From contig NZ_CP030047.1 in NCBI RefSeq assembly GCF_015291625.1, positions 2,604,001 through 2,668,000 on the forward strand: 64,000 nt of DNA. The letters are read 5' to 3'. Of the stretch, positions 1 to 64,000 are shown one piece after another. How positions within the stretch are numbered: position 1 is the stretch's first letter; each line of letters opens with the position of its first letter. The notes under the pieces were generated by a model. It saw only the letters and a program-made list of their open reading frames with translations. It ran no database searches and was not told the origin of the DNA. Origin of the DNA: Bradyrhizobium sp. CCBAU 53421. Lineage in GTDB: Bacteria > Pseudomonadota > Alphaproteobacteria > Rhizobiales > Xanthobacteraceae. A program made the position numbers and the translations under genes.

Positions 1-2
1 CC

Positions 3-527
3 TACGATCGCATTTTCCAGTGTCCGGTCGAATTCGGACAGCGCAGGAACGCGCTGGAATTCGACACAGCCTGGATCGACCGTCCGGCGGTCTGCCCCGA
101 CGAGATGACCAGGACGATGGCAGGTCGGATCTTTGATCAGCTTCTCGATCCTGTCACGCAAGACGACGGTCTTGCCGCCGACATCCGGCGACGGCTCGTC
201 GAGCATCCCGGCCGCTTCCCGAGTATCGAGGCGATGGCGGCGGAGCTTGCAATCCATCCGCGGACGTTCCGCCGCAGGCTGCAGCTGCAGCGGAAAACCT
301 ACCGGCAGATCGTCTCCGAGGTCCGCATGCAGCTCGCGGTCGGTTATCTGCGCAACACGCAAATGACCAATGACGAGATCGCCGCGCGGCTTGACTACAG
401 CGATGCGGCGAACTTCCGCCACGCCTTTGTCCGTTGGACCGGCAAGAGCCCGTCGGACTTCCGCGATGGCCGGGCGCCAGGCATCGCAGCAGGCGCGCAA
501 GATTCATTGGCGGATGTCCCAAACTAA
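3..527 (+). CDS. AraC-family transcriptional regulator, C-terminal part (5' end outside window)
   Basis: The reading frame is open from the left edge, so this is the C-terminal ~174 residues of a longer protein. It carries a C-terminal AraC/XylS double helix-turn-helix: the first helix pair lies around the SIEAMAAELAIHPRTFRRRL stretch and the second ends in the family hallmark DYSDAANFRHAFVRWTGKSP, with an F-R-R/P-x-x-F-R pattern. The preceding part (Y-D-R-I-F-Q-C-P-V-E-F) resembles the end of the N-terminal arabinose-binding-like domain of regulators of the OruR/ArgR subtype. It sits 182 bases upstream of the lipid cluster on the same strand and is a plausible local regulator, although that role is inferred only from position. 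Family assignment is firm; the effector is unknown. Confidence 0.88.
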   Translation, partial: YDRIFQCPVEFGQRRNALEFDTAWIDRPAVCPDEMTRTMAGRIFDQLLDPVTQDDGLAADIRRRLVEHPGRFPSIEAMAAELAIHPRTFRRRLQLQRKTYRQIVSEVRMQLAVGYLRNTQMTNDEIAARLDYSDAANFRHAFVRWTGKSPSDFRDGRAPGIAAGAQDSLADVPN

Positions 528-709
528 CCGGTCAAGCGGGCCAATTGCACCTTTTACGGGTCTGACCTGCTCGATAGCGTTTTGAGACCAAGAAGATGCG
601 CGGTTGCGTGATCGGGGTCTGCATGGCGCCGCTCGCGGAGCCGGGCAGCAATCATAAAATGTCGGGTTGTGCGGGACGCACCGTGCGATCCGGGAGGGGA
701 CATTCTGAC

Positions 710-1519
710 ATGAATACGGTCGTCGACCGCTCTGCGCCGCCGTCGCAATTGCTGCTCGCGCTCGAGGTGCGCGGGATCTGGGAGCTGCAGGCGTTCTTCG
801 CAAGCTATCCGCTGCTTCGCCGCGCGCCGCGCGGCGACGGACATCCGGTCCTCGTCTTGCCAGGGCTCTCCGCCAGCGATATCTCGACGCGACCGTTGCG
901 CGCCTACCTGAAGGCGCAAGGCTACGCGGTCCACGGCTGGAAGCTCGGACCCAATCGCGGACCTCGTCCCGGCGTCGAGGCCGCCATGGACGCGAGGCTG
1001 GCCGAGCTCGCCGAGCGATACGATCGCAAGGTCAGCCTGATCGGCTGGAGCCTCGGCGGTGTGTTTGCGCGCGAGATCGCGCGGCGCGCACCCGATCTGG
1101 TCCGCCAGGTGATCACGCTCGGCAGCCCGTTCGCCAACGAGCCGAAGGCGAGCAATGCCTGGCGTCTCTACGAGATCCTGAGCGAGCGCCAGGTCGACGA
1201 CTGGCCCGACAGGGACATCATGAAGTCACCGCCGCCGGTACCGAGCACGGCGATCTATTCACGCACCGACGGCATCGTCTCGTGGTGGGGGTGTCGCGAG
1301 CAGCACGCCGACCGGACGCAGAACATCGAGGTCGAAGGCAGTCATTGCGGGCTCGGACACAATCCGGCGGTGCTCTATGCGATCGCGGATCGCCTCGCGC
1401 TCGGGGAGGATGAATGGTCGCCATTCGACCGCAGCGGCCTTCGCGGCATGGTGTACCCGGATCCGGATCGCGCCGATGACAGCGCCGCCCTGTTCCGGCC
1501 GCGCTGGCCGGCCGCCTGA
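710..1519 (+). CDS. alpha/beta hydrolase (lipase/acyltransferase-like), first copy
   Basis: A 269-residue alpha/beta hydrolase. The start at 710 is chosen over an upstream in-frame start because GGGAGGGG lies about 10 bases before it. Visible features are an oxyanion-type strand HPVLVLPGL near residue 45, the nucleophile elbow GWSLGG (Ser-114), a likely acid Asp-187 in YSRTDGIVSW and a likely catalytic His-212 in GSHCGLG. No signal peptide is seen, so it is probably cytoplasmic. It opens the lipid cluster, 60 bases before the phasin gene. It is clearly related to the hydrolase at 9555-10331 with the same order of motifs. Substrate is unknown; an acylglycerol, wax ester or PHA oligomer would fit the neighbours. 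Confidence 0.85.
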   Translation: MNTVVDRSAPPSQLLLALEVRGIWELQAFFASYPLLRRAPRGDGHPVLVLPGLSASDISTRPLRAYLKAQGYAVHGWKLGPNRGPRPGVEAAMDARLAELAERYDRKVSLIGWSLGGVFAREIARRAPDLVRQVITLGSPFANEPKASNAWRLYEILSERQVDDWPDRDIMKSPPPVPSTAIYSRTDGIVSWWGCREQHADRTQNIEVEGSHCGLGHNPAVLYAIADRLALGEDEWSPFDRSGLRGMVYPDPDRADDSAALFRPRWPAA

Positions 1520-1579
1520 CGCGCAGTCCACGGGACGGCGGTTCGCCGCCGCAAGCCAAGTACCGCAAGGAGGACGTCA

Positions 1580-2020
1580 ATGGGGACCGATGACAGGCAA
1601 TCCGACACAGCCGGCACGGGTGCGATGCCGTGGCTCGGGGACCTGAAGAAAATGACCGAGAAGTTCGCGCTGCCCGGGTTCGATATCGCCGCGCTGGTCG
1701 AGTGGCAGCGCAAGGATATGGAGGCGTTGGTCGAGGCCAACAGGCAGGCCTACGAAGGTGTCCAGGCGCTGGTCAGCCGGCGCAACGAGATCCTGCAGGA
1801 GACGCTCGCGCAGTGGCAGGCGGCGATGAATCGCTTCGCAAGCGGTGAAGCCATGACGAAGCAGACGGAGACTGCGAGGCAGCAGGTCGAGAAGGCGGTC
1901 GCGGATTTCCGCGAGCTGTCGCAGCTCGAATCGCAGGCGCGCAACAACGCCTGGAAGGTCATGCAGGACCGCATGCAGGAGAACCTCGCGAACCTTCAGA
2001 AGCTGTTGCAGCCGAAATAG
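1580..2020 (+). CDS. phasin family protein
   Basis: A 146-residue, largely helical, glutamine- and alanine-rich protein with no signal peptide. The central part (FDIAALVEWQRKDMEALVEA and following) matches the phasin pattern of amphipathic helices that coat polyhydroxyalkanoate or lipid granules. The C-terminal half (residues ~90-145) is strongly charged and predicted coiled coil. An AAGGAGG-like ribosome site precedes the ATG at 1580. It is followed after 38 bases by an SDR gene and lies in the same direction as an acyl-CoA ligase and a WS/DGAT enzyme, so a role at the surface of storage inclusions is likely. Whether the granule holds PHA or neutral lipid cannot be told from sequence. Confidence 0.85.
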   Translation: MGTDDRQSDTAGTGAMPWLGDLKKMTEKFALPGFDIAALVEWQRKDMEALVEANRQAYEGVQALVSRRNEILQETLAQWQAAMNRFASGEAMTKQTETARQQVEKAVADFRELSQLESQARNNAWKVMQDRMQENLANLQKLLQPK

Positions 2021-2058
2021 TGCTGCGCGTGTGAGGCGTAAACCATCGGGGGAAAGCC

Positions 2059-2826
2059 ATGAGTCTGGCCAAGTTGCAGGACTTGACGGGTCGCGTTGCG
2101 CTCGTCACGGGCGGATCGCGAGGTCTCGGTCTTCAGATCGCCGAGGTGCTGGGCGAACTCGGCGCCAAGGTCGCGATCACTGCGCGCAAGCGGGATGAGC
2201 TCGATGCCGCGGCTGCTCACCTCAAAGGGCTCGGCATCGAGGCGCTTCCGGTGGTGTGCGACATGGGCAGGCTGGAGACGATCCCGCCGATGATCGAGCA
2301 GGTCGTGGCCGCGCTCGGCCCGATCGACATCCTCGTCAACAATGCCGGTACGTCCTGGGGTGCCGCCACGATCGAGCACACGCTCGACGGCTGGAACAAG
2401 GTGATCAACCTGAATGTGACCGCGATCTTCGTCGCCAGCCAGGAGGTCGGCCGCCGCTGCATGGTGCCGCGGCGGAGCGGCAAGGTGATCAACATCGCGT
2501 CGATCCAGGGGCTCACCGGCTGCTATCCGGAAGGTACCCCGACGCTGGCCTACAACGCGAGCAAGGGCGCGGTCGTCAACCTGACCCGCACGCTTGCCAA
2601 TGAATGGGCGCCGCTCGGCATCAACGTCAACGCGATCGCGCCGGGCTATTTCCCGACCAAGATGACCGCGCAGCTCGACCAGAGCGCGACCGCGCATATG
2701 GCGCCGATGAATCGCGAGGGTGGCCCCGAGGACCTCAAGGGCGTCGCCGCGCTGCTTGCCTCCGATGCCTGTGCATTCATCACCGGCCAGACCATTGCGG
2801 TCGATGGCGGCGTGACCGCCGTCTGA
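2059..2826 (+). CDS. SDR family NAD(P)-dependent oxidoreductase
   Basis: A 255-residue classical short-chain dehydrogenase/reductase. The nucleotide-binding TGGSRGLG motif is at residues 17-24, the NNAG motif near 94, the catalytic Ser in INIASIQG and the YNASK catalytic Tyr/Lys pair near 165-169. It ends with the typical FITGQTIAVDGG. The length is normal for a FabG-like or 3-hydroxyacyl reductase. It lies between a phasin and an acyl-CoA ligase with gaps of 38 and 29 bases, so it is co-transcribed with them. It may reduce a 3-oxoacyl or similar intermediate; SDR substrate cannot be assigned from motifs alone. Confidence 0.9.
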   Translation: MSLAKLQDLTGRVALVTGGSRGLGLQIAEVLGELGAKVAITARKRDELDAAAAHLKGLGIEALPVVCDMGRLETIPPMIEQVVAALGPIDILVNNAGTSWGAATIEHTLDGWNKVINLNVTAIFVASQEVGRRCMVPRRSGKVINIASIQGLTGCYPEGTPTLAYNASKGAVVNLTRTLANEWAPLGINVNAIAPGYFPTKMTAQLDQSATAHMAPMNREGGPEDLKGVAALLASDACAFITGQTIAVDGGVTAV

Positions 2827-2855
2827 TCCGAGAGACCAGAGAAGGGAGAGATTTC

Positions 2856-4565
2856 ATGAACGACATGCCCTGGATCCGATCCTATCCCGACGGCGTGCGT
2901 TGGGACGTCGAGATCGCTCCCGGACCCGTGCAGAAGATATTGGGCGATGCCGTTGCCAAATGGCCGGATCGTCCCGCGATCGATTTCATGGGCAAGCGGA
3001 TCACCTATGCCGAGCTCGGGCGGCTGACCGATCGCGTGGCCAAGGGATTGCAGCTCCTCGGCGTCAAGCCGGGGGTTCATGTCGGCCTCTACCTGCCCAA
3101 CACGCCGCACTACATCATCTCGTTTTTCGGCATCCTCAAGGCAGGCGGAACGGCGGTCAATTATTCGCCGCTGGACGCTGCCAAGGTGCTCGAACACAAG
3201 ATCGAGGACAGCAAGACCGACATCCTGATCACGCTCGACATGGTTTCGCTCTATCCGCAGATGGCGGCGATGCTCGGCAAGACAAGATTGAAGAAGCTGG
3301 TGGTCGGTTCGCTTGGCGAGATCACGGCTGATCCCGACACCGTCGTCAACCAGATGAAGGCGGCCAAGCAGCTGAGCGACGTCGCTTGGGACGATCATCA
3401 CATCAGCTTCGGCCAGCTGACGCACAATGATGGTGTCTACCAGGCCTATCCGATCGACAATCCGCGCGAGACGATCGCCGTGCTGCAATACACCGGCGGG
3501 ACGACAGGGCTGCCGAAGGGGGCGATGCTCACCCACGCCAACCTGACCAGCGCGTGTCAGCAGTACCGGGCGACGACGGCCGGCTCGCCGCCGGTGCTGG
3601 TCGACGGGCAGGAGCGCTTCCTGGCTGTGTTGCCGCCGTTCCACATCTACGCACTTTCCGTAAATGTGCTGTTCGGCGTCCTGATGGGTGCGGAGATCAT
3701 CCAGCACGTCCGGTTCGATCCGAAAGCTGCGCTCGAGGAGATCTCGACCAAGTCGGTCAGCGTCTTCTGCGGGGTGCCGACCATGTTCACCGCGCTGATC
3801 AACCATCCGGAGACGCCGAAGCACAGCCTGCGCGCGCTGAAATATTGCGGATCCGGCGGCGCGCCGTTGCCGCTCGAGGTGGCACAGCAATTCGCCTCGA
3901 TCACGGGCTGCAATTTGAGCGAAGGCTGGGGCATGACCGAGACCTCGCCGAGCGGCACCTACACGCCGGCGCAGCATGGTGCCATGCGCAAGGCCGGCTC
4001 CTGCGGCATGCCGATGCCCGGAATCGTCATCAAGTTCCTCAACGTCGACGACAGCAGCAGCTATGTCCCGCTCGGTGAGCGCGGCGAGATCTGCATCAAA
4101 GGCCCGAATGTGATGAAGGGCTACTGGAACAAGCCGGACGCCACCGCCGAGGTGACGACCGCGGACGGCTACATGCGCACCGGCGACGTCGGCTACATGG
4201 ATGAGGATGGCTTCATCTTCATCGTGGACCGCACCAAGGACATGCTGCTGTGCAGCGGGTTCAACGTGTATCCCCGTGTGCTCGAAGAGGCGATCTATAA
4301 ATATCCGGCGGTCGAGGAGGTCGCCGTGATCGGCATCCGCGACGAGTATCGCGGCCAGTCGCCGAAGGCCTTCATCAAGCTGAAGGCGGATGCCAAGCCG
4401 TTCAAGCTGGAAGAGCTGCAGGCGTTCCTGAAGGACAAGCTCGGCAAGCACGAGATGGTGCAGGCGCTCGAAATCCGCGCCGAACTGCCGAAGACCGCGG
4501 TCGGCAAGCTTTCCAAGAAGGAGCTGTACGACGAGGAGGAGCGGGCGGCCCGGGCGCAGGCCTGA
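2856..4565 (+). CDS. AMP-forming long-chain acyl-CoA ligase
   Basis: A 569-residue member of the ANL adenylate-forming family, which activates a fatty acid with ATP and CoA to acyl-CoA, AMP and PPi. The start at 2856 follows GAAGGGAGAG; the longer open frame upstream overlaps the SDR gene and is not real. Visible motifs are the P-loop YTGGTTGLPKGAM (about 212-224), GWGMTETSP (about 357), TGDVGYMDEDGF (about 441-455), a hinge DMLLCSGFNVYP and the C-terminal catalytic lysine in KTAVGKLSKKE. It would supply acyl-CoA to the WS/DGAT enzyme encoded next. AMP made here could be handled by the adenylate kinase at 7784, also in this cluster (inference). Confidence 0.93.
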   Translation: MNDMPWIRSYPDGVRWDVEIAPGPVQKILGDAVAKWPDRPAIDFMGKRITYAELGRLTDRVAKGLQLLGVKPGVHVGLYLPNTPHYIISFFGILKAGGTAVNYSPLDAAKVLEHKIEDSKTDILITLDMVSLYPQMAAMLGKTRLKKLVVGSLGEITADPDTVVNQMKAAKQLSDVAWDDHHISFGQLTHNDGVYQAYPIDNPRETIAVLQYTGGTTGLPKGAMLTHANLTSACQQYRATTAGSPPVLVDGQERFLAVLPPFHIYALSVNVLFGVLMGAEIIQHVRFDPKAALEEISTKSVSVFCGVPTMFTALINHPETPKHSLRALKYCGSGGAPLPLEVAQQFASITGCNLSEGWGMTETSPSGTYTPAQHGAMRKAGSCGMPMPGIVIKFLNVDDSSSYVPLGERGEICIKGPNVMKGYWNKPDATAEVTTADGYMRTGDVGYMDEDGFIFIVDRTKDMLLCSGFNVYPRVLEEAIYKYPAVEEVAVIGIRDEYRGQSPKAFIKLKADAKPFKLEELQAFLKDKLGKHEMVQALEIRAELPKTAVGKLSKKELYDEEERAARAQA

Positions 4566-4701
4566 GATCGCCTGCGTGAACCGGATCGGTCGCGGCGGAC
4601 AGGTGTCGGGCCCGGCCGCAATGCAATGACCGCGACGCGCCAGACATCGGCACACGGTCATCAAGACGGCGGCCGCCGTCACAACGTCATGGGAGGGAAG
4701 A

Positions 4702-6255
4702 ATGGATCAACTCAGCAGCATGGATGCATCGTTCCTGCATCTCGAAACGCCGGAGACGCCGATGCATGTCGGCAGCCTGATGATCTTCGATCTCCCCGAG
4801 GGCTACCAGGGCGACTACTACGAGGATGTCAAGGAGATGCTCGGCAAGCGTCTCCATCTCTCGGGATTGCTGAACCGCAAACTGGCGCAGATGCCGTTCC
4901 AGCTCGCCGAGCCGGTCTGGATCGAGGACGATGATATCGAGCTCGATTATCACGTGCGCACCGTCACCTTGCGGCGGCCAGGCACCATGGCGCAGCTCGA
5001 GCAACTGGTTGCGCGATTGCATGCTTCGCTGCTCGACCGCAGTCGTCCGCTGTGGGAGATGTATGTCATCGATGGCCTCGAGAACGGCCAGGTCGCGTTC
5101 TACACCAAGGCGCATCACAGCGGCGTCGACGGCAAGGCCGGTGTCGAGCTCGCCAAGGTGCTCTATGATGTCTCGCCCAAGATGCGCGAGGTGCCGCCGC
5201 CACGGCGCAAGCGCGCCACCGCGCAATACCAGCTCGGCGTGACCGAGCTGCTGCAGGCGGCGGCCAACAATGCGGCCCAGCAATATCGCAAGCTCGCTGA
5301 GCTGCTGCCGACGGCGGCCAAGGCGCTCGGCACCGCCGCGACCGTGATGGCCAGCCAGCGCTCGGAGAAGGGCGAGCGCTCGCTCAGCCTTGGCCTGGCC
5401 CCGAAGACGGTGTTCAACGACTCGATCACCAACCAGCGCTCCTACAGCACGATGTCGTTGCCGCTGGCCGACATCAAGGTCCTGGGCAAACGCGTCGGCG
5501 GTACCGTCAACACCATCGTCATGGCGATGTGCAGCATCGCGCTGCAACGTTTCCTCGCCGAGCGCGGCCTGCTGCCCAAGGAAGCCCTGATCGCGATGGT
5601 GCCGGTCAGCCTGCGTGCCGAAGGCGACAAGGCGATGAACAACCAGGTCTCGGCGGTTCGCGTCGATCTGGCGACCGATATCGACGACCTGCCGACCCGC
5701 TTCAAGGCGATCCACGCGTCGTCGGAGGCCGCCAAGGCCGTCGTGCGCGAGCTCAAGCCGGTGCTCGGCGTCGATGTGCCGATCACGGGGTCGCCGTGGC
5801 TGATGACCGGCCTTGCCTCGCTGCTTGGCCGCTCCAACCTCGCCAGCCGCATGCCGGCAGCGGGTAACGTGCTGATCTCCAACGTGCCGGGACCGGGGCA
5901 GCATCTCTACATGGCCGGCGCACGGATGGTGCATTATTTCCCGGTCTCGATCCCTTATCACGGCAGCGCGCTGAACATCACGGTGCACAGCTATTCGGGC
6001 CTGCTCGAGTTCGGCCTGACGGCGTGCCGGCGCGTCCTCACGCAGGACGAGTCCTACGAGATGATCGAGCATCTCCGGGCGGCCTTGCGTGAGATCGAAG
6101 CCCTGCCGCCGGTCGAGGCCGAGATCGTCGAGCTGACGCCCCAGGCTGCAGCTCAATCGAAGGCGCCATCCGCGACCGCGCCGGCGGTCACGGTCATCCA
6201 GACCGACGAGATGCCGCCGGCTGCCGCCAACGACAAGGCGAGCCGGGCCAGCTAA
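4702..6255 (+). CDS. WS/DGAT-type O-acyltransferase (wax ester synthase / diacylglycerol acyltransferase)
   Basis: A 517-residue bifunctional wax ester synthase/acyl-CoA:diacylglycerol acyltransferase homologue. The condensing motif HHSGVDG (HHxxxDG) is at residues 138-144, and the family N-terminus (MDASFLHLETPETPMHVG) and the NVPGPGQHLY segment are both present. The length is slightly above the usual ~460 because of an Ala/Pro/Thr-rich C-terminal tail (residues ~470-517). The start follows GGGAGGGAAG. The enzyme joins acyl-CoA to an alcohol or diacylglycerol to make storage lipid at the inner membrane. It lies 136 bases after the acyl-CoA ligase and 99 bases before an MFS gene. The first histidine and the aspartate of the catalytic motif are both intact. 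Confidence 0.92.
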   Translation: MDQLSSMDASFLHLETPETPMHVGSLMIFDLPEGYQGDYYEDVKEMLGKRLHLSGLLNRKLAQMPFQLAEPVWIEDDDIELDYHVRTVTLRRPGTMAQLEQLVARLHASLLDRSRPLWEMYVIDGLENGQVAFYTKAHHSGVDGKAGVELAKVLYDVSPKMREVPPPRRKRATAQYQLGVTELLQAAANNAAQQYRKLAELLPTAAKALGTAATVMASQRSEKGERSLSLGLAPKTVFNDSITNQRSYSTMSLPLADIKVLGKRVGGTVNTIVMAMCSIALQRFLAERGLLPKEALIAMVPVSLRAEGDKAMNNQVSAVRVDLATDIDDLPTRFKAIHASSEAAKAVVRELKPVLGVDVPITGSPWLMTGLASLLGRSNLASRMPAAGNVLISNVPGPGQHLYMAGARMVHYFPVSIPYHGSALNITVHSYSGLLEFGLTACRRVLTQDESYEMIEHLRAALREIEALPPVEAEIVELTPQAAAQSKAPSATAPAVTVIQTDEMPPAAANDKASRAS

Positions 6256-6354
6256 GCGGTCCGGGCCGTCAGCGCGTCACATCGCCCGAGCCGGGACGCC
6301 ACTGCGATCGCCCGCTCGGCGTCGGAATCAAAAGAACATTTGGAGGAAACCAGG

Positions 6355-7689
6355 ATGCACCCACCCGCCGCAAAGGGATCTCTGTCGGTACTGGAAAGCC
6401 CGGCGCACAAATCCCTGTTCTCGAAGATCGATTGGCGCCTGATCCCGCTGCTGCTGATCGCCTATATGATCGCCTATCTCGATCGCATCAATATCGGCTA
6501 TGCGCAGCTGCAGATGAAGCAGACGCTGCCGTTCGACGACGCGGTCTACGGTCTTGGCGCGGGCATCTTCTTCGTCGGATACTTCCTGTTCGAGGTGCCG
6601 AGCAACCTGCTGCTGGAGCGGATCGGCGCGCGCAAGACCCTGCTGCGCATCATGGTGCTGTGGGGGCTCGCGGCAGCCGCCATGATGTTCGTGTCGACAC
6701 CGTTCCAGTTCTATCTTGTCCGCTTCCTGCTCGGTGTGTTCGAGGCCGGCTTCTTTCCCGGCGTGATCCTGTACTTCACCTATTGGTATCCGTCGGCGCG
6801 GCGCGGGCAGGTGATCGCCACCTTCATGTCGGCGACAACGATCGTTTCCGTGATCGCCGGTCCGCTGTGCGGCTCGATCCTGAAGTATTTCGACGGTGCG
6901 GGCGGCCTCCACGGCTGGCAGTGGCTGTTCCTCGTGCAGGGTCTGCCGGCGCTGATTCTCGGCATCCTGGTTTACGCCTTGCTCGAGGACAAGCCCGCGC
7001 AGGCCGCGTGGCTCTCGAAGGACGAGAAGGCCCTGCTCGAAGATACTTTCCAGCACGATGAGAAGGACGTCGTGAGCGAGCCCTCGGGAACGTTCGGGCA
7101 GATGTTGAAGGATCCCAAGGTGTATGTATTGTCGTTCGTGTATCTGCTGCTGCTCGGTGCGACCTACACGATGGTGTTCTGGATGCCGACCCTGATCCAG
7201 AGCTGGGGCGTCAAGGATCTGTTCCTGGTCGGCGTCTATGCCGCGATCCCGAATGCCGCCGGCGTCATCGGCATGATCCTGATAGGCCGTCACTCCGACA
7301 AGTGGCACGAGCGCCGCTGGCACTATGCGGCCTGCGTTGCGATCGCCGCCTTCGGCCTGTTCATCACCACGATGCTGCAGGGCAATCTCGTCGGATCAAT
7401 CCTTGCGCTGTCCTTTGCGGTGATCGGCATTGCGTCGGCGACGCCGCTGTTCTTCGCGCTGACCAGCGAATACCTCTCCACCGGCGCCGCCGCCGGCGGG
7501 CTTGCGCTGATCTCCAGTCTCGGAAACCTCGGGCCGGCGATCAGTCCCTCGATCAACGGCCTGATCGTGCGCAGCACCGGCGACAACATCTACAGCATGT
7601 ACTTCGTGATGGCGCTTTACGTGCTGTCGGGATTGCTGTTGCTGCTGTCGATGCGGCCTGCGCCCAGTGCGCGCCTGGCGATGGCGTGA
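6355..7689 (+). CDS. MFS transporter, anion:cation symporter (ACS) type
   Basis: A 444-residue, 12-helix major facilitator. The start at 6355 is preceded by GGAGGA; a TTG 15 bases upstream is less likely. It opens with a cytoplasmic stretch followed by WRLIPLLLIAYMIAYLDRIN, and the LDRxNIGYA motif is the signature of the ACS family (phthalate, tartrate, hexuronate and similar organic anion carriers). The central loop is about 50 residues long and charged. It lies inside the lipid cluster on the same strand, so the substrate may be a carboxylate feeding that pathway, but this is only positional inference. Family assignment is secure. Confidence 0.88.
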   Translation: MHPPAAKGSLSVLESPAHKSLFSKIDWRLIPLLLIAYMIAYLDRINIGYAQLQMKQTLPFDDAVYGLGAGIFFVGYFLFEVPSNLLLERIGARKTLLRIMVLWGLAAAAMMFVSTPFQFYLVRFLLGVFEAGFFPGVILYFTYWYPSARRGQVIATFMSATTIVSVIAGPLCGSILKYFDGAGGLHGWQWLFLVQGLPALILGILVYALLEDKPAQAAWLSKDEKALLEDTFQHDEKDVVSEPSGTFGQMLKDPKVYVLSFVYLLLLGATYTMVFWMPTLIQSWGVKDLFLVGVYAAIPNAAGVIGMILIGRHSDKWHERRWHYAACVAIAAFGLFITTMLQGNLVGSILALSFAVIGIASATPLFFALTSEYLSTGAAAGGLALISSLGNLGPAISPSINGLIVRSTGDNIYSMYFVMALYVLSGLLLLLSMRPAPSARLAMA

Positions 7690-7783
7690 GGACGATTCGA
7701 GCGGCCCGGCCCGCACGGAGCCGGACTGCTCGACGCTCCGCGGGAAAGCTGCCGGTGATCGAGCGAATATTGGGACACATGCG

Positions 7784-8380
7784 ATGAGGATCGTTCTGCT
7801 GGGGCCGCCTGGTGCAGGCAAGGGAACGCAGGCAAGGCGCCTGGTCGAGGAGTACGACATACCGCACCTTTCGACCGGCGACATGCTGCGTGCTGCGGTC
7901 GATGCGGACACCAGTATTGGGCGGAAAGTCAAGGATACCATGGTGAGGGGTGGGCTCGTTCCCGATCAGCTCGTGATTGCCGCGGTGATCGAACGCATCT
8001 CGCAAGCCGATGCCAAGCGTGGCTTTGTGCTCGACGGCTTCCCGCGAACGATTGCCCAGGCGGTCGGGTTCGACGATCTGCTCGATACCGAAGGTCTTGC
8101 GATCGACCATGTCGTTGAGCTCAAAGCCGACGAGACGGTGTTGCTGGACCGGATCGAGACGCGGGCCCGCGAAGCGAGAGCGCAAGGTGGCGCGGTGCGC
8201 GCCGACGACAATCACGAAACGCTCAAACTGCGGATCGACGCCTATAACGAGCAGACTGCGCCGCTGGTCGACTACTATCGATCGCGGAACATCCTTCGAA
8301 CCGTGGACGGGCTGCAGCCGGTCGATGCCGTCGCCTTCGACGTCGTCAAGGCGATCGGCCAAGATCGGTCGGTGATGTAA
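7784..8380 (+). CDS. adk: adenylate kinase, short-LID type
   Basis: A 198-residue adenylate kinase (ATP + AMP to 2 ADP). The P-loop GPPGAGKGT is at residues 7-15, followed by LSTGDMLRAAV, the DGFPRT AMP-binding motif and RADDN before the C-terminal domain. The LID is the short form with no zinc-binding cysteines, as is common in alphaproteobacteria. The start ATG at 7784 is the obvious P-loop-proximal choice; the frame extends upstream but into the MFS gene. It is not in the ribosomal-protein operon where the housekeeping adk usually lies, so it may be a second copy. Its TAA stop overlaps the next ATG (TAATG). Confidence 0.92.
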   Translation: MRIVLLGPPGAGKGTQARRLVEEYDIPHLSTGDMLRAAVDADTSIGRKVKDTMVRGGLVPDQLVIAAVIERISQADAKRGFVLDGFPRTIAQAVGFDDLLDTEGLAIDHVVELKADETVLLDRIETRAREARAQGGAVRADDNHETLKLRIDAYNEQTAPLVDYYRSRNILRTVDGLQPVDAVAFDVVKAIGQDRSVM

Positions 8381-8697
8381 TGCCGGCGACGCCAAATCGC
8401 GATCCGCGATACCGGCCGTCCGGCTATCTCGACCGGATCGAGGTGCTGGAGCCATTGCGCAAGTCGCTCGGCGAGGTGAAGGAGACAGCCGACCAATTCG
8501 AGCAGGCCCAGCTGTTGTTGCGGGCAATCGAACGGTTCTCCCGCACATATGCTGCCGACCGGAGCTGCGCCGGTACACCCGCCGAGCTGGCGCGGCGCGA
8601 CGAACGTCGCCTGGCGCGGCGGCGGCTTGTGGCACGCGCCGTCCGTGGATTGCGCAAAACCGTTCTGGCAGCGAAGGGAGGCGCCTCATGTCGGTGA
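8380..8697 (+). CDS. small basic protein of unknown function
   Basis: A 105-residue frame that starts in the stop codon of the adenylate kinase gene (TAATG) and ends ten bases inside the next SDR gene, so translational coupling on both sides supports that it is real. I do not recognise a family. The N-terminal half (SGYLDRIEVLEPLRKSLGEV) is predicted helical and acidic/basic mixed; the C-terminal half is very arginine-rich (RRDERRLARRRLVARAVRGL). No signal peptide or membrane segment is visible. A role connected with granule binding or nucleic acid is possible but unsupported. Confidence 0.6.
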   Translation: MPATPNRDPRYRPSGYLDRIEVLEPLRKSLGEVKETADQFEQAQLLLRAIERFSRTYAADRSCAGTPAELARRDERRLARRRLVARAVRGLRKTVLAAKGGASCR

Positions 8698-9485
8698 GCG
8701 GAAATGAAGGTCAATGCGCGCTGGTGACCGGAGCATCGGGCGGCATTGGGCTCGAGCTCGCGCGCGTGCTCGCGGCCAATGGCTTCAGCCTCGTGCTGCT
8801 GGCGCGCAGCCGCGACAAGCTGCAGGAACTCGCCCGCGAGCTGAAGGCCAGTCACGGCACCAAGGTGACCATCGTGGCCGCCGACCTGAGCGAGCCGGCG
8901 GCGCCGCAGGCGGTGTTCGATTCGCTTGACGACGCCGGCGTGCGGGTCGACCTGCTGGTGAACAATGCCGGCCTGTTGCTCGAAGGACGCGTCAGCTCGA
9001 TCGGCCTCGAAGACCAGTTGCGGCTGCTGCAGGTCAATGTCGTGGCTATGACGGCATTGACCCGTCTGTTCCTCGCGCCGATGCTCGAGCGCAACAGTGG
9101 ACGGATCCTGAACGTTGCGTCGGTTGCGGCGTTCATGCCGGTGCCGAACCTTGCGGTCTATGCCGCGTCAAAGGCCTATGTGCTGTCGTTTGGCGAGGCG
9201 CTGTCGCAGGAATTGAGCGGCAGCAAGATCACGCTGACGACATTGTGTCCCGGCGTGACGGACACCGGAATGGTCCAGGGCACCAATCTCGGCAACATGC
9301 CTAGCATGATGATCATGGATGCGAAGACCGTCGCACAGGAGGGCTACCGCGCCTGCATGGCGGGGAAGCCGGTGCATGTCGCCGGGCTTGCCAACGAGCT
9401 GGCGGTCCAATGGATCAAGTATCAGCCGAGCTGGCTGTTGCGGGCCATCGGCGGGGTGTTCGGGAAGGCCGCACCGCCGAACTGA
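8688..9485 (+). CDS. SDR family oxidoreductase, second copy
   Basis: A 265-residue short-chain dehydrogenase of the YqjQ/DltE-like group. TGASGGIGLELAR (cofactor) is at the N-terminus, NNAG near residue 97, NVASVAAFMP carries the catalytic serine and YAASK lies near 158-162. The C-terminal region (WIKYQPSWLLRAIGGVFGKA) is amphipathic and may touch a membrane or granule. The start overlaps the preceding small gene by ten bases. It differs clearly from the SDR at 2059, so it is not a recent duplicate. In a WS/DGAT cluster a fatty aldehyde or ketoacyl reductase role is possible but not proven. Confidence 0.9.
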   Translation: MSVSGNEGQCALVTGASGGIGLELARVLAANGFSLVLLARSRDKLQELARELKASHGTKVTIVAADLSEPAAPQAVFDSLDDAGVRVDLLVNNAGLLLEGRVSSIGLEDQLRLLQVNVVAMTALTRLFLAPMLERNSGRILNVASVAAFMPVPNLAVYAASKAYVLSFGEALSQELSGSKITLTTLCPGVTDTGMVQGTNLGNMPSMMIMDAKTVAQEGYRACMAGKPVHVAGLANELAVQWIKYQPSWLLRAIGGVFGKAAPPN

Positions 9486-9554
9486 CGTCTCGTGCTCGCC
9501 GGGCAATGTCCGGTTGCACGAGCTACTCGTGATCATCAACAACGGACGCTACTC

Positions 9555-10331
9555 ATGGGACGTGACGAGCAGACCGTCGAACCACCCTCGCTCGCGCTGC
9601 TTGCCGCCGAAGGGCGCGGCTTTCTCGACATCCCGGCGCTGCTTGCCGTGGCGGCGCCGCTTCTGGCGACCGCGCCGCGGGGGCAGCGGCATCCGGTAAT
9701 GGTTCTGCCCGGGTTGGGCGCGGATGACCGCTCGACCTTGGCCATCCGCTCATTCCTCGAGTTCCTCGGCTATCAGGTTCATGGATGGGGCCGCGGCCGC
9801 AATGTGCGCGCGCCGGACGCCGACCTTGCCGCCGTGGTGGCACGAGTCCTCGAACTCGAAAAGCAGGGCGGCTCGAAGGTCAGCCTGGTCGGCTGGAGCC
9901 GCGGCGGCATCATTGCGCGCGAGGTCGCGCGGCAAATCCCCGCGGCGGTGCGGATGGTCATCACGCTCGGCAGTCCGTTCGCGGCGCCGGGGGCGAGCAA
10001 TGTCCGCGCGATCTGGCGGCTTCTGACCGGCCAGAAATACCAGCCGCCGACCGCCGAACGGATCAGCCGCCTCGCGCAACCGATCCCCGTGCCGTCAACA
10101 TCGATCTATACCCGCACCGATGGTGTGGTGGCGTGGCGCGCCTGCCTGGAGCAGGAGGGCGGCGAGCGCGAGAACGTCGAAGTGAACACGACGCATTTGG
10201 GGCTTGGCTTTCACGCGCCGGCGCTGTGGGTGATTGCCGATCGGCTCGCCCAGCCGGCGGGTAGCTGGAAGCCGTTTCGTCCGCCTCCGCAGGTTGCAAT
10301 CTGGTTTCCGGCAGCGACGCGTCGCGATTGA
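9555..10331 (+). CDS. alpha/beta hydrolase, second copy
   Basis: A 258-residue alpha/beta hydrolase with the same layout as the protein at 710-1519: HPVMVLPGLGADDRST, GYQVHGWGRGRN, nucleophile elbow GWSRGG (Ser-115), acid Asp-189 in YTRTDGVVAW and His-214 in THLGLG. The ATG at 9555 is preferred; a GTG at 9492 is in frame but has no ribosome site, and the ATG's own site is weak. It closes the plus-strand cluster, ending 26 bases from the convergent LysR gene. The pair probably arose by duplication, and both keep the full triad. Substrate unknown. Confidence 0.82.
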   Translation: MGRDEQTVEPPSLALLAAEGRGFLDIPALLAVAAPLLATAPRGQRHPVMVLPGLGADDRSTLAIRSFLEFLGYQVHGWGRGRNVRAPDADLAAVVARVLELEKQGGSKVSLVGWSRGGIIAREVARQIPAAVRMVITLGSPFAAPGASNVRAIWRLLTGQKYQPPTAERISRLAQPIPVPSTSIYTRTDGVVAWRACLEQEGGERENVEVNTTHLGLGFHAPALWVIADRLAQPAGSWKPFRPPPQVAIWFPAATRRD

Positions 10332-10357
10332 GATCGCAAGGCGCAGCCTGCCTGAGT

Positions 10358-11284
10358 CTACCGCGCGCTGCTTCCCGGTGACCGCATTTCCCCGACCATC
10401 ATCCGCAGCAGCTGCATCGCGGCGGGCGGCAGCGTGCGTCCCTGACGGGAGACCACGTGGGTGCGGCCACGATGCAGCAGCGCGTTCTTCATCGGCAGCG
10501 CCACCACCCTGGCGGCATCGGCCTCCGTCATCGCAAGGCGCGATGCCAGCGCATAGCCGAGTCCTGCGGTCACGTAATGGGCGAGCGCATCGAACGAGGC
10601 GGTCGTGAACGCGAAATTGAGGCGGACGCCTTCGCTGATCTCGGCGGCCTGGACATGCTGGCGCAGGCCGAAATTCGGATGCATTGCGGCTCCGGGATAG
10701 GGTGCGAGGTCGGCGAGCCTGAGCGGCCGGCCGAGCTGGGTCAGCGGATGCCCGCGCGGTACGATGGCCTTGATCGGATGCGGTTGCGAATGATGCGAGC
10801 GCAGTCGATCGTCGCGCGGCGGATTGAACAGGACGCCGATATGCGCGCGTTCTTCCACGACCTGCTGGACGATCTCGTCGGTGCTGCCGATGTCGAGGCT
10901 GATCGTGATCTTCGGGTGGGTTTGCATGAAGCGGCTCAGGCTGCTCTTGGCCAGCCAGTCGACGTAACCTTCGCCCGTCACGAGATCGATATGACCCGAC
11001 TCGACCTTGCGGATGCTGTCCATCTGCGCGAGCAGCGCCTGTCGTTCGCCTTGCTGGCGGTGCAGGTAGGCGGCCAGCAGCTGGCCGGCGTCGGTCGGCG
11101 CAACGCCGCGCCCGCGCCGTTCGAGCAGGCGCGCGCCATATTCCTTCTCGAGCAGGCCAAGCGCCCGGCTGACCGCCGAGGCATCCATGCCGAGCGCGCC
11201 GGCGGCGCCGCGCACCGAGCCGCTATTGAGCACCTCCATGAAATAGTGCAGTCGGCGCGGCTCCAGCTTGGCGTTCATCGGCAT
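10358..11284 (-). CDS. LysR-family transcriptional regulator
   Basis: A 308-residue LysR regulator. The N-terminal winged HTH (about residues 9-66) contains GAAGALGMDASAVSRALGLL and LLERRGRGVAPTDAG. The rest is a type-2 periplasmic-binding effector domain with the ITISLDIGSTDEIVQQV segment. It reads away from the DUF5996 gene across a 347-base gap and is convergent with the hydrolase. LysR proteins often control a divergent neighbour, which here would be the frameshifted DUF5996 gene; that link is inference. The ligand cannot be told from sequence. Confidence 0.9.
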   Translation of the reverse strand: MPMNAKLEPRRLHYFMEVLNSGSVRGAAGALGMDASAVSRALGLLEKEYGARLLERRGRGVAPTDAGQLLAAYLHRQQGERQALLAQMDSIRKVESGHIDLVTGEGYVDWLAKSSLSRFMQTHPKITISLDIGSTDEIVQQVVEERAHIGVLFNPPRDDRLRSHHSQPHPIKAIVPRGHPLTQLGRPLRLADLAPYPGAAMHPNFGLRQHVQAAEISEGVRLNFAFTTASFDALAHYVTAGLGYALASRLAMTEADAARVVALPMKNALLHRGRTHVVSRQGRTLPPAAMQLLRMMVGEMRSPGSSAR

Positions 11285-11631
11285 GGTCCTGATCGTTGCA
11301 CACAGAGCAACGAATATTCAATCGCGCGGCTATTTATGCAAGCATGCCGGGTGGGGCCGCGAGAGCGGATCAGCATCAGGCGTTGGATTCGAAGGCGCGC
11401 GGGTCGGGTGAAGCGTCACCGATGGACAGCTTGTCCTCGACGATGCAGACAAATTGTCTGTTGCTGCCGGACGTTTCGCTTCCAAGCCATTGAGATTGTT
11501 TCTGTGCCGAAGTTGGCGCATTCTTTGCCACCGGGACTTTCGATCTCTGGCGGATCGGAAATCGCCAAGCCGTGCTGAACGAGTAGGTGAAACTCCTGTC
11601 AGGCCCCAAGTGCCTTATGTAAGGATGCGCC
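11285..11631. other. intergenic region between divergent LysR and DUF5996 genes
   Basis: A gap of 347 bases with no convincing coding frame, tRNA or strong inverted repeat. It should hold the LysR promoter and autoregulatory site near its left end and the promoter of the DUF5996 gene near its right end. I could not pick out a T-N11-A site with confidence. Short plus-strand frames here have no ribosome sites or recognisable products. Confidence 0.5.
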
Positions 11632-12545
11632 ATGATGACCGGCAGCCGCACTTCCGATTTCTGGCTGGCTTTTTCCGGCCCGGCCTTCGCGCCGACACGA
11701 CATCTTCTCCACATGGCGCTACAGGCCGTCGGCAAGCTCAAGCTCGCCGAACCGTTTCAGGCGCAATGGGCCGAGGTGCCGTTGTGGCTCAGCGCGCGAG
11801 GGCTGACCACCGGCCCGATCCGTCATGCCGGCGGCGTCTACGAGGTCCGCGCGGACTTCATCTCGCACGAGCTGCAGTGGCTCACGAGTTCGGGCGCATC
11901 GGGACAATTGCCGCTGGGGCCGACATCCGTTGCCGCGCTCGTGGATGCTCTGCTCGATCAGCTTCGTGGCGCCGGCATTGACGCTTCAATTAATCTCCTG
12001 CCACAGGAACTGCCCCGTCCGATCCCCTTCAACGAGGACAAGGAGCAGCGCCCATACGATCGCGACCTGGTCAACGCGTGGTGGCGTATCCTCCTCGGCA
12101 CGCAACGCGTCCTTCAGACCTTTCAGGGCCGGTTCACGGGCAAGACGCAACCCATCGGCCTGATGTGGGGAACGCTGGATATTCGCGTGGTGTTCTATAA
12201 CGGCAAGCCCGTCACACCCGCGCAGGATATCGGCTTCATCCGTCGTAATGCCATGAATGCGGAGCTGATCGAGATGGGCTGGTGGTCGGGCGATGCCGCC
12301 TATCCAAGGTCCGCGTTCTACTCCTTCACGTACCCGCAGCCGCAAGGCAGCGAGAGCGCCAAAGTCGGTCCGGCCGCCGCCCGATGGGACACGGGCATGG
12401 GCGAGTTTCTGCTCGACTACGACGACCTTCGCCAGTCCGGCGACCCGAACGTGACCTGCTGAGCTTCCTCGAATCCACCTATCGCGCCGGCGCAACCGCG
12501 GCAGGGTGGGATTCCCGACTGTTGGGCAGCGGCCGTCCGGAGTGA
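11632..12545 (+). pseudogene. DUF5996 family protein, C-terminus lost by a one-base frameshift
   Basis: The main frame (11632-12462, 276 residues) is a DUF5996 protein: it has the FSGPAFAPTRHLLHMALQAV start, the PFNEDKEQRPYD segment and the PVGLMWGTLDI-like motif typical of this uncharacterised family. The frame stops after GDPNVTC, but a second frame running to 12545 continues with family-like sequence (DLLSFLESTYRAGATAAGWD). Restoring one G in CCGAA near 12448-12452 would read G-D-P-E-R-D-L-L-S without interruption. This is therefore a recent frameshift or a sequencing error. The truncated product may still fold, since only ~29 residues are lost. Function of the family is not known. Confidence 0.75.
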
Positions 12546-12624
12546 AGCGCCCGCGAACGCAAGCACGTTTCTGCTGCGGTGGCCGTCTTGCGGGCAAACG
12601 GTATTCAGCAAGGCATTGATACGC

Positions 12625-12674
12625 TTGGTGGGCCCGGCAGCACTCGAACCTGCAACCAGACCGCTATGAGCGGC
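12625..12674 (-). repeat. degenerate 3' half of tRNA-Ile(CAU), candidate island attachment site
   Basis: These 50 bases match the 3' half of the tRNA at 18077-18126 at 48 positions, in the same orientation, from the CCA end through the T-arm to the anticodon loop (anticodon CAT still visible). Similarity stops abruptly inside the anticodon stem. One of the two differences breaks a T-stem pair, so this copy is no longer under selection. A displaced tRNA 3' end is what an integrase leaves at the far end of an inserted element. Confidence 0.85.
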
Positions 12675-12863
12675 GGGATACGATCGGTTTGGTTGATTTG
12701 GCCGCGCTTTCGTTCGAGTTTGATCGCGTTCGCTGCGTTTCGGTGAGCTCGTCTCTGGTGCGGTGATCGGCTGTCGAATTGAAGGAGTTGGACATTTGCC
12801 GCGATCGGCATTGCGTCGATTTTGACTTTCGGATTTTCAAACCGCTCGTCCGGGAAGATCGGG

Positions 12864-13856
12864 CTAGAAGGTCACGGTAACGACGATGGTGTCCGCGTAG
12901 GTTCCCGCAGGTGGTGAGGTTTGTGGCAGAACGCGCCCATAGACCGAGACATTCTGGTTCAACGCTGTACCTGTGCCAAGCACGCAGGTATTGGCGCCCG
13001 ACGTGCAGGTTGTAGCGGATGTCGTACTTGTCCAGGCGCTGGTCCGGGCTGCGTCCGTATAGAGATTGTAATTGATGAAGCTGGAGCTTGCCTGCATGCG
13101 CCGCTGGCTGCCGCTTGCGTGTAGTCCGTTGTCGAGACCGATCGAGTACGGGGTCGTATTGGTGCATTTCACTGAAATCGTTCCAACGCCGTCAATATTC
13201 GACGTCAACAGTGAAGCGCTACCGAAGTTGAGTGGTGTGGTCGAAACAATGCAATTTCCTGCGATTGTCGCCGTCCAGGGCGAGGAGCCCGCATTTGTCG
13301 TCGTCCCCGGGTTCGACGAACAATTCGGGCTGGTCAAAAGATAGGCCGCATAGGCGACGACCGGAGAGGTCGTACTCCAGACGTAGGTCCCGGGTATCGT
13401 TGCCTGCTGATTGGCGAGAAAGCGCCCATAGACGGTCAGAGTTTGTTGCGCGGGCCCGCCCAAAAGGGGAAGGCTGAGATTGATGCTGACGCCACCGGAG
13501 CCATATGCGGTGGTACCATATCCCCAGGATCCCCAGACCTGCGTGCGCCCGGAATCCGTATAGAGCTCGTGTATTGCCGTATTCGCCCCACTTCCAAGTG
13601 ATCGAACCGAGCTGCCGCTGTTGGGCGCCCCCTGGTTGAATTGCACACACGCATTGACCGTGCAGCCGAGCGCACAGCCGCTGCATGTGACGCTAAATGT
13701 CGAGGTCGTGTCGACGGCGCCACCTGCCAGGATGTCGACAGATCCGTAGTTGCCGGACGCCGAGGTAACGGAGCAGCTTTGGGCGTGGGCTGAAAACGAT
13801 GCCGCAAATTGCAGGAGCAAGGCAAAGACCAGGGTTCGCTTTGAGCCGATGACCAC
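12864..13856 (-). CDS. spore coat U domain protein, two-domain (CsuE-like) pilus tip candidate
   Basis: A 330-residue secreted protein with a signal peptide (TLVFALLLQFAASFSAHAQS, cleavage after about residue 25) followed by two spore-coat-protein-U domains. The second one (about 195-330) has the hallmark PYSIGLDNG, RRMQASSSFINYNLYTD and a C-terminal strand ending in VVTVTF, as needed for donor-strand capture. The first is shorter in hallmark residues but cysteine-rich (CSGCALGCTVNAC). A two-domain subunit encoded last in an archaic chaperone-usher operon is typically the tip adhesin, as with CsuE of Acinetobacter (established for Csu, inferred here). It lies 89 bases after the usher gene. 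Confidence 0.85.
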   Translation of the reverse strand: MVIGSKRTLVFALLLQFAASFSAHAQSCSVTSASGNYGSVDILAGGAVDTTSTFSVTCSGCALGCTVNACVQFNQGAPNSGSSVRSLGSGANTAIHELYTDSGRTQVWGSWGYGTTAYGSGGVSINLSLPLLGGPAQQTLTVYGRFLANQQATIPGTYVWSTTSPVVAYAAYLLTSPNCSSNPGTTTNAGSSPWTATIAGNCIVSTTPLNFGSASLLTSNIDGVGTISVKCTNTTPYSIGLDNGLHASGSQRRMQASSSFINYNLYTDAARTSAWTSTTSATTCTSGANTCVLGTGTALNQNVSVYGRVLPQTSPPAGTYADTIVVTVTF

Positions 13857-13945
13857 GATTTCGATCTCGCAATGCGGGTTGGTCAGAACGGATGATCAAG
13901 GAAACTGACGCACGAGGGCACTGTTTTACGTGGGAAATGACTGCA

Positions 13946-16417
13946 TCATTGGCACACGACCCCGGGGATCCGGACCTGTTCGCCCGGCCGCGGATTGAAC
14001 GCAAACGTGGCGCGGCAGCGTGCGTCGGCAAGCTCGATTTCGGCTTCGTTCATTGACGAGAGCCCCCTGATATAGGCCTGTCCGTCGTAGCCTACGACAA
14101 ACTCTACTCCACCGGTCATGTGGCCGACGGCCCCGGCCGGCAGAACGCGATTGTCAGGCCCGACAAAGGTAACCAGGGCAGCCGTCGTCTCCTTGCGGAC
14201 GTCAAATCTGACGAGCATTCCGGCGCGATCGGCCGGAGCGACGATGTCATGCGTCGCTGCTGCCTCGTCGTCGACCGGAAGGTTCGTCGGGTCGATCGCA
14301 ATCTTGTTCTTCTGGTAGGACCGGAGCGTCGGGATCAGCAGCATGCCGCGGGAATCGGTGACACCAGCCCGCCGGTTCTCGCTGAGGACCTCGACATCCG
14401 GCACGCCAGTCGCGACCACCGCGAAACTGTCGTCGATCCAGTTCGAAAGGAAAACGCCGCCGCCCATGGTGGTGATCGAACCGCGCAATTCCAGCGATCC
14501 CACGCTGCCGGCTCCGGCCTGGCTTGCGCCTGCCTGGATGGTTCCGTAGCTCGACCTGTAGGAAGCCGTGGCCTCCCGGTAACTCGATGCGCCTTCGGAA
14601 TCGTGCACGCGCCAGCCGTAGCTGCCTGGCTCCGGCCCAAGCGACTTGACGGCATCAACGCTACCGGTGGTGCCGTTCCGTCCGCTCGAAACCCCGGTCG
14701 TAACAGAGGCTGCGTCGCCAAAAGGAATGCTCAAACCGGCAAACACGCCGGTGTTCTTTTTGCTACAGAAATCGTGGAAGACGGTGGAAAATATCGACGC
14801 ATTGTACGGTAACGAACGCGAGTAAGAGGCCGTCACGATATTGGAACGATGGCCTGAGGCATCGCGCAGATCGACAAAGCTTGCACTCAGGTTGGCCCGA
14901 GGGTCGAACGGCATCGGGGCGCTGAAAGTGATGCGATCGAGTGCGACCGGCGCACGGGCGCTGCCATAGATGCCCGTCACATAGGCAAACGAGTTCGACA
15001 ATGAAGCGATACTGCCGGGCAGGTAATTGAATAGACCGTTCAGATTTTGCAGGCCGCCGTTCAACGCCGCGATGTTTTGCAATCTTGCGGTCGCCGAGGC
15101 AAGGTCGTCATAGGTGCCGAAGGTGTGTTGCGAACTCGCCGAAATACTCACGCCGAAGAGCCGGGTCTCATAGGACGCGTAGCTCTGCAGACCGCGGTTC
15201 GTGCCGCTTCCGCTGCCAGCCAAGGCCACGGCGGCGACACCGATCGTCCCGGTCCTGAAGACACCACCGATGCCACCGTTGATGACGCCGGCTCCGGCTT
15301 CGACGTGCGCCTCTGCTGTCAAGCCGTCGTAGATACCTCGTCGCAGGGTTGCAGACCCGACAGGCGAGCCGACATAGACGTCACTGCTTGAGCCGTAGGA
15401 CAGCCGCGGCAATCCGCCCTCCACGGACCAGCTGCTCAGCCCGGGCGCAAGCAGGCTCGAGGTCGCATAAAACGGCGCCGACGTCTGGATTTCGTGACCT
15501 GCCGAGTCCCGCACCACGAGTTGCGTCGTGCCGGCGCCGGAAATCAGCGGTACGTTGTTCACGCTGAAAGGGCCGGACGCGATGTCCTGAGAAAATGTCT
15601 TGATGTTGTTGACATAGACATCGACGGTTGACGGCACTGCCGCGCTACCGCCGATCGTCGCGAGCGGCGCGGTGATGAGATCGGGCCGCAGGGCAAAATC
15701 GCGTTGAGCCTGAAGGCCGCCGATCCTGATCGGCCGCGACCAGGCCAGTCCGCCGTTGATCGTATCCCCGGCAACGTAGCCGATCATCCGGCCCTGGTCG
15801 GAATACTGGAAAGACGAATTCAGCCGTGTCGCCTGCGCAGGCTGCTGCGGACCAGTGCGGACGATCGCCGACTGTTCGGCGGTGCCGTAAGGCGAAAACG
15901 CCCGGGCATCGAGCAAAAGCGATGTGTAACCGAGCCCGATCAATCTCGGGGTAGCTGCGTTGCTGGTTGAGCTCAACAGGTCATAATTCAGCACCGCGCC
16001 GGGATCGGCCCGCGCCTTTGGCAGGTTCCCGCTGGAGCTGCCTGCGTCAAAGAGCTGCGGCTTGCGTCCGGCTTCGTCGACGGCAATGAATATCCGCTGT
16101 GTTCTCTCCTCATATCGATACTTTAGGGTCGGGATATCATCCAGTGCGATGATCTCGCCCGGTCGATGCGGCGGGCCTGGTTGCAGGCCGAGGCTTTCCA
16201 GTTCCTCCACCGTTCCGCCGATACGACCGTCATCGAACCGTACGAATGATCCGATCGTTCGGGCGGACATGGAGTTGATCACGACATCGAGCTGCAGATT
16301 TGTCTGGTGCTCCGCCGCGCGCGAACGCCCGGCACAGAGGACCATGCCAAGGAGTGCTAAGACGGACACAAGCGTGGAGCCTCTTCTACCGACGAGTCTG
16401 CGACTCAATAACCGCAT
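13946..16417 (-). CDS. fimbrial outer-membrane usher protein (CsuD-like)
   Basis: An 823-residue FimD/PapC-family usher that exports pilus subunits through the outer membrane. The ATG at 16417 is chosen because AAGGG precedes it and it gives a clean signal peptide (VSVLALLGMVLCAGRSRA); a start 54 bases upstream is possible. The protein has the N-terminal domain (about 30-140), a long barrel region with a SAPFYATSSLLAPGLSSWSVEGG plug-like stretch, and C-terminal domains with GMLLIPTLRSYQKNKIAIDP. Its 5' end overlaps the chaperone gene by 32 bases. The size matches archaic ushers. It is intact. Confidence 0.92.
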   Translation of the reverse strand: MRLLSRRLVGRRGSTLVSVLALLGMVLCAGRSRAAEHQTNLQLDVVINSMSARTIGSFVRFDDGRIGGTVEELESLGLQPGPPHRPGEIIALDDIPTLKYRYEERTQRIFIAVDEAGRKPQLFDAGSSSGNLPKARADPGAVLNYDLLSSTSNAATPRLIGLGYTSLLLDARAFSPYGTAEQSAIVRTGPQQPAQATRLNSSFQYSDQGRMIGYVAGDTINGGLAWSRPIRIGGLQAQRDFALRPDLITAPLATIGGSAAVPSTVDVYVNNIKTFSQDIASGPFSVNNVPLISGAGTTQLVVRDSAGHEIQTSAPFYATSSLLAPGLSSWSVEGGLPRLSYGSSSDVYVGSPVGSATLRRGIYDGLTAEAHVEAGAGVINGGIGGVFRTGTIGVAAVALAGSGSGTNRGLQSYASYETRLFGVSISASSQHTFGTYDDLASATARLQNIAALNGGLQNLNGLFNYLPGSIASLSNSFAYVTGIYGSARAPVALDRITFSAPMPFDPRANLSASFVDLRDASGHRSNIVTASYSRSLPYNASIFSTVFHDFCSKKNTGVFAGLSIPFGDAASVTTGVSSGRNGTTGSVDAVKSLGPEPGSYGWRVHDSEGASSYREATASYRSSYGTIQAGASQAGAGSVGSLELRGSITTMGGGVFLSNWIDDSFAVVATGVPDVEVLSENRRAGVTDSRGMLLIPTLRSYQKNKIAIDPTNLPVDDEAAATHDIVAPADRAGMLVRFDVRKETTAALVTFVGPDNRVLPAGAVGHMTGGVEFVVGYDGQAYIRGLSSMNEAEIELADARCRATFAFNPRPGEQVRIPGVVCQ

Positions 16418-17129
16418 GAGTCTGGCCCTTGTCCGTTTCCGCCGTGACAGAGATGGATCCGCCGGATCCAAAGCCGCGAGGATATTTCAGCGTGGCCCAA
16501 CTCATGGAGGAATGTCCGAGGACATAGCCGAGGAGGCCGTTGCCAAAGGACAAGGTAGCTCCCGAAGAATCCTTAAGCCGCAAGTTTGCGATGCGTAGCC
16601 GTTCGTCGCCGGCATTGCGTGTCACGACGGTCAGTTGGCCGGCTTCGGTGCGGAGCGCCCAGGAAACCTGCGGCCGGCTGATCTCGCGGCCGCGAAAGAA
16701 CGCGGGGATCGACTGTCGTACCAAAAGATTGACGCTGCGACCTTGGCTGCCGCCTGCTCGCGGCAATTGGTCGACGATGACGCGATAGCTCTCTTCGCCG
16801 TTGACCGGCTGTTTCGACACTCGCACAACTCGCACGACGTAGTCTGAATGAGGCGCCATCCTGACGGCCGGAGGCGATGCCACCACGTCGGCTGTCGGTT
16901 CAAGCTTCTCCTTGCCGTCGGACTGCGACCAGCGAAGCACGCGGGTCTGGACTTCGACGTCGGCATCTTCGTCATTGCGCAGCGTCAGGGAAGCCGCCGC
17001 CGCCGGCGCATTCAGTTCCAGGAGAACCGGTTCAACGCGGAGCGCGGTGGCATGGGCAACCTCCAAGCATGCCAAGCTTGCGGCAAACGCGGCCAACAGC
17101 GTCGAGTTTTGATGCATCGCGATGCCCAA
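16386..17129 (-). CDS. fimbrial periplasmic chaperone (CsuC-like)
   Basis: A 247-residue PapD-like chaperone with a signal peptide (start MGIAMHQNSTLLAAFAASLA, cleavage near ACLEVAHA). Two immunoglobulin-like domains follow: the first contains RVEPVLLELNAPAAAASLTL and YRVIVDQLPR, and the VNLLVRQSIPAFF segment is the G1-like donor strand that completes subunit folds. A second in-frame ATG 12 bases downstream could be the start. It lies between the major subunit and usher genes, as in csu operons, and its end overlaps the usher start. Confidence 0.9.
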   Translation of the reverse strand: MGIAMHQNSTLLAAFAASLACLEVAHATALRVEPVLLELNAPAAAASLTLRNDEDADVEVQTRVLRWSQSDGKEKLEPTADVVASPPAVRMAPHSDYVVRVVRVSKQPVNGEESYRVIVDQLPRAGGSQGRSVNLLVRQSIPAFFRGREISRPQVSWALRTEAGQLTVVTRNAGDERLRIANLRLKDSSGATLSFGNGLLGYVLGHSSMSWATLKYPRGFGSGGSISVTAETDKGQTHAVIESQTRR

Positions 17130-17212
17130 TCGATTTCAAAATCGTGCGCTAAAAAGGCTTTTCGTCGATACGCAGATGCAACGGAACAGCGGGCCGCTGC
17201 TGCGGCCCTTCT

Positions 17213-17866
17213 TCAATAGGTGATGGTCATGACCACCGTGTCCGTATAGGTGCCGGTGCTCGGTGCGGTGCCGGTAGCGGGAACGGTGCCGTAAATGTTG
17301 ATGGTCTGCGCCGATCCGTTACCGGTGCCGAGAAAGCAGCCATTCGTGGTCGTGCAGGTGGTGCTGCTGGTTGCCGTGGTCCAGGGGTTGGTATGGGCTG
17401 AATCAGTATAGAGATCGTAGTTGATAAAATTCCCGGCATTCGCCATCCGCCGCTGGCTGCCGGACACATTTGCTCCGTTGTCCATGGCGATGGAGTACGG
17501 GCTGCCATTGGTGCAGGTGACCGAGACGGTTGTGCTGCCCGACTGCAATGTGGTCGCGAGCGTTGTTCCGGACACGCTCCCGAAATTGAGCGTCGCAGCG
17601 TTGATTGTGCAAGACGCCGTGATGGTGATCTGAACGGTCAAATTTGCGGTCGATGTGCCGGCCTGAGCGGACGTTTGATAACCGGATGCCACGGCAACGA
17701 AGAGCGCGACCGCTGCCATTCGCGCAGCCTGCCGGATTCGTCGCTTCAGCAAAGGACCGCGGTCGTCGCGGATGCGGATCTTTCGACAAGCATCGAAAAC
17801 CCTGCAGGCCGCTTTCCTGGTCAGCCGGAAACCTTCTTCGGTATCGTCCAATGAATTCGTTTTCAT
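17213..17866 (-). CDS. spore coat U domain protein, single-domain major pilin candidate (CsuA/B-like)
   Basis: A secreted single-domain SCPU protein with a hydrophobic segment (MAAVALFVAVASGY) and A-Q-A cleavage site, then a mature domain of ~145 residues rich in Thr, Ser and Gly. PYSIAMDNGANVSGSQRRM and FINYDLYTD are diagnostic, and it ends in a beta strand VVMTITY. The start is uncertain: ATG at 17866 gives a long charged leader, ATG at 17719 gives a leader with no positive charge, and a TTG at 17974 extends the frame further. It is the first gene of the pilus operon, 83 bases before the chaperone, so it is probably the shaft subunit. Confidence 0.8.
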   Translation of the reverse strand: MKTNSLDDTEEGFRLTRKAACRVFDACRKIRIRDDRGPLLKRRIRQAARMAAVALFVAVASGYQTSAQAGTSTANLTVQITITASCTINAATLNFGSVSGTTLATTLQSGSTTVSVTCTNGSPYSIAMDNGANVSGSQRRMANAGNFINYDLYTDSAHTNPWTTATSSTTCTTTNGCFLGTGNGSAQTINIYGTVPATGTAPSTGTYTDTVVMTITY

Positions 17867-18077
17867 CGCCAATTGTGCCCGGACACGCAGGCCATCGTCG
17901 TCAACAAAAGAATCAAAATTGGGTAAACTTTGAATGAGCAAAAGCTTCGCGAGGCCTGATCGAACTATCGACAACTATGACCCCATCAAAAACTATAATG
18001 GTCAGCAAAGTCCGCCGGCGGCTTCGGGGCCACACCGGCTCTGGCTGCGCTTGGGCCTGGCCGCCCTCTGAACTCAT

Positions 18078-18153
18078 TGGTGGGCCCGGCAGGACTCGAA
18101 CCTGCAACCAGACCGTTATGAGCGGCCGGCTCTAACCATTGAGCTACAGGCCC
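18078..18153 (-). tRNA. tRNA-Ile(CAU) (lysidine-type; possibly annotated tRNA-Met)
   Basis: A complete 76-nt cloverleaf on the minus strand with encoded CCA. The acceptor stem is GGGCCTG/CGGGCCC, the D-arm GCTC/GAGC, the anticodon stem GGCCG/CGGTC around the loop CTCATAA (anticodon CAT) and the T-arm GCAGG/CCTGC with TTCGAGT. The body resembles the E. coli tRNA-Ile2 that needs lysidine at C34 rather than elongator Met, so isoleucine AUA decoding is the preferred call. Its 3' half is duplicated at 12625-12674. Confidence 0.9.
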
Positions 18154-18289
18154 CGCCGCCTTGCGGGCCGCGGGGGGCGGCCGGCAACGGTGCGGGCTCC
18201 GTTTACAGGGTGCGTGGGGTTTCGGCAATGCCACCGCCGGAACCTCGTGCCGCACGCAGCCGCATCGGTCTCCCGAGCCAGCACGGCCC

Positions 18290-19258
18290 TCAATCCACCG
18301 AGACGCCGGCGAACTCCACCACCTTGCGCCATTTCTCGGTCTCGTCGGCGACCAGTTTGCCGAACTCGGCCGGGGTCATCGGCTTCGGGATGCCTCCGAC
18401 CTCGGCGAGGCGCGCCACCAGCTTGGGGTCCTTCAGGGCCTCGCCAACCGCCTTGTTGAGGGTCTCGATGACTTCCGGCGGCGTGCCCTTCGGCGCGGAG
18501 ATGCCGTAGAACCCGACCGACTCGAAGCCCGGCACGGTTTCGGCGATCGCGGGCACGTCGGGCACGCCCGGCCAGCGCTGCGGCGAGGTCACGCCGAGCG
18601 CGCGGACGCTGCCGCCGCGCGACTGCTCCAGCGCCGACGGCAGATTGTCGAAGATCAGCTGCACCTTGTTGGAGATGATGTCGGGGAAGGCGATCGCGGA
18701 TCCCCGATACGGCACGTGCTGCATGTCGCACTTGGTCATCGCCTTGAACAGTTCGGCCGACATGTGCACCGAGGTGCCGTTGCCGGACGAGGCATAGGCG
18801 ATCTTGCCCGGATTGGCCTTGCAGTAGTCGATGAACTCCTGAACGGACTTCACCGGCATCGCGTTCGAGACCACCAGCATGTTGGTGAGCTGCATGATGC
18901 TGGCGACCGGGGTGGTGTCGCGCAGGAAGTCGTAGGGCAGCTTCTTGTAGAGCGAGGTCGAGATCGCATTGTTGGGCGCGACGAACAGCAGCGTATAGCC
19001 GTCGGCCGGCGAGTTGATCGCGGCAGCAGCTGCGATGTTGCCGCCGGAGCCGGCGCGGTTCTCGACCACGAATTGCTGGCCGAGATGATCCGACAGCCAC
19101 TGGCTCATGATGCGCGCCACGATGTCGACCGGGCCGCCGGCGGCAAATCCGATCAGCCAGCGCACCGGACGGTTCGGATAGTCGGATGCGGACGAGGGGG
19201 CAGCGGAGGCAACACAACAAATCAAACCAAGCAACGCGGCACGTGCGAACCGGAACAT
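18290..19258 (-). CDS. Bug-family substrate-binding protein (tripartite tricarboxylate transporter type)
   Basis: A 322-residue periplasmic binding protein of the TctC/Bug family. The start at 19258 follows GGGAGAGACG; five codons upstream is another start with no such site. The signal peptide FARAALLGLICCVASAAPSS is followed by YPNRPVRWLIGFAAGGPVDI and VVENRAGSGGNIAAA, the standard Bug ligand loops. No TctA/TctB membrane subunits are encoded nearby, which is usual for the many orphan Bug proteins in this lineage. The ligand is a carboxylate or related small molecule in characterised members. It is divergent from the TAXI protein gene. Confidence 0.9.
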   Translation of the reverse strand: MFRFARAALLGLICCVASAAPSSASDYPNRPVRWLIGFAAGGPVDIVARIMSQWLSDHLGQQFVVENRAGSGGNIAAAAAINSPADGYTLLFVAPNNAISTSLYKKLPYDFLRDTTPVASIMQLTNMLVVSNAMPVKSVQEFIDYCKANPGKIAYASSGNGTSVHMSAELFKAMTKCDMQHVPYRGSAIAFPDIISNKVQLIFDNLPSALEQSRGGSVRALGVTSPQRWPGVPDVPAIAETVPGFESVGFYGISAPKGTPPEVIETLNKAVGEALKDPKLVARLAEVGGIPKPMTPAEFGKLVADETEKWRKVVEFAGVSVD

Positions 19259-19377
19259 CGTCTCTCCCGTCATTTTCTTGTGACTGTTGCGATCATCGTT
19301 TCACAAAACGCCGGCTTTGCCTACGACCCCGCCCGTGCGACGATAGTCGCGCTCATCTGCAATGCTTGAGGCTCGGG

Positions 19378-20346
19378 ATGAAATTCGCTGTTATGATCTG
19401 CGCCGGCGCGCTGCTGCTCGCGGGCGGCGCGGCGGCGCAAGAGGGGAGCAAGACCATTTCCAAAACCACGATCAGTTTCGCCACGGCGACGCCGGGTGGC
19501 GGCTTTCCGCTCTATGGCAATGCCTTCGCCGAGGTGATGAACGCGGCCGATGCGACGCTGTCGATCGAGCCGCGCAACACCAAGGGCTCCGGCGAGAACA
19601 TCCCGCTGCTCGAAGCCGACAGCGTCGATATCGCGACCGTCGCGGGCGAGCCGTCCTATGAAGCCTTCATGGGCATCGGCCGGCCGAAGGCGACCAAGCT
19701 GAAGATCCTCACCGCGATGTATTCGAGCCCGGGCATGTTCGTGGTGCGTGCCGACAGCCCCTACATGACGATCCAGGACCTGGTCGGCCAGCCCGTGGCG
19801 TTCGGCGCCAAGGGCTCCGGCCTGCCGATCCTGTCGCGCTACATCCTCGACGGCATCGGGCTGAAGCAGGACGAGGACTTCAAGTCGATCTATCTCGATC
19901 GCGCCGGTGACGGCCCAGCAATGGTCGAGGACGGCCGTGCCGCGGCGCTGTGGGGCGCCGGCATCGGCTGGCCCGGGTTCAGCAAGATGGCGGAGAGCGC
20001 GAGCGGCGCCCGCTTCATCGCGGCGACCGCGGACGAGATCGCGCGCATCCGCGCCAAGCACACCTTCCTGAAGCCGCTGACGATCCCGGCCGGCAGCTAC
20101 CCGAAGCAGACTGCGGCGATCTCTTCGGTCGGCTCGTGGAGCTACATCCTGGTCCGCGAGACGTTGCCCGACGATGTCGCCTACCGGCTGGCCAAGACGC
20201 TGCACGGCGTCGAGGCTGATTTCTGCAAGAAGCTCGCCCAGGCTTGCGAGACCACGGCAGCGAACACCGTCGCCGCCGCGCCCGATATCAATCTGATCCA
20301 CCCCGGCGTGCTGAAGTATTTCAGGGAGATCGGGGTGGCGAAATGA
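19378..20346 (+). CDS. TAXI-family TRAP transporter solute-binding protein
   Basis: A 322-residue periplasmic binding protein of the TRAP-associated extracytoplasmic immunogenic (TAXI) family. The signal peptide MKFAVMICAGALLLAGGAAA ends in A-Q; the mature protein opens with SFATATPGGGFPLYGNAFAE, the family N-terminal motif, and has FGAKGSGLPILSRYILDGIG further on. The start at 19378 is the first with a proper leader. No TRAP DctM/DctQ genes lie nearby. It is divergent from a Bug protein and convergent with an ABC binding protein. Confidence 0.88.
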   Translation: MKFAVMICAGALLLAGGAAAQEGSKTISKTTISFATATPGGGFPLYGNAFAEVMNAADATLSIEPRNTKGSGENIPLLEADSVDIATVAGEPSYEAFMGIGRPKATKLKILTAMYSSPGMFVVRADSPYMTIQDLVGQPVAFGAKGSGLPILSRYILDGIGLKQDEDFKSIYLDRAGDGPAMVEDGRAAALWGAGIGWPGFSKMAESASGARFIAATADEIARIRAKHTFLKPLTIPAGSYPKQTAAISSVGSWSYILVRETLPDDVAYRLAKTLHGVEADFCKKLAQACETTAANTVAAAPDINLIHPGVLKYFREIGVAK

Positions 20347-20349
20347 AGG

Positions 20350-20424
20350 CGGCGAATAGGGAGTAGCGAATGGCGAATGGTTGCTCACGTTCGTCACATG
20401 CCACCCGCTATTCGCCATTCGCTT
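20350..20424. terminator. inverted repeat between convergent genes
   Basis: The 14-base arm agcgaatggcgaat at 20365-20378 is repeated inverted at 20410-20423 with a 31-base loop, and the left side also holds partial direct copies (gcgaatagggagtagcgaa). It sits exactly between two convergent genes, so it may end transcription from both sides. No clear U-tract is present, and the sequence resembles a dispersed intergenic repeat. Confidence 0.5.
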
Positions 20425-21634
20425 ACTTCTTGATCATCGGACACGCCGGGTCCGGCGGACCGAACGCGTCCTCGCCGGAGATCTTGGCCAGGATCTTGTA
20501 ATAGTCCCACGGATATTTCGACTCGGCCGGGGTCTTGACCTGCACGAGCCAGAGATCGTGGACCATCAGATTGTCCTCGCGCAATTTGCCGTTGCGGGCG
20601 AAGAAATCCTCCACCGGCTTCTCGCGCATCTTGGCCGCGACCTTGAGCGGATCGTCGGTGCCACTGTCCTTGATCGCGTTCAGATAGGCGGTCACGGACG
20701 AATAGACGCCGGCCTGCCACATCGTCGGCATCCGGTTCATCTTCGCGAAATAGCGCTTCGACCATTCCCTCGTCTTGTCGTCCATGTCCCAGTAGAACGA
20801 GGTGGTCAGCAACAGGCCCTGCGCGGCCGACAGGCCGATCGACTGGACGTCGGTGATCAAGGCCAGCAGCGCTGCCATCTGCTGCCCGCCGGCGAAGACG
20901 CCGAACTCGGCGGCGGTCTTGATCTCGTTGGTGTTGTTCGGCGGTCCGCCGGCGATGCCGATGATCTTGGCCTTCGAGGCCTGCGCTTGCAGGATGAAGG
21001 ACGACAGATCGGGCGTCGCAAACGGCGGCCGTACCGCGCCGAGCACCTTGCCACCGTTCTTGGTCACGATCGCGGAGGCGTCCTTCTCCAGCGAATGGCC
21101 GAACGCATAGTCGTCGGTGATGAAGAACCAGCTGTCGCCGCCGCGCTTCACCACCTCCTGCGCGGTGCCGACCGCGAGCGCGCGGGTGTCGAACACCCAC
21201 TGCATCGCATAGGGTGAGCAGAACTTGCCATGGAAATCGGTCGCGCCGGTCGAGTGCGTGATGAACAGCTTCTTCTTCTCGTTGGCGATGTTCTGCACCG
21301 CGAGCCCGACTGCCGAGACCGGCACGTCGACGATCAGGTCGACCTGATCGACGTCATACCAGCGCCGCGCGATGGTCGCGCCGATGTCCGGCTTGAGCTG
21401 GTGATCGCCGACGATCACCGAGATGGGCTTGCCGAGCACCTTGCCGCCGAAATCGTCGACCGCCATCTGCGCGGCGGTGACCGAGCCCTGTCCGGTCGGC
21501 GTCGAGGCCGGGCCGTTCATGTCGGTCAGCACGCCGATCTTGACTATGTCGTCGGATACCTGCGCCGATGCGGCCGAGGAGGCCAGCAGCGCGGCTGCGA
21601 GCGTCCCGAACATGGCTAGTTTGATGGCGTTCAT
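20423..21634 (-). CDS. ABC transporter substrate-binding protein (LivK/branched-chain type)
   Basis: A 403-residue type-1 periplasmic binding protein. ATG at 21634 follows the strong site GGAGGGAG. A signal peptide (LAMFGTLAAALLASSAASAQ) precedes VKIGVLTDMNGPASTPTGQG, the standard start of amide/branched-chain amino acid binding proteins (Peripla_BP_6). The open frame continues upstream for over 1,100 codons but only as a shadow of the moeA genes. No permease or ATPase genes are adjacent. The ligand may be an amino acid, amide or aromatic acid; not resolvable here. Confidence 0.9.
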   Translation of the reverse strand: MNAIKLAMFGTLAAALLASSAASAQVSDDIVKIGVLTDMNGPASTPTGQGSVTAAQMAVDDFGGKVLGKPISVIVGDHQLKPDIGATIARRWYDVDQVDLIVDVPVSAVGLAVQNIANEKKKLFITHSTGATDFHGKFCSPYAMQWVFDTRALAVGTAQEVVKRGGDSWFFITDDYAFGHSLEKDASAIVTKNGGKVLGAVRPPFATPDLSSFILQAQASKAKIIGIAGGPPNNTNEIKTAAEFGVFAGGQQMAALLALITDVQSIGLSAAQGLLLTTSFYWDMDDKTREWSKRYFAKMNRMPTMWQAGVYSSVTAYLNAIKDSGTDDPLKVAAKMREKPVEDFFARNGKLREDNLMVHDLWLVQVKTPAESKYPWDYYKILAKISGEDAFGPPDPACPMIKK

Positions 21635-21817
21635 TCTGTCTCCCTCCTGAATTGGCGCATTGGCCATTATGGTTGTGCCGGGCCTCCGGAACCCGGTCAT
21701 ATTGGTTTCTTTTGCAACTAGTTTGGGGTCCGCGTCAACGCGCCATCGGTCTAATGACGCTGCCCCGGCCCGGCCCACGGCAGTTTCTTTCAGGGCCGAT
21801 TCAGTCCATAGCGGGCC

Positions 21818-22927
21818 ATGGTCACCACCCAACGCCTTCCGGCTTCGCTCACCCCGCTCGATGCGGCGCTGGCTGCCGTGCTGCGCGACCTCGCGCCGGT
21901 CCAGCCGATCGAACTGCCGCCTGTCGACGCCTTGCGCTGCATTGCCGCCGAGATGCCGGCCTTGCGCGCCTATCCGCCGCACGATGTCGCGGTCGGCGAC
22001 GGCTGGGCGATGCGCGCCAATGACCTGGTGGGCGCGTCCTCCTATGCACCGTTGCCGCTGGCCGGACTTCCGGTCTGGGTCGAGGCCGGCGCGGCGATGC
22101 CGGATGGCACCGACTGCGTGGTCGATGCCGACGCTGTCGATGCCTCCGGTCCGCTTCCGCAGGTGCTCGCCGAAGCCGTCCCCGGGCAGGGCGTCCGGCG
22201 TGCCGGCAGCGACATTGCCGCCGGGCGCACCGTGATCGCGGCGGGTGAGCCGCTGCTGCCGCGCGGTCTGCTGCTCGCACGCGCCGCCGGGTTGGACCTG
22301 GTGCGCGTGCGCCGGCCGCGGCTTCGCATCGTCAACATCTCTAAGGGAGGGCTGGCGGTGCAGCTTATCGCTGATACAGCGCGTCTGGCAGGTGCCGAGG
22401 TCGTCCGCCTTAAAGCGGGACCAGACATAGTAACGATTGCGAACTCGCTCGATACGGGTGGCTGCGATCTGATCATCACGATCGGTGGCACCGGCGTCGG
22501 TCACACCGATGCGGCGGTCAACGCGCTGGCAAGGCGTGGCGCACTGATCGCGCACGGCATCGCGCTGCAACCCGGGCGCACGACGGCGATCGGCCGGATC
22601 TATACAACGCCGGTCATAGCGTTGCCGGGCGCGCCGGATCAGGCCTTCGCGGCGTGGTGGGCGATTGCGCTCCCGGTGCTCGACCGCCTGTCGGGCCGGC
22701 GCCCGCGCACAACGCTGGCGCTGCCGCTGGAACGCAAGATCGCCTCCGGCGTCGGTATTGCCGAGGTGGTGCTGCTGACGCGCAAGCAAGACCACTGGGC
22801 CGTGCTTGCGATCGGGGACCTGTCGCTCGATGCCATCGCGCGCGCCGAAGCCCTGCTGATCGTGCCCGGGGGCGCCGAAGGCTTCGCTGCGGGCACGCTT
22901 GTCGATGCCTATATGTTGCGGGAGTGA
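21818..22927 (+). CDS. MoeA-like molybdopterin-binding protein (divergent)
   Basis: A 369-residue protein with the MoeA fold: domain I/II contains VGDGWAMRANDL (equivalent of the MoeA DG[YF]A motif), then a MoCF_biosynth domain with LIITIGGTGVGHTDAAV and the closing ALPGAPDQAF (equivalent of LPGxP). The canonical STGDEL motif is replaced by ISKGGLAV, so molybdate-insertion chemistry may be lost. It ends ten bases before a full MoeA fusion gene and is surely co-transcribed. A partner or sensor of Moco precursor is a fair guess. No gene symbol is given because of the divergence. Confidence 0.8.
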   Translation: MVTTQRLPASLTPLDAALAAVLRDLAPVQPIELPPVDALRCIAAEMPALRAYPPHDVAVGDGWAMRANDLVGASSYAPLPLAGLPVWVEAGAAMPDGTDCVVDADAVDASGPLPQVLAEAVPGQGVRRAGSDIAAGRTVIAAGEPLLPRGLLLARAAGLDLVRVRRPRLRIVNISKGGLAVQLIADTARLAGAEVVRLKAGPDIVTIANSLDTGGCDLIITIGGTGVGHTDAAVNALARRGALIAHGIALQPGRTTAIGRIYTTPVIALPGAPDQAFAAWWAIALPVLDRLSGRRPRTTLALPLERKIASGVGIAEVVLLTRKQDHWAVLAIGDLSLDAIARAEALLIVPGGAEGFAAGTLVDAYMLRE

Positions 22928-22936
22928 GTTCCCGAG

Positions 22937-24886
22937 ATGACACACACGTTCACACCGAAACCCAACCCATCCGTCGAGCAGGACCAGTTCTTGACCATCC
23001 TGTCGCGCGAGGAGGCGATCGCGCGCTTCCAGGCGGCGCTGTTCCCGCGGCAATTGCCGTCCGAGACGCGGCTGCTCGCCGACGCGCTCGGCCGCGCGCT
23101 GGCGGCGGACGTGGTGGCGCCGATCGACGTGCCGCCATTCGACCGCTCCAATGTCGATGGCTTTGCCGTGCGCTCCGCCGATCTCGCAAGCGCAGGCGAG
23201 GGCGCGCCGGTGCAACTCGTGCTGAACGACGAGACCATTTCGTGCGGCACTGCGCCGGCCCTGCCGGTGCTGCCCGGCACCGCGACCGCGATCGCGACCG
23301 GCGGTCCGGTGCCGCGCGGCGCGGATGCCATCGTGATGGTCGAGCACACCCAGCCCGCCGGCCACGGCAGCATCGAGGTCCGGCGCGCGGCGTCGCCCGG
23401 GCAGTTCGTGTCCTATGCCGGCTCCGACATCGCGCGCGGCGAGGCGCTGCTGCGGGCGGGCACGATCATCGGCTCGCGCGAGATCGGCATGCTCGCGGCC
23501 TGCGGCATCGCCGAAGTCGCCGTGACGCGCCGGCCGCGCGTTGCGATCCTCTCGACCGGCGACGAACTGGTGCAGCCGGGCGAGACGCTGCGGCCGGCCG
23601 CGATCTACGACACCAACGGCGCGATCGTCACCGCGGCGATTGCCGAGAACGGCGGTGACGCGGCGTTCCTCGGCGCGATCGCGGACAACGAGGCGATGCT
23701 CGAAGCCGCGATGCGCAAGGCGCTCGCGGAGAACGACATGCTGGTGCTGTCGGGCGGCACCTCCAAGGGCGCGGGCGATGTCTCGCACCGGATCATTGGA
23801 AGGCTCGGCACGCCCGGCATCGTTGCGCATGGCGTCGCGCTGAAACCGGGCAAGCCGCTCTGCCTTGCGGTCTGCGACGGCAAGCCGGTGGTGATCCTGC
23901 CGGGCTTTCCGACCTCGGCGATGTTCACCTTCCACGACATGATTGTGCCGATGCTGCGGCGGATGGCCGGCCTGCCGCCGCGCTCCGACGCCAAGGTGGC
24001 GGCGAAGGTGCCGGTGCGCATCGCCTCCGAGCTCGGGCGCACCGAGTTCGTGATGGTGTCGCTGGTCGAAGGCGCCGGCGGCCTGATCGCCTATCCGAGC
24101 GGCAAGGGCTCGGGCGCGATCACGTCGTTCGCGCAGGCCGACGGCTTCCTGAAGATCGAGGCGCTGGCCGATCAATTGCCGGCTGGCAGCGACGCCGAGG
24201 TGACGCTGTTCACGCCGCATGTGCGGGTGCCGGATCTCGTCATCGTCGGTAGCCATTGCACCGGGCTCGATCTCGTCACCGCGCCGCTGGCGCATGCCGG
24301 CCTTGTGGTGCGTTCGATCGCGGTCGGCAGTCTCGGCGGCCTTGCGGCCGCCAAGCGTGGCGAATGCGATCTCGCCCCGATCCATCTGTTCGACGACAAG
24401 ACCGGGACCTACAACACGCCGTATCTCGCCGACGGCCTCGCGCTCGTGCCGGGCTGGCGGCGCATGCAGGGCATCGTGTTCCGCAAGGACGACACGCGCT
24501 TTGCCGGCTTGAGCGCGGAGCAGGCGGTGCGCGCCGCGCTCGCCGATCCCGCCTGCATCATGGTCAACCGCAACCAGGGCGCCGGCACCCGTATCCTGAT
24601 CGATCGCCTGCTGGCGGGCAGCCGGCCCGACGGCTACTGGAACCAGCCGCGTTCGCACAATGCGGTCGCGGCCGCGGTGGCGCAGCATCGCGCCGACTGG
24701 GGCATGACCATCGCGCCGGTCGCGGCAGCCTCTGGGCTTGGTTTCATTCCGCTCGCGGAAGAGCATTACGACTTCGCGCTGGTCACGGCGCGCAAGCAGC
24801 GGCCCGCGGTGCAGGCCTTTCTCGGCGCGCTGACATCGGATGAGGGGCGGGCGGCGTTGACGGGGGCGGGGTTTCGGCCGGCGTAA
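22937..24886 (+). CDS. moeA: MoeA fused to a PBP-like (LysR-substrate-type) domain
   Basis: A 649-residue two-part protein. Residues ~15-420 are MoeA (inserts molybdate into adenylylated molybdopterin): FDRSNVDGFAV, STGDELVQPG, LSGGTSKGAGDVSH and LPGFPTSAM are all intact. Residues ~430-645 are a type-2 periplasmic-binding-like domain without a signal peptide (VIVGSHCTGLDLVTAPLA, NRNQGAGTRILIDRLLAG, RSHNAVAAAVAQHRADWG), known from MoeA fusions and ModE/LysR-like regulators and thought to bind molybdate or a related ligand. The GTPase-like or cofactor roles of the tail are not established. A hairpin at 24911-24940 follows the stop. Confidence 0.9.
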   Translation: MTHTFTPKPNPSVEQDQFLTILSREEAIARFQAALFPRQLPSETRLLADALGRALAADVVAPIDVPPFDRSNVDGFAVRSADLASAGEGAPVQLVLNDETISCGTAPALPVLPGTATAIATGGPVPRGADAIVMVEHTQPAGHGSIEVRRAASPGQFVSYAGSDIARGEALLRAGTIIGSREIGMLAACGIAEVAVTRRPRVAILSTGDELVQPGETLRPAAIYDTNGAIVTAAIAENGGDAAFLGAIADNEAMLEAAMRKALAENDMLVLSGGTSKGAGDVSHRIIGRLGTPGIVAHGVALKPGKPLCLAVCDGKPVVILPGFPTSAMFTFHDMIVPMLRRMAGLPPRSDAKVAAKVPVRIASELGRTEFVMVSLVEGAGGLIAYPSGKGSGAITSFAQADGFLKIEALADQLPAGSDAEVTLFTPHVRVPDLVIVGSHCTGLDLVTAPLAHAGLVVRSIAVGSLGGLAAAKRGECDLAPIHLFDDKTGTYNTPYLADGLALVPGWRRMQGIVFRKDDTRFAGLSAEQAVRAALADPACIMVNRNQGAGTRILIDRLLAGSRPDGYWNQPRSHNAVAAAVAQHRADWGMTIAPVAAASGLGFIPLAEEHYDFALVTARKQRPAVQAFLGALTSDEGRAALTGAGFRPA

Positions 24887-24904
24887 CGGCGAGCCGCGCC
24901 AGAT

Positions 24905-25095
24905 CCACTGCTGTCGTCCTGGCTTTCGCCAGGACGACAGTGAATGTGTGGCATCGGCTGTATCCACAATCGTCGTCCCTGCGAAAGCAGGGACCCAACC
25001 ACAGAGTTGTGTCGTTGAAGAGGGATGTGGCCCCAGCGTCGTGCAACAATGGAGATTTGGGGTAATGGGTCCCGGCCTGCGCCGGGACGACACTG
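24905..25095. repeat. cluster of three palindromic intergenic repeats
   Basis: Three short hairpins occur in under 200 bases: ctgtcgtcctggc/gccaggacgacag (24911-24923 with 24928-24940), gtccctgc/gcagggac (24975-24982 with 24987-24994, GAAA loop) and gtcccggc/gccgggac (25069-25076 with 25081-25088). The first and third are followed by nearly the same flank (TGAATGTGTxGCA). They resemble the REP-like GTCGTCC palindromes that are dispersed in Bradyrhizobium genomes. The first may also terminate the moeA transcript. Confidence 0.75.
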
Positions 25096-25140
25096 AATGT
25101 GTTGCACGATCCGTGCATCACACTTCCGCATTCTCGCGAC

Positions 25141-25580
25141 ATGAATTGCCCGAGCTTTGCTCTTCGTTTCGCCGCTCTGAGAACAGAGGGCGCAGGGAAA
25201 GCCGGGTGCCGATCGCACCCATGGGCCCCGAGCAATGGGTAGAAAGCTCGGGGGGGTAGGACCACAGGTGTAACCGGAAACAACCCGGCTTTCCCTGCGC
25301 GATGGGTTACGGCTTACTTCGTGCTCTCCCCGGCGAGACTGGGCTTGCTTGTCACCGTCTTCGCAACGCGCATCGCGCAATTGGAAAAGACACCTGCCGC
25401 TAGGGCGTCAGGACCACACGACTTCACCGTCCGCTTCATGCGCACTCGTCAGTTGCGCACTCGGCGTCCACCGCATCTCGACCCACGTTCGTGACGACCG
25501 CGAAGCGTCCCTCGATCGGGTGAGACGGCGACTTCATAGCATCGAGTTGGTCTTCCGGTAAACCGAAATATTTTTGCACG
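25141..25580. ncRNA. structured intergenic element with pseudoknot potential
   Basis: No convincing gene lies here. Several exact complementary segments interleave: cccgagcttt (25149-25158) with 25243-25252; a 16-base arm at 25191-25206 with 25284-25299; gtaacc (25270-25275) with 25305-25310; plus local hairpins 25204-25209/25215-25220 and 25217-25222/25235-25240. The A-B-A'-B' order means a pseudoknot if transcribed. The sequence downstream (to ~25580) reads like a block that I recall as recurring in Bradyrhizobium genomes and often being called hypothetical proteins, but I cannot check that. Strand and transcription are unknown. Confidence 0.4.
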
Positions 25581-25639
25581 AGGTGATTGACAGGTTTTGC
25601 TGAGTTGCCCGTCGGGTTGTTTTGCCGCCCCTCTTGCGG

Positions 25640-25825
25640 TCAATCCGACCGTCGCAGGGCATCCGCGGTCTCGGGCTTGGGGTCAGCTGGCACGGCGACG
25701 ATCTTGTCGGCACCGGTCATCTGGGTGGCGAGGCGCTTCATCCGGTCATAGGCGACCGCGATGCCGAGCACGAAATAGAACGCCCGCGCGATGAGAACCA
25801 CGATGCCCCAGAGGAAGTCGATCAT
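25640..25825 (-). CDS. small membrane-associated protein of unknown function
   Basis: A 61-residue frame beginning MIDFLWGIVVLIARAFYFVLG, a clear membrane helix, followed by a basic amphipathic stretch (AYDRMKRLATQ) and a polar tail. The composition is protein-like, unlike overlapping frames. No strong ribosome site is visible before the ATG, and no family is recognised. It lies between the repeat-rich gap and another small minus-strand gene. Confidence 0.5.
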   Translation of the reverse strand: MIDFLWGIVVLIARAFYFVLGIAVAYDRMKRLATQMTGADKIVAVPADPKPETADALRRSD

Positions 25826-25964
25826 CTCATTGGCCGGTTGCGGATCTGCAATGTTGCTTTGTCGCGGCTGATCGCGCCCTAGTTCAAGTTCAGCTCAGGC
25901 TCATGCGAAGACCGGCCGCACGCGCGCGCTCGCGGCGCCGCCCTGGCTCAACTGCGGATCCGGC

Positions 25965-26276
25965 TCAGTGCCGCATGGCCGTCTCGACGAACTCCAGCAC
26001 GGAGCGCGGAACCTCGTCGTATTCGACGAAACGGCGCCGCAGCTCATCGGCAATATCGGTCGTGACGTCGCGCGACCATCCTTCGCTGGTGTTGAAGGCG
26101 ATGATGCGGACCGGATGGCTGTACTGGTCATCCAGCAGGCGGCGGATCAGCGTTTTCCGGTCGGTGCCTTCTTCGTCGGTCTCGCACCAGGCGCGGCCAA
26201 GCCGGCCGAAATCGTTCAGCACCAGATAGGTGTCGTGGTCGATTTGGTGCGGCACGATCGAAGGCGAGCGAGGCAT
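25965..26276 (-). CDS. conserved-looking hypothetical protein
   Basis: A 103-residue soluble protein starting MPRSPSIVPHQIDHDTYLVL (ATG at 26276, GGAG 12 bases upstream). Residues ~15-75 contain DFGRLGRAWCETDEEGTDRK and a stretch ending RIIAFNTSEGWSRDVT; the C-terminal third is helical (IADELRRRFVEYDEVP). I recall similar small proteins in rhizobial genomes but cannot name a family. It is divergent from mobB. No signal peptide or membrane segment. The frame extends 53 codons further upstream without a better start. Confidence 0.65.
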   Translation of the reverse strand: MPRSPSIVPHQIDHDTYLVLNDFGRLGRAWCETDEEGTDRKTLIRRLLDDQYSHPVRIIAFNTSEGWSRDVTTDIADELRRRFVEYDEVPRSVLEFVETAMRH

Positions 26277-26494
26277 AGGTGGTGCTCCGGTGGACCACAA
26301 TATCGTGTCCCGGTCATACCGTGCATTGGAAACTTCGAGGTATATCCGCTGGATAGTCGGAGGGCGCGTGACGTGAGAAAGGTGCAATGGTTCTGCTGGC
26401 GCTGCGGACCGGCCATCCCCTGGCGAGGCTGGCATGACATTGTTCCAAGGCTGATATAAGCAGCATTGGGCGCTGGATGTCTTCGGAGACGGGT

Positions 26495-27022
26495 ATGAAA
26501 GTGATAGGGCTCGCGGGTTGGAGCGGTGCCGGCAAGACCACCCTGCTGTCGCGGGTGATCCCCCATCTGCTTGGCCGGGGCTTGCGCGTTTCCGTGATCA
26601 AGCATGCCCATCACGAGTTCGATGTCGACGTACCCGGCAAGGATTCCTGGGTGCACCGGCAGGCCGGCGCGACCGAGGTGCTGGTGTCCTCGACCCGGCG
26701 CTGGGCACTGATGCACGAGCTGCGCGGCGCAGGCGAGCCGCGGCTGCCGGAACTGCTCGCCAAGATGGCGCAGGTCGATCTGGTCGTGGTGGAGGGCTTC
26801 AAGCGCGAGGCGCTCAACAAGATCGAGGTGTATCGGGCCGCCAACGGCAAGCCGCTGCTGTTCCCCGATGACCCGCTTGTGGTCGGGATCGCCAGCGACG
26901 TCGCGGTCGAGACTAGGCTGCCGGTCGCGCATCTCGACGACGTCGAGGACGTCGCCGAATTGATGCTGCGCTCCGCCATTGCGGTCGACGATGTGCTCGC
27001 TGCGGCCGCGGCGGAAAGCTGA
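26495..27022 (+). CDS. mobB: molybdopterin-guanine dinucleotide biosynthesis protein B
   Basis: A 175-residue MobB GTP-binding protein that helps MobA attach GMP to molybdopterin in bis-MGD cofactor synthesis. It opens with VIGLAGWSGAGKTTLLSRVI (Walker A GWSGAGKTT) and has IKHAHHEFDVDVPGKDSW and VVVEGFKREALNKIEVYR, all MobB hallmarks. ATG at 26495 follows GGAGACGG; an ATG six codons upstream is less likely. It is followed by a TusA-like gene. The nearby moeA genes suggest a molybdoenzyme locus, although no molybdoenzyme itself lies in the window. Confidence 0.92.
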   Translation: MKVIGLAGWSGAGKTTLLSRVIPHLLGRGLRVSVIKHAHHEFDVDVPGKDSWVHRQAGATEVLVSSTRRWALMHELRGAGEPRLPELLAKMAQVDLVVVEGFKREALNKIEVYRAANGKPLLFPDDPLVVGIASDVAVETRLPVAHLDDVEDVAELMLRSAIAVDDVLAAAAAES

Positions 27023-27078
27023 CAGGGCGAGAAGGTGCTGCCGTTGACGATGCACGACGGCTTCGCCATGGTCGCGCC

Positions 27079-27348
27079 ATGACAACGACAAAGCTCGATC
27101 TCACCGGCCTGAAATGCCCGCTGCCCGCGCTCAAGACGCGCAAGGCCCTGAAGAGCGTGACGGCGGGAGACTTCCTCGAAGTGCACTGCACCGATCCGCT
27201 TTCGGTGATCGATATCCCGGCCCTCGTCCAGGAAACCGGCGACAAGGTCGAGATCACCGAGCGAAGCGATGTCCGGATCGTTTTTCTGATCGAGAAGGCG
27301 AATGGGACGATAGATAACTCAAATGCTGCAGCGCCGCGTATGCGCTAG
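27079..27348 (+). CDS. TusA/SirA-family sulfur carrier
   Basis: An 89-residue TusA-like protein. The signature Cys-Pro-x-Pro is intact in LTGLKCPLPALKTRKAL (Cys near residue 13), followed by DFLEVHCTDPLSVIDIP. These proteins accept and pass on persulfide sulfur, in tRNA thiolation or in sulfuration of molybdenum enzymes and FdhD-dependent formate dehydrogenases. A 56-base gap separates it from mobB, so a role in Moco-enzyme maturation is plausible (inference). A second Cys in VHCTDP is also typical. Confidence 0.88.
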   Translation: MTTTKLDLTGLKCPLPALKTRKALKSVTAGDFLEVHCTDPLSVIDIPALVQETGDKVEITERSDVRIVFLIEKANGTIDNSNAAAPRMR

Positions 27349-27618
27349 GTCCGGCCTGATATCTACCTTTTGCCAATCGACACCTATTTTCCATTCTGCG
27401 CGAATTGATAATCTCCGCCGGGCTGCGGAGATGGAGCTGTGCCCGGATGTGGCGGCATATCCGGTTGTTTGGGGGTTAGCATTTCCGGAATGCGCGTGGT
27501 TGGTCCCGGCGCATCGAGGAAATGTGCAGCGCAGCCGCCTGACGGTGGCTGCAAGGGCTGAGACGGGATCGAAGACGCAGATGCGCCTGACGTAACGGCG
27601 GCTGCAGGGGAGGTTTCA
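27349..27618. promoter_or_regulatory. promoter region of the OFA transporter with an 8-bp palindrome
   Basis: A gap of 270 bases without a supported gene. ttccggaa, extended by gca/tgc, forms an imperfect dyad around 27478-27492 and could be an operator; this is a weak visual call. Confidence 0.3.
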
Positions 27619-29274
27619 ATGACGACGATGAGCAGCGCCGGACGCGTGTCCGCGACAGGTGCAGGTTTCCTCGACAAGGAACACACGATCGCGACCGCCG
27701 GCTTCAACCGCTGGCTGGTGCCGCCGGCCGCGCTGTGCATCCATCTATGCATCGGCATGGCCTATGGCTTCTCGGTGTTCTGGCTGCCGCTGTCGCGCGC
27801 GATCGGGCTGACCGCGCCGAAAGCGTGCCCGGACATTTCGCTGGTCCAGGAATTGTTCACCACCACTTGCGACTGGAAGGTCGCGAGCCTCGGGTGGATG
27901 TATACGCTGTTCTTCGTGCTGCTCGGCGTCTCAGCCGCGATCTGGGGCGGCTGGCTCGAGAAGGTCGGTCCGCGCAAGGCGGGCTTCGTCGCGGCGCTGT
28001 GCTGGGCCGGCGGCCTCGTGATCGGCGCGCTGGGTGTCTACACGCATCAGCTCTGGCTGATGTGGCTTGGATCCGGCGTGATCGGCGGTGTCGGCCTTGG
28101 TCTCGGCTACATCTCGCCGGTGTCGACGCTGGTGAAATGGTTCCCGGACCGGCGCGGCATGGCGACCGGCATGGCGATCATGGGATTCGGCGGCGGCGCG
28201 ATGATCGGCGCCCCGCTAGCCGACAGGCTGATGAACTATTTCAAGACCCCGACCTCGGTCGGCGTCTGGGAAACCTTCCTCGCCATGGGCGCGATCTACT
28301 TCGTGTTCATGATGATCGGTGCCTTCCGCTATCGCATTCCGCCGGCCGGCTGGCAGCCTGAGGGCTGGACGCCGCCGGCCAAGGCCAACGCGATGATCTC
28401 GACCAAGAACGTCCATCTGAAGGATGCGCACAAGACGCCGCAGTTCTGGCTGATCTGGGGGGTACTCTGCCTCAACGTGTCGGCCGGCATCGGCGTGATC
28501 GGCATGGCCTCGCCGATGCTGCAGGAGATTTTTGCGGGCAAGCTGATCGGCCTGCCCAATGTCGGCTTCAACGCGCTCGATGCCGGACAGAAGGCGCAGA
28601 TCGCGGCGATCGCCGCCGGCTTTGCCGGATTGCTGTCGCTGTTCAACATCGGCGGCCGTTTCTTCTGGGCATCGCTGTCGGACAAGATCGGCCGCAAGAA
28701 CACCTATTACACGTTCTTCATCCTCGGCATCGCGCTCTACGCGCTGGCGCCGACCTTTGCCGCGATGGGCTCGAAGCTCCTGTTTGTGCTCGGCTTCGGC
28801 ATCATCCTGTCGATGTATGGCGGCGGCTTCGCCACCGTGCCGGCCTATCTCGCCGACATGTTCGGCACCCAGTTCGTCGGCGCGATCCATGGCCGCCTGC
28901 TGACGGCGTGGTCGACCGCCGGCATCATCGGCCCGGTCGTGGTGAACTACATCCGTGAATTCCAGCTTGCCGCCGGCGTGCCGCGCGACCAGCTCTACAA
29001 CACCACGATGTACATCCTGTGCGCCATGCTGATCGCGGGACTGATCTGCAACTACCTGATCAAGCCGGTCGATTCGAAATGGCACATGAGCGACGCCGAG
29101 GTCGCCAAGCTGCAGGATGCGAGTGCCAGCGCCGCTGCGGCCGGACCGCACGGTTCCTACGGGATCGGGTTTGGCGGGCTCGACGCCAAGGCGGCGCTGT
29201 TCTGGTTGTTCGTCGGCATTCCGCTGGCCTGGGGCATCTACATGACGCTGCTCAGCGCCGTCAAAATCCTCTGA
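27619..29274 (+). CDS. OFA-family MFS transporter (oxalate/formate antiporter type)
   Basis: A 551-residue major facilitator of the oxalate:formate antiporter group. The N-terminus has RWLVPPAALCIHLCIGMAYG and the family feature of helices with GLGYISPVSTLVKWFPDRRG between helices 4 and 5. Two groups of six helices are separated by a charged loop (KANAMISTKNVHLKDAHKTP). It is longer than classical OxlT (~420) because of inserted loops and an additional C-terminal helix (AALFWLFVGIPLAWGIYMTL). It follows mobB and tusA after a gap of 270 bases. Oxalate import with formate export is the archetypal activity; the substrate here is inferred. Confidence 0.88.
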   Translation: MTTMSSAGRVSATGAGFLDKEHTIATAGFNRWLVPPAALCIHLCIGMAYGFSVFWLPLSRAIGLTAPKACPDISLVQELFTTTCDWKVASLGWMYTLFFVLLGVSAAIWGGWLEKVGPRKAGFVAALCWAGGLVIGALGVYTHQLWLMWLGSGVIGGVGLGLGYISPVSTLVKWFPDRRGMATGMAIMGFGGGAMIGAPLADRLMNYFKTPTSVGVWETFLAMGAIYFVFMMIGAFRYRIPPAGWQPEGWTPPAKANAMISTKNVHLKDAHKTPQFWLIWGVLCLNVSAGIGVIGMASPMLQEIFAGKLIGLPNVGFNALDAGQKAQIAAIAAGFAGLLSLFNIGGRFFWASLSDKIGRKNTYYTFFILGIALYALAPTFAAMGSKLLFVLGFGIILSMYGGGFATVPAYLADMFGTQFVGAIHGRLLTAWSTAGIIGPVVVNYIREFQLAAGVPRDQLYNTTMYILCAMLIAGLICNYLIKPVDSKWHMSDAEVAKLQDASASAAAAGPHGSYGIGFGGLDAKAALFWLFVGIPLAWGIYMTLLSAVKIL

Positions 29275-29364
29275 TCGCGACCATCACCGCCGCGGGTTGC
29301 CGATTCCTCGGCGCCTGCGGCGTTCGTTTTATTCAATGAACAGAAACGGGATTGGGGGATTTCA

Positions 29365-29643
29365 ATGTTTCGTACCCGGATTTGCCTTGCCGCCGCGCTG
29401 CTCGCCGTAGGGCTTCATGCCGCGTCGGCCCAGACCGCGGCGCCGGCAGCACCAGCACCGGCCGCCACCACTACGGCCAAGCCGTCGAAGATCAAGCTGA
29501 CGATGGAGAAGCTGAAGGCGATGAAGGATCAGTGGCGCGCCAACAAACCCAAGCTCAAGGCCTGCCGCAAAGAGGTGAAGCAGAAGGGCCTGACCGGCGA
29601 CGACCGCTGGTTCTATATCTCGGATTGCATGGGCAAGAGCTGA
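29365..29643 (+). CDS. PsiF-repeat-like small secreted protein
   Basis: A 92-residue protein with a signal peptide (FRTRICLAAALLAVGLHAAS, cleavage at A-S-A-Q), a Thr/Ala/Pro-rich linker and a basic region. The C-terminal part (KACRKEVKQKGLTGDDRWFY..DCM) matches the pattern of the PsiF repeat, with one Cys at each end, found in phosphate-starvation-inducible PsiF. Only one such repeat is present, against two in E. coli PsiF. It is 90 bases after the OFA gene and precedes a repeat-type terminator region. Function of the family is unknown. Confidence 0.75.
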   Translation: MFRTRICLAAALLAVGLHAASAQTAAPAAPAPAATTTAKPSKIKLTMEKLKAMKDQWRANKPKLKACRKEVKQKGLTGDDRWFYISDCMGKS

Positions 29644-29698
29644 GCGGTATCGCTCCGATCGCGTACAATATTGGGTGGAGAGAGCACGCCGAGCGGCA

Positions 29699-29897
29699 CC
29701 CCTCTCCCTAACCCTCCCCCGCAAGGGGGGAGGGAACCCCGCGCCTCTGGCTCCCTTACACGCGCGCAACAGAGATCTCCTGAACGAAGTTGGCGTTCAT
29801 AGCGCTTCGCGTGCGTGACGGATCATGCAGCCATTCGTGAGGTGAGCACGCTGATCAGGCTCCCTCCCCCCTTGCGGGGGAGGGTTGGGGAGAGGGG
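29699..29897. repeat. pair of inverted 37-base GC-rich repeats between convergent genes
   Basis: The block at 29699-29735 (ccctctccctaaccctcccc and following) recurs inverted at 29861-29897 with only a few mismatches. Each copy also holds its own hairpin (ccctcccccgcaaggggggagg-like). They occupy the gap between psiF-like (+) and lon (-) and may act as a two-way terminator. The remainder of this 304-base gap shows nothing else. Confidence 0.8.
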
Positions 29898-29947
29898 TGG
29901 CTCCGGGCGGGACGATCGATGTGGAGCGTCATCCCAATTGCCTGCCG

Positions 29948-32323
<2,376 letters not shown>

Positions 32324-32335
32324 GTCGAAATCCCT

Positions 32336-32743
32336 TTAGCTCGATTTTCCGAGTCGCAGGCCGACGCAGCCATGCGCGGCAAAGCGGCTGATGGTGTAGC
32401 GGCCGGTCGGCAGCGTGATGCGGCGCTCGAAGCGGCCCTGCGGCAGCTCGAGGCGCAGGATGCGGGCGTTGCGCAGCTCGGAGGGCAAAGTGCGGCGGCC
32501 GGAGATCACCAGCGTGCCGCCGTCAAGGGCGGCCTCGACCTCGTCGGGGTCGACCCCCGGTAGCGCGACCAGGATCAGGATCTCCTCCTCGGTCTCGATC
32601 ACGTCCATCGGCGGTTCCCAGCTCGGCTCGCTGGTGCCCGCGCTCGGGTGCAAATTGAGGAAGCTCTGGTGCAGCCGCTCGGCGCGCGCGAGCGCCTCGA
32701 TCGCATCCGTCAGCATCCAGTTGATCTGATCCTTGGGCCGCAT
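32336..32743 (-). CDS. Hsp20/alpha-crystallin family small heat-shock protein
   Basis: A 135-residue small heat-shock protein. ATG at 32743 follows GTGGAGAG. The alpha-crystallin domain starts near residue 45 (PPMDVIETEEEILILVALPG, a classical beta2 strand) and contains GGTLVISGRR and LPQGRFERRITLPTGRY. The C-terminal tail is short and has the GLRLGK motif rather than a clear IXI. It is co-transcribed with lon, so holdase and protease are made together. The upstream ~180 bases show tandem acaattt copies but no recognisable ROSE thermometer. Confidence 0.88.
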   Translation of the reverse strand: MRPKDQINWMLTDAIEALARAERLHQSFLNLHPSAGTSEPSWEPPMDVIETEEEILILVALPGVDPDEVEAALDGGTLVISGRRTLPSELRNARILRLELPQGRFERRITLPTGRYTISRFAAHGCVGLRLGKSS

Positions 32744-32921
32744 GGGCACTCTCCACGTCGCGTTGGCGGGCAACGTTACCGGTCTTGCCGCCCACCGTAA
32801 ACCGGCCTCGGGCGATGCCGTTCGAGGGAAAAATTGTCCAAATTGTCGGCGATTTGCACTTGGTCGCGCTGCGCCGTTGCGCTCGGCCCGGACCACAATG
32901 GCTCGATGTTCGGATCGCCGC

Positions 32922-33938
32922 CTACAGCCAGCCGGAACGCCTGAACCGCCAGAACAGCGCGCCGCATGCGGCCAGCATCAGGCCCATCACGACGAAATAG
33001 CTGTACTCCCATTGCAGCTCCGGTATGTACTTGAAATTCATACCGTAGATACCGGCGACGGCGGTCGGCACGGCGACAATCGCCAGCCACGAGGCGAGCT
33101 TCTTGGAGATCGCCGTTTCCTGCGCCTGACCGACCAGCAGGCTCGCTTCAAACGCAAAGGCAAGCACCTCGCGCAGCGAATCGATCCGTTCCTGGATGGT
33201 GCGGACATGATCCGTGACGTCGCGGAACAGCGGGCGCATCGCGACGCGCACCATCGGCAGATCGTCGCGCTCCAGCCTGCGGCAGACCTCCACCAGCGGT
33301 CCGATCGCATTGCGCAGCCGCAACAGGTCCCGCCGCAGCAGATAGAGCCGCTCGATCTGCGCCCGCGTCATCGCGCTCGCCAGAACCTCCGCCTCCATCG
33401 TCTCGACCTCGTCCTGGATGGTCTCGAGCACCGGCGAGTAGTTGTCGACGATGAAATCGAGAATGGCATAGAGGATGTAGTCCTCGCCGCGGGCAAGCGC
33501 GCGCGGGCAGCTCTCGCAGCGCTCCCTGACCGGCGTGTAGGACGTCGAGGCGCCGTGCCGGACCGAGACGATGTATCCCTCGCCGACGAACAGATGCGTC
33601 TCGCCGAACGCGATGCTTTCACCCTCGAGCTGCGCGGTGCGGGCCACGATGAACAGCGCATCGCCGTATTGCTCAATCTTCGGCCGCTGATGCGCGTGAT
33701 CGGCATCCTCGATCGCGAGGTCGTGCAGCTGGAATTGCCGCTGCAGGCTGCTCAGCAGCGCCATGTCGGGTTCGTGCAGGCCGATCCACACCACGTGATC
33801 CGGCTTGCTGCGCCAGCTCGCGGCCTCATCGATCGCGATATTGGCGACCCGCCGTCCCTCGACGTAGACGCCTGCCGCGATCACGCCATCGCAGGGGACG
33901 GGTCCGGCGGTTGCGACAGTTGGCGATACGAGGTTCAT
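32922..33938 (-). CDS. corA: CorA-family magnesium/metal transporter
   Basis: A 338-residue CorA channel. ATG at 33938 follows GGTGGAGACC; a GTG nine bases upstream is also in frame. A cytoplasmic alpha/beta domain (about 1-160) and long helix (165-270) precede two C-terminal membrane helices. The GMN selectivity motif is intact in GIYGMNFKYIPE, and the C-terminal end is basic (WRFRRSGWL), as usual. It lies upstream of hsp20-lon on the same strand with a 178-base gap, so it is probably separately transcribed. Mg2+ or Co2+ uptake is the standard role. Confidence 0.92.
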   Translation of the reverse strand: MNLVSPTVATAGPVPCDGVIAAGVYVEGRRVANIAIDEAASWRSKPDHVVWIGLHEPDMALLSSLQRQFQLHDLAIEDADHAHQRPKIEQYGDALFIVARTAQLEGESIAFGETHLFVGEGYIVSVRHGASTSYTPVRERCESCPRALARGEDYILYAILDFIVDNYSPVLETIQDEVETMEAEVLASAMTRAQIERLYLLRRDLLRLRNAIGPLVEVCRRLERDDLPMVRVAMRPLFRDVTDHVRTIQERIDSLREVLAFAFEASLLVGQAQETAISKKLASWLAIVAVPTAVAGIYGMNFKYIPELQWEYSYFVVMGLMLAACGALFWRFRRSGWL

Positions 33939-34196
33939 GGTCTCCACCCTCGGTTATCGGACCCGCTTGACGCGATTGCTTGCCAAAAGGCTAGCACTGA
34001 ATGGGCGCCGGTCAACACACGCAAGGGCGCTTGCGTTCCGGCGCGTGGGCATAGTCCGTGCCCATTGCGGGTCGGCCGGTCTTTATGCGGCCCCTATGCC
34101 GCACCGCGGCGGGTCCTCTCGAATTCCTACGTCCGTCCCAGCATCTTCTGAGGTGACGCGGTGCGCTGGCGCGCGCCGCCAACGGGAAGGTGGGAC

Positions 34197-34472
34197 ATGA
34201 CCCTGCTGCATTACCACGATGTCCGGCCGCTTGGTTCGGCCGGTGCGATGCCCCTGACACTGCGGCGGACGATCCGGCGGATCGGGCTGGCGCTCAGGAC
34301 CATCCACCGCGCCATCGCCGCCGCCAAGATCCACCGGCTGCGCAACGAGCTGCTGCTGCATCGCGGCCATGAGGATTGGGCGCGGACCCATCTCGATATT
34401 GGCATGCCCGGCGGCGATGCCGGGAAATATCCGCGCCCGCCGGTCGTGCTCGGCGAGAAGTGGGACTACTGA
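34197..34472 (+). CDS. small hypothetical protein
   Basis: A 91-residue soluble basic protein beginning MTLLHYHDVRPLGSAGAMPL. ATG at 34197 follows GGGAAGGTGGGAC. The middle (RTIRRIGLALRTIHRAIAAA and AKIHRLRNELLLHR) is a long amphipathic arginine-rich helix; the tail is proline-rich and ends PPVVLGEKWDY. No family recognised. One base separates it from the next small gene, suggesting coupling. Confidence 0.65.
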   Translation: MTLLHYHDVRPLGSAGAMPLTLRRTIRRIGLALRTIHRAIAAAKIHRLRNELLLHRGHEDWARTHLDIGMPGGDAGKYPRPPVVLGEKWDY

Positions 34473-34473
34473 G

Positions 34474-34638
34474 ATGCGCGCAGCTTCATTAATCGCTGCC
34501 CTGCCGCGTCGTGCCGCGGAAGGGCTGCTCAAATTCCTCGCCTGGATCGGCGAGGAGCCGATCAGCGGCTACCGGCCCGAGGCGCATTACATGCGCGGCC
34601 CGGGTCCGGCCTGGCGGGCCAAGCATCACGGGCATTAG
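34474..34638 (+). CDS. small hypothetical protein
   Basis: A 54-residue frame that begins one base after the preceding stop (TGAGATG). It has a helical stretch (LIAALPRRAAEGLLKFLAWI) and a polar end with ISGYRPEAHYMRGPGPAW. Arrangement and composition suggest it is real and translated with its neighbour. No family recognised. It ends eight bases before the convergent slipin gene's stop codon. Confidence 0.55.
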   Translation: MRAASLIAALPRRAAEGLLKFLAWIGEEPISGYRPEAHYMRGPGPAWRAKHHGH

Positions 34639-34645
34639 AGCCCGA

Positions 34646-35410
34646 TCACGTCGGCGCTTCACCTCGGCGCGTCAGGTGATCGAGCAGGTTCATCGGCAGC
34701 GGGAACACCACCGTCGATGAGCGCTCGCTGGCGATGTCATGCAGCGCCGCGAAGTAGCGGAGCTGCATCGCCTGCGGCTCCTGGGCGAGGATCCGGCCAG
34801 CCTCGACCAGCTTCTCGGCGGCCTGCTGCTCGCCCATCGCATTGATCACCTTGGCACGCCGCAGCCGTTCCGCCTCGGCTTGCTTGGCGATCGCGCGCAC
34901 CATCGTCTCGTTGATGTCGATGTCCTTGATCTCGACCGCGGTGACCTTGATGCCCCAGACGTCGGTCTGCTTGTCGAGGGTCTCCTGGATGTCGGCGTTG
35001 AGCCGGTCGCGCTCCGCCAGCATCTCGTCGAGCTCGTGCTTGCCGAGCACCGAGCGTAGCGTGGTCTGGGCCAGCTGGCTGGTCGCGGCCATGTAGTCGC
35101 TGACCTTGATGATGGCGCGCTCGGGATCGACGATGCGGAAGTAGAGCACGGCGTTGACCTTGACCGAGACGTTGTCGCGCGAAATCACGTCCTGCGGCGG
35201 CACCACCTGCACCACCACCCTGAGATCGACCTTCACCAGCTGCTGCACCACCGGAATCAGGATGATGAGCCCCGGGCCCTTCACCCCGGTGAAGCGGCCG
35301 AGCGTGAAGATGACGCCGCGCTCGTATTCGCGCAGCACGCGCACGGCCTGGGTCAGGAAGATGATGACCAGCAGTGCGATCGCCGCATAGGTCAGATAAT
35401 CAAGCATCAT
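34646..35410 (-). CDS. slipin / SPFH-domain (stomatin-like) membrane protein
   Basis: A 254-residue stomatin homologue. ATG at 35410 follows GGAGGT and overlaps the NfeD stop (ATGA). A single N-terminal membrane helix ([19 protein letters not shown]) is followed by [14 protein letters not shown] and the SPFH domain (about 30-180) with [20 protein letters not shown]. The C-terminal part is helical and Ala/Glu-rich. Slipins oligomerise in membrane microdomains and partner with NfeD proteases, which cleave the slipin tail in the characterised archaeal pair. The gene pair nfeD-slipin is widely conserved. Confidence 0.92.
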
Positions 35411-36810
35411 GCTGTACCTCCTTCGCCGGCGGATGCCGGCGCACGCCGCACGACCAGCGTCAAATCGTTGATGTTGGCGACCTCGACCGTTTCTCCCGCC
35501 TTGAACGTCTCGGTGCCGCGCGCTTGCCAGCGTTCGCCATTGGTGAAGACGTGACCGGATGTCTCCGACCAGTCGAGCACCTCGGCCGATAGCCCGCGCA
35601 TGGCTTGCGCGCCGGTCCGCAGCGGGCCGTTGCGCGCGCGGCGCAGCGCCCCGAGCACGACGAGGATGAGACCTGCGAACATCGCCGCGACGATGCCGAT
35701 GACCGGCCATGACAGGGCGTATCCGGGCGCCTCGATCCGGAACAGCATGGCGGCTCCCAGCACGAAGGCGACGATGCCGCCGAGGCCGATCACGACGGTC
35801 GGGTTGAAGGCTTCGATCGCGAGCAGCGCGATCCCGACCAGCATCAGCGCAAAGCCGGCGTAGTTGATCGGCAGCATGTTCAGCGCGTAGAGGCCGAGCA
35901 GCAGGCAGATCGTGCCGACCACCCCGGGCGCCACGGCACCGGGCGACATGAATTCGAAGATCAGGCCGTAGATCCCGACCATCAGCAGGACGAACGCGAT
36001 GTTGGGGTCGGTGATGACCGCAAGCGCGCGCGCGAGCCAGCTGGGATCGATGGCTTCGATCGCGGCATCCCTCGTCGCCAGGCGCTGGGTCTTGCCGCCG
36101 GCAAGCTCCACCGTCCGGCCATCGACCTGCCGGAGCAGGTCGGCCGGATCATGCGCGGTGAACTCGATGACATGGGCCTGCAACGCGGCGTTGGTGGAAA
36201 GGGTGGCGGCGTCGCGCACCGCCTTCTCAGCCCACTCGGCGTTGCGGCCACGCAGTTCGGCGAGGCTGCGGATGAAGGCGACGGCATCATTCGTCACCTT
36301 CGCCGTCATGGCATCCTTGGTCCCGGACGGGTTGCCGCCGTCCTTGTCCTTGCCGTCCTTGTCCGGGGTGCCGCCCGGCAGGCCCGGCAGCGGGCCGCCG
36401 ATCTGCACCGGTGTCGCGGCGCCGATATTGGTGCCGGGCGCCATCGCCGCGAGGTGGGTCGCGTAGAGGATGTAAGTCCCGGCGCTCGCGGCATGGGCGC
36501 CGGAGGGAGCAACGTAGCCGATAACGGGAACGGGCGAGGCCAGCACGTCGGTGATGATCTCGCGCATGCTGCTGCTGAGACCGCCGGGCGTATTCAGGCG
36601 TAGAATCACGACCTCGGCGTGACGCTCGGCCGCCTTGGCGAGGCCGTCCTTGACGTAGCTGGCCGCTGCCGGCCCGATCGCGCAGTCGATCGAAATGGTC
36701 AGGGCAACACGGTTGTTGTCCGCGGCCGTACCGGGACCAATGGAAACAACCAAGGCGACCAAGGCGGTCGCCGCAACGAGAGCCGCCTTCAAGGTCTGCA
36801 CGGCAAGCAC
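35407..36810 (-). CDS. NfeD family membrane-bound ClpP-class serine protease
   Basis: A 467-residue long-form NfeD. GTG at 36810 follows AAGGGA. A signal/anchor segment is followed by a ClpP-like protease domain (about 35-225) with [17 protein letters not shown], the Ser nucleophile in [10 protein letters not shown] and a candidate general-base Lys in [10 protein letters not shown], equivalent to the Ser-Lys dyad of archaeal 1510-N. Then come four to five membrane helices (about 270-390) and a C-terminal NfeD OB-fold (395-455). A Gly/Pro/Asp-Lys-rich insert ([18 protein letters not shown]) lies inside the protease domain. The stop overlaps the slipin start. Confidence 0.9.
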
Positions 36811-36914
36811 TCCCTTGCCGTGGATATGGGGCGCCGTTCCGGAACCTCAATACGGCGCGGCGTCATGGACGCCGTGCACTGATTCCATTGTGCATTGCGA
36901 TGGCGTTGCGGCTT

Positions 36915-37844
36915 TCAATGCGCTTCCGCCAGATAGTCGTCGGCGATGTCGGTCATCGCCTGCGCGAGCTCGGCCTTCGCCGATGCATTGAGCTGAACGA
37001 TCGGCAGCCGCGTTGCCGGCTGCATGAACCCCAACAGCGCCAGGGCGAATTTCAGGGCGGCGGGGTGCTCGCGCTCCAGCAGCGTTGCGAGCGGGACCAG
37101 ACGCTGATGCAACTCGCGCGCCTGATACAGGCGGCCCTCGCGCAGGTGCCGGGCCACCGCCACGCATAGATCGGGCGCGATGTTGGAGACCAGCGAGATG
37201 CAGCCGTCACCGCCGACGGCCATATAAGCGAGTGAGGTGGTGTCGTCGCCGGTCAGCATCCGGAATGTCGCCGGCAGGCGTGGACGCAGGCGCCTGAGGC
37301 GGGCGACGTCGCTGCTGCCGTCGCGCAATCCGATGAAGCGCGGGCTGTGCGCCAATTCCAGCAGCGTCTCGTCCGCGAGGCCCTTCACCGTCCGCGCCGG
37401 AATATCGTGCAGGATCACGGGCAATGTGGTGGCAGCAGCGACGGCGCGGAAATGCGCCGCGATGCCCTGCGGCATCGGTTTGTTGTAATAGGGCACGACC
37501 GACATGATCGCGTCGGCGCCGGCGGCTTCCGCCGCGCGCGCAAACGTGACGGCGCGATCCGTCGCGTTGGACCCGGCGCCGGCGATGATGCGGACCCGGT
37601 TGCGCGCGACGCGGGCCGCGATGCGAACCAGCTGCGCGCGCTCCGCGGGCTCCAGCGTCGAGCTTTCACCCGCGGTCTCGCCGACCACCAGCGCCGAGGC
37701 GCCGGCTGCGATCTGGCGCTCGCACAGCCGGCCGAACGCATCGGTGTCGATTTCGTCCTGGTGGTTGAAGGGGGTCGGAAGATCGGGGATGAAGCCCGAC
37801 AGCCATTTGGCCGAATCTGGTTTCGCGGTGACTTTCGTAGTCAT
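36915..37844 (-). CDS. dihydrodipicolinate-synthase-family protein lacking Schiff-base lysine
   Basis: A 309-residue TIM-barrel protein clearly related to DapA: GETAGESSTL, PYYNKP (residues 118-123) and GDDTTSLAYMAVGGDGCIS are visible. However, the position equivalent to E. coli Lys-161 is Arg-174 (FIGLRDGSSD, codon CGC), and the position of catalytic Tyr-133 is His-146 (ILHDIPART). The 28-residue spacing between them matches the E. coli enzyme. It therefore cannot form the usual lysine Schiff base and is unlikely to be a normal lysine-pathway enzyme. Arg-138 equivalent (Arg-151) is retained. Downstream (same strand) are nfeD and slipin after 104 bases. Confidence 0.85.
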   Translation of the reverse strand: MTTKVTAKPDSAKWLSGFIPDLPTPFNHQDEIDTDAFGRLCERQIAAGASALVVGETAGESSTLEPAERAQLVRIAARVARNRVRIIAGAGSNATDRAVTFARAAEAAGADAIMSVVPYYNKPMPQGIAAHFRAVAAATTLPVILHDIPARTVKGLADETLLELAHSPRFIGLRDGSSDVARLRRLRPRLPATFRMLTGDDTTSLAYMAVGGDGCISLVSNIAPDLCVAVARHLREGRLYQARELHQRLVPLATLLEREHPAALKFALALLGFMQPATRLPIVQLNASAKAELAQAMTDIADDYLAEAH

Positions 37845-37853
37845 TGGGGTGGC

Positions 37854-38108
37854 TCAGGCCACGCGGCTCGCGGGGAGGGGCGCGGTCTTGCCGCTGATAT
37901 CGAGCTCGAGCTCACGCGACAGCTCGACGATCATTTCGGGGTGATGGCCGTTCTCGAACAGCGCATATTTGACGGCCTGGGCGCGGTTGACGAACAGGCC
38001 GCCATAGAGACCGTTCTGCTGCTGGGCGACCCACTGGCCGCGGTGATTGCGGCCGATGAAGACGATGGTCGACGCTGTACTACACGAGGGAGGTTCGACG
38101 AGTTTCAC
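37854..38108 (-). CDS. small conserved-looking hypothetical protein
   Basis: An 84-residue protein if started at GTG 38108 (AAGGA nine bases upstream); an ATG at 38150 would give 98 residues. The recognisable body is TASTIVFIGRNHRGQWVAQQ, QNGLYGGLFVNRAQAVKYAL and FENGHHPEMIVELSRELELD, which looks like a compact alpha/beta fold. I recall similar proteins in rhizobia but know no function. It ends nine bases before the DapA-like start, so the two are probably co-translated. Confidence 0.68.
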   Translation of the reverse strand: MKLVEPPSCSTASTIVFIGRNHRGQWVAQQQNGLYGGLFVNRAQAVKYALFENGHHPEMIVELSRELELDISGKTAPLPASRVA

Positions 38109-38279
38109 GGTGGTAGTCCTTATTCTCTGCTTTTGACGCGTTTTCTTCACGCGAACCGGTGTCCACTTCGCTCGAAAACGCTTTAGTCGAAGTCACGCGA
38201 TCAATGTCTGATTTGCCGGATATGAAATCGAGCGCGAAGGACGGCCGACTTCATAGGGGTGGCATAGGATTTGAGGGAG

Positions 38280-38555
38280 CTAGATGTGCTGGACGATGCC
38301 GGTGCCGAGCGCACACAGCGCGACATAGGCGGTCATCTCGTCCCAGTGATTGAGGCTTGCGGCAAACGGCATTTCGCGTTTGGCAATCCCGGCGAAGGCG
38401 CAGATCACGGCCGACATCCAGAGCAGCGTGACGAGGCCCCTGCCGAAGCTCGCACCGGCGAACATGGCAAAGCCGACCATGATGGCAAGCCGGAAACCGA
38501 ACCGGACCATGACCTGCACCGACCGCAGCTGCTGCGGCAGTTGCTTGACGTTCAC
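38280..38555 (-). CDS. small inner-membrane protein of unknown function
   Basis: A 91-residue protein from GTG 38555, 14 bases after the preceding stop. After a polar N-terminus (NVKQLPQQLRSVQVMVRFGF) come two to three membrane helices (RLAIMVGFAMFAGASFG, LVTLLWMSAVICAFAGIA, MTAYVALCALGTGIVQHI). The GTG has no strong ribosome site, so coupling to the upstream gene is likely. No family recognised. Confidence 0.6.
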   Translation of the reverse strand: MNVKQLPQQLRSVQVMVRFGFRLAIMVGFAMFAGASFGRGLVTLLWMSAVICAFAGIAKREMPFAASLNHWDEMTAYVALCALGTGIVQHI

Positions 38556-38568
38556 GATCGCGCCGCCG

Positions 38569-39033
38569 TCAGCCGATATTGTCGACGAACAGCGGCTCGT
38601 AGAGCGAGCGCGTCTCGCGACGGACGCTGGGCACGCTGGTGCGGTTCTCGGGCGTGGAGATCCGCTGCGCCTCGACGAAGCCGCTGAGGATCGCGAGCGC
38701 GAGATCCGCATGGCGGGTCTCGACCGACTGGTCTAGCCAGTCGGGCAGCTCGCGTTCGCGCGACAGCGCGCAATGCCACTCGCCCTCGTCATAGACCAGG
38801 CGACGGATCTGCCATTGCGGCAGCTCGAGATCGAGCAGCGCGATCGCTGCATCGGTCCACGCGCCGGACTGGATCAGGCGTTCGACGCGGGACGTCTTGC
38901 CGCTCTGTCCGACCGAGGGAAAGCGCCGGCAGGTCTGGCTGATGATGTCGGCCATGAACTCGGCCGACACTGCGTAGGCGTCGCGCAACCGTTTGCCGAG
39001 GTCGGTGGAGGTGGGGTGGGGTAGTGCTGACAT
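38569..39033 (-). CDS. hypothetical protein, soluble, rhizobial type
   Basis: A 154-residue protein from ATG 39033. The body contains AYAVSAEFMADIISQTCRRF, ERLIQSGAWTDAAIALLDLE, LPQWQIRRLVYDEGEWHCAL and ETRHADLALAILSGFVEAQR, a mostly helical layout. I do not know a function. It is followed closely by the small membrane protein. An imperfect dyad tatagggattccata (39130-39144) lies 97 bases upstream and may be regulatory. Confidence 0.7.
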   Translation of the reverse strand: MSALPHPTSTDLGKRLRDAYAVSAEFMADIISQTCRRFPSVGQSGKTSRVERLIQSGAWTDAAIALLDLELPQWQIRRLVYDEGEWHCALSRERELPDWLDQSVETRHADLALAILSGFVEAQRISTPENRTSVPSVRRETRSLYEPLFVDNIG

Positions 39034-39129
39034 GGCATCATCTCGTCGAATGCGCGGCCCAAGGTATTGGCCGCAGACCCAAAATGGCCGGATAGCCATT
39101 TGAAAACGAGATGAGGCAAGGGGCGGAGA

Positions 39130-39144
39130 TATAGGGATTCCATA
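39130..39144. promoter_or_regulatory. imperfect dyad tatagggattccata
   Basis: A dyad of the form TATAGG(G)ATTCC(T)ATA, very like that at 39407-39421. It lies upstream of the minus-strand gene at 39033. Possible regulator site; the protein that binds it is unknown. Confidence 0.35.
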
Positions 39145-39163
39145 AAGATGGAACGGGTGCGCC

Positions 39164-39337
39164 TTCACCCTCCCCTGGAGGGGGAGGGTCGCTTCACATC
39201 GCGTCAGCGATGCGAAGCGGGGCGGGGTGACGGTCCCTCCGCGTCCGACAGCGCCCGTGCTGAGAGATCACCCCACCCCGTTTCGCATTCCGCTTCGCTC
39301 CATGCGAACCGACCCTCCCCCTCCAGGGGAGGATGAA
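39164..39337. repeat. long inverted repeat (28-base arms plus inner arms)
   Basis: The arm at 39164-39191 matches the inverse of 39310-39337 at 27 of 28 positions, and inner segments (gaagcggggcggggtga region and accccaccccgtttcgc region) also pair. The result is one extended hairpin of ~174 bases, typical of a rhizobial mobile intergenic repeat. Confidence 0.85.
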
Positions 39338-39406
39338 GCAGTAGGCACCTTTGGGTCGATGTGGTGCAGGACGACGGCGGAGAACGTGGCCGGCACTTAG
39401 GCCACT

Positions 39407-39421
39407 TATAGGATTCCTATA
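39407..39421. promoter_or_regulatory. imperfect dyad tataggattcctata upstream of kdp
   Basis: A near-perfect 7+1+7 dyad (tatagga/tcctata) 114 bases before the first small ORF of the kdp unit. It may be a KdpE site or part of the promoter; this is inferred only from position and symmetry. Confidence 0.4.
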
Positions 39422-39534
39422 ACGTCCATATTCACCACCTCTCGAAAACCTATGCCCCGGATGGCACCTCACGGTCATCCGGCGCGAGACGCTTATGCGG
39501 TCGTCCGCGCCGCTCGGATGCATAGGAGTCTCTC

Positions 39535-39618
39535 ATGATGGACATTCTCATGGCGGCGCTCGCGATCGGCTTCTTCGCGGCTGGCATCGGTTACGCCTAC
39601 GCCTGCGAACGGCTGTAA
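39535..39618 (+). CDS. 27-residue membrane microprotein upstream of kdpF
   Basis: MMDILMAALAIGFFAAGIGY then AYACERL: a single membrane helix with a short cytoplasmic end and a good ribosome site (AGGAGTC). It lies 11 bases before kdpF. Small ORFs ending in A/R-C-E/D-R-L before kdpF occur in many bacteria as I recall them, but they are usually unannotated. A KdpF-like stabilising role in the Kdp complex is a reasonable guess. Confidence 0.7.
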   Translation: MMDILMAALAIGFFAAGIGYAYACERL

Positions 39619-39629
39619 CGGAGGCGGCG

Positions 39630-39719
39630 ATGATCTTCGATTACTCGCTTGCCGGCCTCGTCTCGCTCGGCCTCTTGTTTTACCTCACCTACGCGCTGCT
39701 GCGGCCCGAACGCTTCTAG
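39630..39719 (+). CDS. kdpF: potassium-transporting ATPase subunit KdpF
   Basis: A 29-residue peptide whose C-terminus LFYLTYALLRPERF is the KdpF hallmark (YLxYALLxPExF). GGAGGCGGCG precedes the ATG. KdpF is a single-helix stabilising subunit of the KdpFABC potassium pump. It is followed by another small frame and then kdpA. Confidence 0.93.
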   Translation: MIFDYSLAGLVSLGLLFYLTYALLRPERF

Positions 39720-39726
39720 GCCTGCA

Positions 39727-39831
39727 ATGTCAGCACTCTGCACAATTCTGTTGGCCGACGCGGCGCTGACCGGGCTTTTGCTCGGTCTGTTCGCGTCGCT
39801 GCTGCGCTTCGCACCCATTCGAAAGGCTTGA
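39727..39831 (+). CDS. possible 34-residue membrane peptide between kdpF and kdpA
   Basis: The frame [20 protein letters not shown] plus [14 protein letters not shown] is hydrophobic with a basic end and sits seven bases after kdpF and four before kdpA. No clear ribosome site is seen, so it may be spurious or translated by coupling. Confidence 0.35.
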
Positions 39832-39835
39832 CGCA

Positions 39836-41539
39836 ATGACCGTCATCGGCTGGATTCAAATTATTCTGTTTTGCGCGATCGTGGTCGCGCTGGTCAAGCC
39901 GCTCGGCTGGTACATGACCCGCGTGTTCAACGGCGAGCGCACCTTGCTCTCGCCCGTGCTGCGCCCGATCGAGCGCGGCATCTACTGGGTCGGCGGCGTC
40001 GACGAACGGCGCGAGCAGCACTGGCTGACCTACACCGTCGCCATGCTGCTGTTCCATGTCGGTGGCTTCGCGCTCATTTATGGCCTGATGCGGCTGCAGG
40101 CGGTGCTGCCGTTCAACCCGGCCGGCCAGAGCGCGGTTGCGGAGGACCTCTCCTTCAACACCGCGATCTCCTTCATCACCAACACCAACTGGCAGAATTA
40201 CGGCGGCGAGAGCACGCTGTCCTATCTGGTCCAGATGCTGGGTCTGACCCACCAGAACTTCCTGTCGGCGGCGACAGGCATCGCGCTGGCGATGGCCTTG
40301 ATCCGCGGCTTCACCCGCTCGTCGATGCGTACGGTCGGCAATTTTTGGGTCGATGTCACCCGCTGCACGCTCTATGTGTTGCTGCCGATCTGCATCGTCT
40401 ATGCGCTGTTCCTGGTCTGGCAGGGCATGCCGCAGACGCTCGGTGCCTATGTCGACGCCACCACGCTGGAAGGCGGCAAGCAGACCATCGCGCTCGGACC
40501 GGTCGCCTCGCAGGTTGCGATCAAGATGCTCGGCACCAATGGCGGCGGCTTCTTCAACGCCAACGCCGCGCATCCGTTCGAGAATCCGACGGCGCTGTCG
40601 AACCTCGTGCAGATGATCTCGATCTTCGCGCTGGGCGCCGCGATGACCAACGTGTTCGGCCGCATGGTCGGCAACGAGCGCCAGGGCTGGGCGATCTTCG
40701 CCGTGATGGGCATCCTGTTCGTCGCCGGCGTCACCGTCACCTATTGGGCGGAAGCCAACGGCACCTCGGTGCTGCAGGCGTTCGGTCTTTCCGGCGGCAA
40801 CATGGAGGGCAAGGAGGTCCGCTTCGGCATCGTCGCGTCCTCGCTGTTCGCCGTCGTCACCACTGCCGCGTCCTGCGGTGCGGTCAACGCCATGCATGAC
40901 AGTTTCACCGCGCTCGGCGGCATGATTCCGCTGATCAACATGCAGCTCGGCGAGGTCATCATCGGCGGCGTCGGCGCCGGCTTCTACGGCATGCTGCTGT
41001 TCGTCGTGCTGGCGATCTTCGTCGCCGGCCTGATGGTCGGCCGCACGCCGGAATATGTCGGCAAGAAGATCGAGGCGCGCGAGGTCAAGATGGCGATGCT
41101 TGCGATCCTGGTGCTGCCGCTGATGTATCTCGGCTGGACCGCGGTCGGCGTGGTGCTGCCGTCGGCGGTGGCCTCGATGGCCAATGCCGGCCCGCACGGC
41201 TTCACCGAGGTGCTCTATGCCTTTACCTCGGCGACCGGCAATAACGGCTCGGCGTTCGCGGGCCTCACCGGCAACACCCTGTTCTACAATCTGACGCTCG
41301 CCTCCGCGATGTTCGTCGGCCGTTTCTTCATGATCGTGCCGGCGATGGCGATCGCGGGATCGCTGGTCGAGAAGAAGTCGATCCCGGCCTCGGCCGGCAC
41401 CTTCCCGACCACCGGCGGGCTGTTCGTCGGCCTCGTCATCGGCGTGATCCTGATCATCGGCGGTCTGACCTTCTTCCCGGCGCTGGCGCTCGGGCCGATC
41501 GTCGAGCACCTCGCCATTAACGCCAACACCCTGTTCTGA
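39836..41539 (+). CDS. kdpA: potassium-transporting ATPase subunit KdpA
   Basis: A 567-residue membrane protein of the SKT superfamily that forms the K+ pore of the Kdp pump. Selectivity-filter repeats are visible: [29 protein letters not shown], and [12 protein letters not shown]. Ten membrane helices are apparent, and length is normal. The ATG at 39836 follows a short gap from the preceding small ORF. It is followed after 23 bases by kdpB. Confidence 0.97.
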
Positions 41540-41562
41540 TCGAATTGTCTGGAGTGATATCC

Positions 41563-43674
<2,112 letters not shown>

Positions 43675-43686
43675 GGAGCCGCAATC

Positions 43687-44292
43687 ATGTTGAGAGAAAT
43701 CCGCCCCGCCATCCTCGTGCTGGTCCTGCTGACCGCGATCACGGGCCTTGCCTATCCGCTCGCCATCACCGGGATCGCCGGCGTGATCTTTCCGCGGCAG
43801 GCGCAAGGCAGCTTGATCGAGCAGGACGGTAAGGTGATCGGTTCCGCCCTGATCGGGCAGGAATTCAAGGAGGACAAATACTTCCACGGCCGGCCGTCGG
43901 CGACGGTCGCGCCCGATCCGAACGATTCCACCAAGACCGTGCCGGCCCCCTACAATGCCGCCAATTCCGGCGGCTCCAACCTCGGCCCGACCAGCAAGGC
44001 GCTGAACGATCGGGTCAAGGAGGATGTCGAGAAGCTGAAGGCGGAGAACCCGTCGGCCAGTGTGCCGGTCGATCTCGTCACCACCTCGGCCAGCGGTCTC
44101 GATCCCGACATCTCGCCGGACGCAGCGCTGTTCCAGGTGCCGCGGGTCGCCAAGGCGCGCGGCATGTCCGAAGACGCGGTGCGCGAGTTGGTGACGCAGA
44201 ACACGCAGGGCCGTTTCGCCGGCGTGATCGGCGAGCCCCGCGTTAACGTTCTTGCGCTCAACCTGGCGCTCGACGCGGCGAAGGTGAAATAG
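43687..44292 (+). CDS. kdpC: potassium-transporting ATPase subunit KdpC
   Basis: A 201-residue KdpC: one N-terminal membrane helix ([20 protein letters not shown]), then a periplasmic domain containing [33 protein letters not shown] and the C-terminal [20 protein letters not shown]. KdpC stabilises ATP binding in the KdpFABC complex. It begins 12 bases after kdpB and is followed by kdpD after 39 bases. Confidence 0.96.
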
Positions 44293-44331
44293 GGGAGTAG
44301 GCCCGCTCTCGCAGGATGACTATATTGCGGT

Positions 44332-47043
44332 ATGGCCAATCAGCGCGACCTCGATAAACGACCCTCGCCGGATGCGCTGCTGGAGGCGGCGCGCCGCGAG
44401 ACCGATCGGTCGGGGCGGCTGAAGATCTTCATCGGCGCCGCCCCCGGCGTTGGCAAGACCTACGAGATGCTCTTGAGCGCCCACGCCCGCCTCAAGGCAG
44501 GCGTCGACGTCGTGGTCGGCGTCGTCGAAACCCACGGACGGGCGGAGACCGAGGCGCTGCTCAGGGGTCTCGAAGTGATACCGCGCAAGCGGCTGGCTTA
44601 TCGCGACCAGACGCTCGAGGAGATGGACCTCGACGCCTTGATCGCGCGGCGGCCGCAACTCGCGCTGGTCGACGAGCTCGCCCATACCAACGCGCCGGGT
44701 AGCCGGCATCCCAAGCGCTATCTCGATGTCGAGGAATTGCTGTCGCACGGCATCGACGTCTACACCGCGATCAACATCCAGCACATCGAGAGCCTCAACG
44801 ACGTCGTCGCGCAGATTACCCATGTGCGGGTGCGCGAGACGGTGCCCGACTCGGTGGTCGATCGTGCCGATGCGATCGAGCTGATCGACCTCACGCCCGA
44901 CGATCTGATCCAGCGCCTGAAGGAGGGCAAGGTCTATGTGCCGAAGCAGGCCGAGCGGGCGCTGGAACACTATTTCTCACCCGGCAATCTGACCGCGCTG
45001 CGCGAGCTGGCGCTGCGGCGTACTGCTGAGCGAGTCGACGAGCAATTGCTCACCCACATGCAGGCCAATGCGATCCAGGGGCCTTGGGCCGCCGGCGAGC
45101 GCATCCTGGTCTGCCTGAGCGAGGATCCGCGCGCGGCCGGCCTCGTCCGCTACACCAAGCGCCTGGCCGACCGGCTGCATGCGCAATGGACCGCGGTCAG
45201 CATCGAGACCCGGCGCAGCCTGCAACTGACCGACGAGCAGCGCGACCGGCTGGCCGATACGATGCGGCTCGCGGAATCGCTCGGCGGCGAGGCGCTGACG
45301 CTTCCCGGCGTCGGCCGCCGCATCGCCGACGACGTCATCAATTTCGCCCAGGCCAACAACGTCACCCAGATCATCATCGGCAAGTCGACGCGCTCGCGCT
45401 GGTTCGAGCTGACCCACGGCTCTGTCGTGCACGATCTGGTGCGCCGCGCCGGCAATATCAGCGTCAACGTGATCGCCGGCGACGAGCTGCCGGTCGGCAA
45501 GGCGGCGGTGCAGACCGCGCAGCGGCAGGAGCCGTTCAACCCGCGGCCCTATCTGATGGCGCTGCTGCTGACGGCCATCGGGCTCGGCGCGGCCAAGCTG
45601 ATCCAGCCGTTCTTCGGCATCGAGAATGTCGACCTCGTCTTCATCACTGCCGTGGTCGGCGCGGCGGCGCGCTACGGCCTGTGGCCGTCGCTCCTGGCGA
45701 GCGTCGCCGCCTCGCTGTGCTACAACTTCTTCTTCCTGCCGCCGGTCTATACCTTCACCATCACCGACCCGACCAACGTCGCGGCGTTCTTCTTCTTCAT
45801 GCTGATCGCGCTTCTGGTCTCCAACGTCGCGGCGCGGGTGCGCGTCCAGGCCGACACCGCGATCGGCCGTGTCCGCACCACCGAATCGCTCTATGCGTTC
45901 AGCCGCAAGCTTGCCGGCACCGCGACGCTCGACGACGTGTTGTGGGCGACCGCCTACCAGATCGCGCTGATGCTCAAGGTCCGCGTCGTGCTGCTGCTGC
46001 CGGAGGGCGGCATGCTGACCGTCAAGAGCGGCTATCCGCCCGAGGACCAGCTCGATCAGGCCGATCTCGCCGCCGCCAACTGGGCTTGGGGCAACGATCG
46101 CCCGGCCGGCAGGGGCTCCGACACGCTGCCGGGCGGCAAACGGTTGTTCCTGCCGATGCGGACCGGCCGCGGTCCGATCGGCGTGATCGGCATCGACGAC
46201 GACCGCACCGGGCCGCTGCTGACGCCGGACCAGCGTCGCCTGCTCGACGCGCTGGTCGACCAGGGCGCGCTCGCGATCGAACGCGTGCTGCTGGTCGAGG
46301 ACATGGATCGCGTCAAGCGCACGGTCGAGTCCGACCGGTTGCGCGGCGCGCTCCTGACCTCGATCTCACACGACCTGAAGACGCCGCTGGCCTCGGTGCT
46401 CGGCTCGGCCTCGGCGCTGCGCGATCTCGGCGCCAGCCTGAGTGACGCGCAGAAGCATGACCTGCTCGCGACCGTGATCGACGAGTCGGAGCGGCTGAAC
46501 CGGTTCATCGCCAATCTGCTCGACATGACCAAGCTGGAATCCGGCGCGATCGTGCCGAACACCGCGCGGCACGATGTCGGCGAGATCGTCGGCAGCGCGC
46601 TGCGGCGTGCCGCCAAGATCCTGGTGCATCACCGGGTCTCGCTGCAGCTCGCCGCCGACCTGCCGATGCTGGAGCTCGATGCCGTGCTGTTCGAGCAGGT
46701 GCTGTTCAATCTGCTCGACAACGCTGCCAAATACGCCCCCTCGGACACTACGATCTCGATCCGCGGCACGCGCGATCGCGACGCCGTGACGCTGCAGATC
46801 CTGGACGAGGGTAATGGCATTCCGGCCGCCGAGCTCGAAAGCGTGTTCGACAAGTTCTATCGCGCCGAGAAGGGCGACCATGTCCGCCCCGGCACCGGCC
46901 TCGGGCTTGCGATCTCGCGCGGCTTCGTCGAGGCGATGCGCGGCACCATCGCGGCGGCCAACCGCTGCGACCGGAGCGGCGCCGTCATCTCCATCCGCCT
47001 GCCTGTTACGGCCGACGCCAACGCGCTGGACACTGCTGCATGA
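44332..47043 (+). CDS. kdpD: sensor histidine kinase KdpD
   Basis: A 903-residue KdpD. The N-terminal KdpD domain (about 25-235) has the Walker A FIGAAPGVGKTYEML and VDELAHTNAPGSRHPKRY; a universal-stress domain follows (about 255-380). Four membrane helices lie at about 405-510, then a GAF-like domain (530-655), HisKA with His-680 in SISHDLKTPL, and an ATPase domain with NLLDNAAKYAPSD and GTGLGLAISRG. It senses K+ limitation and osmotic state. The last codon overlaps kdpE (ATGA). Confidence 0.97.
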   Translation: MANQRDLDKRPSPDALLEAARRETDRSGRLKIFIGAAPGVGKTYEMLLSAHARLKAGVDVVVGVVETHGRAETEALLRGLEVIPRKRLAYRDQTLEEMDLDALIARRPQLALVDELAHTNAPGSRHPKRYLDVEELLSHGIDVYTAINIQHIESLNDVVAQITHVRVRETVPDSVVDRADAIELIDLTPDDLIQRLKEGKVYVPKQAERALEHYFSPGNLTALRELALRRTAERVDEQLLTHMQANAIQGPWAAGERILVCLSEDPRAAGLVRYTKRLADRLHAQWTAVSIETRRSLQLTDEQRDRLADTMRLAESLGGEALTLPGVGRRIADDVINFAQANNVTQIIIGKSTRSRWFELTHGSVVHDLVRRAGNISVNVIAGDELPVGKAAVQTAQRQEPFNPRPYLMALLLTAIGLGAAKLIQPFFGIENVDLVFITAVVGAAARYGLWPSLLASVAASLCYNFFFLPPVYTFTITDPTNVAAFFFFMLIALLVSNVAARVRVQADTAIGRVRTTESLYAFSRKLAGTATLDDVLWATAYQIALMLKVRVVLLLPEGGMLTVKSGYPPEDQLDQADLAAANWAWGNDRPAGRGSDTLPGGKRLFLPMRTGRGPIGVIGIDDDRTGPLLTPDQRRLLDALVDQGALAIERVLLVEDMDRVKRTVESDRLRGALLTSISHDLKTPLASVLGSASALRDLGASLSDAQKHDLLATVIDESERLNRFIANLLDMTKLESGAIVPNTARHDVGEIVGSALRRAAKILVHHRVSLQLAADLPMLELDAVLFEQVLFNLLDNAAKYAPSDTTISIRGTRDRDAVTLQILDEGNGIPAAELESVFDKFYRAEKGDHVRPGTGLGLAISRGFVEAMRGTIAAANRCDRSGAVISIRLPVTADANALDTAA

Positions 47044-47729
47044 ATGCGACGCCGATCAAAGTCCTGGTCATCGACGACGAGCCACCGATCCGCAAGCTCT
47101 TGCGGATGGGGTTGAGCACGCAGGGCTACGACATCCTCGAAGCCTCCAACGGCAGAAACGCGCTCGAGATGCTGGGGGAGGGGCCGGCGCTGATCATTCT
47201 CGATCTCGGTCTGCCCGACATCCAGGGTCACGACCTCTTGCGCATGATCCGCGGCCGCAACGAGAGCGTCCCGATCGTGGTGCTGTCGAGCCGCGGCGAC
47301 GAGGCCGGCAAGGTGCAGGCGCTCGATCTTGGCGCCGACGATTACCTGACCAAGCCGTTCGGCATGGACGAATTGCTGGCGCGACTGCGTGCGGCGCTGC
47401 GCCACCAGCTGCAGGTGCAGGGCGAGCGGCCCGTGTTCCGCTCCGGCGATCTCTCGGTCGATCTGGTGCGCCGGATCGTCAAGGTCGGCGACAAGGAGAT
47501 CAAGCTGTCGCCGAAGGAGTACGACCTGCTACGCGTGCTGGTGCAGCATGCCGGCAAGGTGCTGACCCACCGTTTCCTCTTGAAGGAGTTGTGGGACGAA
47601 TTGACCGACGCGCAATATCTACGCGTCTATGTGCGCCAGCTCCGCCAGAAGATCGAGGCCGATCCCGAGCGTCCGCAATTCGTGCTGACCGAGACCGGCA
47701 TCGGCTATCGGCTGCGTGCGGCGGATTAG
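47040..47729 (+). CDS. kdpE: response regulator KdpE
   Basis: A 229-residue OmpR-family regulator. The receiver domain has VIDDEPPIRK and the phosphorylated Asp-55 in LIILDLGLPD, and the winged-helix domain is at about 130-225 (LSPKEYDLLRVLVQHAGKVL, YLRVYVRQLRQKIE). It overlaps kdpD by four bases (ATGA), so they are translationally coupled. It activates kdpFABC under low K+. Confidence 0.97.
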   Translation: MNATPIKVLVIDDEPPIRKLLRMGLSTQGYDILEASNGRNALEMLGEGPALIILDLGLPDIQGHDLLRMIRGRNESVPIVVLSSRGDEAGKVQALDLGADDYLTKPFGMDELLARLRAALRHQLQVQGERPVFRSGDLSVDLVRRIVKVGDKEIKLSPKEYDLLRVLVQHAGKVLTHRFLLKELWDELTDAQYLRVYVRQLRQKIEADPERPQFVLTETGIGYRLRAAD

Positions 47730-47783
47730 CCTCGGAACTTTCACTCTCATCGAGGCTTGTTTTCCGTTAGCGGGAGAGAAGCC

Positions 47784-48020
47784 ATGGCAAGAAAATACTC
47801 GCGAAAGGCATCAAGCGATGTCGAGCGTGTGATGAAGAAGCGCAAGGCCGGGACGCTGCGCAGCGGCCGCTCCAAGAAGAAGGTGAAGAGCCGCAAGCAG
47901 GCGATCGCGATCGGACTGTCGGAAGCGCGCGCCAAGGGGCGGAAGGTGCCGAAGAAGGCGTCGAAGAAGACGGCGAAGCGCAAGACGGCGAAGAAGCGGA
48001 AGACTGCGAAGAAGAAGTAG
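47784..48020 (+). CDS. DUF6496 lysine/arginine-rich protein
   Basis: A 78-residue, very basic protein. After MARKYSRKASSDVERVMKKR comes a second half of repeated KKTAKRKTAKKRK units resembling a histone H1-like tail. ATG at 47784 follows GGGAGAG. DUF6496 proteins are small DNA-binding-like proteins of unknown function. It lies convergent with ku, 148 bases apart, so a DNA-related role would be in keeping but is not shown. Confidence 0.85.
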   Translation: MARKYSRKASSDVERVMKKRKAGTLRSGRSKKKVKSRKQAIAIGLSEARAKGRKVPKKASKKTAKRKTAKKRKTAKKK

Positions 48021-48061
48021 CCTTCGCATATCCGTCCTCGTCGTTGCGAGGAGCGAAGCAA

Positions 48062-48105
48062 CGAAGCAATCCATCTCTCCACGCCGGGAGAGATGGATTG
48101 CTTCG
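48062..48105. terminator. perfect 19-base inverted repeat between DUF6496 and ku
   Basis: The arm at 48062-48080 pairs perfectly with 48087-48105 across a six-base loop. It is part of the gaagcaatccatctctcc dispersed palindrome family of rhizobia (recalled, not checked) and can serve both convergent genes as terminator. Further partial palindromes run to ~48165. Confidence 0.75.
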
Positions 48106-48168
48106 CGGAGCCTGTCATCCGGCGGCGCTACGCGCCGACCGGGTGGCTCGCCATGACGTGGAGAGGCC

Positions 48169-49056
48169 TTACCCCGCCTTGCGCGATCGCGCGCTCGACC
48201 GGTGCGCCTTCTTGGCGGTACGGCGATGTGCGGCCGGGCGCCGCGCGGTGGAGCCTGAGCGCCTTGCGCTACCCTTGCGGTCCTTCAGGCTCTGCTTCAG
48301 CGCGTCCATCAGGTTCACCACATTGCTCGGCTTCTCCTCGCGCGCGGCGGCCTTGATCGGCTTGCCGGCGGCCTTGCGGCGGACCAGGGCCTTCAGCGCG
48401 GTCTCGTACTCGTCCTTGAATTTCGACGGATCGAAATGCGCGGCCTTGCTGTCAAGGATGTGGCCGGCGAGCTCGATCATGTCCTTGGTCACCTTTGGGG
48501 TCTTGATGTCGTCGAAATAATCGTCGGCATCGCGGACCTCATAGGGGTAGCGCAGGGTGGTGCCGAGCATGCCCTTGTCGAGCGGCTCGATCGCGATCAC
48601 GTGCTCGCGGTTGGTCAGCACGATCCGCGCCAGCGCGACGCGGTCCTGATCCTTCATGGCGTCGCGGATCACGGCGAAGGCGTCGACGCCGGCCTTGCCG
48701 TCGGGCCTGATGTAATAGGGGTGGTCGAGATAGCGCTTGTCGATCTCGCCCTCGGGCACGAAACTGTCGATGTCGATGGTGTGGTTGCTTTCGATCTGAA
48801 CCGCCTCGAGTTCGTCCTTCTCGATCTCGACATATTTGCCTTTGCTGACCTCGTAGCCACGGCCCTTCTGGTCGCCGTCGACGACGTCGCCGGTCTCGGT
48901 ATCGACCATCTGCTGCTTCAGCCGGTTGCCGGTCTCCCGGTTGATCATGTGGAAGCGGGTCTTCTCGACCGTGGTCGAGGCCGGATAGAGCGCCACGGGG
49001 CACGAGACCAGCGAGAGTTTGAGCGTGCCTTTCCAGTAGGCGCGGGGAGCGGCCAT
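48169..49056 (-). CDS. ku: non-homologous end-joining protein Ku
   Basis: A 295-residue bacterial Ku. ATG at 49056 follows TGGAGACG. The N-terminus RAYWKGTLKLSLVSCPVALY and the core YEVSKGKYVEIEKDELEAV and HPYYIRPDGKAGVDAFAVIR are family hallmarks. The C-terminal ~40 residues (KDRKGSARRSGSTARRPAAH and on) form a basic tail, as in many rhizobial Ku proteins, that may aid DNA binding and LigD contact. It is divergent from ligD with a 106-base shared promoter region. Confidence 0.95.
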   Translation of the reverse strand: MAAPRAYWKGTLKLSLVSCPVALYPASTTVEKTRFHMINRETGNRLKQQMVDTETGDVVDGDQKGRGYEVSKGKYVEIEKDELEAVQIESNHTIDIDSFVPEGEIDKRYLDHPYYIRPDGKAGVDAFAVIRDAMKDQDRVALARIVLTNREHVIAIEPLDKGMLGTTLRYPYEVRDADDYFDDIKTPKVTKDMIELAGHILDSKAAHFDPSKFKDEYETALKALVRRKAAGKPIKAAAREEKPSNVVNLMDALKQSLKDRKGSARRSGSTARRPAAHRRTAKKAHRSSARSRKAG

Positions 49057-49162
49057 GATCGTCTCCAAACAGCTTGAGTTTGGAACTTGAACGGATACCG
49101 TAGGTTTTGGTTCCTGATGGCCGCGCAGAGGCGGCGGCCGCCGTTTGCGCCGAGGCCTGCAC

Positions 49163-51808
49163 GTGCCGCTGAGAAACCTCACCACCTATCGCAAGAAGCG
49201 CGACTTCGAGAAGACCAATGAGCCGTCGGGCGAGGTCAAGGTCGCACCCGGCAAGCAGCGGCGCTTCGTGATCCAGAAGCACGACGCGACGCGGCTGCAC
49301 TATGATTTCAGGCTGGAGTTCGACGGCGTCTTCAAGTCCTGGGCGGTGACGCGCGGGCCCTCGCTCGATCCCCATGACAAGCGGCTCGCGGTCGAGGTCG
49401 AGGATCATCCGCTCGACTATGGCGATTTCGAAGGCACCATTCCGGAAGGCCAGTATGGCGGCGGCACGGTGCAGCTGTGGGATCGCGGCACCTGGGTATC
49501 TGATGATCCCGAGCGCGGCTTCAGGAAGGGCGACTTGAAGTTCACGCTGCATGGCGACAAGCTGCACGGCAGCTGGGTGCTGGTGCGGATGAAGAACGAC
49601 CGCTTCGGCGGCAAGCGCACCAACTGGCTTCTGATCAAGCACCGCGACGAATATGCCGTTGAGGGCAACGGCGAGGCGATCCTCGACGAGGACCGCTCGG
49701 TCGCCTCCGGCCGTTCGATGGCAGAAATCGCGGCCGGCAAGGGCCGCGCGCCGAAGCCGTTCATGCTGGCGAAGGGGAACGGGAAGGGCAACGGCAAGGC
49801 CAAAGCGGATGCGGTCTGGCAGTCCAATCACGGCATGGCCGCCGACGCGCGCGCCAGGACCAAGGCGCCGGCGCCCAAAGCGCAATTGAAGGCGAGGCCG
49901 AAGGCGCAACCGAAGCAGGTGGCGGAGATGCCGGACTTCGTTTCGCCGCAGCTCTGCGCCGCGGTGGAGAGTCCGCCCAACGGCGCGGGCTGGTGTCACG
50001 AGATCAAGTTCGACGGCTATCGCGTGCAGCTCCGCATCGAGGACGGCGAGGCCGTGGTGAAGACCCGCAAGGGGCTCGACTGGTCCGACAAGTTCGGCGC
50101 CATCGTGAAGGAGGCCGGCAAGCTGCCGGATGCCCTGATCGACGGCGAGATCGTGGCGCTCGACAAGAACGGCACGCCGCATTTCTCGACGCTGCAGGCG
50201 GCGCTGTCCGACGGCAAGACCGACCAGCTGATCTTCTACGCGTTCGACCTGCTGTTTGCCGGCACCGAGGATCTTCGCCCGCTGCCGCTCACCGAGCGCA
50301 AGGCGCGGCTGCAGGCGCTGCTGGCGGCGCGCAAGGGCAAGAATCCCCTGATCCGCTATGTCGAGCATTTCGAGGAGCGCGGCGACGCCGTGCTGGATTC
50401 CGCGCGCAAGCTCGGGCTGGAGGGCATCGTCTCCAAGCGGCTCGACGGCGCTTACCGTTCCGGCCGCTCCGATGACTGGACGAAAGCAAAGATCCGCGCC
50501 GGCCATGAGGTGGTGCTCGGCGGCTGGAAGGACACCAACGGCAAATTCCGCTCGCTGATGGCGGGCGTCTATCGCGGCGATCATCTGGCCTTTGTCGGCA
50601 TCGTCGGCACCGGATTCGGACAGGACACCGTCCGCCGCATCATGCCGGCGCTGAAGGCCGCGGCATCCGACACGAACCCGTTCGGCGGCAAGGATGCGCC
50701 GAAGAAAGCCCGCGACGTGCACTGGCTGAAGCCGGAGCTGGTCGCCGAGATCGAGTTCGCCGGCTGGACCGATGCCGGCAATATCCGCCAGGCGGCGTTC
50801 AAGGGCCTGCGCCAGGACAAGCCGGCGCATGAGGTCGAGGCCGAGCGGCCGGTCGCAACCAAAGTGGTGAAGCCGATGGCCAAAGGGAGATCATCAGGGA
50901 AATCAACCGGCGAGGTGATGGGTGTCACCATCTCCCATCCGGACAAGGCCTTGTGGCCCGACGCCGGCGACGGGGCGCCGGTGACCAAGCTCGATCTCGC
51001 CAACTATTTCGAGACAGTCGGCGAATGGATGATCTCCTATCTCAAGGGCCGGCCGTGCTCCATCGTGCGTGCCCCTGATGGCATCAAGGGCGAGACGTTC
51101 TTCCAGCGTCATGCGATGGCCGGCACGTCGAAGCTCCTCAAGCTCGCCAAGGTTTCCGGCGACCGCAAGCCGTATCTGCAGATCGACCAGGTCGAGGGCC
51201 TGGCAGCGGTCGCGCAGCTCGGCGGTCTCGAACTGCATCCCTGGAATTGCGCGCCCGATGCCTATGACACGCCGGGCCGCCTGGTGTTCGATCTCGATCC
51301 CGCACCCGACGTCGCGTTCTCCGACGTGATCGACGCCGCCAAGGACATGCGCCAGCGGCTGACCGCGGTCGGCCTAGAGAGCTTCTGCAAGACCACCGGC
51401 GGCAAAGGGCTTCATGTCGTGGCGCCGCTGCTCGCAGGCGCCAGGGACAAGGTGACCTGGAAGGAGGCCAAGGCATTCGTGCAGGCGATCTGCCAGTGGA
51501 TGGCGCAGGACGATCCCGAGCGCTATCTGATCAACATGTCGAAAGCCAAGCGCACCGGAAAGATCTTCCTCGACTATCTGCGCAACGACCGGCTCTCGAC
51601 CGCGGTCGCGGTGCTGTCGCCGCGGGCACGGCCGGGCGCGACGGTGTCGATGCCGCTGACCTGGAGCCAGGTGCGCGGCGACCTCGATCCGAAGAAATAT
51701 ACGGTGCGGTCGGTGCCGGCGCTGCTCGCCAAGAGCAAGGCGTGGGCCGGCTACGAGGATGCGGCCTCGTCGATCAAGGCGGCGATGAAGAAGCTGGAGG
51801 GGCGTTAA
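49163..51808 (+). CDS. ligD: ATP-dependent DNA ligase LigD (PE-Lig-Pol order)
   Basis: An 881-residue NHEJ ligase. GTG at 49163 is preferred ([20 protein letters not shown]). Domain order is 3'-phosphoesterase (about 20-170, [13 protein letters not shown] and [12 protein letters not shown]), a basic low-complexity linker ([14 protein letters not shown], 215-260), ligase (265-545, adenylated Lys-282 in [10 protein letters not shown]) and primase-polymerase (about 590-875, [11 protein letters not shown] with metal-binding Asp pair). This order matches the Pseudomonas type rather than the mycobacterial one. All catalytic motifs appear intact. Confidence 0.96.
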
Positions 51809-51830
51809 GACCTAACATCCCCTCCGCTCG

Positions 51831-51935
51831 TCATACCCCGCGAAAGCGGGGTATCCAGTACGCCGCGGCCCATCGGCTCAGTAATGGCTTCCTCTGGAAT
51901 ACTGGATCGCCCGGTCGAGCCGGGCGATGACAGTC
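51831..51935. repeat. palindromic intergenic repeat with two nested hairpins
   Basis: Two hairpins, ataccccgc/gcggggtat with a GAAA loop (51833-51841, 51846-51854) and atcgcccgg/ccgggcgat (51906-51914, 51920-51928), are bracketed by a long-range stem of tccagta/tactgga type. It lies between convergent ligD and DUF3309, and probably doubles as a terminator. Confidence 0.75.
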
Positions 51936-51969
51936 GTTGATGTGGATCGGGTTACAGTGCCGCCTCGCG

Positions 51970-52134
51970 CTACAATCGTCCGAGCAGCAACAGGATCAGC
52001 AGGATCACGATCACGAGGCCGAGACCGCCGCCGCCATAGTAGCCGGTGCCGTAGAACGGTCCGCCGCCGATGCCGCTGAAGCCGCCAAGCAGCGCAATGA
52101 CCAGAATGATAAGAATGATCGTTCCAAGTGACAT
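51970..52134 (-). CDS. DUF3309 small membrane protein
   Basis: A 54-residue peptide from ATG 52134 after GAGGAGAAC. Two hydrophobic segments (LGTIILIILVIALLGG and LGLVIVILLILLLLGRL) flank a glycine/tyrosine loop (GIGGGPFYGTGYYGGGG). This is the DUF3309 pattern; the family is common in alphaproteobacteria and its function is unknown. It is divergent from the PHA-associated gene. Confidence 0.85.
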   Translation of the reverse strand: MSLGTIILIILVIALLGGFSGIGGGPFYGTGYYGGGGLGLVIVILLILLLLGRL

Positions 52135-52299
52135 CTCAGTTCTCCTCAGCCCCGCGGGCCTCTCGTCTCTGCCCTTCGGGGGAGGAAACAACCCGCAACT
52201 ATGAAGGTTCCGGGTAGAGCGGTGCGATAAAGCTGTGTGATCTTCCATTTGCGGTGGAACAGAATTACATGAGCGGAATCCAGGGAGGAGTGCACCGCG

Positions 52300-52608
52300 A
52301 TGTCGGCTCCGTTGATTGTCTCGATCCCCCACAGCCTCGGCCGCGACGAGGCGATGCGGCGCCTGAAGACGGGCCTGTCGCGCGCCGCGGCGAATGTGCC
52401 CGTCATGAGCGTCGACGAAGAACGTTGGGAGGATAACCGCATGAGCTTCCGCGTCCGCGCGCTGGGGCAGGTCGCGGCCGGACATCTTGATGTCGAGGAT
52501 ACCCATGTGCGCCTGGAGGTAACGCTGCCGTGGCTGCTGCAGCGCTTCGCCGAGGTCGCGCAGGTCGCCATCCAGAAAAGCGGGCAGTTGCTGCTGACCA
52601 AGCGCTGA
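52300..52608 (+). CDS. polyhydroxyalkanoic acid system family protein
   Basis: A 102-residue protein. The body (IVSIPHSLGRDEAMRRLKTG, SVDEERWEDNRMSFRVRALG, LDVEDTHVRLEVTLPWLLQR) matches the PHA_gran_rgn family, small proteins found with PHA granule genes. GGAGGAG lies about 10 bases before the ATG. It is convergent with treY, nine bases apart. It may connect with the phasin-containing cluster at 1-10 kb, though they are far apart. Confidence 0.8.
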   Translation: MSAPLIVSIPHSLGRDEAMRRLKTGLSRAAANVPVMSVDEERWEDNRMSFRVRALGQVAAGHLDVEDTHVRLEVTLPWLLQRFAEVAQVAIQKSGQLLLTKR

Positions 52609-52617
52609 CGCGCGACG

Positions 52618-55401
52618 CTAGCCTTGCGCGCCTGCGCGTTTCGGGGCGCGCTTCGTTCCGGCTGCGACCTTCGCTTTCACAACTGCGACCGGCTGTTTTG
52701 CGAACAGCGTCGAGAGCTGAGTTTTGCCGTCGCCGCCCGGGAGCGCATATCCGGCCAGGTCGATCTGGCCTTCAAAGGCTTCGGGGCGTGGCCAGCTGCG
52801 TCCGCCCTGCGTGAACGGGGCAAATGATTTCGCCACCGCGACGATGACCGCCTCGCGGCCATGGCGCCGCGCGAAGGCGATGACATGATCGCGATGCGGG
52901 CCGCTGACCGTGAGCGGCTGGTAGTCGCCGCTGGTGAAGACGTCAGGCAGCTCGTTGCGCAGCCGCAGCAGGTGCCGCGTCCATGCGAACTTCAGCCGGC
53001 CGTCGCGCCAGCTTTCCGCCAGCGCATCCCAATCCGGCGCCTCCAGCGCCGCGAGCATGTCCGCGCGTGCGGCAAAGTCGACCGGACGGCGGTTGTCGGG
53101 GTCGACAAGCGAAAGATCCCAGCTTTCGGTGCCCTGGTAGAAATCCGGCACGCCCGGCATCGTCGCCTTCAGCGCGATCTGGCTCAGCGAGTTCAGCGCG
53201 CCGATCAGCGCGGTGCGCTGTGCCAGCGTGTCGAGGGCATCGAGGAATTCAGTCGAAGCGTTGCGATCGAGGATCCGATCGATAAAGGTCTTCACACCCG
53301 CTTCATAAGGCTCGTGCGGATTGAGCCAGCTGGTCTCCTGCTTGCCCTCGCGCGCGGCCTTCAGGGCATAGGCCTGGATGCGCGCGGTCAGCGAGGTGTC
53401 GCCAGGATCCCAGGCGCCGATCAGGGCCTGATACAGCATGTATTCGAACGTGGCCGAAGGGGCGCGCATCTCGCCGTCGAGCACCAGATGCGGCGCGTTC
53501 AGCACCTTCCAGCGCGCCACCGCGCTGGTCCATTCGCCGGGGATTTCCGCAAGCGCCATGATCCGGGCGCGGGCATCCTCGCCGCGCTTGGTGTCGTGGG
53601 TCGCGGTCGACGTCATGCCGTGCGGCCATTCGCGGACGCGGGCCTGCATCATGGCGTGGAAGGTCTCAGGCGCGATCGCGCTGGCTGCCGGATCGCCGCC
53701 GACCTCGTTGAGCGCGAGCAGGCGGTGGTAGCGATAGAACGTCGTGTCCTCCAGCGATTTCGCCATCATCGGCCCGGTGAACTGCTGCACCTTCAGCGCG
53801 AAGCGCCGCACCCGCGGCGCGCTGTGCGGCGGCCGGCCGGGCTTCAGGAGGTCCATGGTCAGGGCATCGCGCAGGAAGTCGAAGATGCCTTCGTCGGCGG
53901 CGAACCAGTCGGCGCGGGCGCGCGCGATGGTCTCGCTGATCAGCGCGCGATCATGCGCGGCTGGTCCCGAGGCGGTGAGATAGGTGCGATAGACCGGGAA
54001 GTGCAGCACATACAGCTCGAGTGCCTGCCGCAGGCTGTCGGCGGAGAAGTCGCGGGTCGAATAGTGCCCGCTGGCAATGCGCGCGACGAGCCGCGCCAGC
54101 ACGGTGAATTCGCTGGTCAGCAAGGTCTCCAGCACGCGACGCTTGGCTGCGCGCAGCACCGGCGTCAGGTTCGGCGACTGGTTGCTGATCTGGCGCCAGA
54201 TCTCGTTGAGCGGCTCGAGGCCGCGACCTTCGACCAGCACCTGGCTGATCGTGTTCATCCATTCATAGCCGGTGGTGCCATGGACGCCGCTGAACTTCGT
54301 CAGCTTCTCGTCCTCGCCGAGGATCTTCTCGATCACCATGTAGAACGGCTTTGCCTTGGCGCCCTGCGCCGAGCGGATCAGGCGGCGCAGCCGCTGGAAA
54401 TATTGCGCGGGATCGCGCAGGCCGTCGATATGGTCGAGCCGCAGGCCCTGCAGCCGGTTTTCCGCGATCAGCCGCTTGACGAGGCTGTGGCTCGCCTCGA
54501 ACGTCGCGGCGTCCTCGACCCGGAGACCGGCCAGCGTGTTGACGTCGAAGAAGCGGCGATAGTTGATGTCGCTGGAAGCAAGCCGCCAGTGGCCAAGCTT
54601 GTAATGCTGGCGCTCCAGGAGATGATGCAGCGCCAGCGTCGGGGTGGGCCGGTCCTCGCCGGCGCGATAGGCGTCGAGCCCGCGCGCGATGATCTCGGAG
54701 CTTCCTTCGATCGCCTGGATCGCGGCCTTCAGGGCCGGCGCTTCCTTGCGGTTCGGGTGACGCAGCCCGCGATACCGTGCGGCGAGCTCGAGCAATGCGC
54801 GCCCTGCTGTGCTGTCTTCGGCGCCGGCCTCGCGAACGATGGTCCGCAGCACCTCACCATAGCGCTCCGGCGCGATCGGCAGGCGATGCTCGAAATACCA
54901 GGCGGAGAAGCTGCCTTCGTCTGCGTCGTAGCGCAACTCGATGTCACCGCGCTCCAGCGCCTTGCCGTAGGACGAGCCGAGGATTGGCAGCAGCACGCCG
55001 CCGCGTGCACGATAGGGCAGCTGGTCCCAGTCGATGTCGAACGAGACCGCGTGCGGCGACACCGGGCCCCATTCCAGGACGTCGAGCCACCACGGATTGT
55101 CGGCAAAGTGCACGCCGACATGGTTCGGCACGAAATCCAGGATCAGCCCGAGGTCGCTCTGCTTCAGCGCGTCGCTGAACCGCGCAAAGCCGTCTTCGCC
55201 GCCGAGTTCCGGATTGAATTTGGTGTGATCGACGACATCGTAGCCGTGGGTCGATCCCTTGCGCGCCTTCATGAAGGGCGAGGCATAGACATGGCTGATG
55301 CCGAGCGCCTTCAGATACGGCGCCACCGCGGCGGCGGCATCGAAGTCGAAATCGGCAGTGAGTTGCAGTCGGTAGGTCGCGATCGGGATCGCCGGAGGCA
55401 T
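52618..55401 (-). CDS. treY: malto-oligosyltrehalose synthase TreY
   Basis: A 927-residue GH13 enzyme that turns the reducing end of maltooligosaccharide into a terminal trehalose unit. ATG at 55401, four bases after treZ's stop; the upstream open frame is a shadow. It opens with PIATYRLQLTADFDFDAAAA, and has HVYASPFMKARKGSTHGYDV and DFVPNHVGVH, with the catalytic Asp in GLRLDHIDGLRDP. The C-terminal ~40 residues are Lys/Ala-rich and extra to the family. TreY works with TreZ, encoded just upstream. Confidence 0.95.
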   Translation of the reverse strand: MPPAIPIATYRLQLTADFDFDAAAAVAPYLKALGISHVYASPFMKARKGSTHGYDVVDHTKFNPELGGEDGFARFSDALKQSDLGLILDFVPNHVGVHFADNPWWLDVLEWGPVSPHAVSFDIDWDQLPYRARGGVLLPILGSSYGKALERGDIELRYDADEGSFSAWYFEHRLPIAPERYGEVLRTIVREAGAEDSTAGRALLELAARYRGLRHPNRKEAPALKAAIQAIEGSSEIIARGLDAYRAGEDRPTPTLALHHLLERQHYKLGHWRLASSDINYRRFFDVNTLAGLRVEDAATFEASHSLVKRLIAENRLQGLRLDHIDGLRDPAQYFQRLRRLIRSAQGAKAKPFYMVIEKILGEDEKLTKFSGVHGTTGYEWMNTISQVLVEGRGLEPLNEIWRQISNQSPNLTPVLRAAKRRVLETLLTSEFTVLARLVARIASGHYSTRDFSADSLRQALELYVLHFPVYRTYLTASGPAAHDRALISETIARARADWFAADEGIFDFLRDALTMDLLKPGRPPHSAPRVRRFALKVQQFTGPMMAKSLEDTTFYRYHRLLALNEVGGDPAASAIAPETFHAMMQARVREWPHGMTSTATHDTKRGEDARARIMALAEIPGEWTSAVARWKVLNAPHLVLDGEMRAPSATFEYMLYQALIGAWDPGDTSLTARIQAYALKAAREGKQETSWLNPHEPYEAGVKTFIDRILDRNASTEFLDALDTLAQRTALIGALNSLSQIALKATMPGVPDFYQGTESWDLSLVDPDNRRPVDFAARADMLAALEAPDWDALAESWRDGRLKFAWTRHLLRLRNELPDVFTSGDYQPLTVSGPHRDHVIAFARRHGREAVIVAVAKSFAPFTQGGRSWPRPEAFEGQIDLAGYALPGGDGKTQLSTLFAKQPVAVVKAKVAAGTKRAPKRAGAQG

Positions 55402-55405
55402 TGTG

Positions 55406-57178
55406 CTATCCGATGTGCCAGCGCACCGCCCAGCCGGGGAGGTCGCTCGGCAACGCGCCGCCCCAGATCGCAGTTCCCTTCGGTTCCGCTGCGCCGCTGA
55501 TAGCCCGATCCGACAGATTGGCCGTGAGCCGCAGCGTGCGGCCATCGCCCATCCGCCAATGCGCGGCCAACAGATCGCCGATGACGCGGTCGCCGCCGAA
55601 GCGCGCCCCGGTGAGCCGCGGCGTGATCTCGCGCCGGCGCACCGCGAGCAGGTCGCGTACGAGCGCGAGCCGCGTGCGCGCTGGATCGTCGCCAAGCGCC
55701 GCCCAGTCGAGCACGGCCGATCGCACCGTCGCCTCGGCAAGCGGGTCGGGAATGTCGTCGCCATATTTGGCATAGGCCCAGGCGAATTCCTTGCGCCGGC
55801 CGGCGCGGACGGCGTTGGCGAGGTCGCCCTTGAAATCGCAGAAGAACGGGAAGGGCGTCGTTGCGCCCCATTCCTCGCCCATGAACAGCATCGGCGTGGT
55901 CGGCGCGATCAGCGTGACCGCCAGCGCCGCCTCGATCGCCTTCGGGTTTGCGATGCTTTCGAGCCGATCGCCGAGCGGCCGGTTGCCGATCTGGTCGTGG
56001 TTCTGCAGGAAGTTTATGAAGCAGGTCGGCGACAACTCACCGCTCGGTTCGCCGCGGGCCTTGCCGCCCCAGAACTCCGAGACTTCGCCCTGGTAGATGT
56101 AGCCGGAGGACAATGCGCGCGCGAGGTCCTGCTTCGGAGCCCGGTAGTCGCCGTAGTAGCCCTGGGTTTCTCCGGTCAGCAGCACATGCCAGGCGTGATG
56201 ATAATCGTCGTTCCACTGGCCGCGGAACTTGCCGTGCGGCGGGTCCTCGGCGGCATCGAGCAGGCTTGCGATGTTGTCGCCGTTTTCGAGCACGAGGTTG
56301 ATGTGCCGGCCGGTCTCGGTCGCCAACTTTCCGGCGGCTTTGCTGAAGTCATGCAGGATGGAGACTTCGCCGGCTTCGACGATGGTGTTGACCGCGTCGA
56401 AGCGCAGCCCGTCGAAGCGATAGTCGCGCAGCCAGCTGACGACGCTGCCGATCGCAAACGCGCGCACCTCGGGCACGCGGTAGTCGATCGCGCTACCCCA
56501 CGGCGTATGCGCATCGCTGAAGAAGGAGGGCGCATAGCGGCCGAGGTAATTCCCCTCGGGGCCGAAATGGTTGTAGACCACGTCGAGCATCACCATCAGC
56601 CCGCGCAGATGCGCTTCGTCGATCAGGGTCTTGAGGTCCTCGGGACGGCCGTAGGTGCTGTCGGGGGCGTACCACAGCACGCCGTCATAACCCCAGTTGC
56701 GCCCGCCTGCGAAATCCGCCAGCGGCATCAGCTCGAGCGCGGTGATGCCGGTCGCCACCAGATGATCGAGCTTGTCGATCATGGCGCGGTAGGTGCCTTC
56801 CACCGTGAAGGTCCCGACATGGGCCTCGAGAATGACGGCCTCATGCCAGGGACGTCCGCGCCATCCGGTCGCGCGCCATTCGAAAGCTGCGTGATCGATC
56901 ACCTCGCTCGGGCCGAACACGTCGTCCGGCTGGAATGCGGAGGCCGGGTCGGGCACGTCGACGTCATCATCGACGCGAAATTTATATCGCGTGCCCGCGC
57001 GCGCACCCGGAATCTCGGCGACGTACCAGCCGGCGGCGTCGCGCGTGAGCGCATGCGCATCGCGGCTTCGCGTATGCGGCTTGTCGAGCAGCAGGTCGAC
57101 GCGCTTTGCCGCCGGCGCCCAGAGCCGGAAGCGCGTGCCATCCGGTGTCACCTCAGGGCCGAAATGCTGTGCACTCAT
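55406..57178 (-). CDS. treZ: malto-oligosyltrehalose trehalohydrolase TreZ
   Basis: A 590-residue GH13 enzyme that cuts trehalose off the product of TreY. It begins MSAQHFGPEVTPDGTRFRLW with an N-terminal early-set domain (about 1-100), then the barrel with EAHVGTFTVEGTYRAM, DVVYNHFGPEGNYL, nucleophile in GLRFDAVNTI and FLQNHDQIGNRPLGDR. The start overlaps the GlgX stop (ATGA). Length and all sites are typical. Confidence 0.95.
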   Translation of the reverse strand: MSAQHFGPEVTPDGTRFRLWAPAAKRVDLLLDKPHTRSRDAHALTRDAAGWYVAEIPGARAGTRYKFRVDDDVDVPDPASAFQPDDVFGPSEVIDHAAFEWRATGWRGRPWHEAVILEAHVGTFTVEGTYRAMIDKLDHLVATGITALELMPLADFAGGRNWGYDGVLWYAPDSTYGRPEDLKTLIDEAHLRGLMVMLDVVYNHFGPEGNYLGRYAPSFFSDAHTPWGSAIDYRVPEVRAFAIGSVVSWLRDYRFDGLRFDAVNTIVEAGEVSILHDFSKAAGKLATETGRHINLVLENGDNIASLLDAAEDPPHGKFRGQWNDDYHHAWHVLLTGETQGYYGDYRAPKQDLARALSSGYIYQGEVSEFWGGKARGEPSGELSPTCFINFLQNHDQIGNRPLGDRLESIANPKAIEAALAVTLIAPTTPMLFMGEEWGATTPFPFFCDFKGDLANAVRAGRRKEFAWAYAKYGDDIPDPLAEATVRSAVLDWAALGDDPARTRLALVRDLLAVRRREITPRLTGARFGGDRVIGDLLAAHWRMGDGRTLRLTANLSDRAISGAAEPKGTAIWGGALPSDLPGWAVRWHIG

Positions 57179-59247
57179 GCGGAGCCTGCGAATGCCAGCA
57201 CCGAGAGGGGCGGCGCCGTCATGTCGGCGCCCGATGCGAATTGCTCGGCCGTTTGCTCCGCCTTGGTCGTGTTCAGGACCTGCTGCCAACTCCTGTATTC
57301 CGCCATCCTCGGCATCCTGAACACGATCTCCTGCGGCGCGGCATTGAGCACGATAAAGATCGGCGCCTGCCCTTGTTCCATCGGACCCAGCACGTAGGCG
57401 AGAAACCGGCTTTCCGGGAATTTCCAGTCGGATTCCTTCATCTCCTCCGCGGCCGGCGTCAGCCACAGTACGCCGTAAGAGCCGTCGGTGCGGCGGCCGT
57501 CGAGCCAGCGCTGGCAACGGATCTGGCCGAAGCGCTGGCGGAGCGCGGTGAGGTGGCCGATGAAGGCGATGGCGTCGTCGTCGGTGCCGAGGTTGTCCCA
57601 GCCGATCCAGCCGGTCTCATTGTCCTGGCAATAGGCGTTGTTGTTGCCGGCTTGCGTGTTGGCGACCTCGTCGCCGGCGAGGATCAGCGGCGTGCCCTGC
57701 GCCAGCAGCAGGCAGGCCAGCGCGTTCTTCCTGAGCTGGCGGCGCAGCGCGATGATCGCGGGATCATCGGTCGGTCCTTCATGGCCGCAATTGTTGCTGT
57801 GGTTGTCGTTGGAGCCGTCGCGATTGTCCTCGCCATTGGCCTCATTGTGCTTCTCGTTGTAGCTGAAGAGGTCGGCGAGCGTGAAGCCGTCGTGCACCGT
57901 GATGTGGTTGATGCTGGCGCGGGTCGCGCGGTTATCGTGGTGAAACAGGTCCGAGGACGCCGTCATGCGGCCCGAGATGTCGCCGATCAGGCTGCCTTCG
58001 CCGCTCCAGTAGCGCCGCATCGCGCTGCGATAGCGGTCGTTCCACTCCGACCATTGCGACGGGAACGCGCCGACCTGGTAGCCGCCGAGACCGAGGTCCC
58101 AGGGCTCGGCGACCATCTTGGCGGTCGCCAGCACCGGGTCCTGGCGGATCGCGGCGAGGAAGGGATGGTTGCGATCGAACCCGTTCGGCCCGCGCGCCAG
58201 GGTGGTGGCGAGATCGAAGCGGAAGCCGTCGACATGGCAGACCTCGACCCAGTAGCGCAGCGAGTCCATCACCATCTGCAGCACGCGCGGATGGGTGAGG
58301 TTGACCGAGCTGCCGCAGCCGGTGAAGTCGTCGTAGAAGCGCGGGTTCTCGCGGTTCAGCCAGTAGTAGGAGGCGTTGTCGATGCCGCGGAAGCACAGCG
58401 TCGGGCCCATATGGTTGCCCTCGGCGGTGTGGTTGTAGACGACGTCGAGCAGCACCTCGATGCCGGCATCGTGCAGCCGCGCCACCGTGGTGCGGAAGGA
58501 GTCCAGCGCATTGTCCTGGGCGTAGCGTGCTTCCGGCGCGAAGAACGCGATGGTGTTGTAGCCCCAGTAGTTGGCGAGCTTCTTCTCGACCAGGACGCGG
58601 TCGTCGATCAGGCCGTGGATCGGCAGCAGCTCGATGGTGGTGACCCCGAGCCGCTTGAGGTGGTCGATCATCGCCGGCGACGACAGGCCGCCATAGGTGC
58701 CGCGCAGATTCGGCGGCACGTCCTCGCGCTTCTGTGTCAGGCCCTTGACGTGGGCCTCGTAGATGACGGTGTCTTCCCAGGGAATGTGCGGCCGGATCTC
58801 GCGCCTGCCCCAGTTGAAGGTCTCGTCGACCACCACGGCCTTCGGCATGCCGCGGGCATTGTCGCGCCGGTCGAAGGAAAGGTCCTCGCGCGCGCTGCCG
58901 GTGCGATAGGCGAAATGCGCATCGCTCCACACCAGCCGGCCGGCGAGCCGCTTGGCGTAGGGATCGAGCAGCAGCTTGTTGGCGTTGAAGCGGTGGCCGC
59001 GTTCCGGCGCATAGGGCCCGTAGACCCGATAGCCGTAGAGCTGGCCGGGTGAGACGTCGTTGAGATAGCAGTGCCAGACGTCCTCGGTGCGCTCCGGCAT
59101 CTCGATCCGCTCGAGCTCGCGGCGGCCCTGGCCGTCGAACAGGCACAGCTCCACCTTCTCCGCGTTGGCCGAGAACAGCGCAAAATTGGTGCCTCGGCCG
59201 TCCCAGCTTGCACCGAGCCGTGCGGACGTACCCCCGGTCAGTCGCAT
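57175..59247 (-). CDS. glgX: glycogen debranching enzyme GlgX/TreX
   Basis: A 690-residue isoamylase-type GH13 enzyme that hydrolyses alpha-1,6 branches. ATG at 59247 follows GGAAAG; a TTG before it is also in frame. It carries an early-set domain, then VIYEAHVKGLTQKREDVPPN, LDVVYNHTAEGNHMGPTL and nucleophile in GFRFDLATTLARG. It is called TreX in trehalose operons, where it supplies linear maltodextrins to TreY. The stop overlaps treZ. Confidence 0.94.
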   Translation of the reverse strand: MRLTGGTSARLGASWDGRGTNFALFSANAEKVELCLFDGQGRRELERIEMPERTEDVWHCYLNDVSPGQLYGYRVYGPYAPERGHRFNANKLLLDPYAKRLAGRLVWSDAHFAYRTGSAREDLSFDRRDNARGMPKAVVVDETFNWGRREIRPHIPWEDTVIYEAHVKGLTQKREDVPPNLRGTYGGLSSPAMIDHLKRLGVTTIELLPIHGLIDDRVLVEKKLANYWGYNTIAFFAPEARYAQDNALDSFRTTVARLHDAGIEVLLDVVYNHTAEGNHMGPTLCFRGIDNASYYWLNRENPRFYDDFTGCGSSVNLTHPRVLQMVMDSLRYWVEVCHVDGFRFDLATTLARGPNGFDRNHPFLAAIRQDPVLATAKMVAEPWDLGLGGYQVGAFPSQWSEWNDRYRSAMRRYWSGEGSLIGDISGRMTASSDLFHHDNRATRASINHITVHDGFTLADLFSYNEKHNEANGEDNRDGSNDNHSNNCGHEGPTDDPAIIALRRQLRKNALACLLLAQGTPLILAGDEVANTQAGNNNAYCQDNETGWIGWDNLGTDDDAIAFIGHLTALRQRFGQIRCQRWLDGRRTDGSYGVLWLTPAAEEMKESDWKFPESRFLAYVLGPMEQGQAPIFIVLNAAPQEIVFRMPRMAEYRSWQQVLNTTKAEQTAEQFASGADMTAPPLSVLAFAGSA

Positions 59248-59250
59248 CAA

Positions 59251-61394
<2,144 letters not shown>

Positions 61395-61398
<4 letters not shown>

Positions 61399-64000
61399 GC
61401 AACCTCATGCGGCTGTTGCGCCAGGATCCTCAGCAGGCCGGTGAGCGGCACCCGCAGCCAATCCGGCCGGTTGGCCAGCTCATACTCGATCTCGTAGAAG
61501 GCTTTCTCAAGCAGGAAAAAGTTGAGCAGGCGGTCGGCCGCCCTGGCCTCAGTGGGCCACAGCCGCTGCCCGGCCACGGTCTCGCGATAGGCGGCCAGCA
61601 GGGCGTCCGCGGCTTGGTCGCGCCATTCGCCCAAGGCGAGGCTCAGCCTGCCGCTCTCGTCGGGGGCGACCTTGAGCGCGCGTTCCAGCGCAGCGGTCGC
61701 GGCATAGTCGATCGAGCGGATCAGGCCGGCGACGTCGCGCGCCGGCGGTGCCTTGCGGCGCCGCTCGGCGATGGTGCGGCCCGGCCCGCCGTCGAAATCG
61801 ATGATGAAGACGTCGTCCTTGACCACCAGCAGCTGGCCGAGATGCAGGTCGCCATGGTGACGGATGTTCAGCCCGTCGGTCTCGCGCGGCAGCAGCGCCT
61901 TCAGCCGCCCCGGCAGCATATCGTGCTGGGCCTGCAACTGATCGGCCAGCACCCGGTCGGCCTCCTTCAGGGAGCCGCGCCGCTGCTTCAGGGTGTCGAA
62001 CACGCGCTCGGCGCGCGCCATGATCTCGTCGTTCCAGCGCTGCAGATCCTCGGGCTTGGTCGGCTCGGGCGCGAAGTCGGGCAGGTCGCGATTGCTGGCG
62101 AGCGCGATGTGCAGCTCGGCGAGACGCTTTCCGCTGTGCGACATGTGGCGCAGCCAGGTCGCATGATCGCCGCCGTCCTCTGCCGGGCCCTCACTTGCGG
62201 CAAGCAGGCGTTGCCGTTCGACCAGTCGGTCGAGGTGCGAGGCCGCGACCGTCCAGAGGTCGCCCTGGTTGACGACCATCGCATGCAGCACGGCGATGGC
62301 GCTGCGCTTGTCGCCTTCGACCAATTCAGAGGTGCCGAGCAGGGCCGGGGTGTTCGGAAAGTCGACCACTTCGGTGAGGAAGCGGCCCATCTCGATCTCC
62401 GGATTGATGCCGACCTCGAGCTTCCGGTAGATCTTGGTGACATACTCGTTGTCGACCAGCGCGGTCGAATGCGGCTGATCGTTCTCGAATACGCGGATCC
62501 GCTCCGGCTGCCGGACCGGGCGGTCGGAGAAGCGGCTGGTCGGCCGGAATTCGAGCTTCAGGCCCTGCTCGCCCTCGTCGACCGTGAGGTTTTCCCGCAA
62601 GTTGCGCAGGAACAGGCCGGTGAAGATCTGGTCGGTCGAGACATCGAGCAGCGTGCCCTCGCGCGCGCCCTGACGGACCGCGGCAAAGGCGCGCGGGTTG
62701 TAGCGCTCGCGGTCGAAGCGCACCCATTCGATCTGCATCGGCAGCACGTAGCGGCTGGTGACGCCGCGCTCGGTGGTTTCGAAGAAGATCAGCCAGGGCC
62801 GGTTGTCGCCGATGTCGCAGAACGGGATCGCGGAGACCAGCGTCGGCTGGATCGCCTTCGCGGAATGCTCCGGGTACCAGCGCGTGCGGGCGAGATGGCC
62901 GGGCAGCACGTCGTGCTCGAACACGCCGCGCTCCCGCGCCAGCGAGGTCCAGGTCGAATTCAGCGGCACCACCAGGGTCTCGAATTCCGGCACCGCCCGC
63001 GGCTTCACCGGCTCGGATTTGTCGCGCTCCTGCAACTGGAACCAGTAGAAGCCGTACGGCGCCAGCGTGATCATGTAGGGCAGCTCGCCGATCGCCGGGA
63101 AACGCGTGCGCCCGAGCATCTCGAGCGGAATGCGGTCCTTGAAGGCGGAGAGGTCGAGCTCGGTCGCCTGCGCCGAGCGCGACAGATTGGCGACGCACAG
63201 GATGACCTCGCCCTGGTACTGCCTGACATAGGCGAGCACCGAGCGGTTCTCGGGGCGGATGAAGGTCATGGTGCCGCGCCCGAAGGCAAGCGTCGACTTG
63301 CGCACCGCGATCAGCCGCTTGGTCGCCGACAGCAGGGATGACAGGCTGCGCGACTGCGCCTCGACATTGACGGCCTCGTAGCCGTAGACCGGATCCATGA
63401 TCATCGGCGCGTACAGCCGCGCCGGGTCGGCGCGCGAGAAGCCGCCATTGCGGTCCGGCGACCATTGCATCGGCGTCCGCACGCCGTTGCGGTCGCCGAG
63501 ATAGATGTTGTCGCCCATGCCGATCTCGTCGCCGTAATAGATGATCGGCGTGCCGGGGAACGACAGCAAGAGCGAGTTCATCAGCTCGATCTTGCGCCGG
63601 TCATTGTCCATCAGCGGCGCAAGGCGGCGGCGGATGCCGACATTGATCCGCGCGCGCGGGTCGTTGGCGTAGGTCGACCACAGATAGTCGCGCTCGACGT
63701 CGGTGACCATTTCCAAGGTCAGCTCGTCGTGATTGCGCAGGAACAGCGCCCATTGGGCCGCTGCCGGAATGTCGGGCGTCTGGCGGAGGATGTCGGTAAT
63801 CGGAAAGCGGTCTTCCTGCGCGATCGCCATGTAGATGCGCGGCATCAGCGGGAAGTGATAGGCCATGTGGCATTCGTCGCCATGGCCGAAATATTCCTGC
63901 ACGTCCTCCGGCCATTGGTTGGCCTCGGCCAGCAGAATCTTGCCCTTGGCATAGGCGTCGAGCTCCCGGCGCAGCCGCTTGATGATGGCATGCGTCTCCG
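61395..64000 (-). CDS. treS: trehalose synthase/maltokinase fusion TreS-Mak, C-terminal part (5' end outside window)
   Basis: The frame is open across the right edge, so about 868 C-terminal residues are visible. The first half is the end of a GH13 trehalose synthase: [39 protein letters not shown] and [20 protein letters not shown]. From about 335 residues on, the protein has a maltokinase domain with [20 protein letters not shown] and [20 protein letters not shown] (aminoglycoside-phosphotransferase-like). It interconverts trehalose and maltose and phosphorylates maltose for GlgE. Other GlgE-pathway genes may lie beyond the right edge. Its stop overlaps the GlgB start. Confidence 0.94.

Follow-up and report, generated by a model that had tools for sequence, protein, structure and literature searches.

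A probable integrase-less genomic island carrying an archaic pilus operon at a tRNA-Ile(CAU) gene of Bradyrhizobium

The pilus operon and its borders

The window analysed here is a 64-kb stretch (positions 2,604,001–2,668,000) of the 9.26-Mb single-contig genome of Bradyrhizobium sp. CCBAU 53421, referred to below as G000. Four minus-strand genes of the window, encoding an SCPU pilin, a PapD-like chaperone, an usher, and a two-domain SCPU protein, lie between two copies of a tRNA 3′ half, or cores (Table 1). Pfam searches of the four ORFs returned SCPU, Usher, PapD_N, and SCPU matches, and sequence searches against solved structures pointed to the Csu system for three of the proteins and to FimD and a related usher for the usher. 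SCPU subunits, a PapD-like chaperone, and an usher are thus combined in one predicted operon. A preliminary description of this DNA had claimed a single four-gene archaic chaperone-usher operon between the repeats, and both kinds of match bear this out. The gene set is similar to Csu and other archaic chaperone-usher pili (sigma fimbriae) in its SCPU pilin, CsuC-like chaperone, usher, and CsuE-like two-domain subunit, but consists of four genes, compared to six in Acinetobacter csu. The chosen ORFs make 91% of the interior coding. No sigma-70-like promoter or terminator was found at positions 17860–18200.

The only tRNA gene detected by ARAGORN in the window has the anticodon CAU and is printed by the program as tRNA-Met. 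On the basis of sequence comparison we read it as tRNA-Ile(CAU), since the available text of the Bradyrhizobium japonicum USDA6T report names the corresponding gene trnI-CAT, at printed coordinates (7,790,768–7,790,843) that are those of the tRNA match in genome G147 (PMC3927601). The direct repeat noticed earlier at 12625–12674 was confirmed at 48 of 50 positions, and its 53-base version contains 50 identical positions. The match between tRNA and repeat has an E-value of 1e-18 against the 64-kb window, while the next best match has an E-value of 0.25. Judging from the coordinates, homology stops at tRNA position 25–28, where the anticodon stem begins; the block had been said to end inside this stem. 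The 5,452-base unit (core to core) is therefore bordered by a whole tRNA gene on one side and by a repeat of that gene's 3′ end on the opposite side, as is expected of a tRNA-associated island. Its G+C content is 60.1%, compared to 65.6% in the rest of the window, which puts a figure on the lower interior G+C previously judged by eye. When the window was scanned in 200-base steps, the 5.4-kb stretch with the lowest G+C started at offset 12600. Third-position G+C is 0.68–0.73 in the genes of the unit versus 0.74–0.89 in nine neighbouring genes.

Table 1. Features of the pilus unit and its left border (window positions)
Position	Strand	Feature	Basis
12567–12624	+	Left arm of neighbouring unit, like the sequence just 3′ of tRNA-Ile(CAU) or its fragment elsewhere	Arm alignment; BLAST match 2616567–2616597 (81%, E 0.006)
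12625–12677	-	Core (53 bases) copied from the tRNA-Ile(CAU) 3′ half, distal island end	50/53 versus 18077–18129; same junction in G132, 96.2% over 52 bases
12678–12763	-	Right (distal) arm, aligns with cognate integrase gene 3′ end; one CTGGTGCGG repeat at 12755–12763	Alignment
12864–13856	-	Two-domain SCPU protein, probably tip adhesin (CsuE-like)	PF05229 in two stretches; 8cio SCPU protein, 6fjy CsuE
13946–16471	-	Outer-membrane usher, start codon uncertain	PF00577; PF13953 just below cut-off; usher chains, mostly FimD
16386–17129	-	Periplasmic pilus chaperone (CsuC-like)	PF00345; 5d6h and 6fjy CsuC, E ~1e-18
17213–17974	-	SCPU pilin, probably main subunit; true start probably within ORF	PF05229; CsuE and CsuA/B matches (search on 17216–17866)
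17881–18076		tRNA-proximal arm of unit, conserved in other copies at their right end	82–92% over 113–196 bases in 9 of 12 loci of the named-genome scan
18077–18153	-	Intact tRNA-Ile(CAU) gene (18078–18153) and second core (18077–18129)	ARAGORN, repeat alignment

An empty site, a stack of blocks, and the distribution of the unit

The preliminary description had proposed a search of relatives for an empty site with a single tRNA, and a comparison of genomes G132 and G143 revealed one. The borders in G132 are the same as in the window, with flank, tRNA fragment, and operon following one another (93.8% identity over window positions 12609–18073). In G143, 3.2 kb of G132-type flank (96.4% identity) directly enters one intact tRNA gene. 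There is a single difference between the two genomes in the last 60 bases ahead of the core, and they diverge only near tRNA position 25, where G132 proceeds into the island arm and G143 into the tRNA 5′ half. By sequence, this pair of junctions is what integration at a tRNA 3′ end is expected to produce, and a past insertion of the unit is strongly supported by the comparison. An arm-core-arm query gave 112 matches, a count that takes in intact tRNAs and a few matches to an arm alone, in 24 genomes chosen from 146 (22 of the 24 are single-contig assemblies). Copies of the tRNA 3′ end are thus common in the genus, as they would be if the repeat had arisen through a chance or ancient partial duplication of the tRNA, unlinked to mobility. 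The exact empty site in G143 refutes such an origin at this locus, and of 20 other loci in the first comparison L043 alone was window-like beyond ~115 bases past the tRNA 3′ end, with L041 being so after an insertion. We consider a chance duplication extremely improbable.

The chromosome that G000 has in common with its relatives ends near 2,571,540. From that point to the tRNA there is a row of blocks, each variably present in relatives: a 16-kb block, a 2.5-kb block, a 26-kb block (which includes window positions 1–12,545), the pilus unit, and the tRNA, in this order. The 16-kb block is also present in G004 and G093, and the 2.5-kb block in G132, G143, G145, and G093. Most of the 26-kb block is also present in G145; in G132 and G004 it is located elsewhere, with the DUF5996 gene on the block's other side and no core found there, and homology with this DUF5996 locus ends at window position 12545. 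In G068, DNA of the 26-kb block lies on the left of the unit, away from the tRNA. At the border ahead of the 2.5-kb block, G132 and G143 have a decayed tRNA fragment (~84% over 25–26 bases). Two views of the left border were rejected. Core chromosome does not begin left of 12625, since variable blocks reach back to ~2,571,540, and the left junction in G000 is not the original one, since the bases immediately ahead of the core form an arm of the neighbouring 26-kb block (Table 1). On this comparison we take the pilus unit to be the tRNA-proximal member of a stack. Cores in a row, all in one orientation, were found in G002, G138, G019, G130, and G147.

The distribution of the unit was studied by searching 265 genomes of the genus with island DNA (E ≤ 1e-30). 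Matches were obtained in 17 genomes, 13 of which, G000 included, carry the unit: 12 have at least 5.1 of 5.39 kb, with these near-full copies at 87% identity or more, and one (G073) has it on two contigs. The other four (G133, G162, G215, and G218) contain only pieces or distant homologues. It had been stated at the outset that an operon present in the same place in all close relatives would argue against an island; this is contradicted by the 13 carriers among 265 genomes and by their differing positions. A scan of named genomes located the unit in B. acaciae, B. oropedii, B. altum, B. macuxiense, B. tropiciagri, B. embrapense, B. uaiense, and two further species, and also returned two distant metagenome records at 46–49%.

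An intact tRNA adjoins the unit in G000 and G093. The two are separated by an insertion of ~15 kb in G132, by ~4.6 kb in G172, and by ~6.4 kb with two further cores in G285. No intact tRNA-Ile(CAU) was found in the 40 kb of DNA examined at the unit in G066, G163, G143, G184, G145, G068, and G220. In G143, the genome with the empty site, the unit is 1.46 Mb away and has a core at its right end, while G066 has a whole unit with cores at both ends. Four trnI-CAU copies, three of them inside islands, are listed for USDA6T in the accessible part of the report (PMC3927601), and extra tRNA copies within islands are a likely explanation of cores that lie far from the backbone tRNA.

Comparison of 9 kb to the left of the unit in 12 genomes revealed seven different neighbourhoods. 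One DNA is common to G132, G093, G184, and G172 (with an intervening 3-kb stretch in G172), another to G000 and G068, and a third to G066 and G163 (780 bases); the left neighbours in G143, G145, G285, and G220 are shared with no other copy. The ends of the 12 copies are eroded to various extents. The left core is present in three and lost in nine, and a tRNA or core is located 50 bases or less from the right end in six; in G285, a core is 437 bases from the end of the unit.

Discordant trees were obtained for the element and for the flanking TctC gene (970 columns in the TctC tree, with two of its eight inner branches well supported). The pairs of G066 with G172 and G132 are 98.2 and 97.3% identical in the element versus 94.0 and 93.5% in the TctC gene. 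We rejected the discordance as proof of whole-unit transfer, since the identity profile of G066 is that of a mosaic inside the operon: at ~10.0–13.0 kb it is 97.7–100% like G172 and 88–97% like G163, and near the right end (14.2–15.1 kb) it is ~97% like G163 and 88–96% like G172. Such a mosaic indicates recombination rather than core-to-core transfer, and implies that ordinary homologous recombination moves part of the unit's DNA. It could be argued from the mosaic that homologous recombination through flanks, cores, or operon is all that has moved the unit, with no role for an integrase after the first insertion. Against this speak junctions that fall exactly at the tRNA core and the persistence of arm repeats where no integrase gene is present. 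We regard this explanation as unlikely for the unit as a whole.

Arms, integrases, and the movement of the unit

When core sites were aligned, a left and a right arm were recognised, with repeats of the CTGGTGCGG type. The distal arm of the G066 copy has two CTGGTGCGG repeats, one of which G000 has lost. The tRNA-proximal arm was unmatched in the two metagenome records and in a B. uaiense contig on which the unit is represented by its left end only. A 409-aa integrase with a PF00589 domain, encoded in G145, served as the reference for the integrase family, and relatives at E ≤ 1e-90 were found in 48 of 146 genomes searched. G000 has no member of the family at this threshold, the family profile matched nothing in the window, and the 12 PF00589 matches in G000 all lie outside the region between 2,251,990 and 3,043,710. 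The earlier statement that no integrase is visible thus stands: by PF00589 and by the family profile there is no integrase gene inside the unit, nor does any other copy of the unit hold one.

The best 30 of the integrase loci at E ≤ 1e-90 were examined. The six closest (76–100% identical, the G145 gene included) have a 48–52-base tRNA-Ile core ~30 bases off. Among the other 24 loci, 14 have an intact tRNA-Ile(CAU) ~100 bases away. At ten of the 30 there are either 15–38 matching tRNA-Ile bases (four loci) or no match (six loci) nearby, an observation that counts against the explanation favoured below. In the six closest loci, the 3′ end of the integrase gene takes the place of the right arm, with a similar pattern of repeats (TTTCTGTGGCGTAGCTGTGGCGG or TTTCTGAGGCGAAGCTGAGGCGG, compared to TTTCTGGTGCGAAACTGGTGCGG). 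The pilus unit thus resembles an element that has kept the arm without the gene.

The view that all copies of the unit are free of nearby family integrases was rejected, since there is a broken one in G145 and an intact one in G184. The G184 gene, 65% identical to the G145 protein, lies to the right of the unit at a distance of 10.4 kb, with no tRNA-Ile core beside it. The G145 gene is frameshifted (57% identity for the longer piece), lies on the left side of the unit at 0.25–1.4 kb, and adjoins the 3′ end of another tRNA-like sequence; the cognate integrase of G145, with its core, is on another contig. The family profile detected no integrase near the remaining 10 of 12 copies (30–57 kb per context). 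The intact gene of G184 fits a helper within reach, and the broken gene of G145 fits the loss of an integrase.

We conclude that the unit is most probably (probability about 0.7) a small genomic island without an integrase, that is, an att-bounded cargo islet of the CIME type that carries an archaic pilus operon. A tyrosine integrase would have recombined the 3′ half of the tRNA, and the acting enzyme would probably be a product of other elements and a member of the 409-aa family, which in other strains is encoded next to tRNA-Ile(CAU) or a fragment of it. A 5.45-kb circle would result if the unit were excised at its two cores. Mobilisation by the integrase of another element is plausible from the sequences compared. 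In G000 the unit is probably fixed at present, since no close member of the 409-aa family is encoded there, and its present mobility is doubtful.

A competing explanation has the unit as a relic: an ordinary tRNA island would have brought along an integrase, lost it afterwards by deletion, and stayed immobile since, with other positions produced by chromosome rearrangement and loss. The lack of a cognate integrase in G000 agrees with this, as do the resemblance of the distal arm to an integrase gene tail, the eroded ends of many copies, and the truncated integrase beside a core in the G019 array. Large rearrangements linked to symbiosis ICEs are, moreover, described for the genus in the accessible text of PMC9174649. 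The broken family member next to the unit in G145 implies that the integrase may simply have been lost there, but this gene belongs to a more distant branch and stands beside another tRNA-like end. The seven left neighbourhoods among 12 genomes also speak against a relic, as do the presence in G143 of both a clean tRNA site and a unit elsewhere with a right-end core, and the common arms of different cargo units that have no integrase. We judge the relic a possibility of some weight, yet not the probable explanation. The choice between a relic and a satellite mobilised in trans, offered in the preliminary description, is narrowed but still two-sided: the unit has kept an arm that aligns with an integrase gene end, G000 lacks the family at E ≤ 1e-90, G145 fits integrase loss, and G184 fits a helper.

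The different cargo units were found at other tRNA-Ile(CAU) cores. Of 30 arm-core-arm loci examined, seven are intact tRNAs and 23 are fragments, and one has a family integrase within 1.5 kb. Twenty-two core-bounded units of 1.6–16.8 kb were chosen from the loci examined and do not amount to a census; a 38-kb unit of G145 was left out of the count. Twenty-one of them have no PF00589 domain and one has a truncated one; two of the 22 were tested by the family profile only. The cargo of some units includes KdgT, a sugar-kinase-like protein, and PdxA; DUF3604, a PPIase, and HupE; a cNMP-binding protein; an FAD enzyme and a periplasmic binding protein; or an amidohydrolase.

Comparison with known islands and biological meaning

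In the accretion model, a CIME has att-like bounds, lacks integrase and transfer genes, and is stacked with other elements. The pilus unit is alike: judged by sequence, it has att-like sites at both ends and no recombination or transfer genes, and it is stacked with other blocks at one site. It is unlike CIMEs in that no related element with a cognate integrase was found in G000 at E ≤ 1e-90. CcrB-like recombinases are of the serine type. In Dehalococcoides, islands stand in tandem at one RNA gene, ssrA, and are bounded by repeats of its 3′ end; 15 of 31 are without an integration module, and such units are named possible cis-mobilizable elements (CIMEs) in the part of the report available (PMC3146451). 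The same source gives a 20-bp repeat, a CcrB-like recombinase, and the location of all repeats within 100 kb of ssrA (PMC3146451). The tandem arrangement at one RNA gene, the 3′-end repeats, and the units without an integrase are features that these islands have in common with the present ones, which differ in core length (53 bases), in the integrase family (tyrosine type), and in having cores located far from the tRNA.

Closer parallels are found within the genus. According to the accessible text on USDA6T, this strain has 15 islands, five of which are without an integrase; three islands are at trnI-CAT, which is called a possible hotspot with several duplications in a row, and multiple trnI-CAT insertions are also noted for USDA110 (PMC3927601). 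One of the three trnI-CAT islands has 6,478 bp, a 48-base duplication, and no integrase; BJ6TGI13 and the other trnI-CAT islands resemble the pilus unit in these respects, in the tRNA gene used, and in lower G+C, at least in the text available (PMC3927601). They are unlike it in carrying other cargo, G147 being absent from the 17 genomes with a match to pilus DNA, and the text available discusses neither arms nor a helper integrase. The monopartite symbiosis ICE of Bradyrhizobium uses tRNA-Ile as its attachment site, as far as the available parts of two reports state (PMC9174649 and PMC9239051). The likeness to the pilus unit holds at the level of tRNA-Ile in the same genus, while the ICE measures ~0.63 Mb. 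By analogy, a tRNA-Ile symbiosis ICE may be a possible source of the integrase. Tandem stacking and units without an integrase are thus already known, being present in the accessible texts for trnI-CAT (PMC3927601) and ssrA (PMC3146451). Our literature search, with most subscription papers outside its scope, returned no paper on the pilus island or on the sharing of arms with the 409-aa integrase.

A broader proposal can be put forward tentatively, and we consider it rather unlikely in its full form: tRNA-Ile(CAU) fragments would be a genus-wide cassette site in Bradyrhizobium. Integrase-less units of 1.6–17 kb with metabolic, transport, or adhesion genes and a common core and arms would be stacked, excised, and moved between arrays by the integrase that some elements encode. 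Such a system might resemble an integron on a macro scale, with half a tRNA as its site.

That an adhesion pilus operon is carried in Bradyrhizobium on a tRNA island of very small size is documented here by an empty site and by displaced copies of the unit. The cargo would supply the cell with a thin adhesive pilus. The 409-aa family may provide a candidate helper integrase for the integrase-less islets at a hotspot that, in the accessible part of the USDA6T paper, is listed without a mechanism (PMC3927601).

Accessory block beside the pilus unit

The 26-kb block that adjoins the pilus unit, a chaperone-usher island, was compared with its counterparts in other Bradyrhizobium genomes (see the table). 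In the case of G145, 24.9 kb of it likewise lies within the array of accessory blocks stacked beside tRNA-Ile(CAU). In G132 and G004 the block was found at other chromosomal loci, outside the array, and no copy of the tRNA 3' half (core) was detected within the stretches examined there. The DUF5996 gene of these two genomes is on the opposite side of the block from that of the host genome, G000, an arrangement like that left by circular permutation. The DUF5996 ORF ends at window position 12462, while DNA homology to G132 and G004 continues until 12545; a frameshift close to the end of the gene (window 12460-12545) is possible. The adenylate kinase-like ORF is perhaps a second adk copy.

Features at and away from tRNA-Ile(CAU)
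Feature	Location	Remarks
26-kb block	G000:C1:2590505-2616545	includes window 1-12545; part of tRNA array in G000
Putative adenylate kinase-like ORF	window 7667-8380	within 26-kb block; read from translation
Frameshifted integrase	L260 13851-15050 (G145:C11)	same broad family as 409-aa integrase; adjoins pilus unit
Additional tRNA-Ile(CAU) cores	G000:C1:3013807-3056125 and 7046464-7052189	far from tRNA gene
Insertion, ~15 kb	L041 (G132:C1:3245725-3262500), about 1215-16215	~15 bases off tRNA-Ile(CAU) 3' end

Integrase remnants and distant cores

The frameshifted integrase of G145 runs into the 3' end of a different tRNA-like sequence. In G000, an integrase remnant is present near 3043710, and both flanking arms are kept at one of the distant cores. 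KdgT, a sugar-kinase-like protein, and PdxA are encoded in the 5.6-kb unit that the second core pair encloses.

Insertion at tRNA-Ile(CAU) of G132

The ~15-kb insertion, which may be Tn7-like, has the termini TGTACGG...CCGTACA, likely flanked by a 5-base target duplication, CCCTC, and contains repeated CGAGTCACTCTT motifs. It encodes proteins that match ZacA, ZacB, ZacC, and SspF (PADLOC); no transposase was identified for it. At least two CGAGTCACTCTT-type motifs within 150 bases were found in 6 of the 54 distinct tRNA-Ile(CAU) 3' flanks collected. Thus, tRNA-Ile(CAU) may be the target of a putative Tn7-like family.
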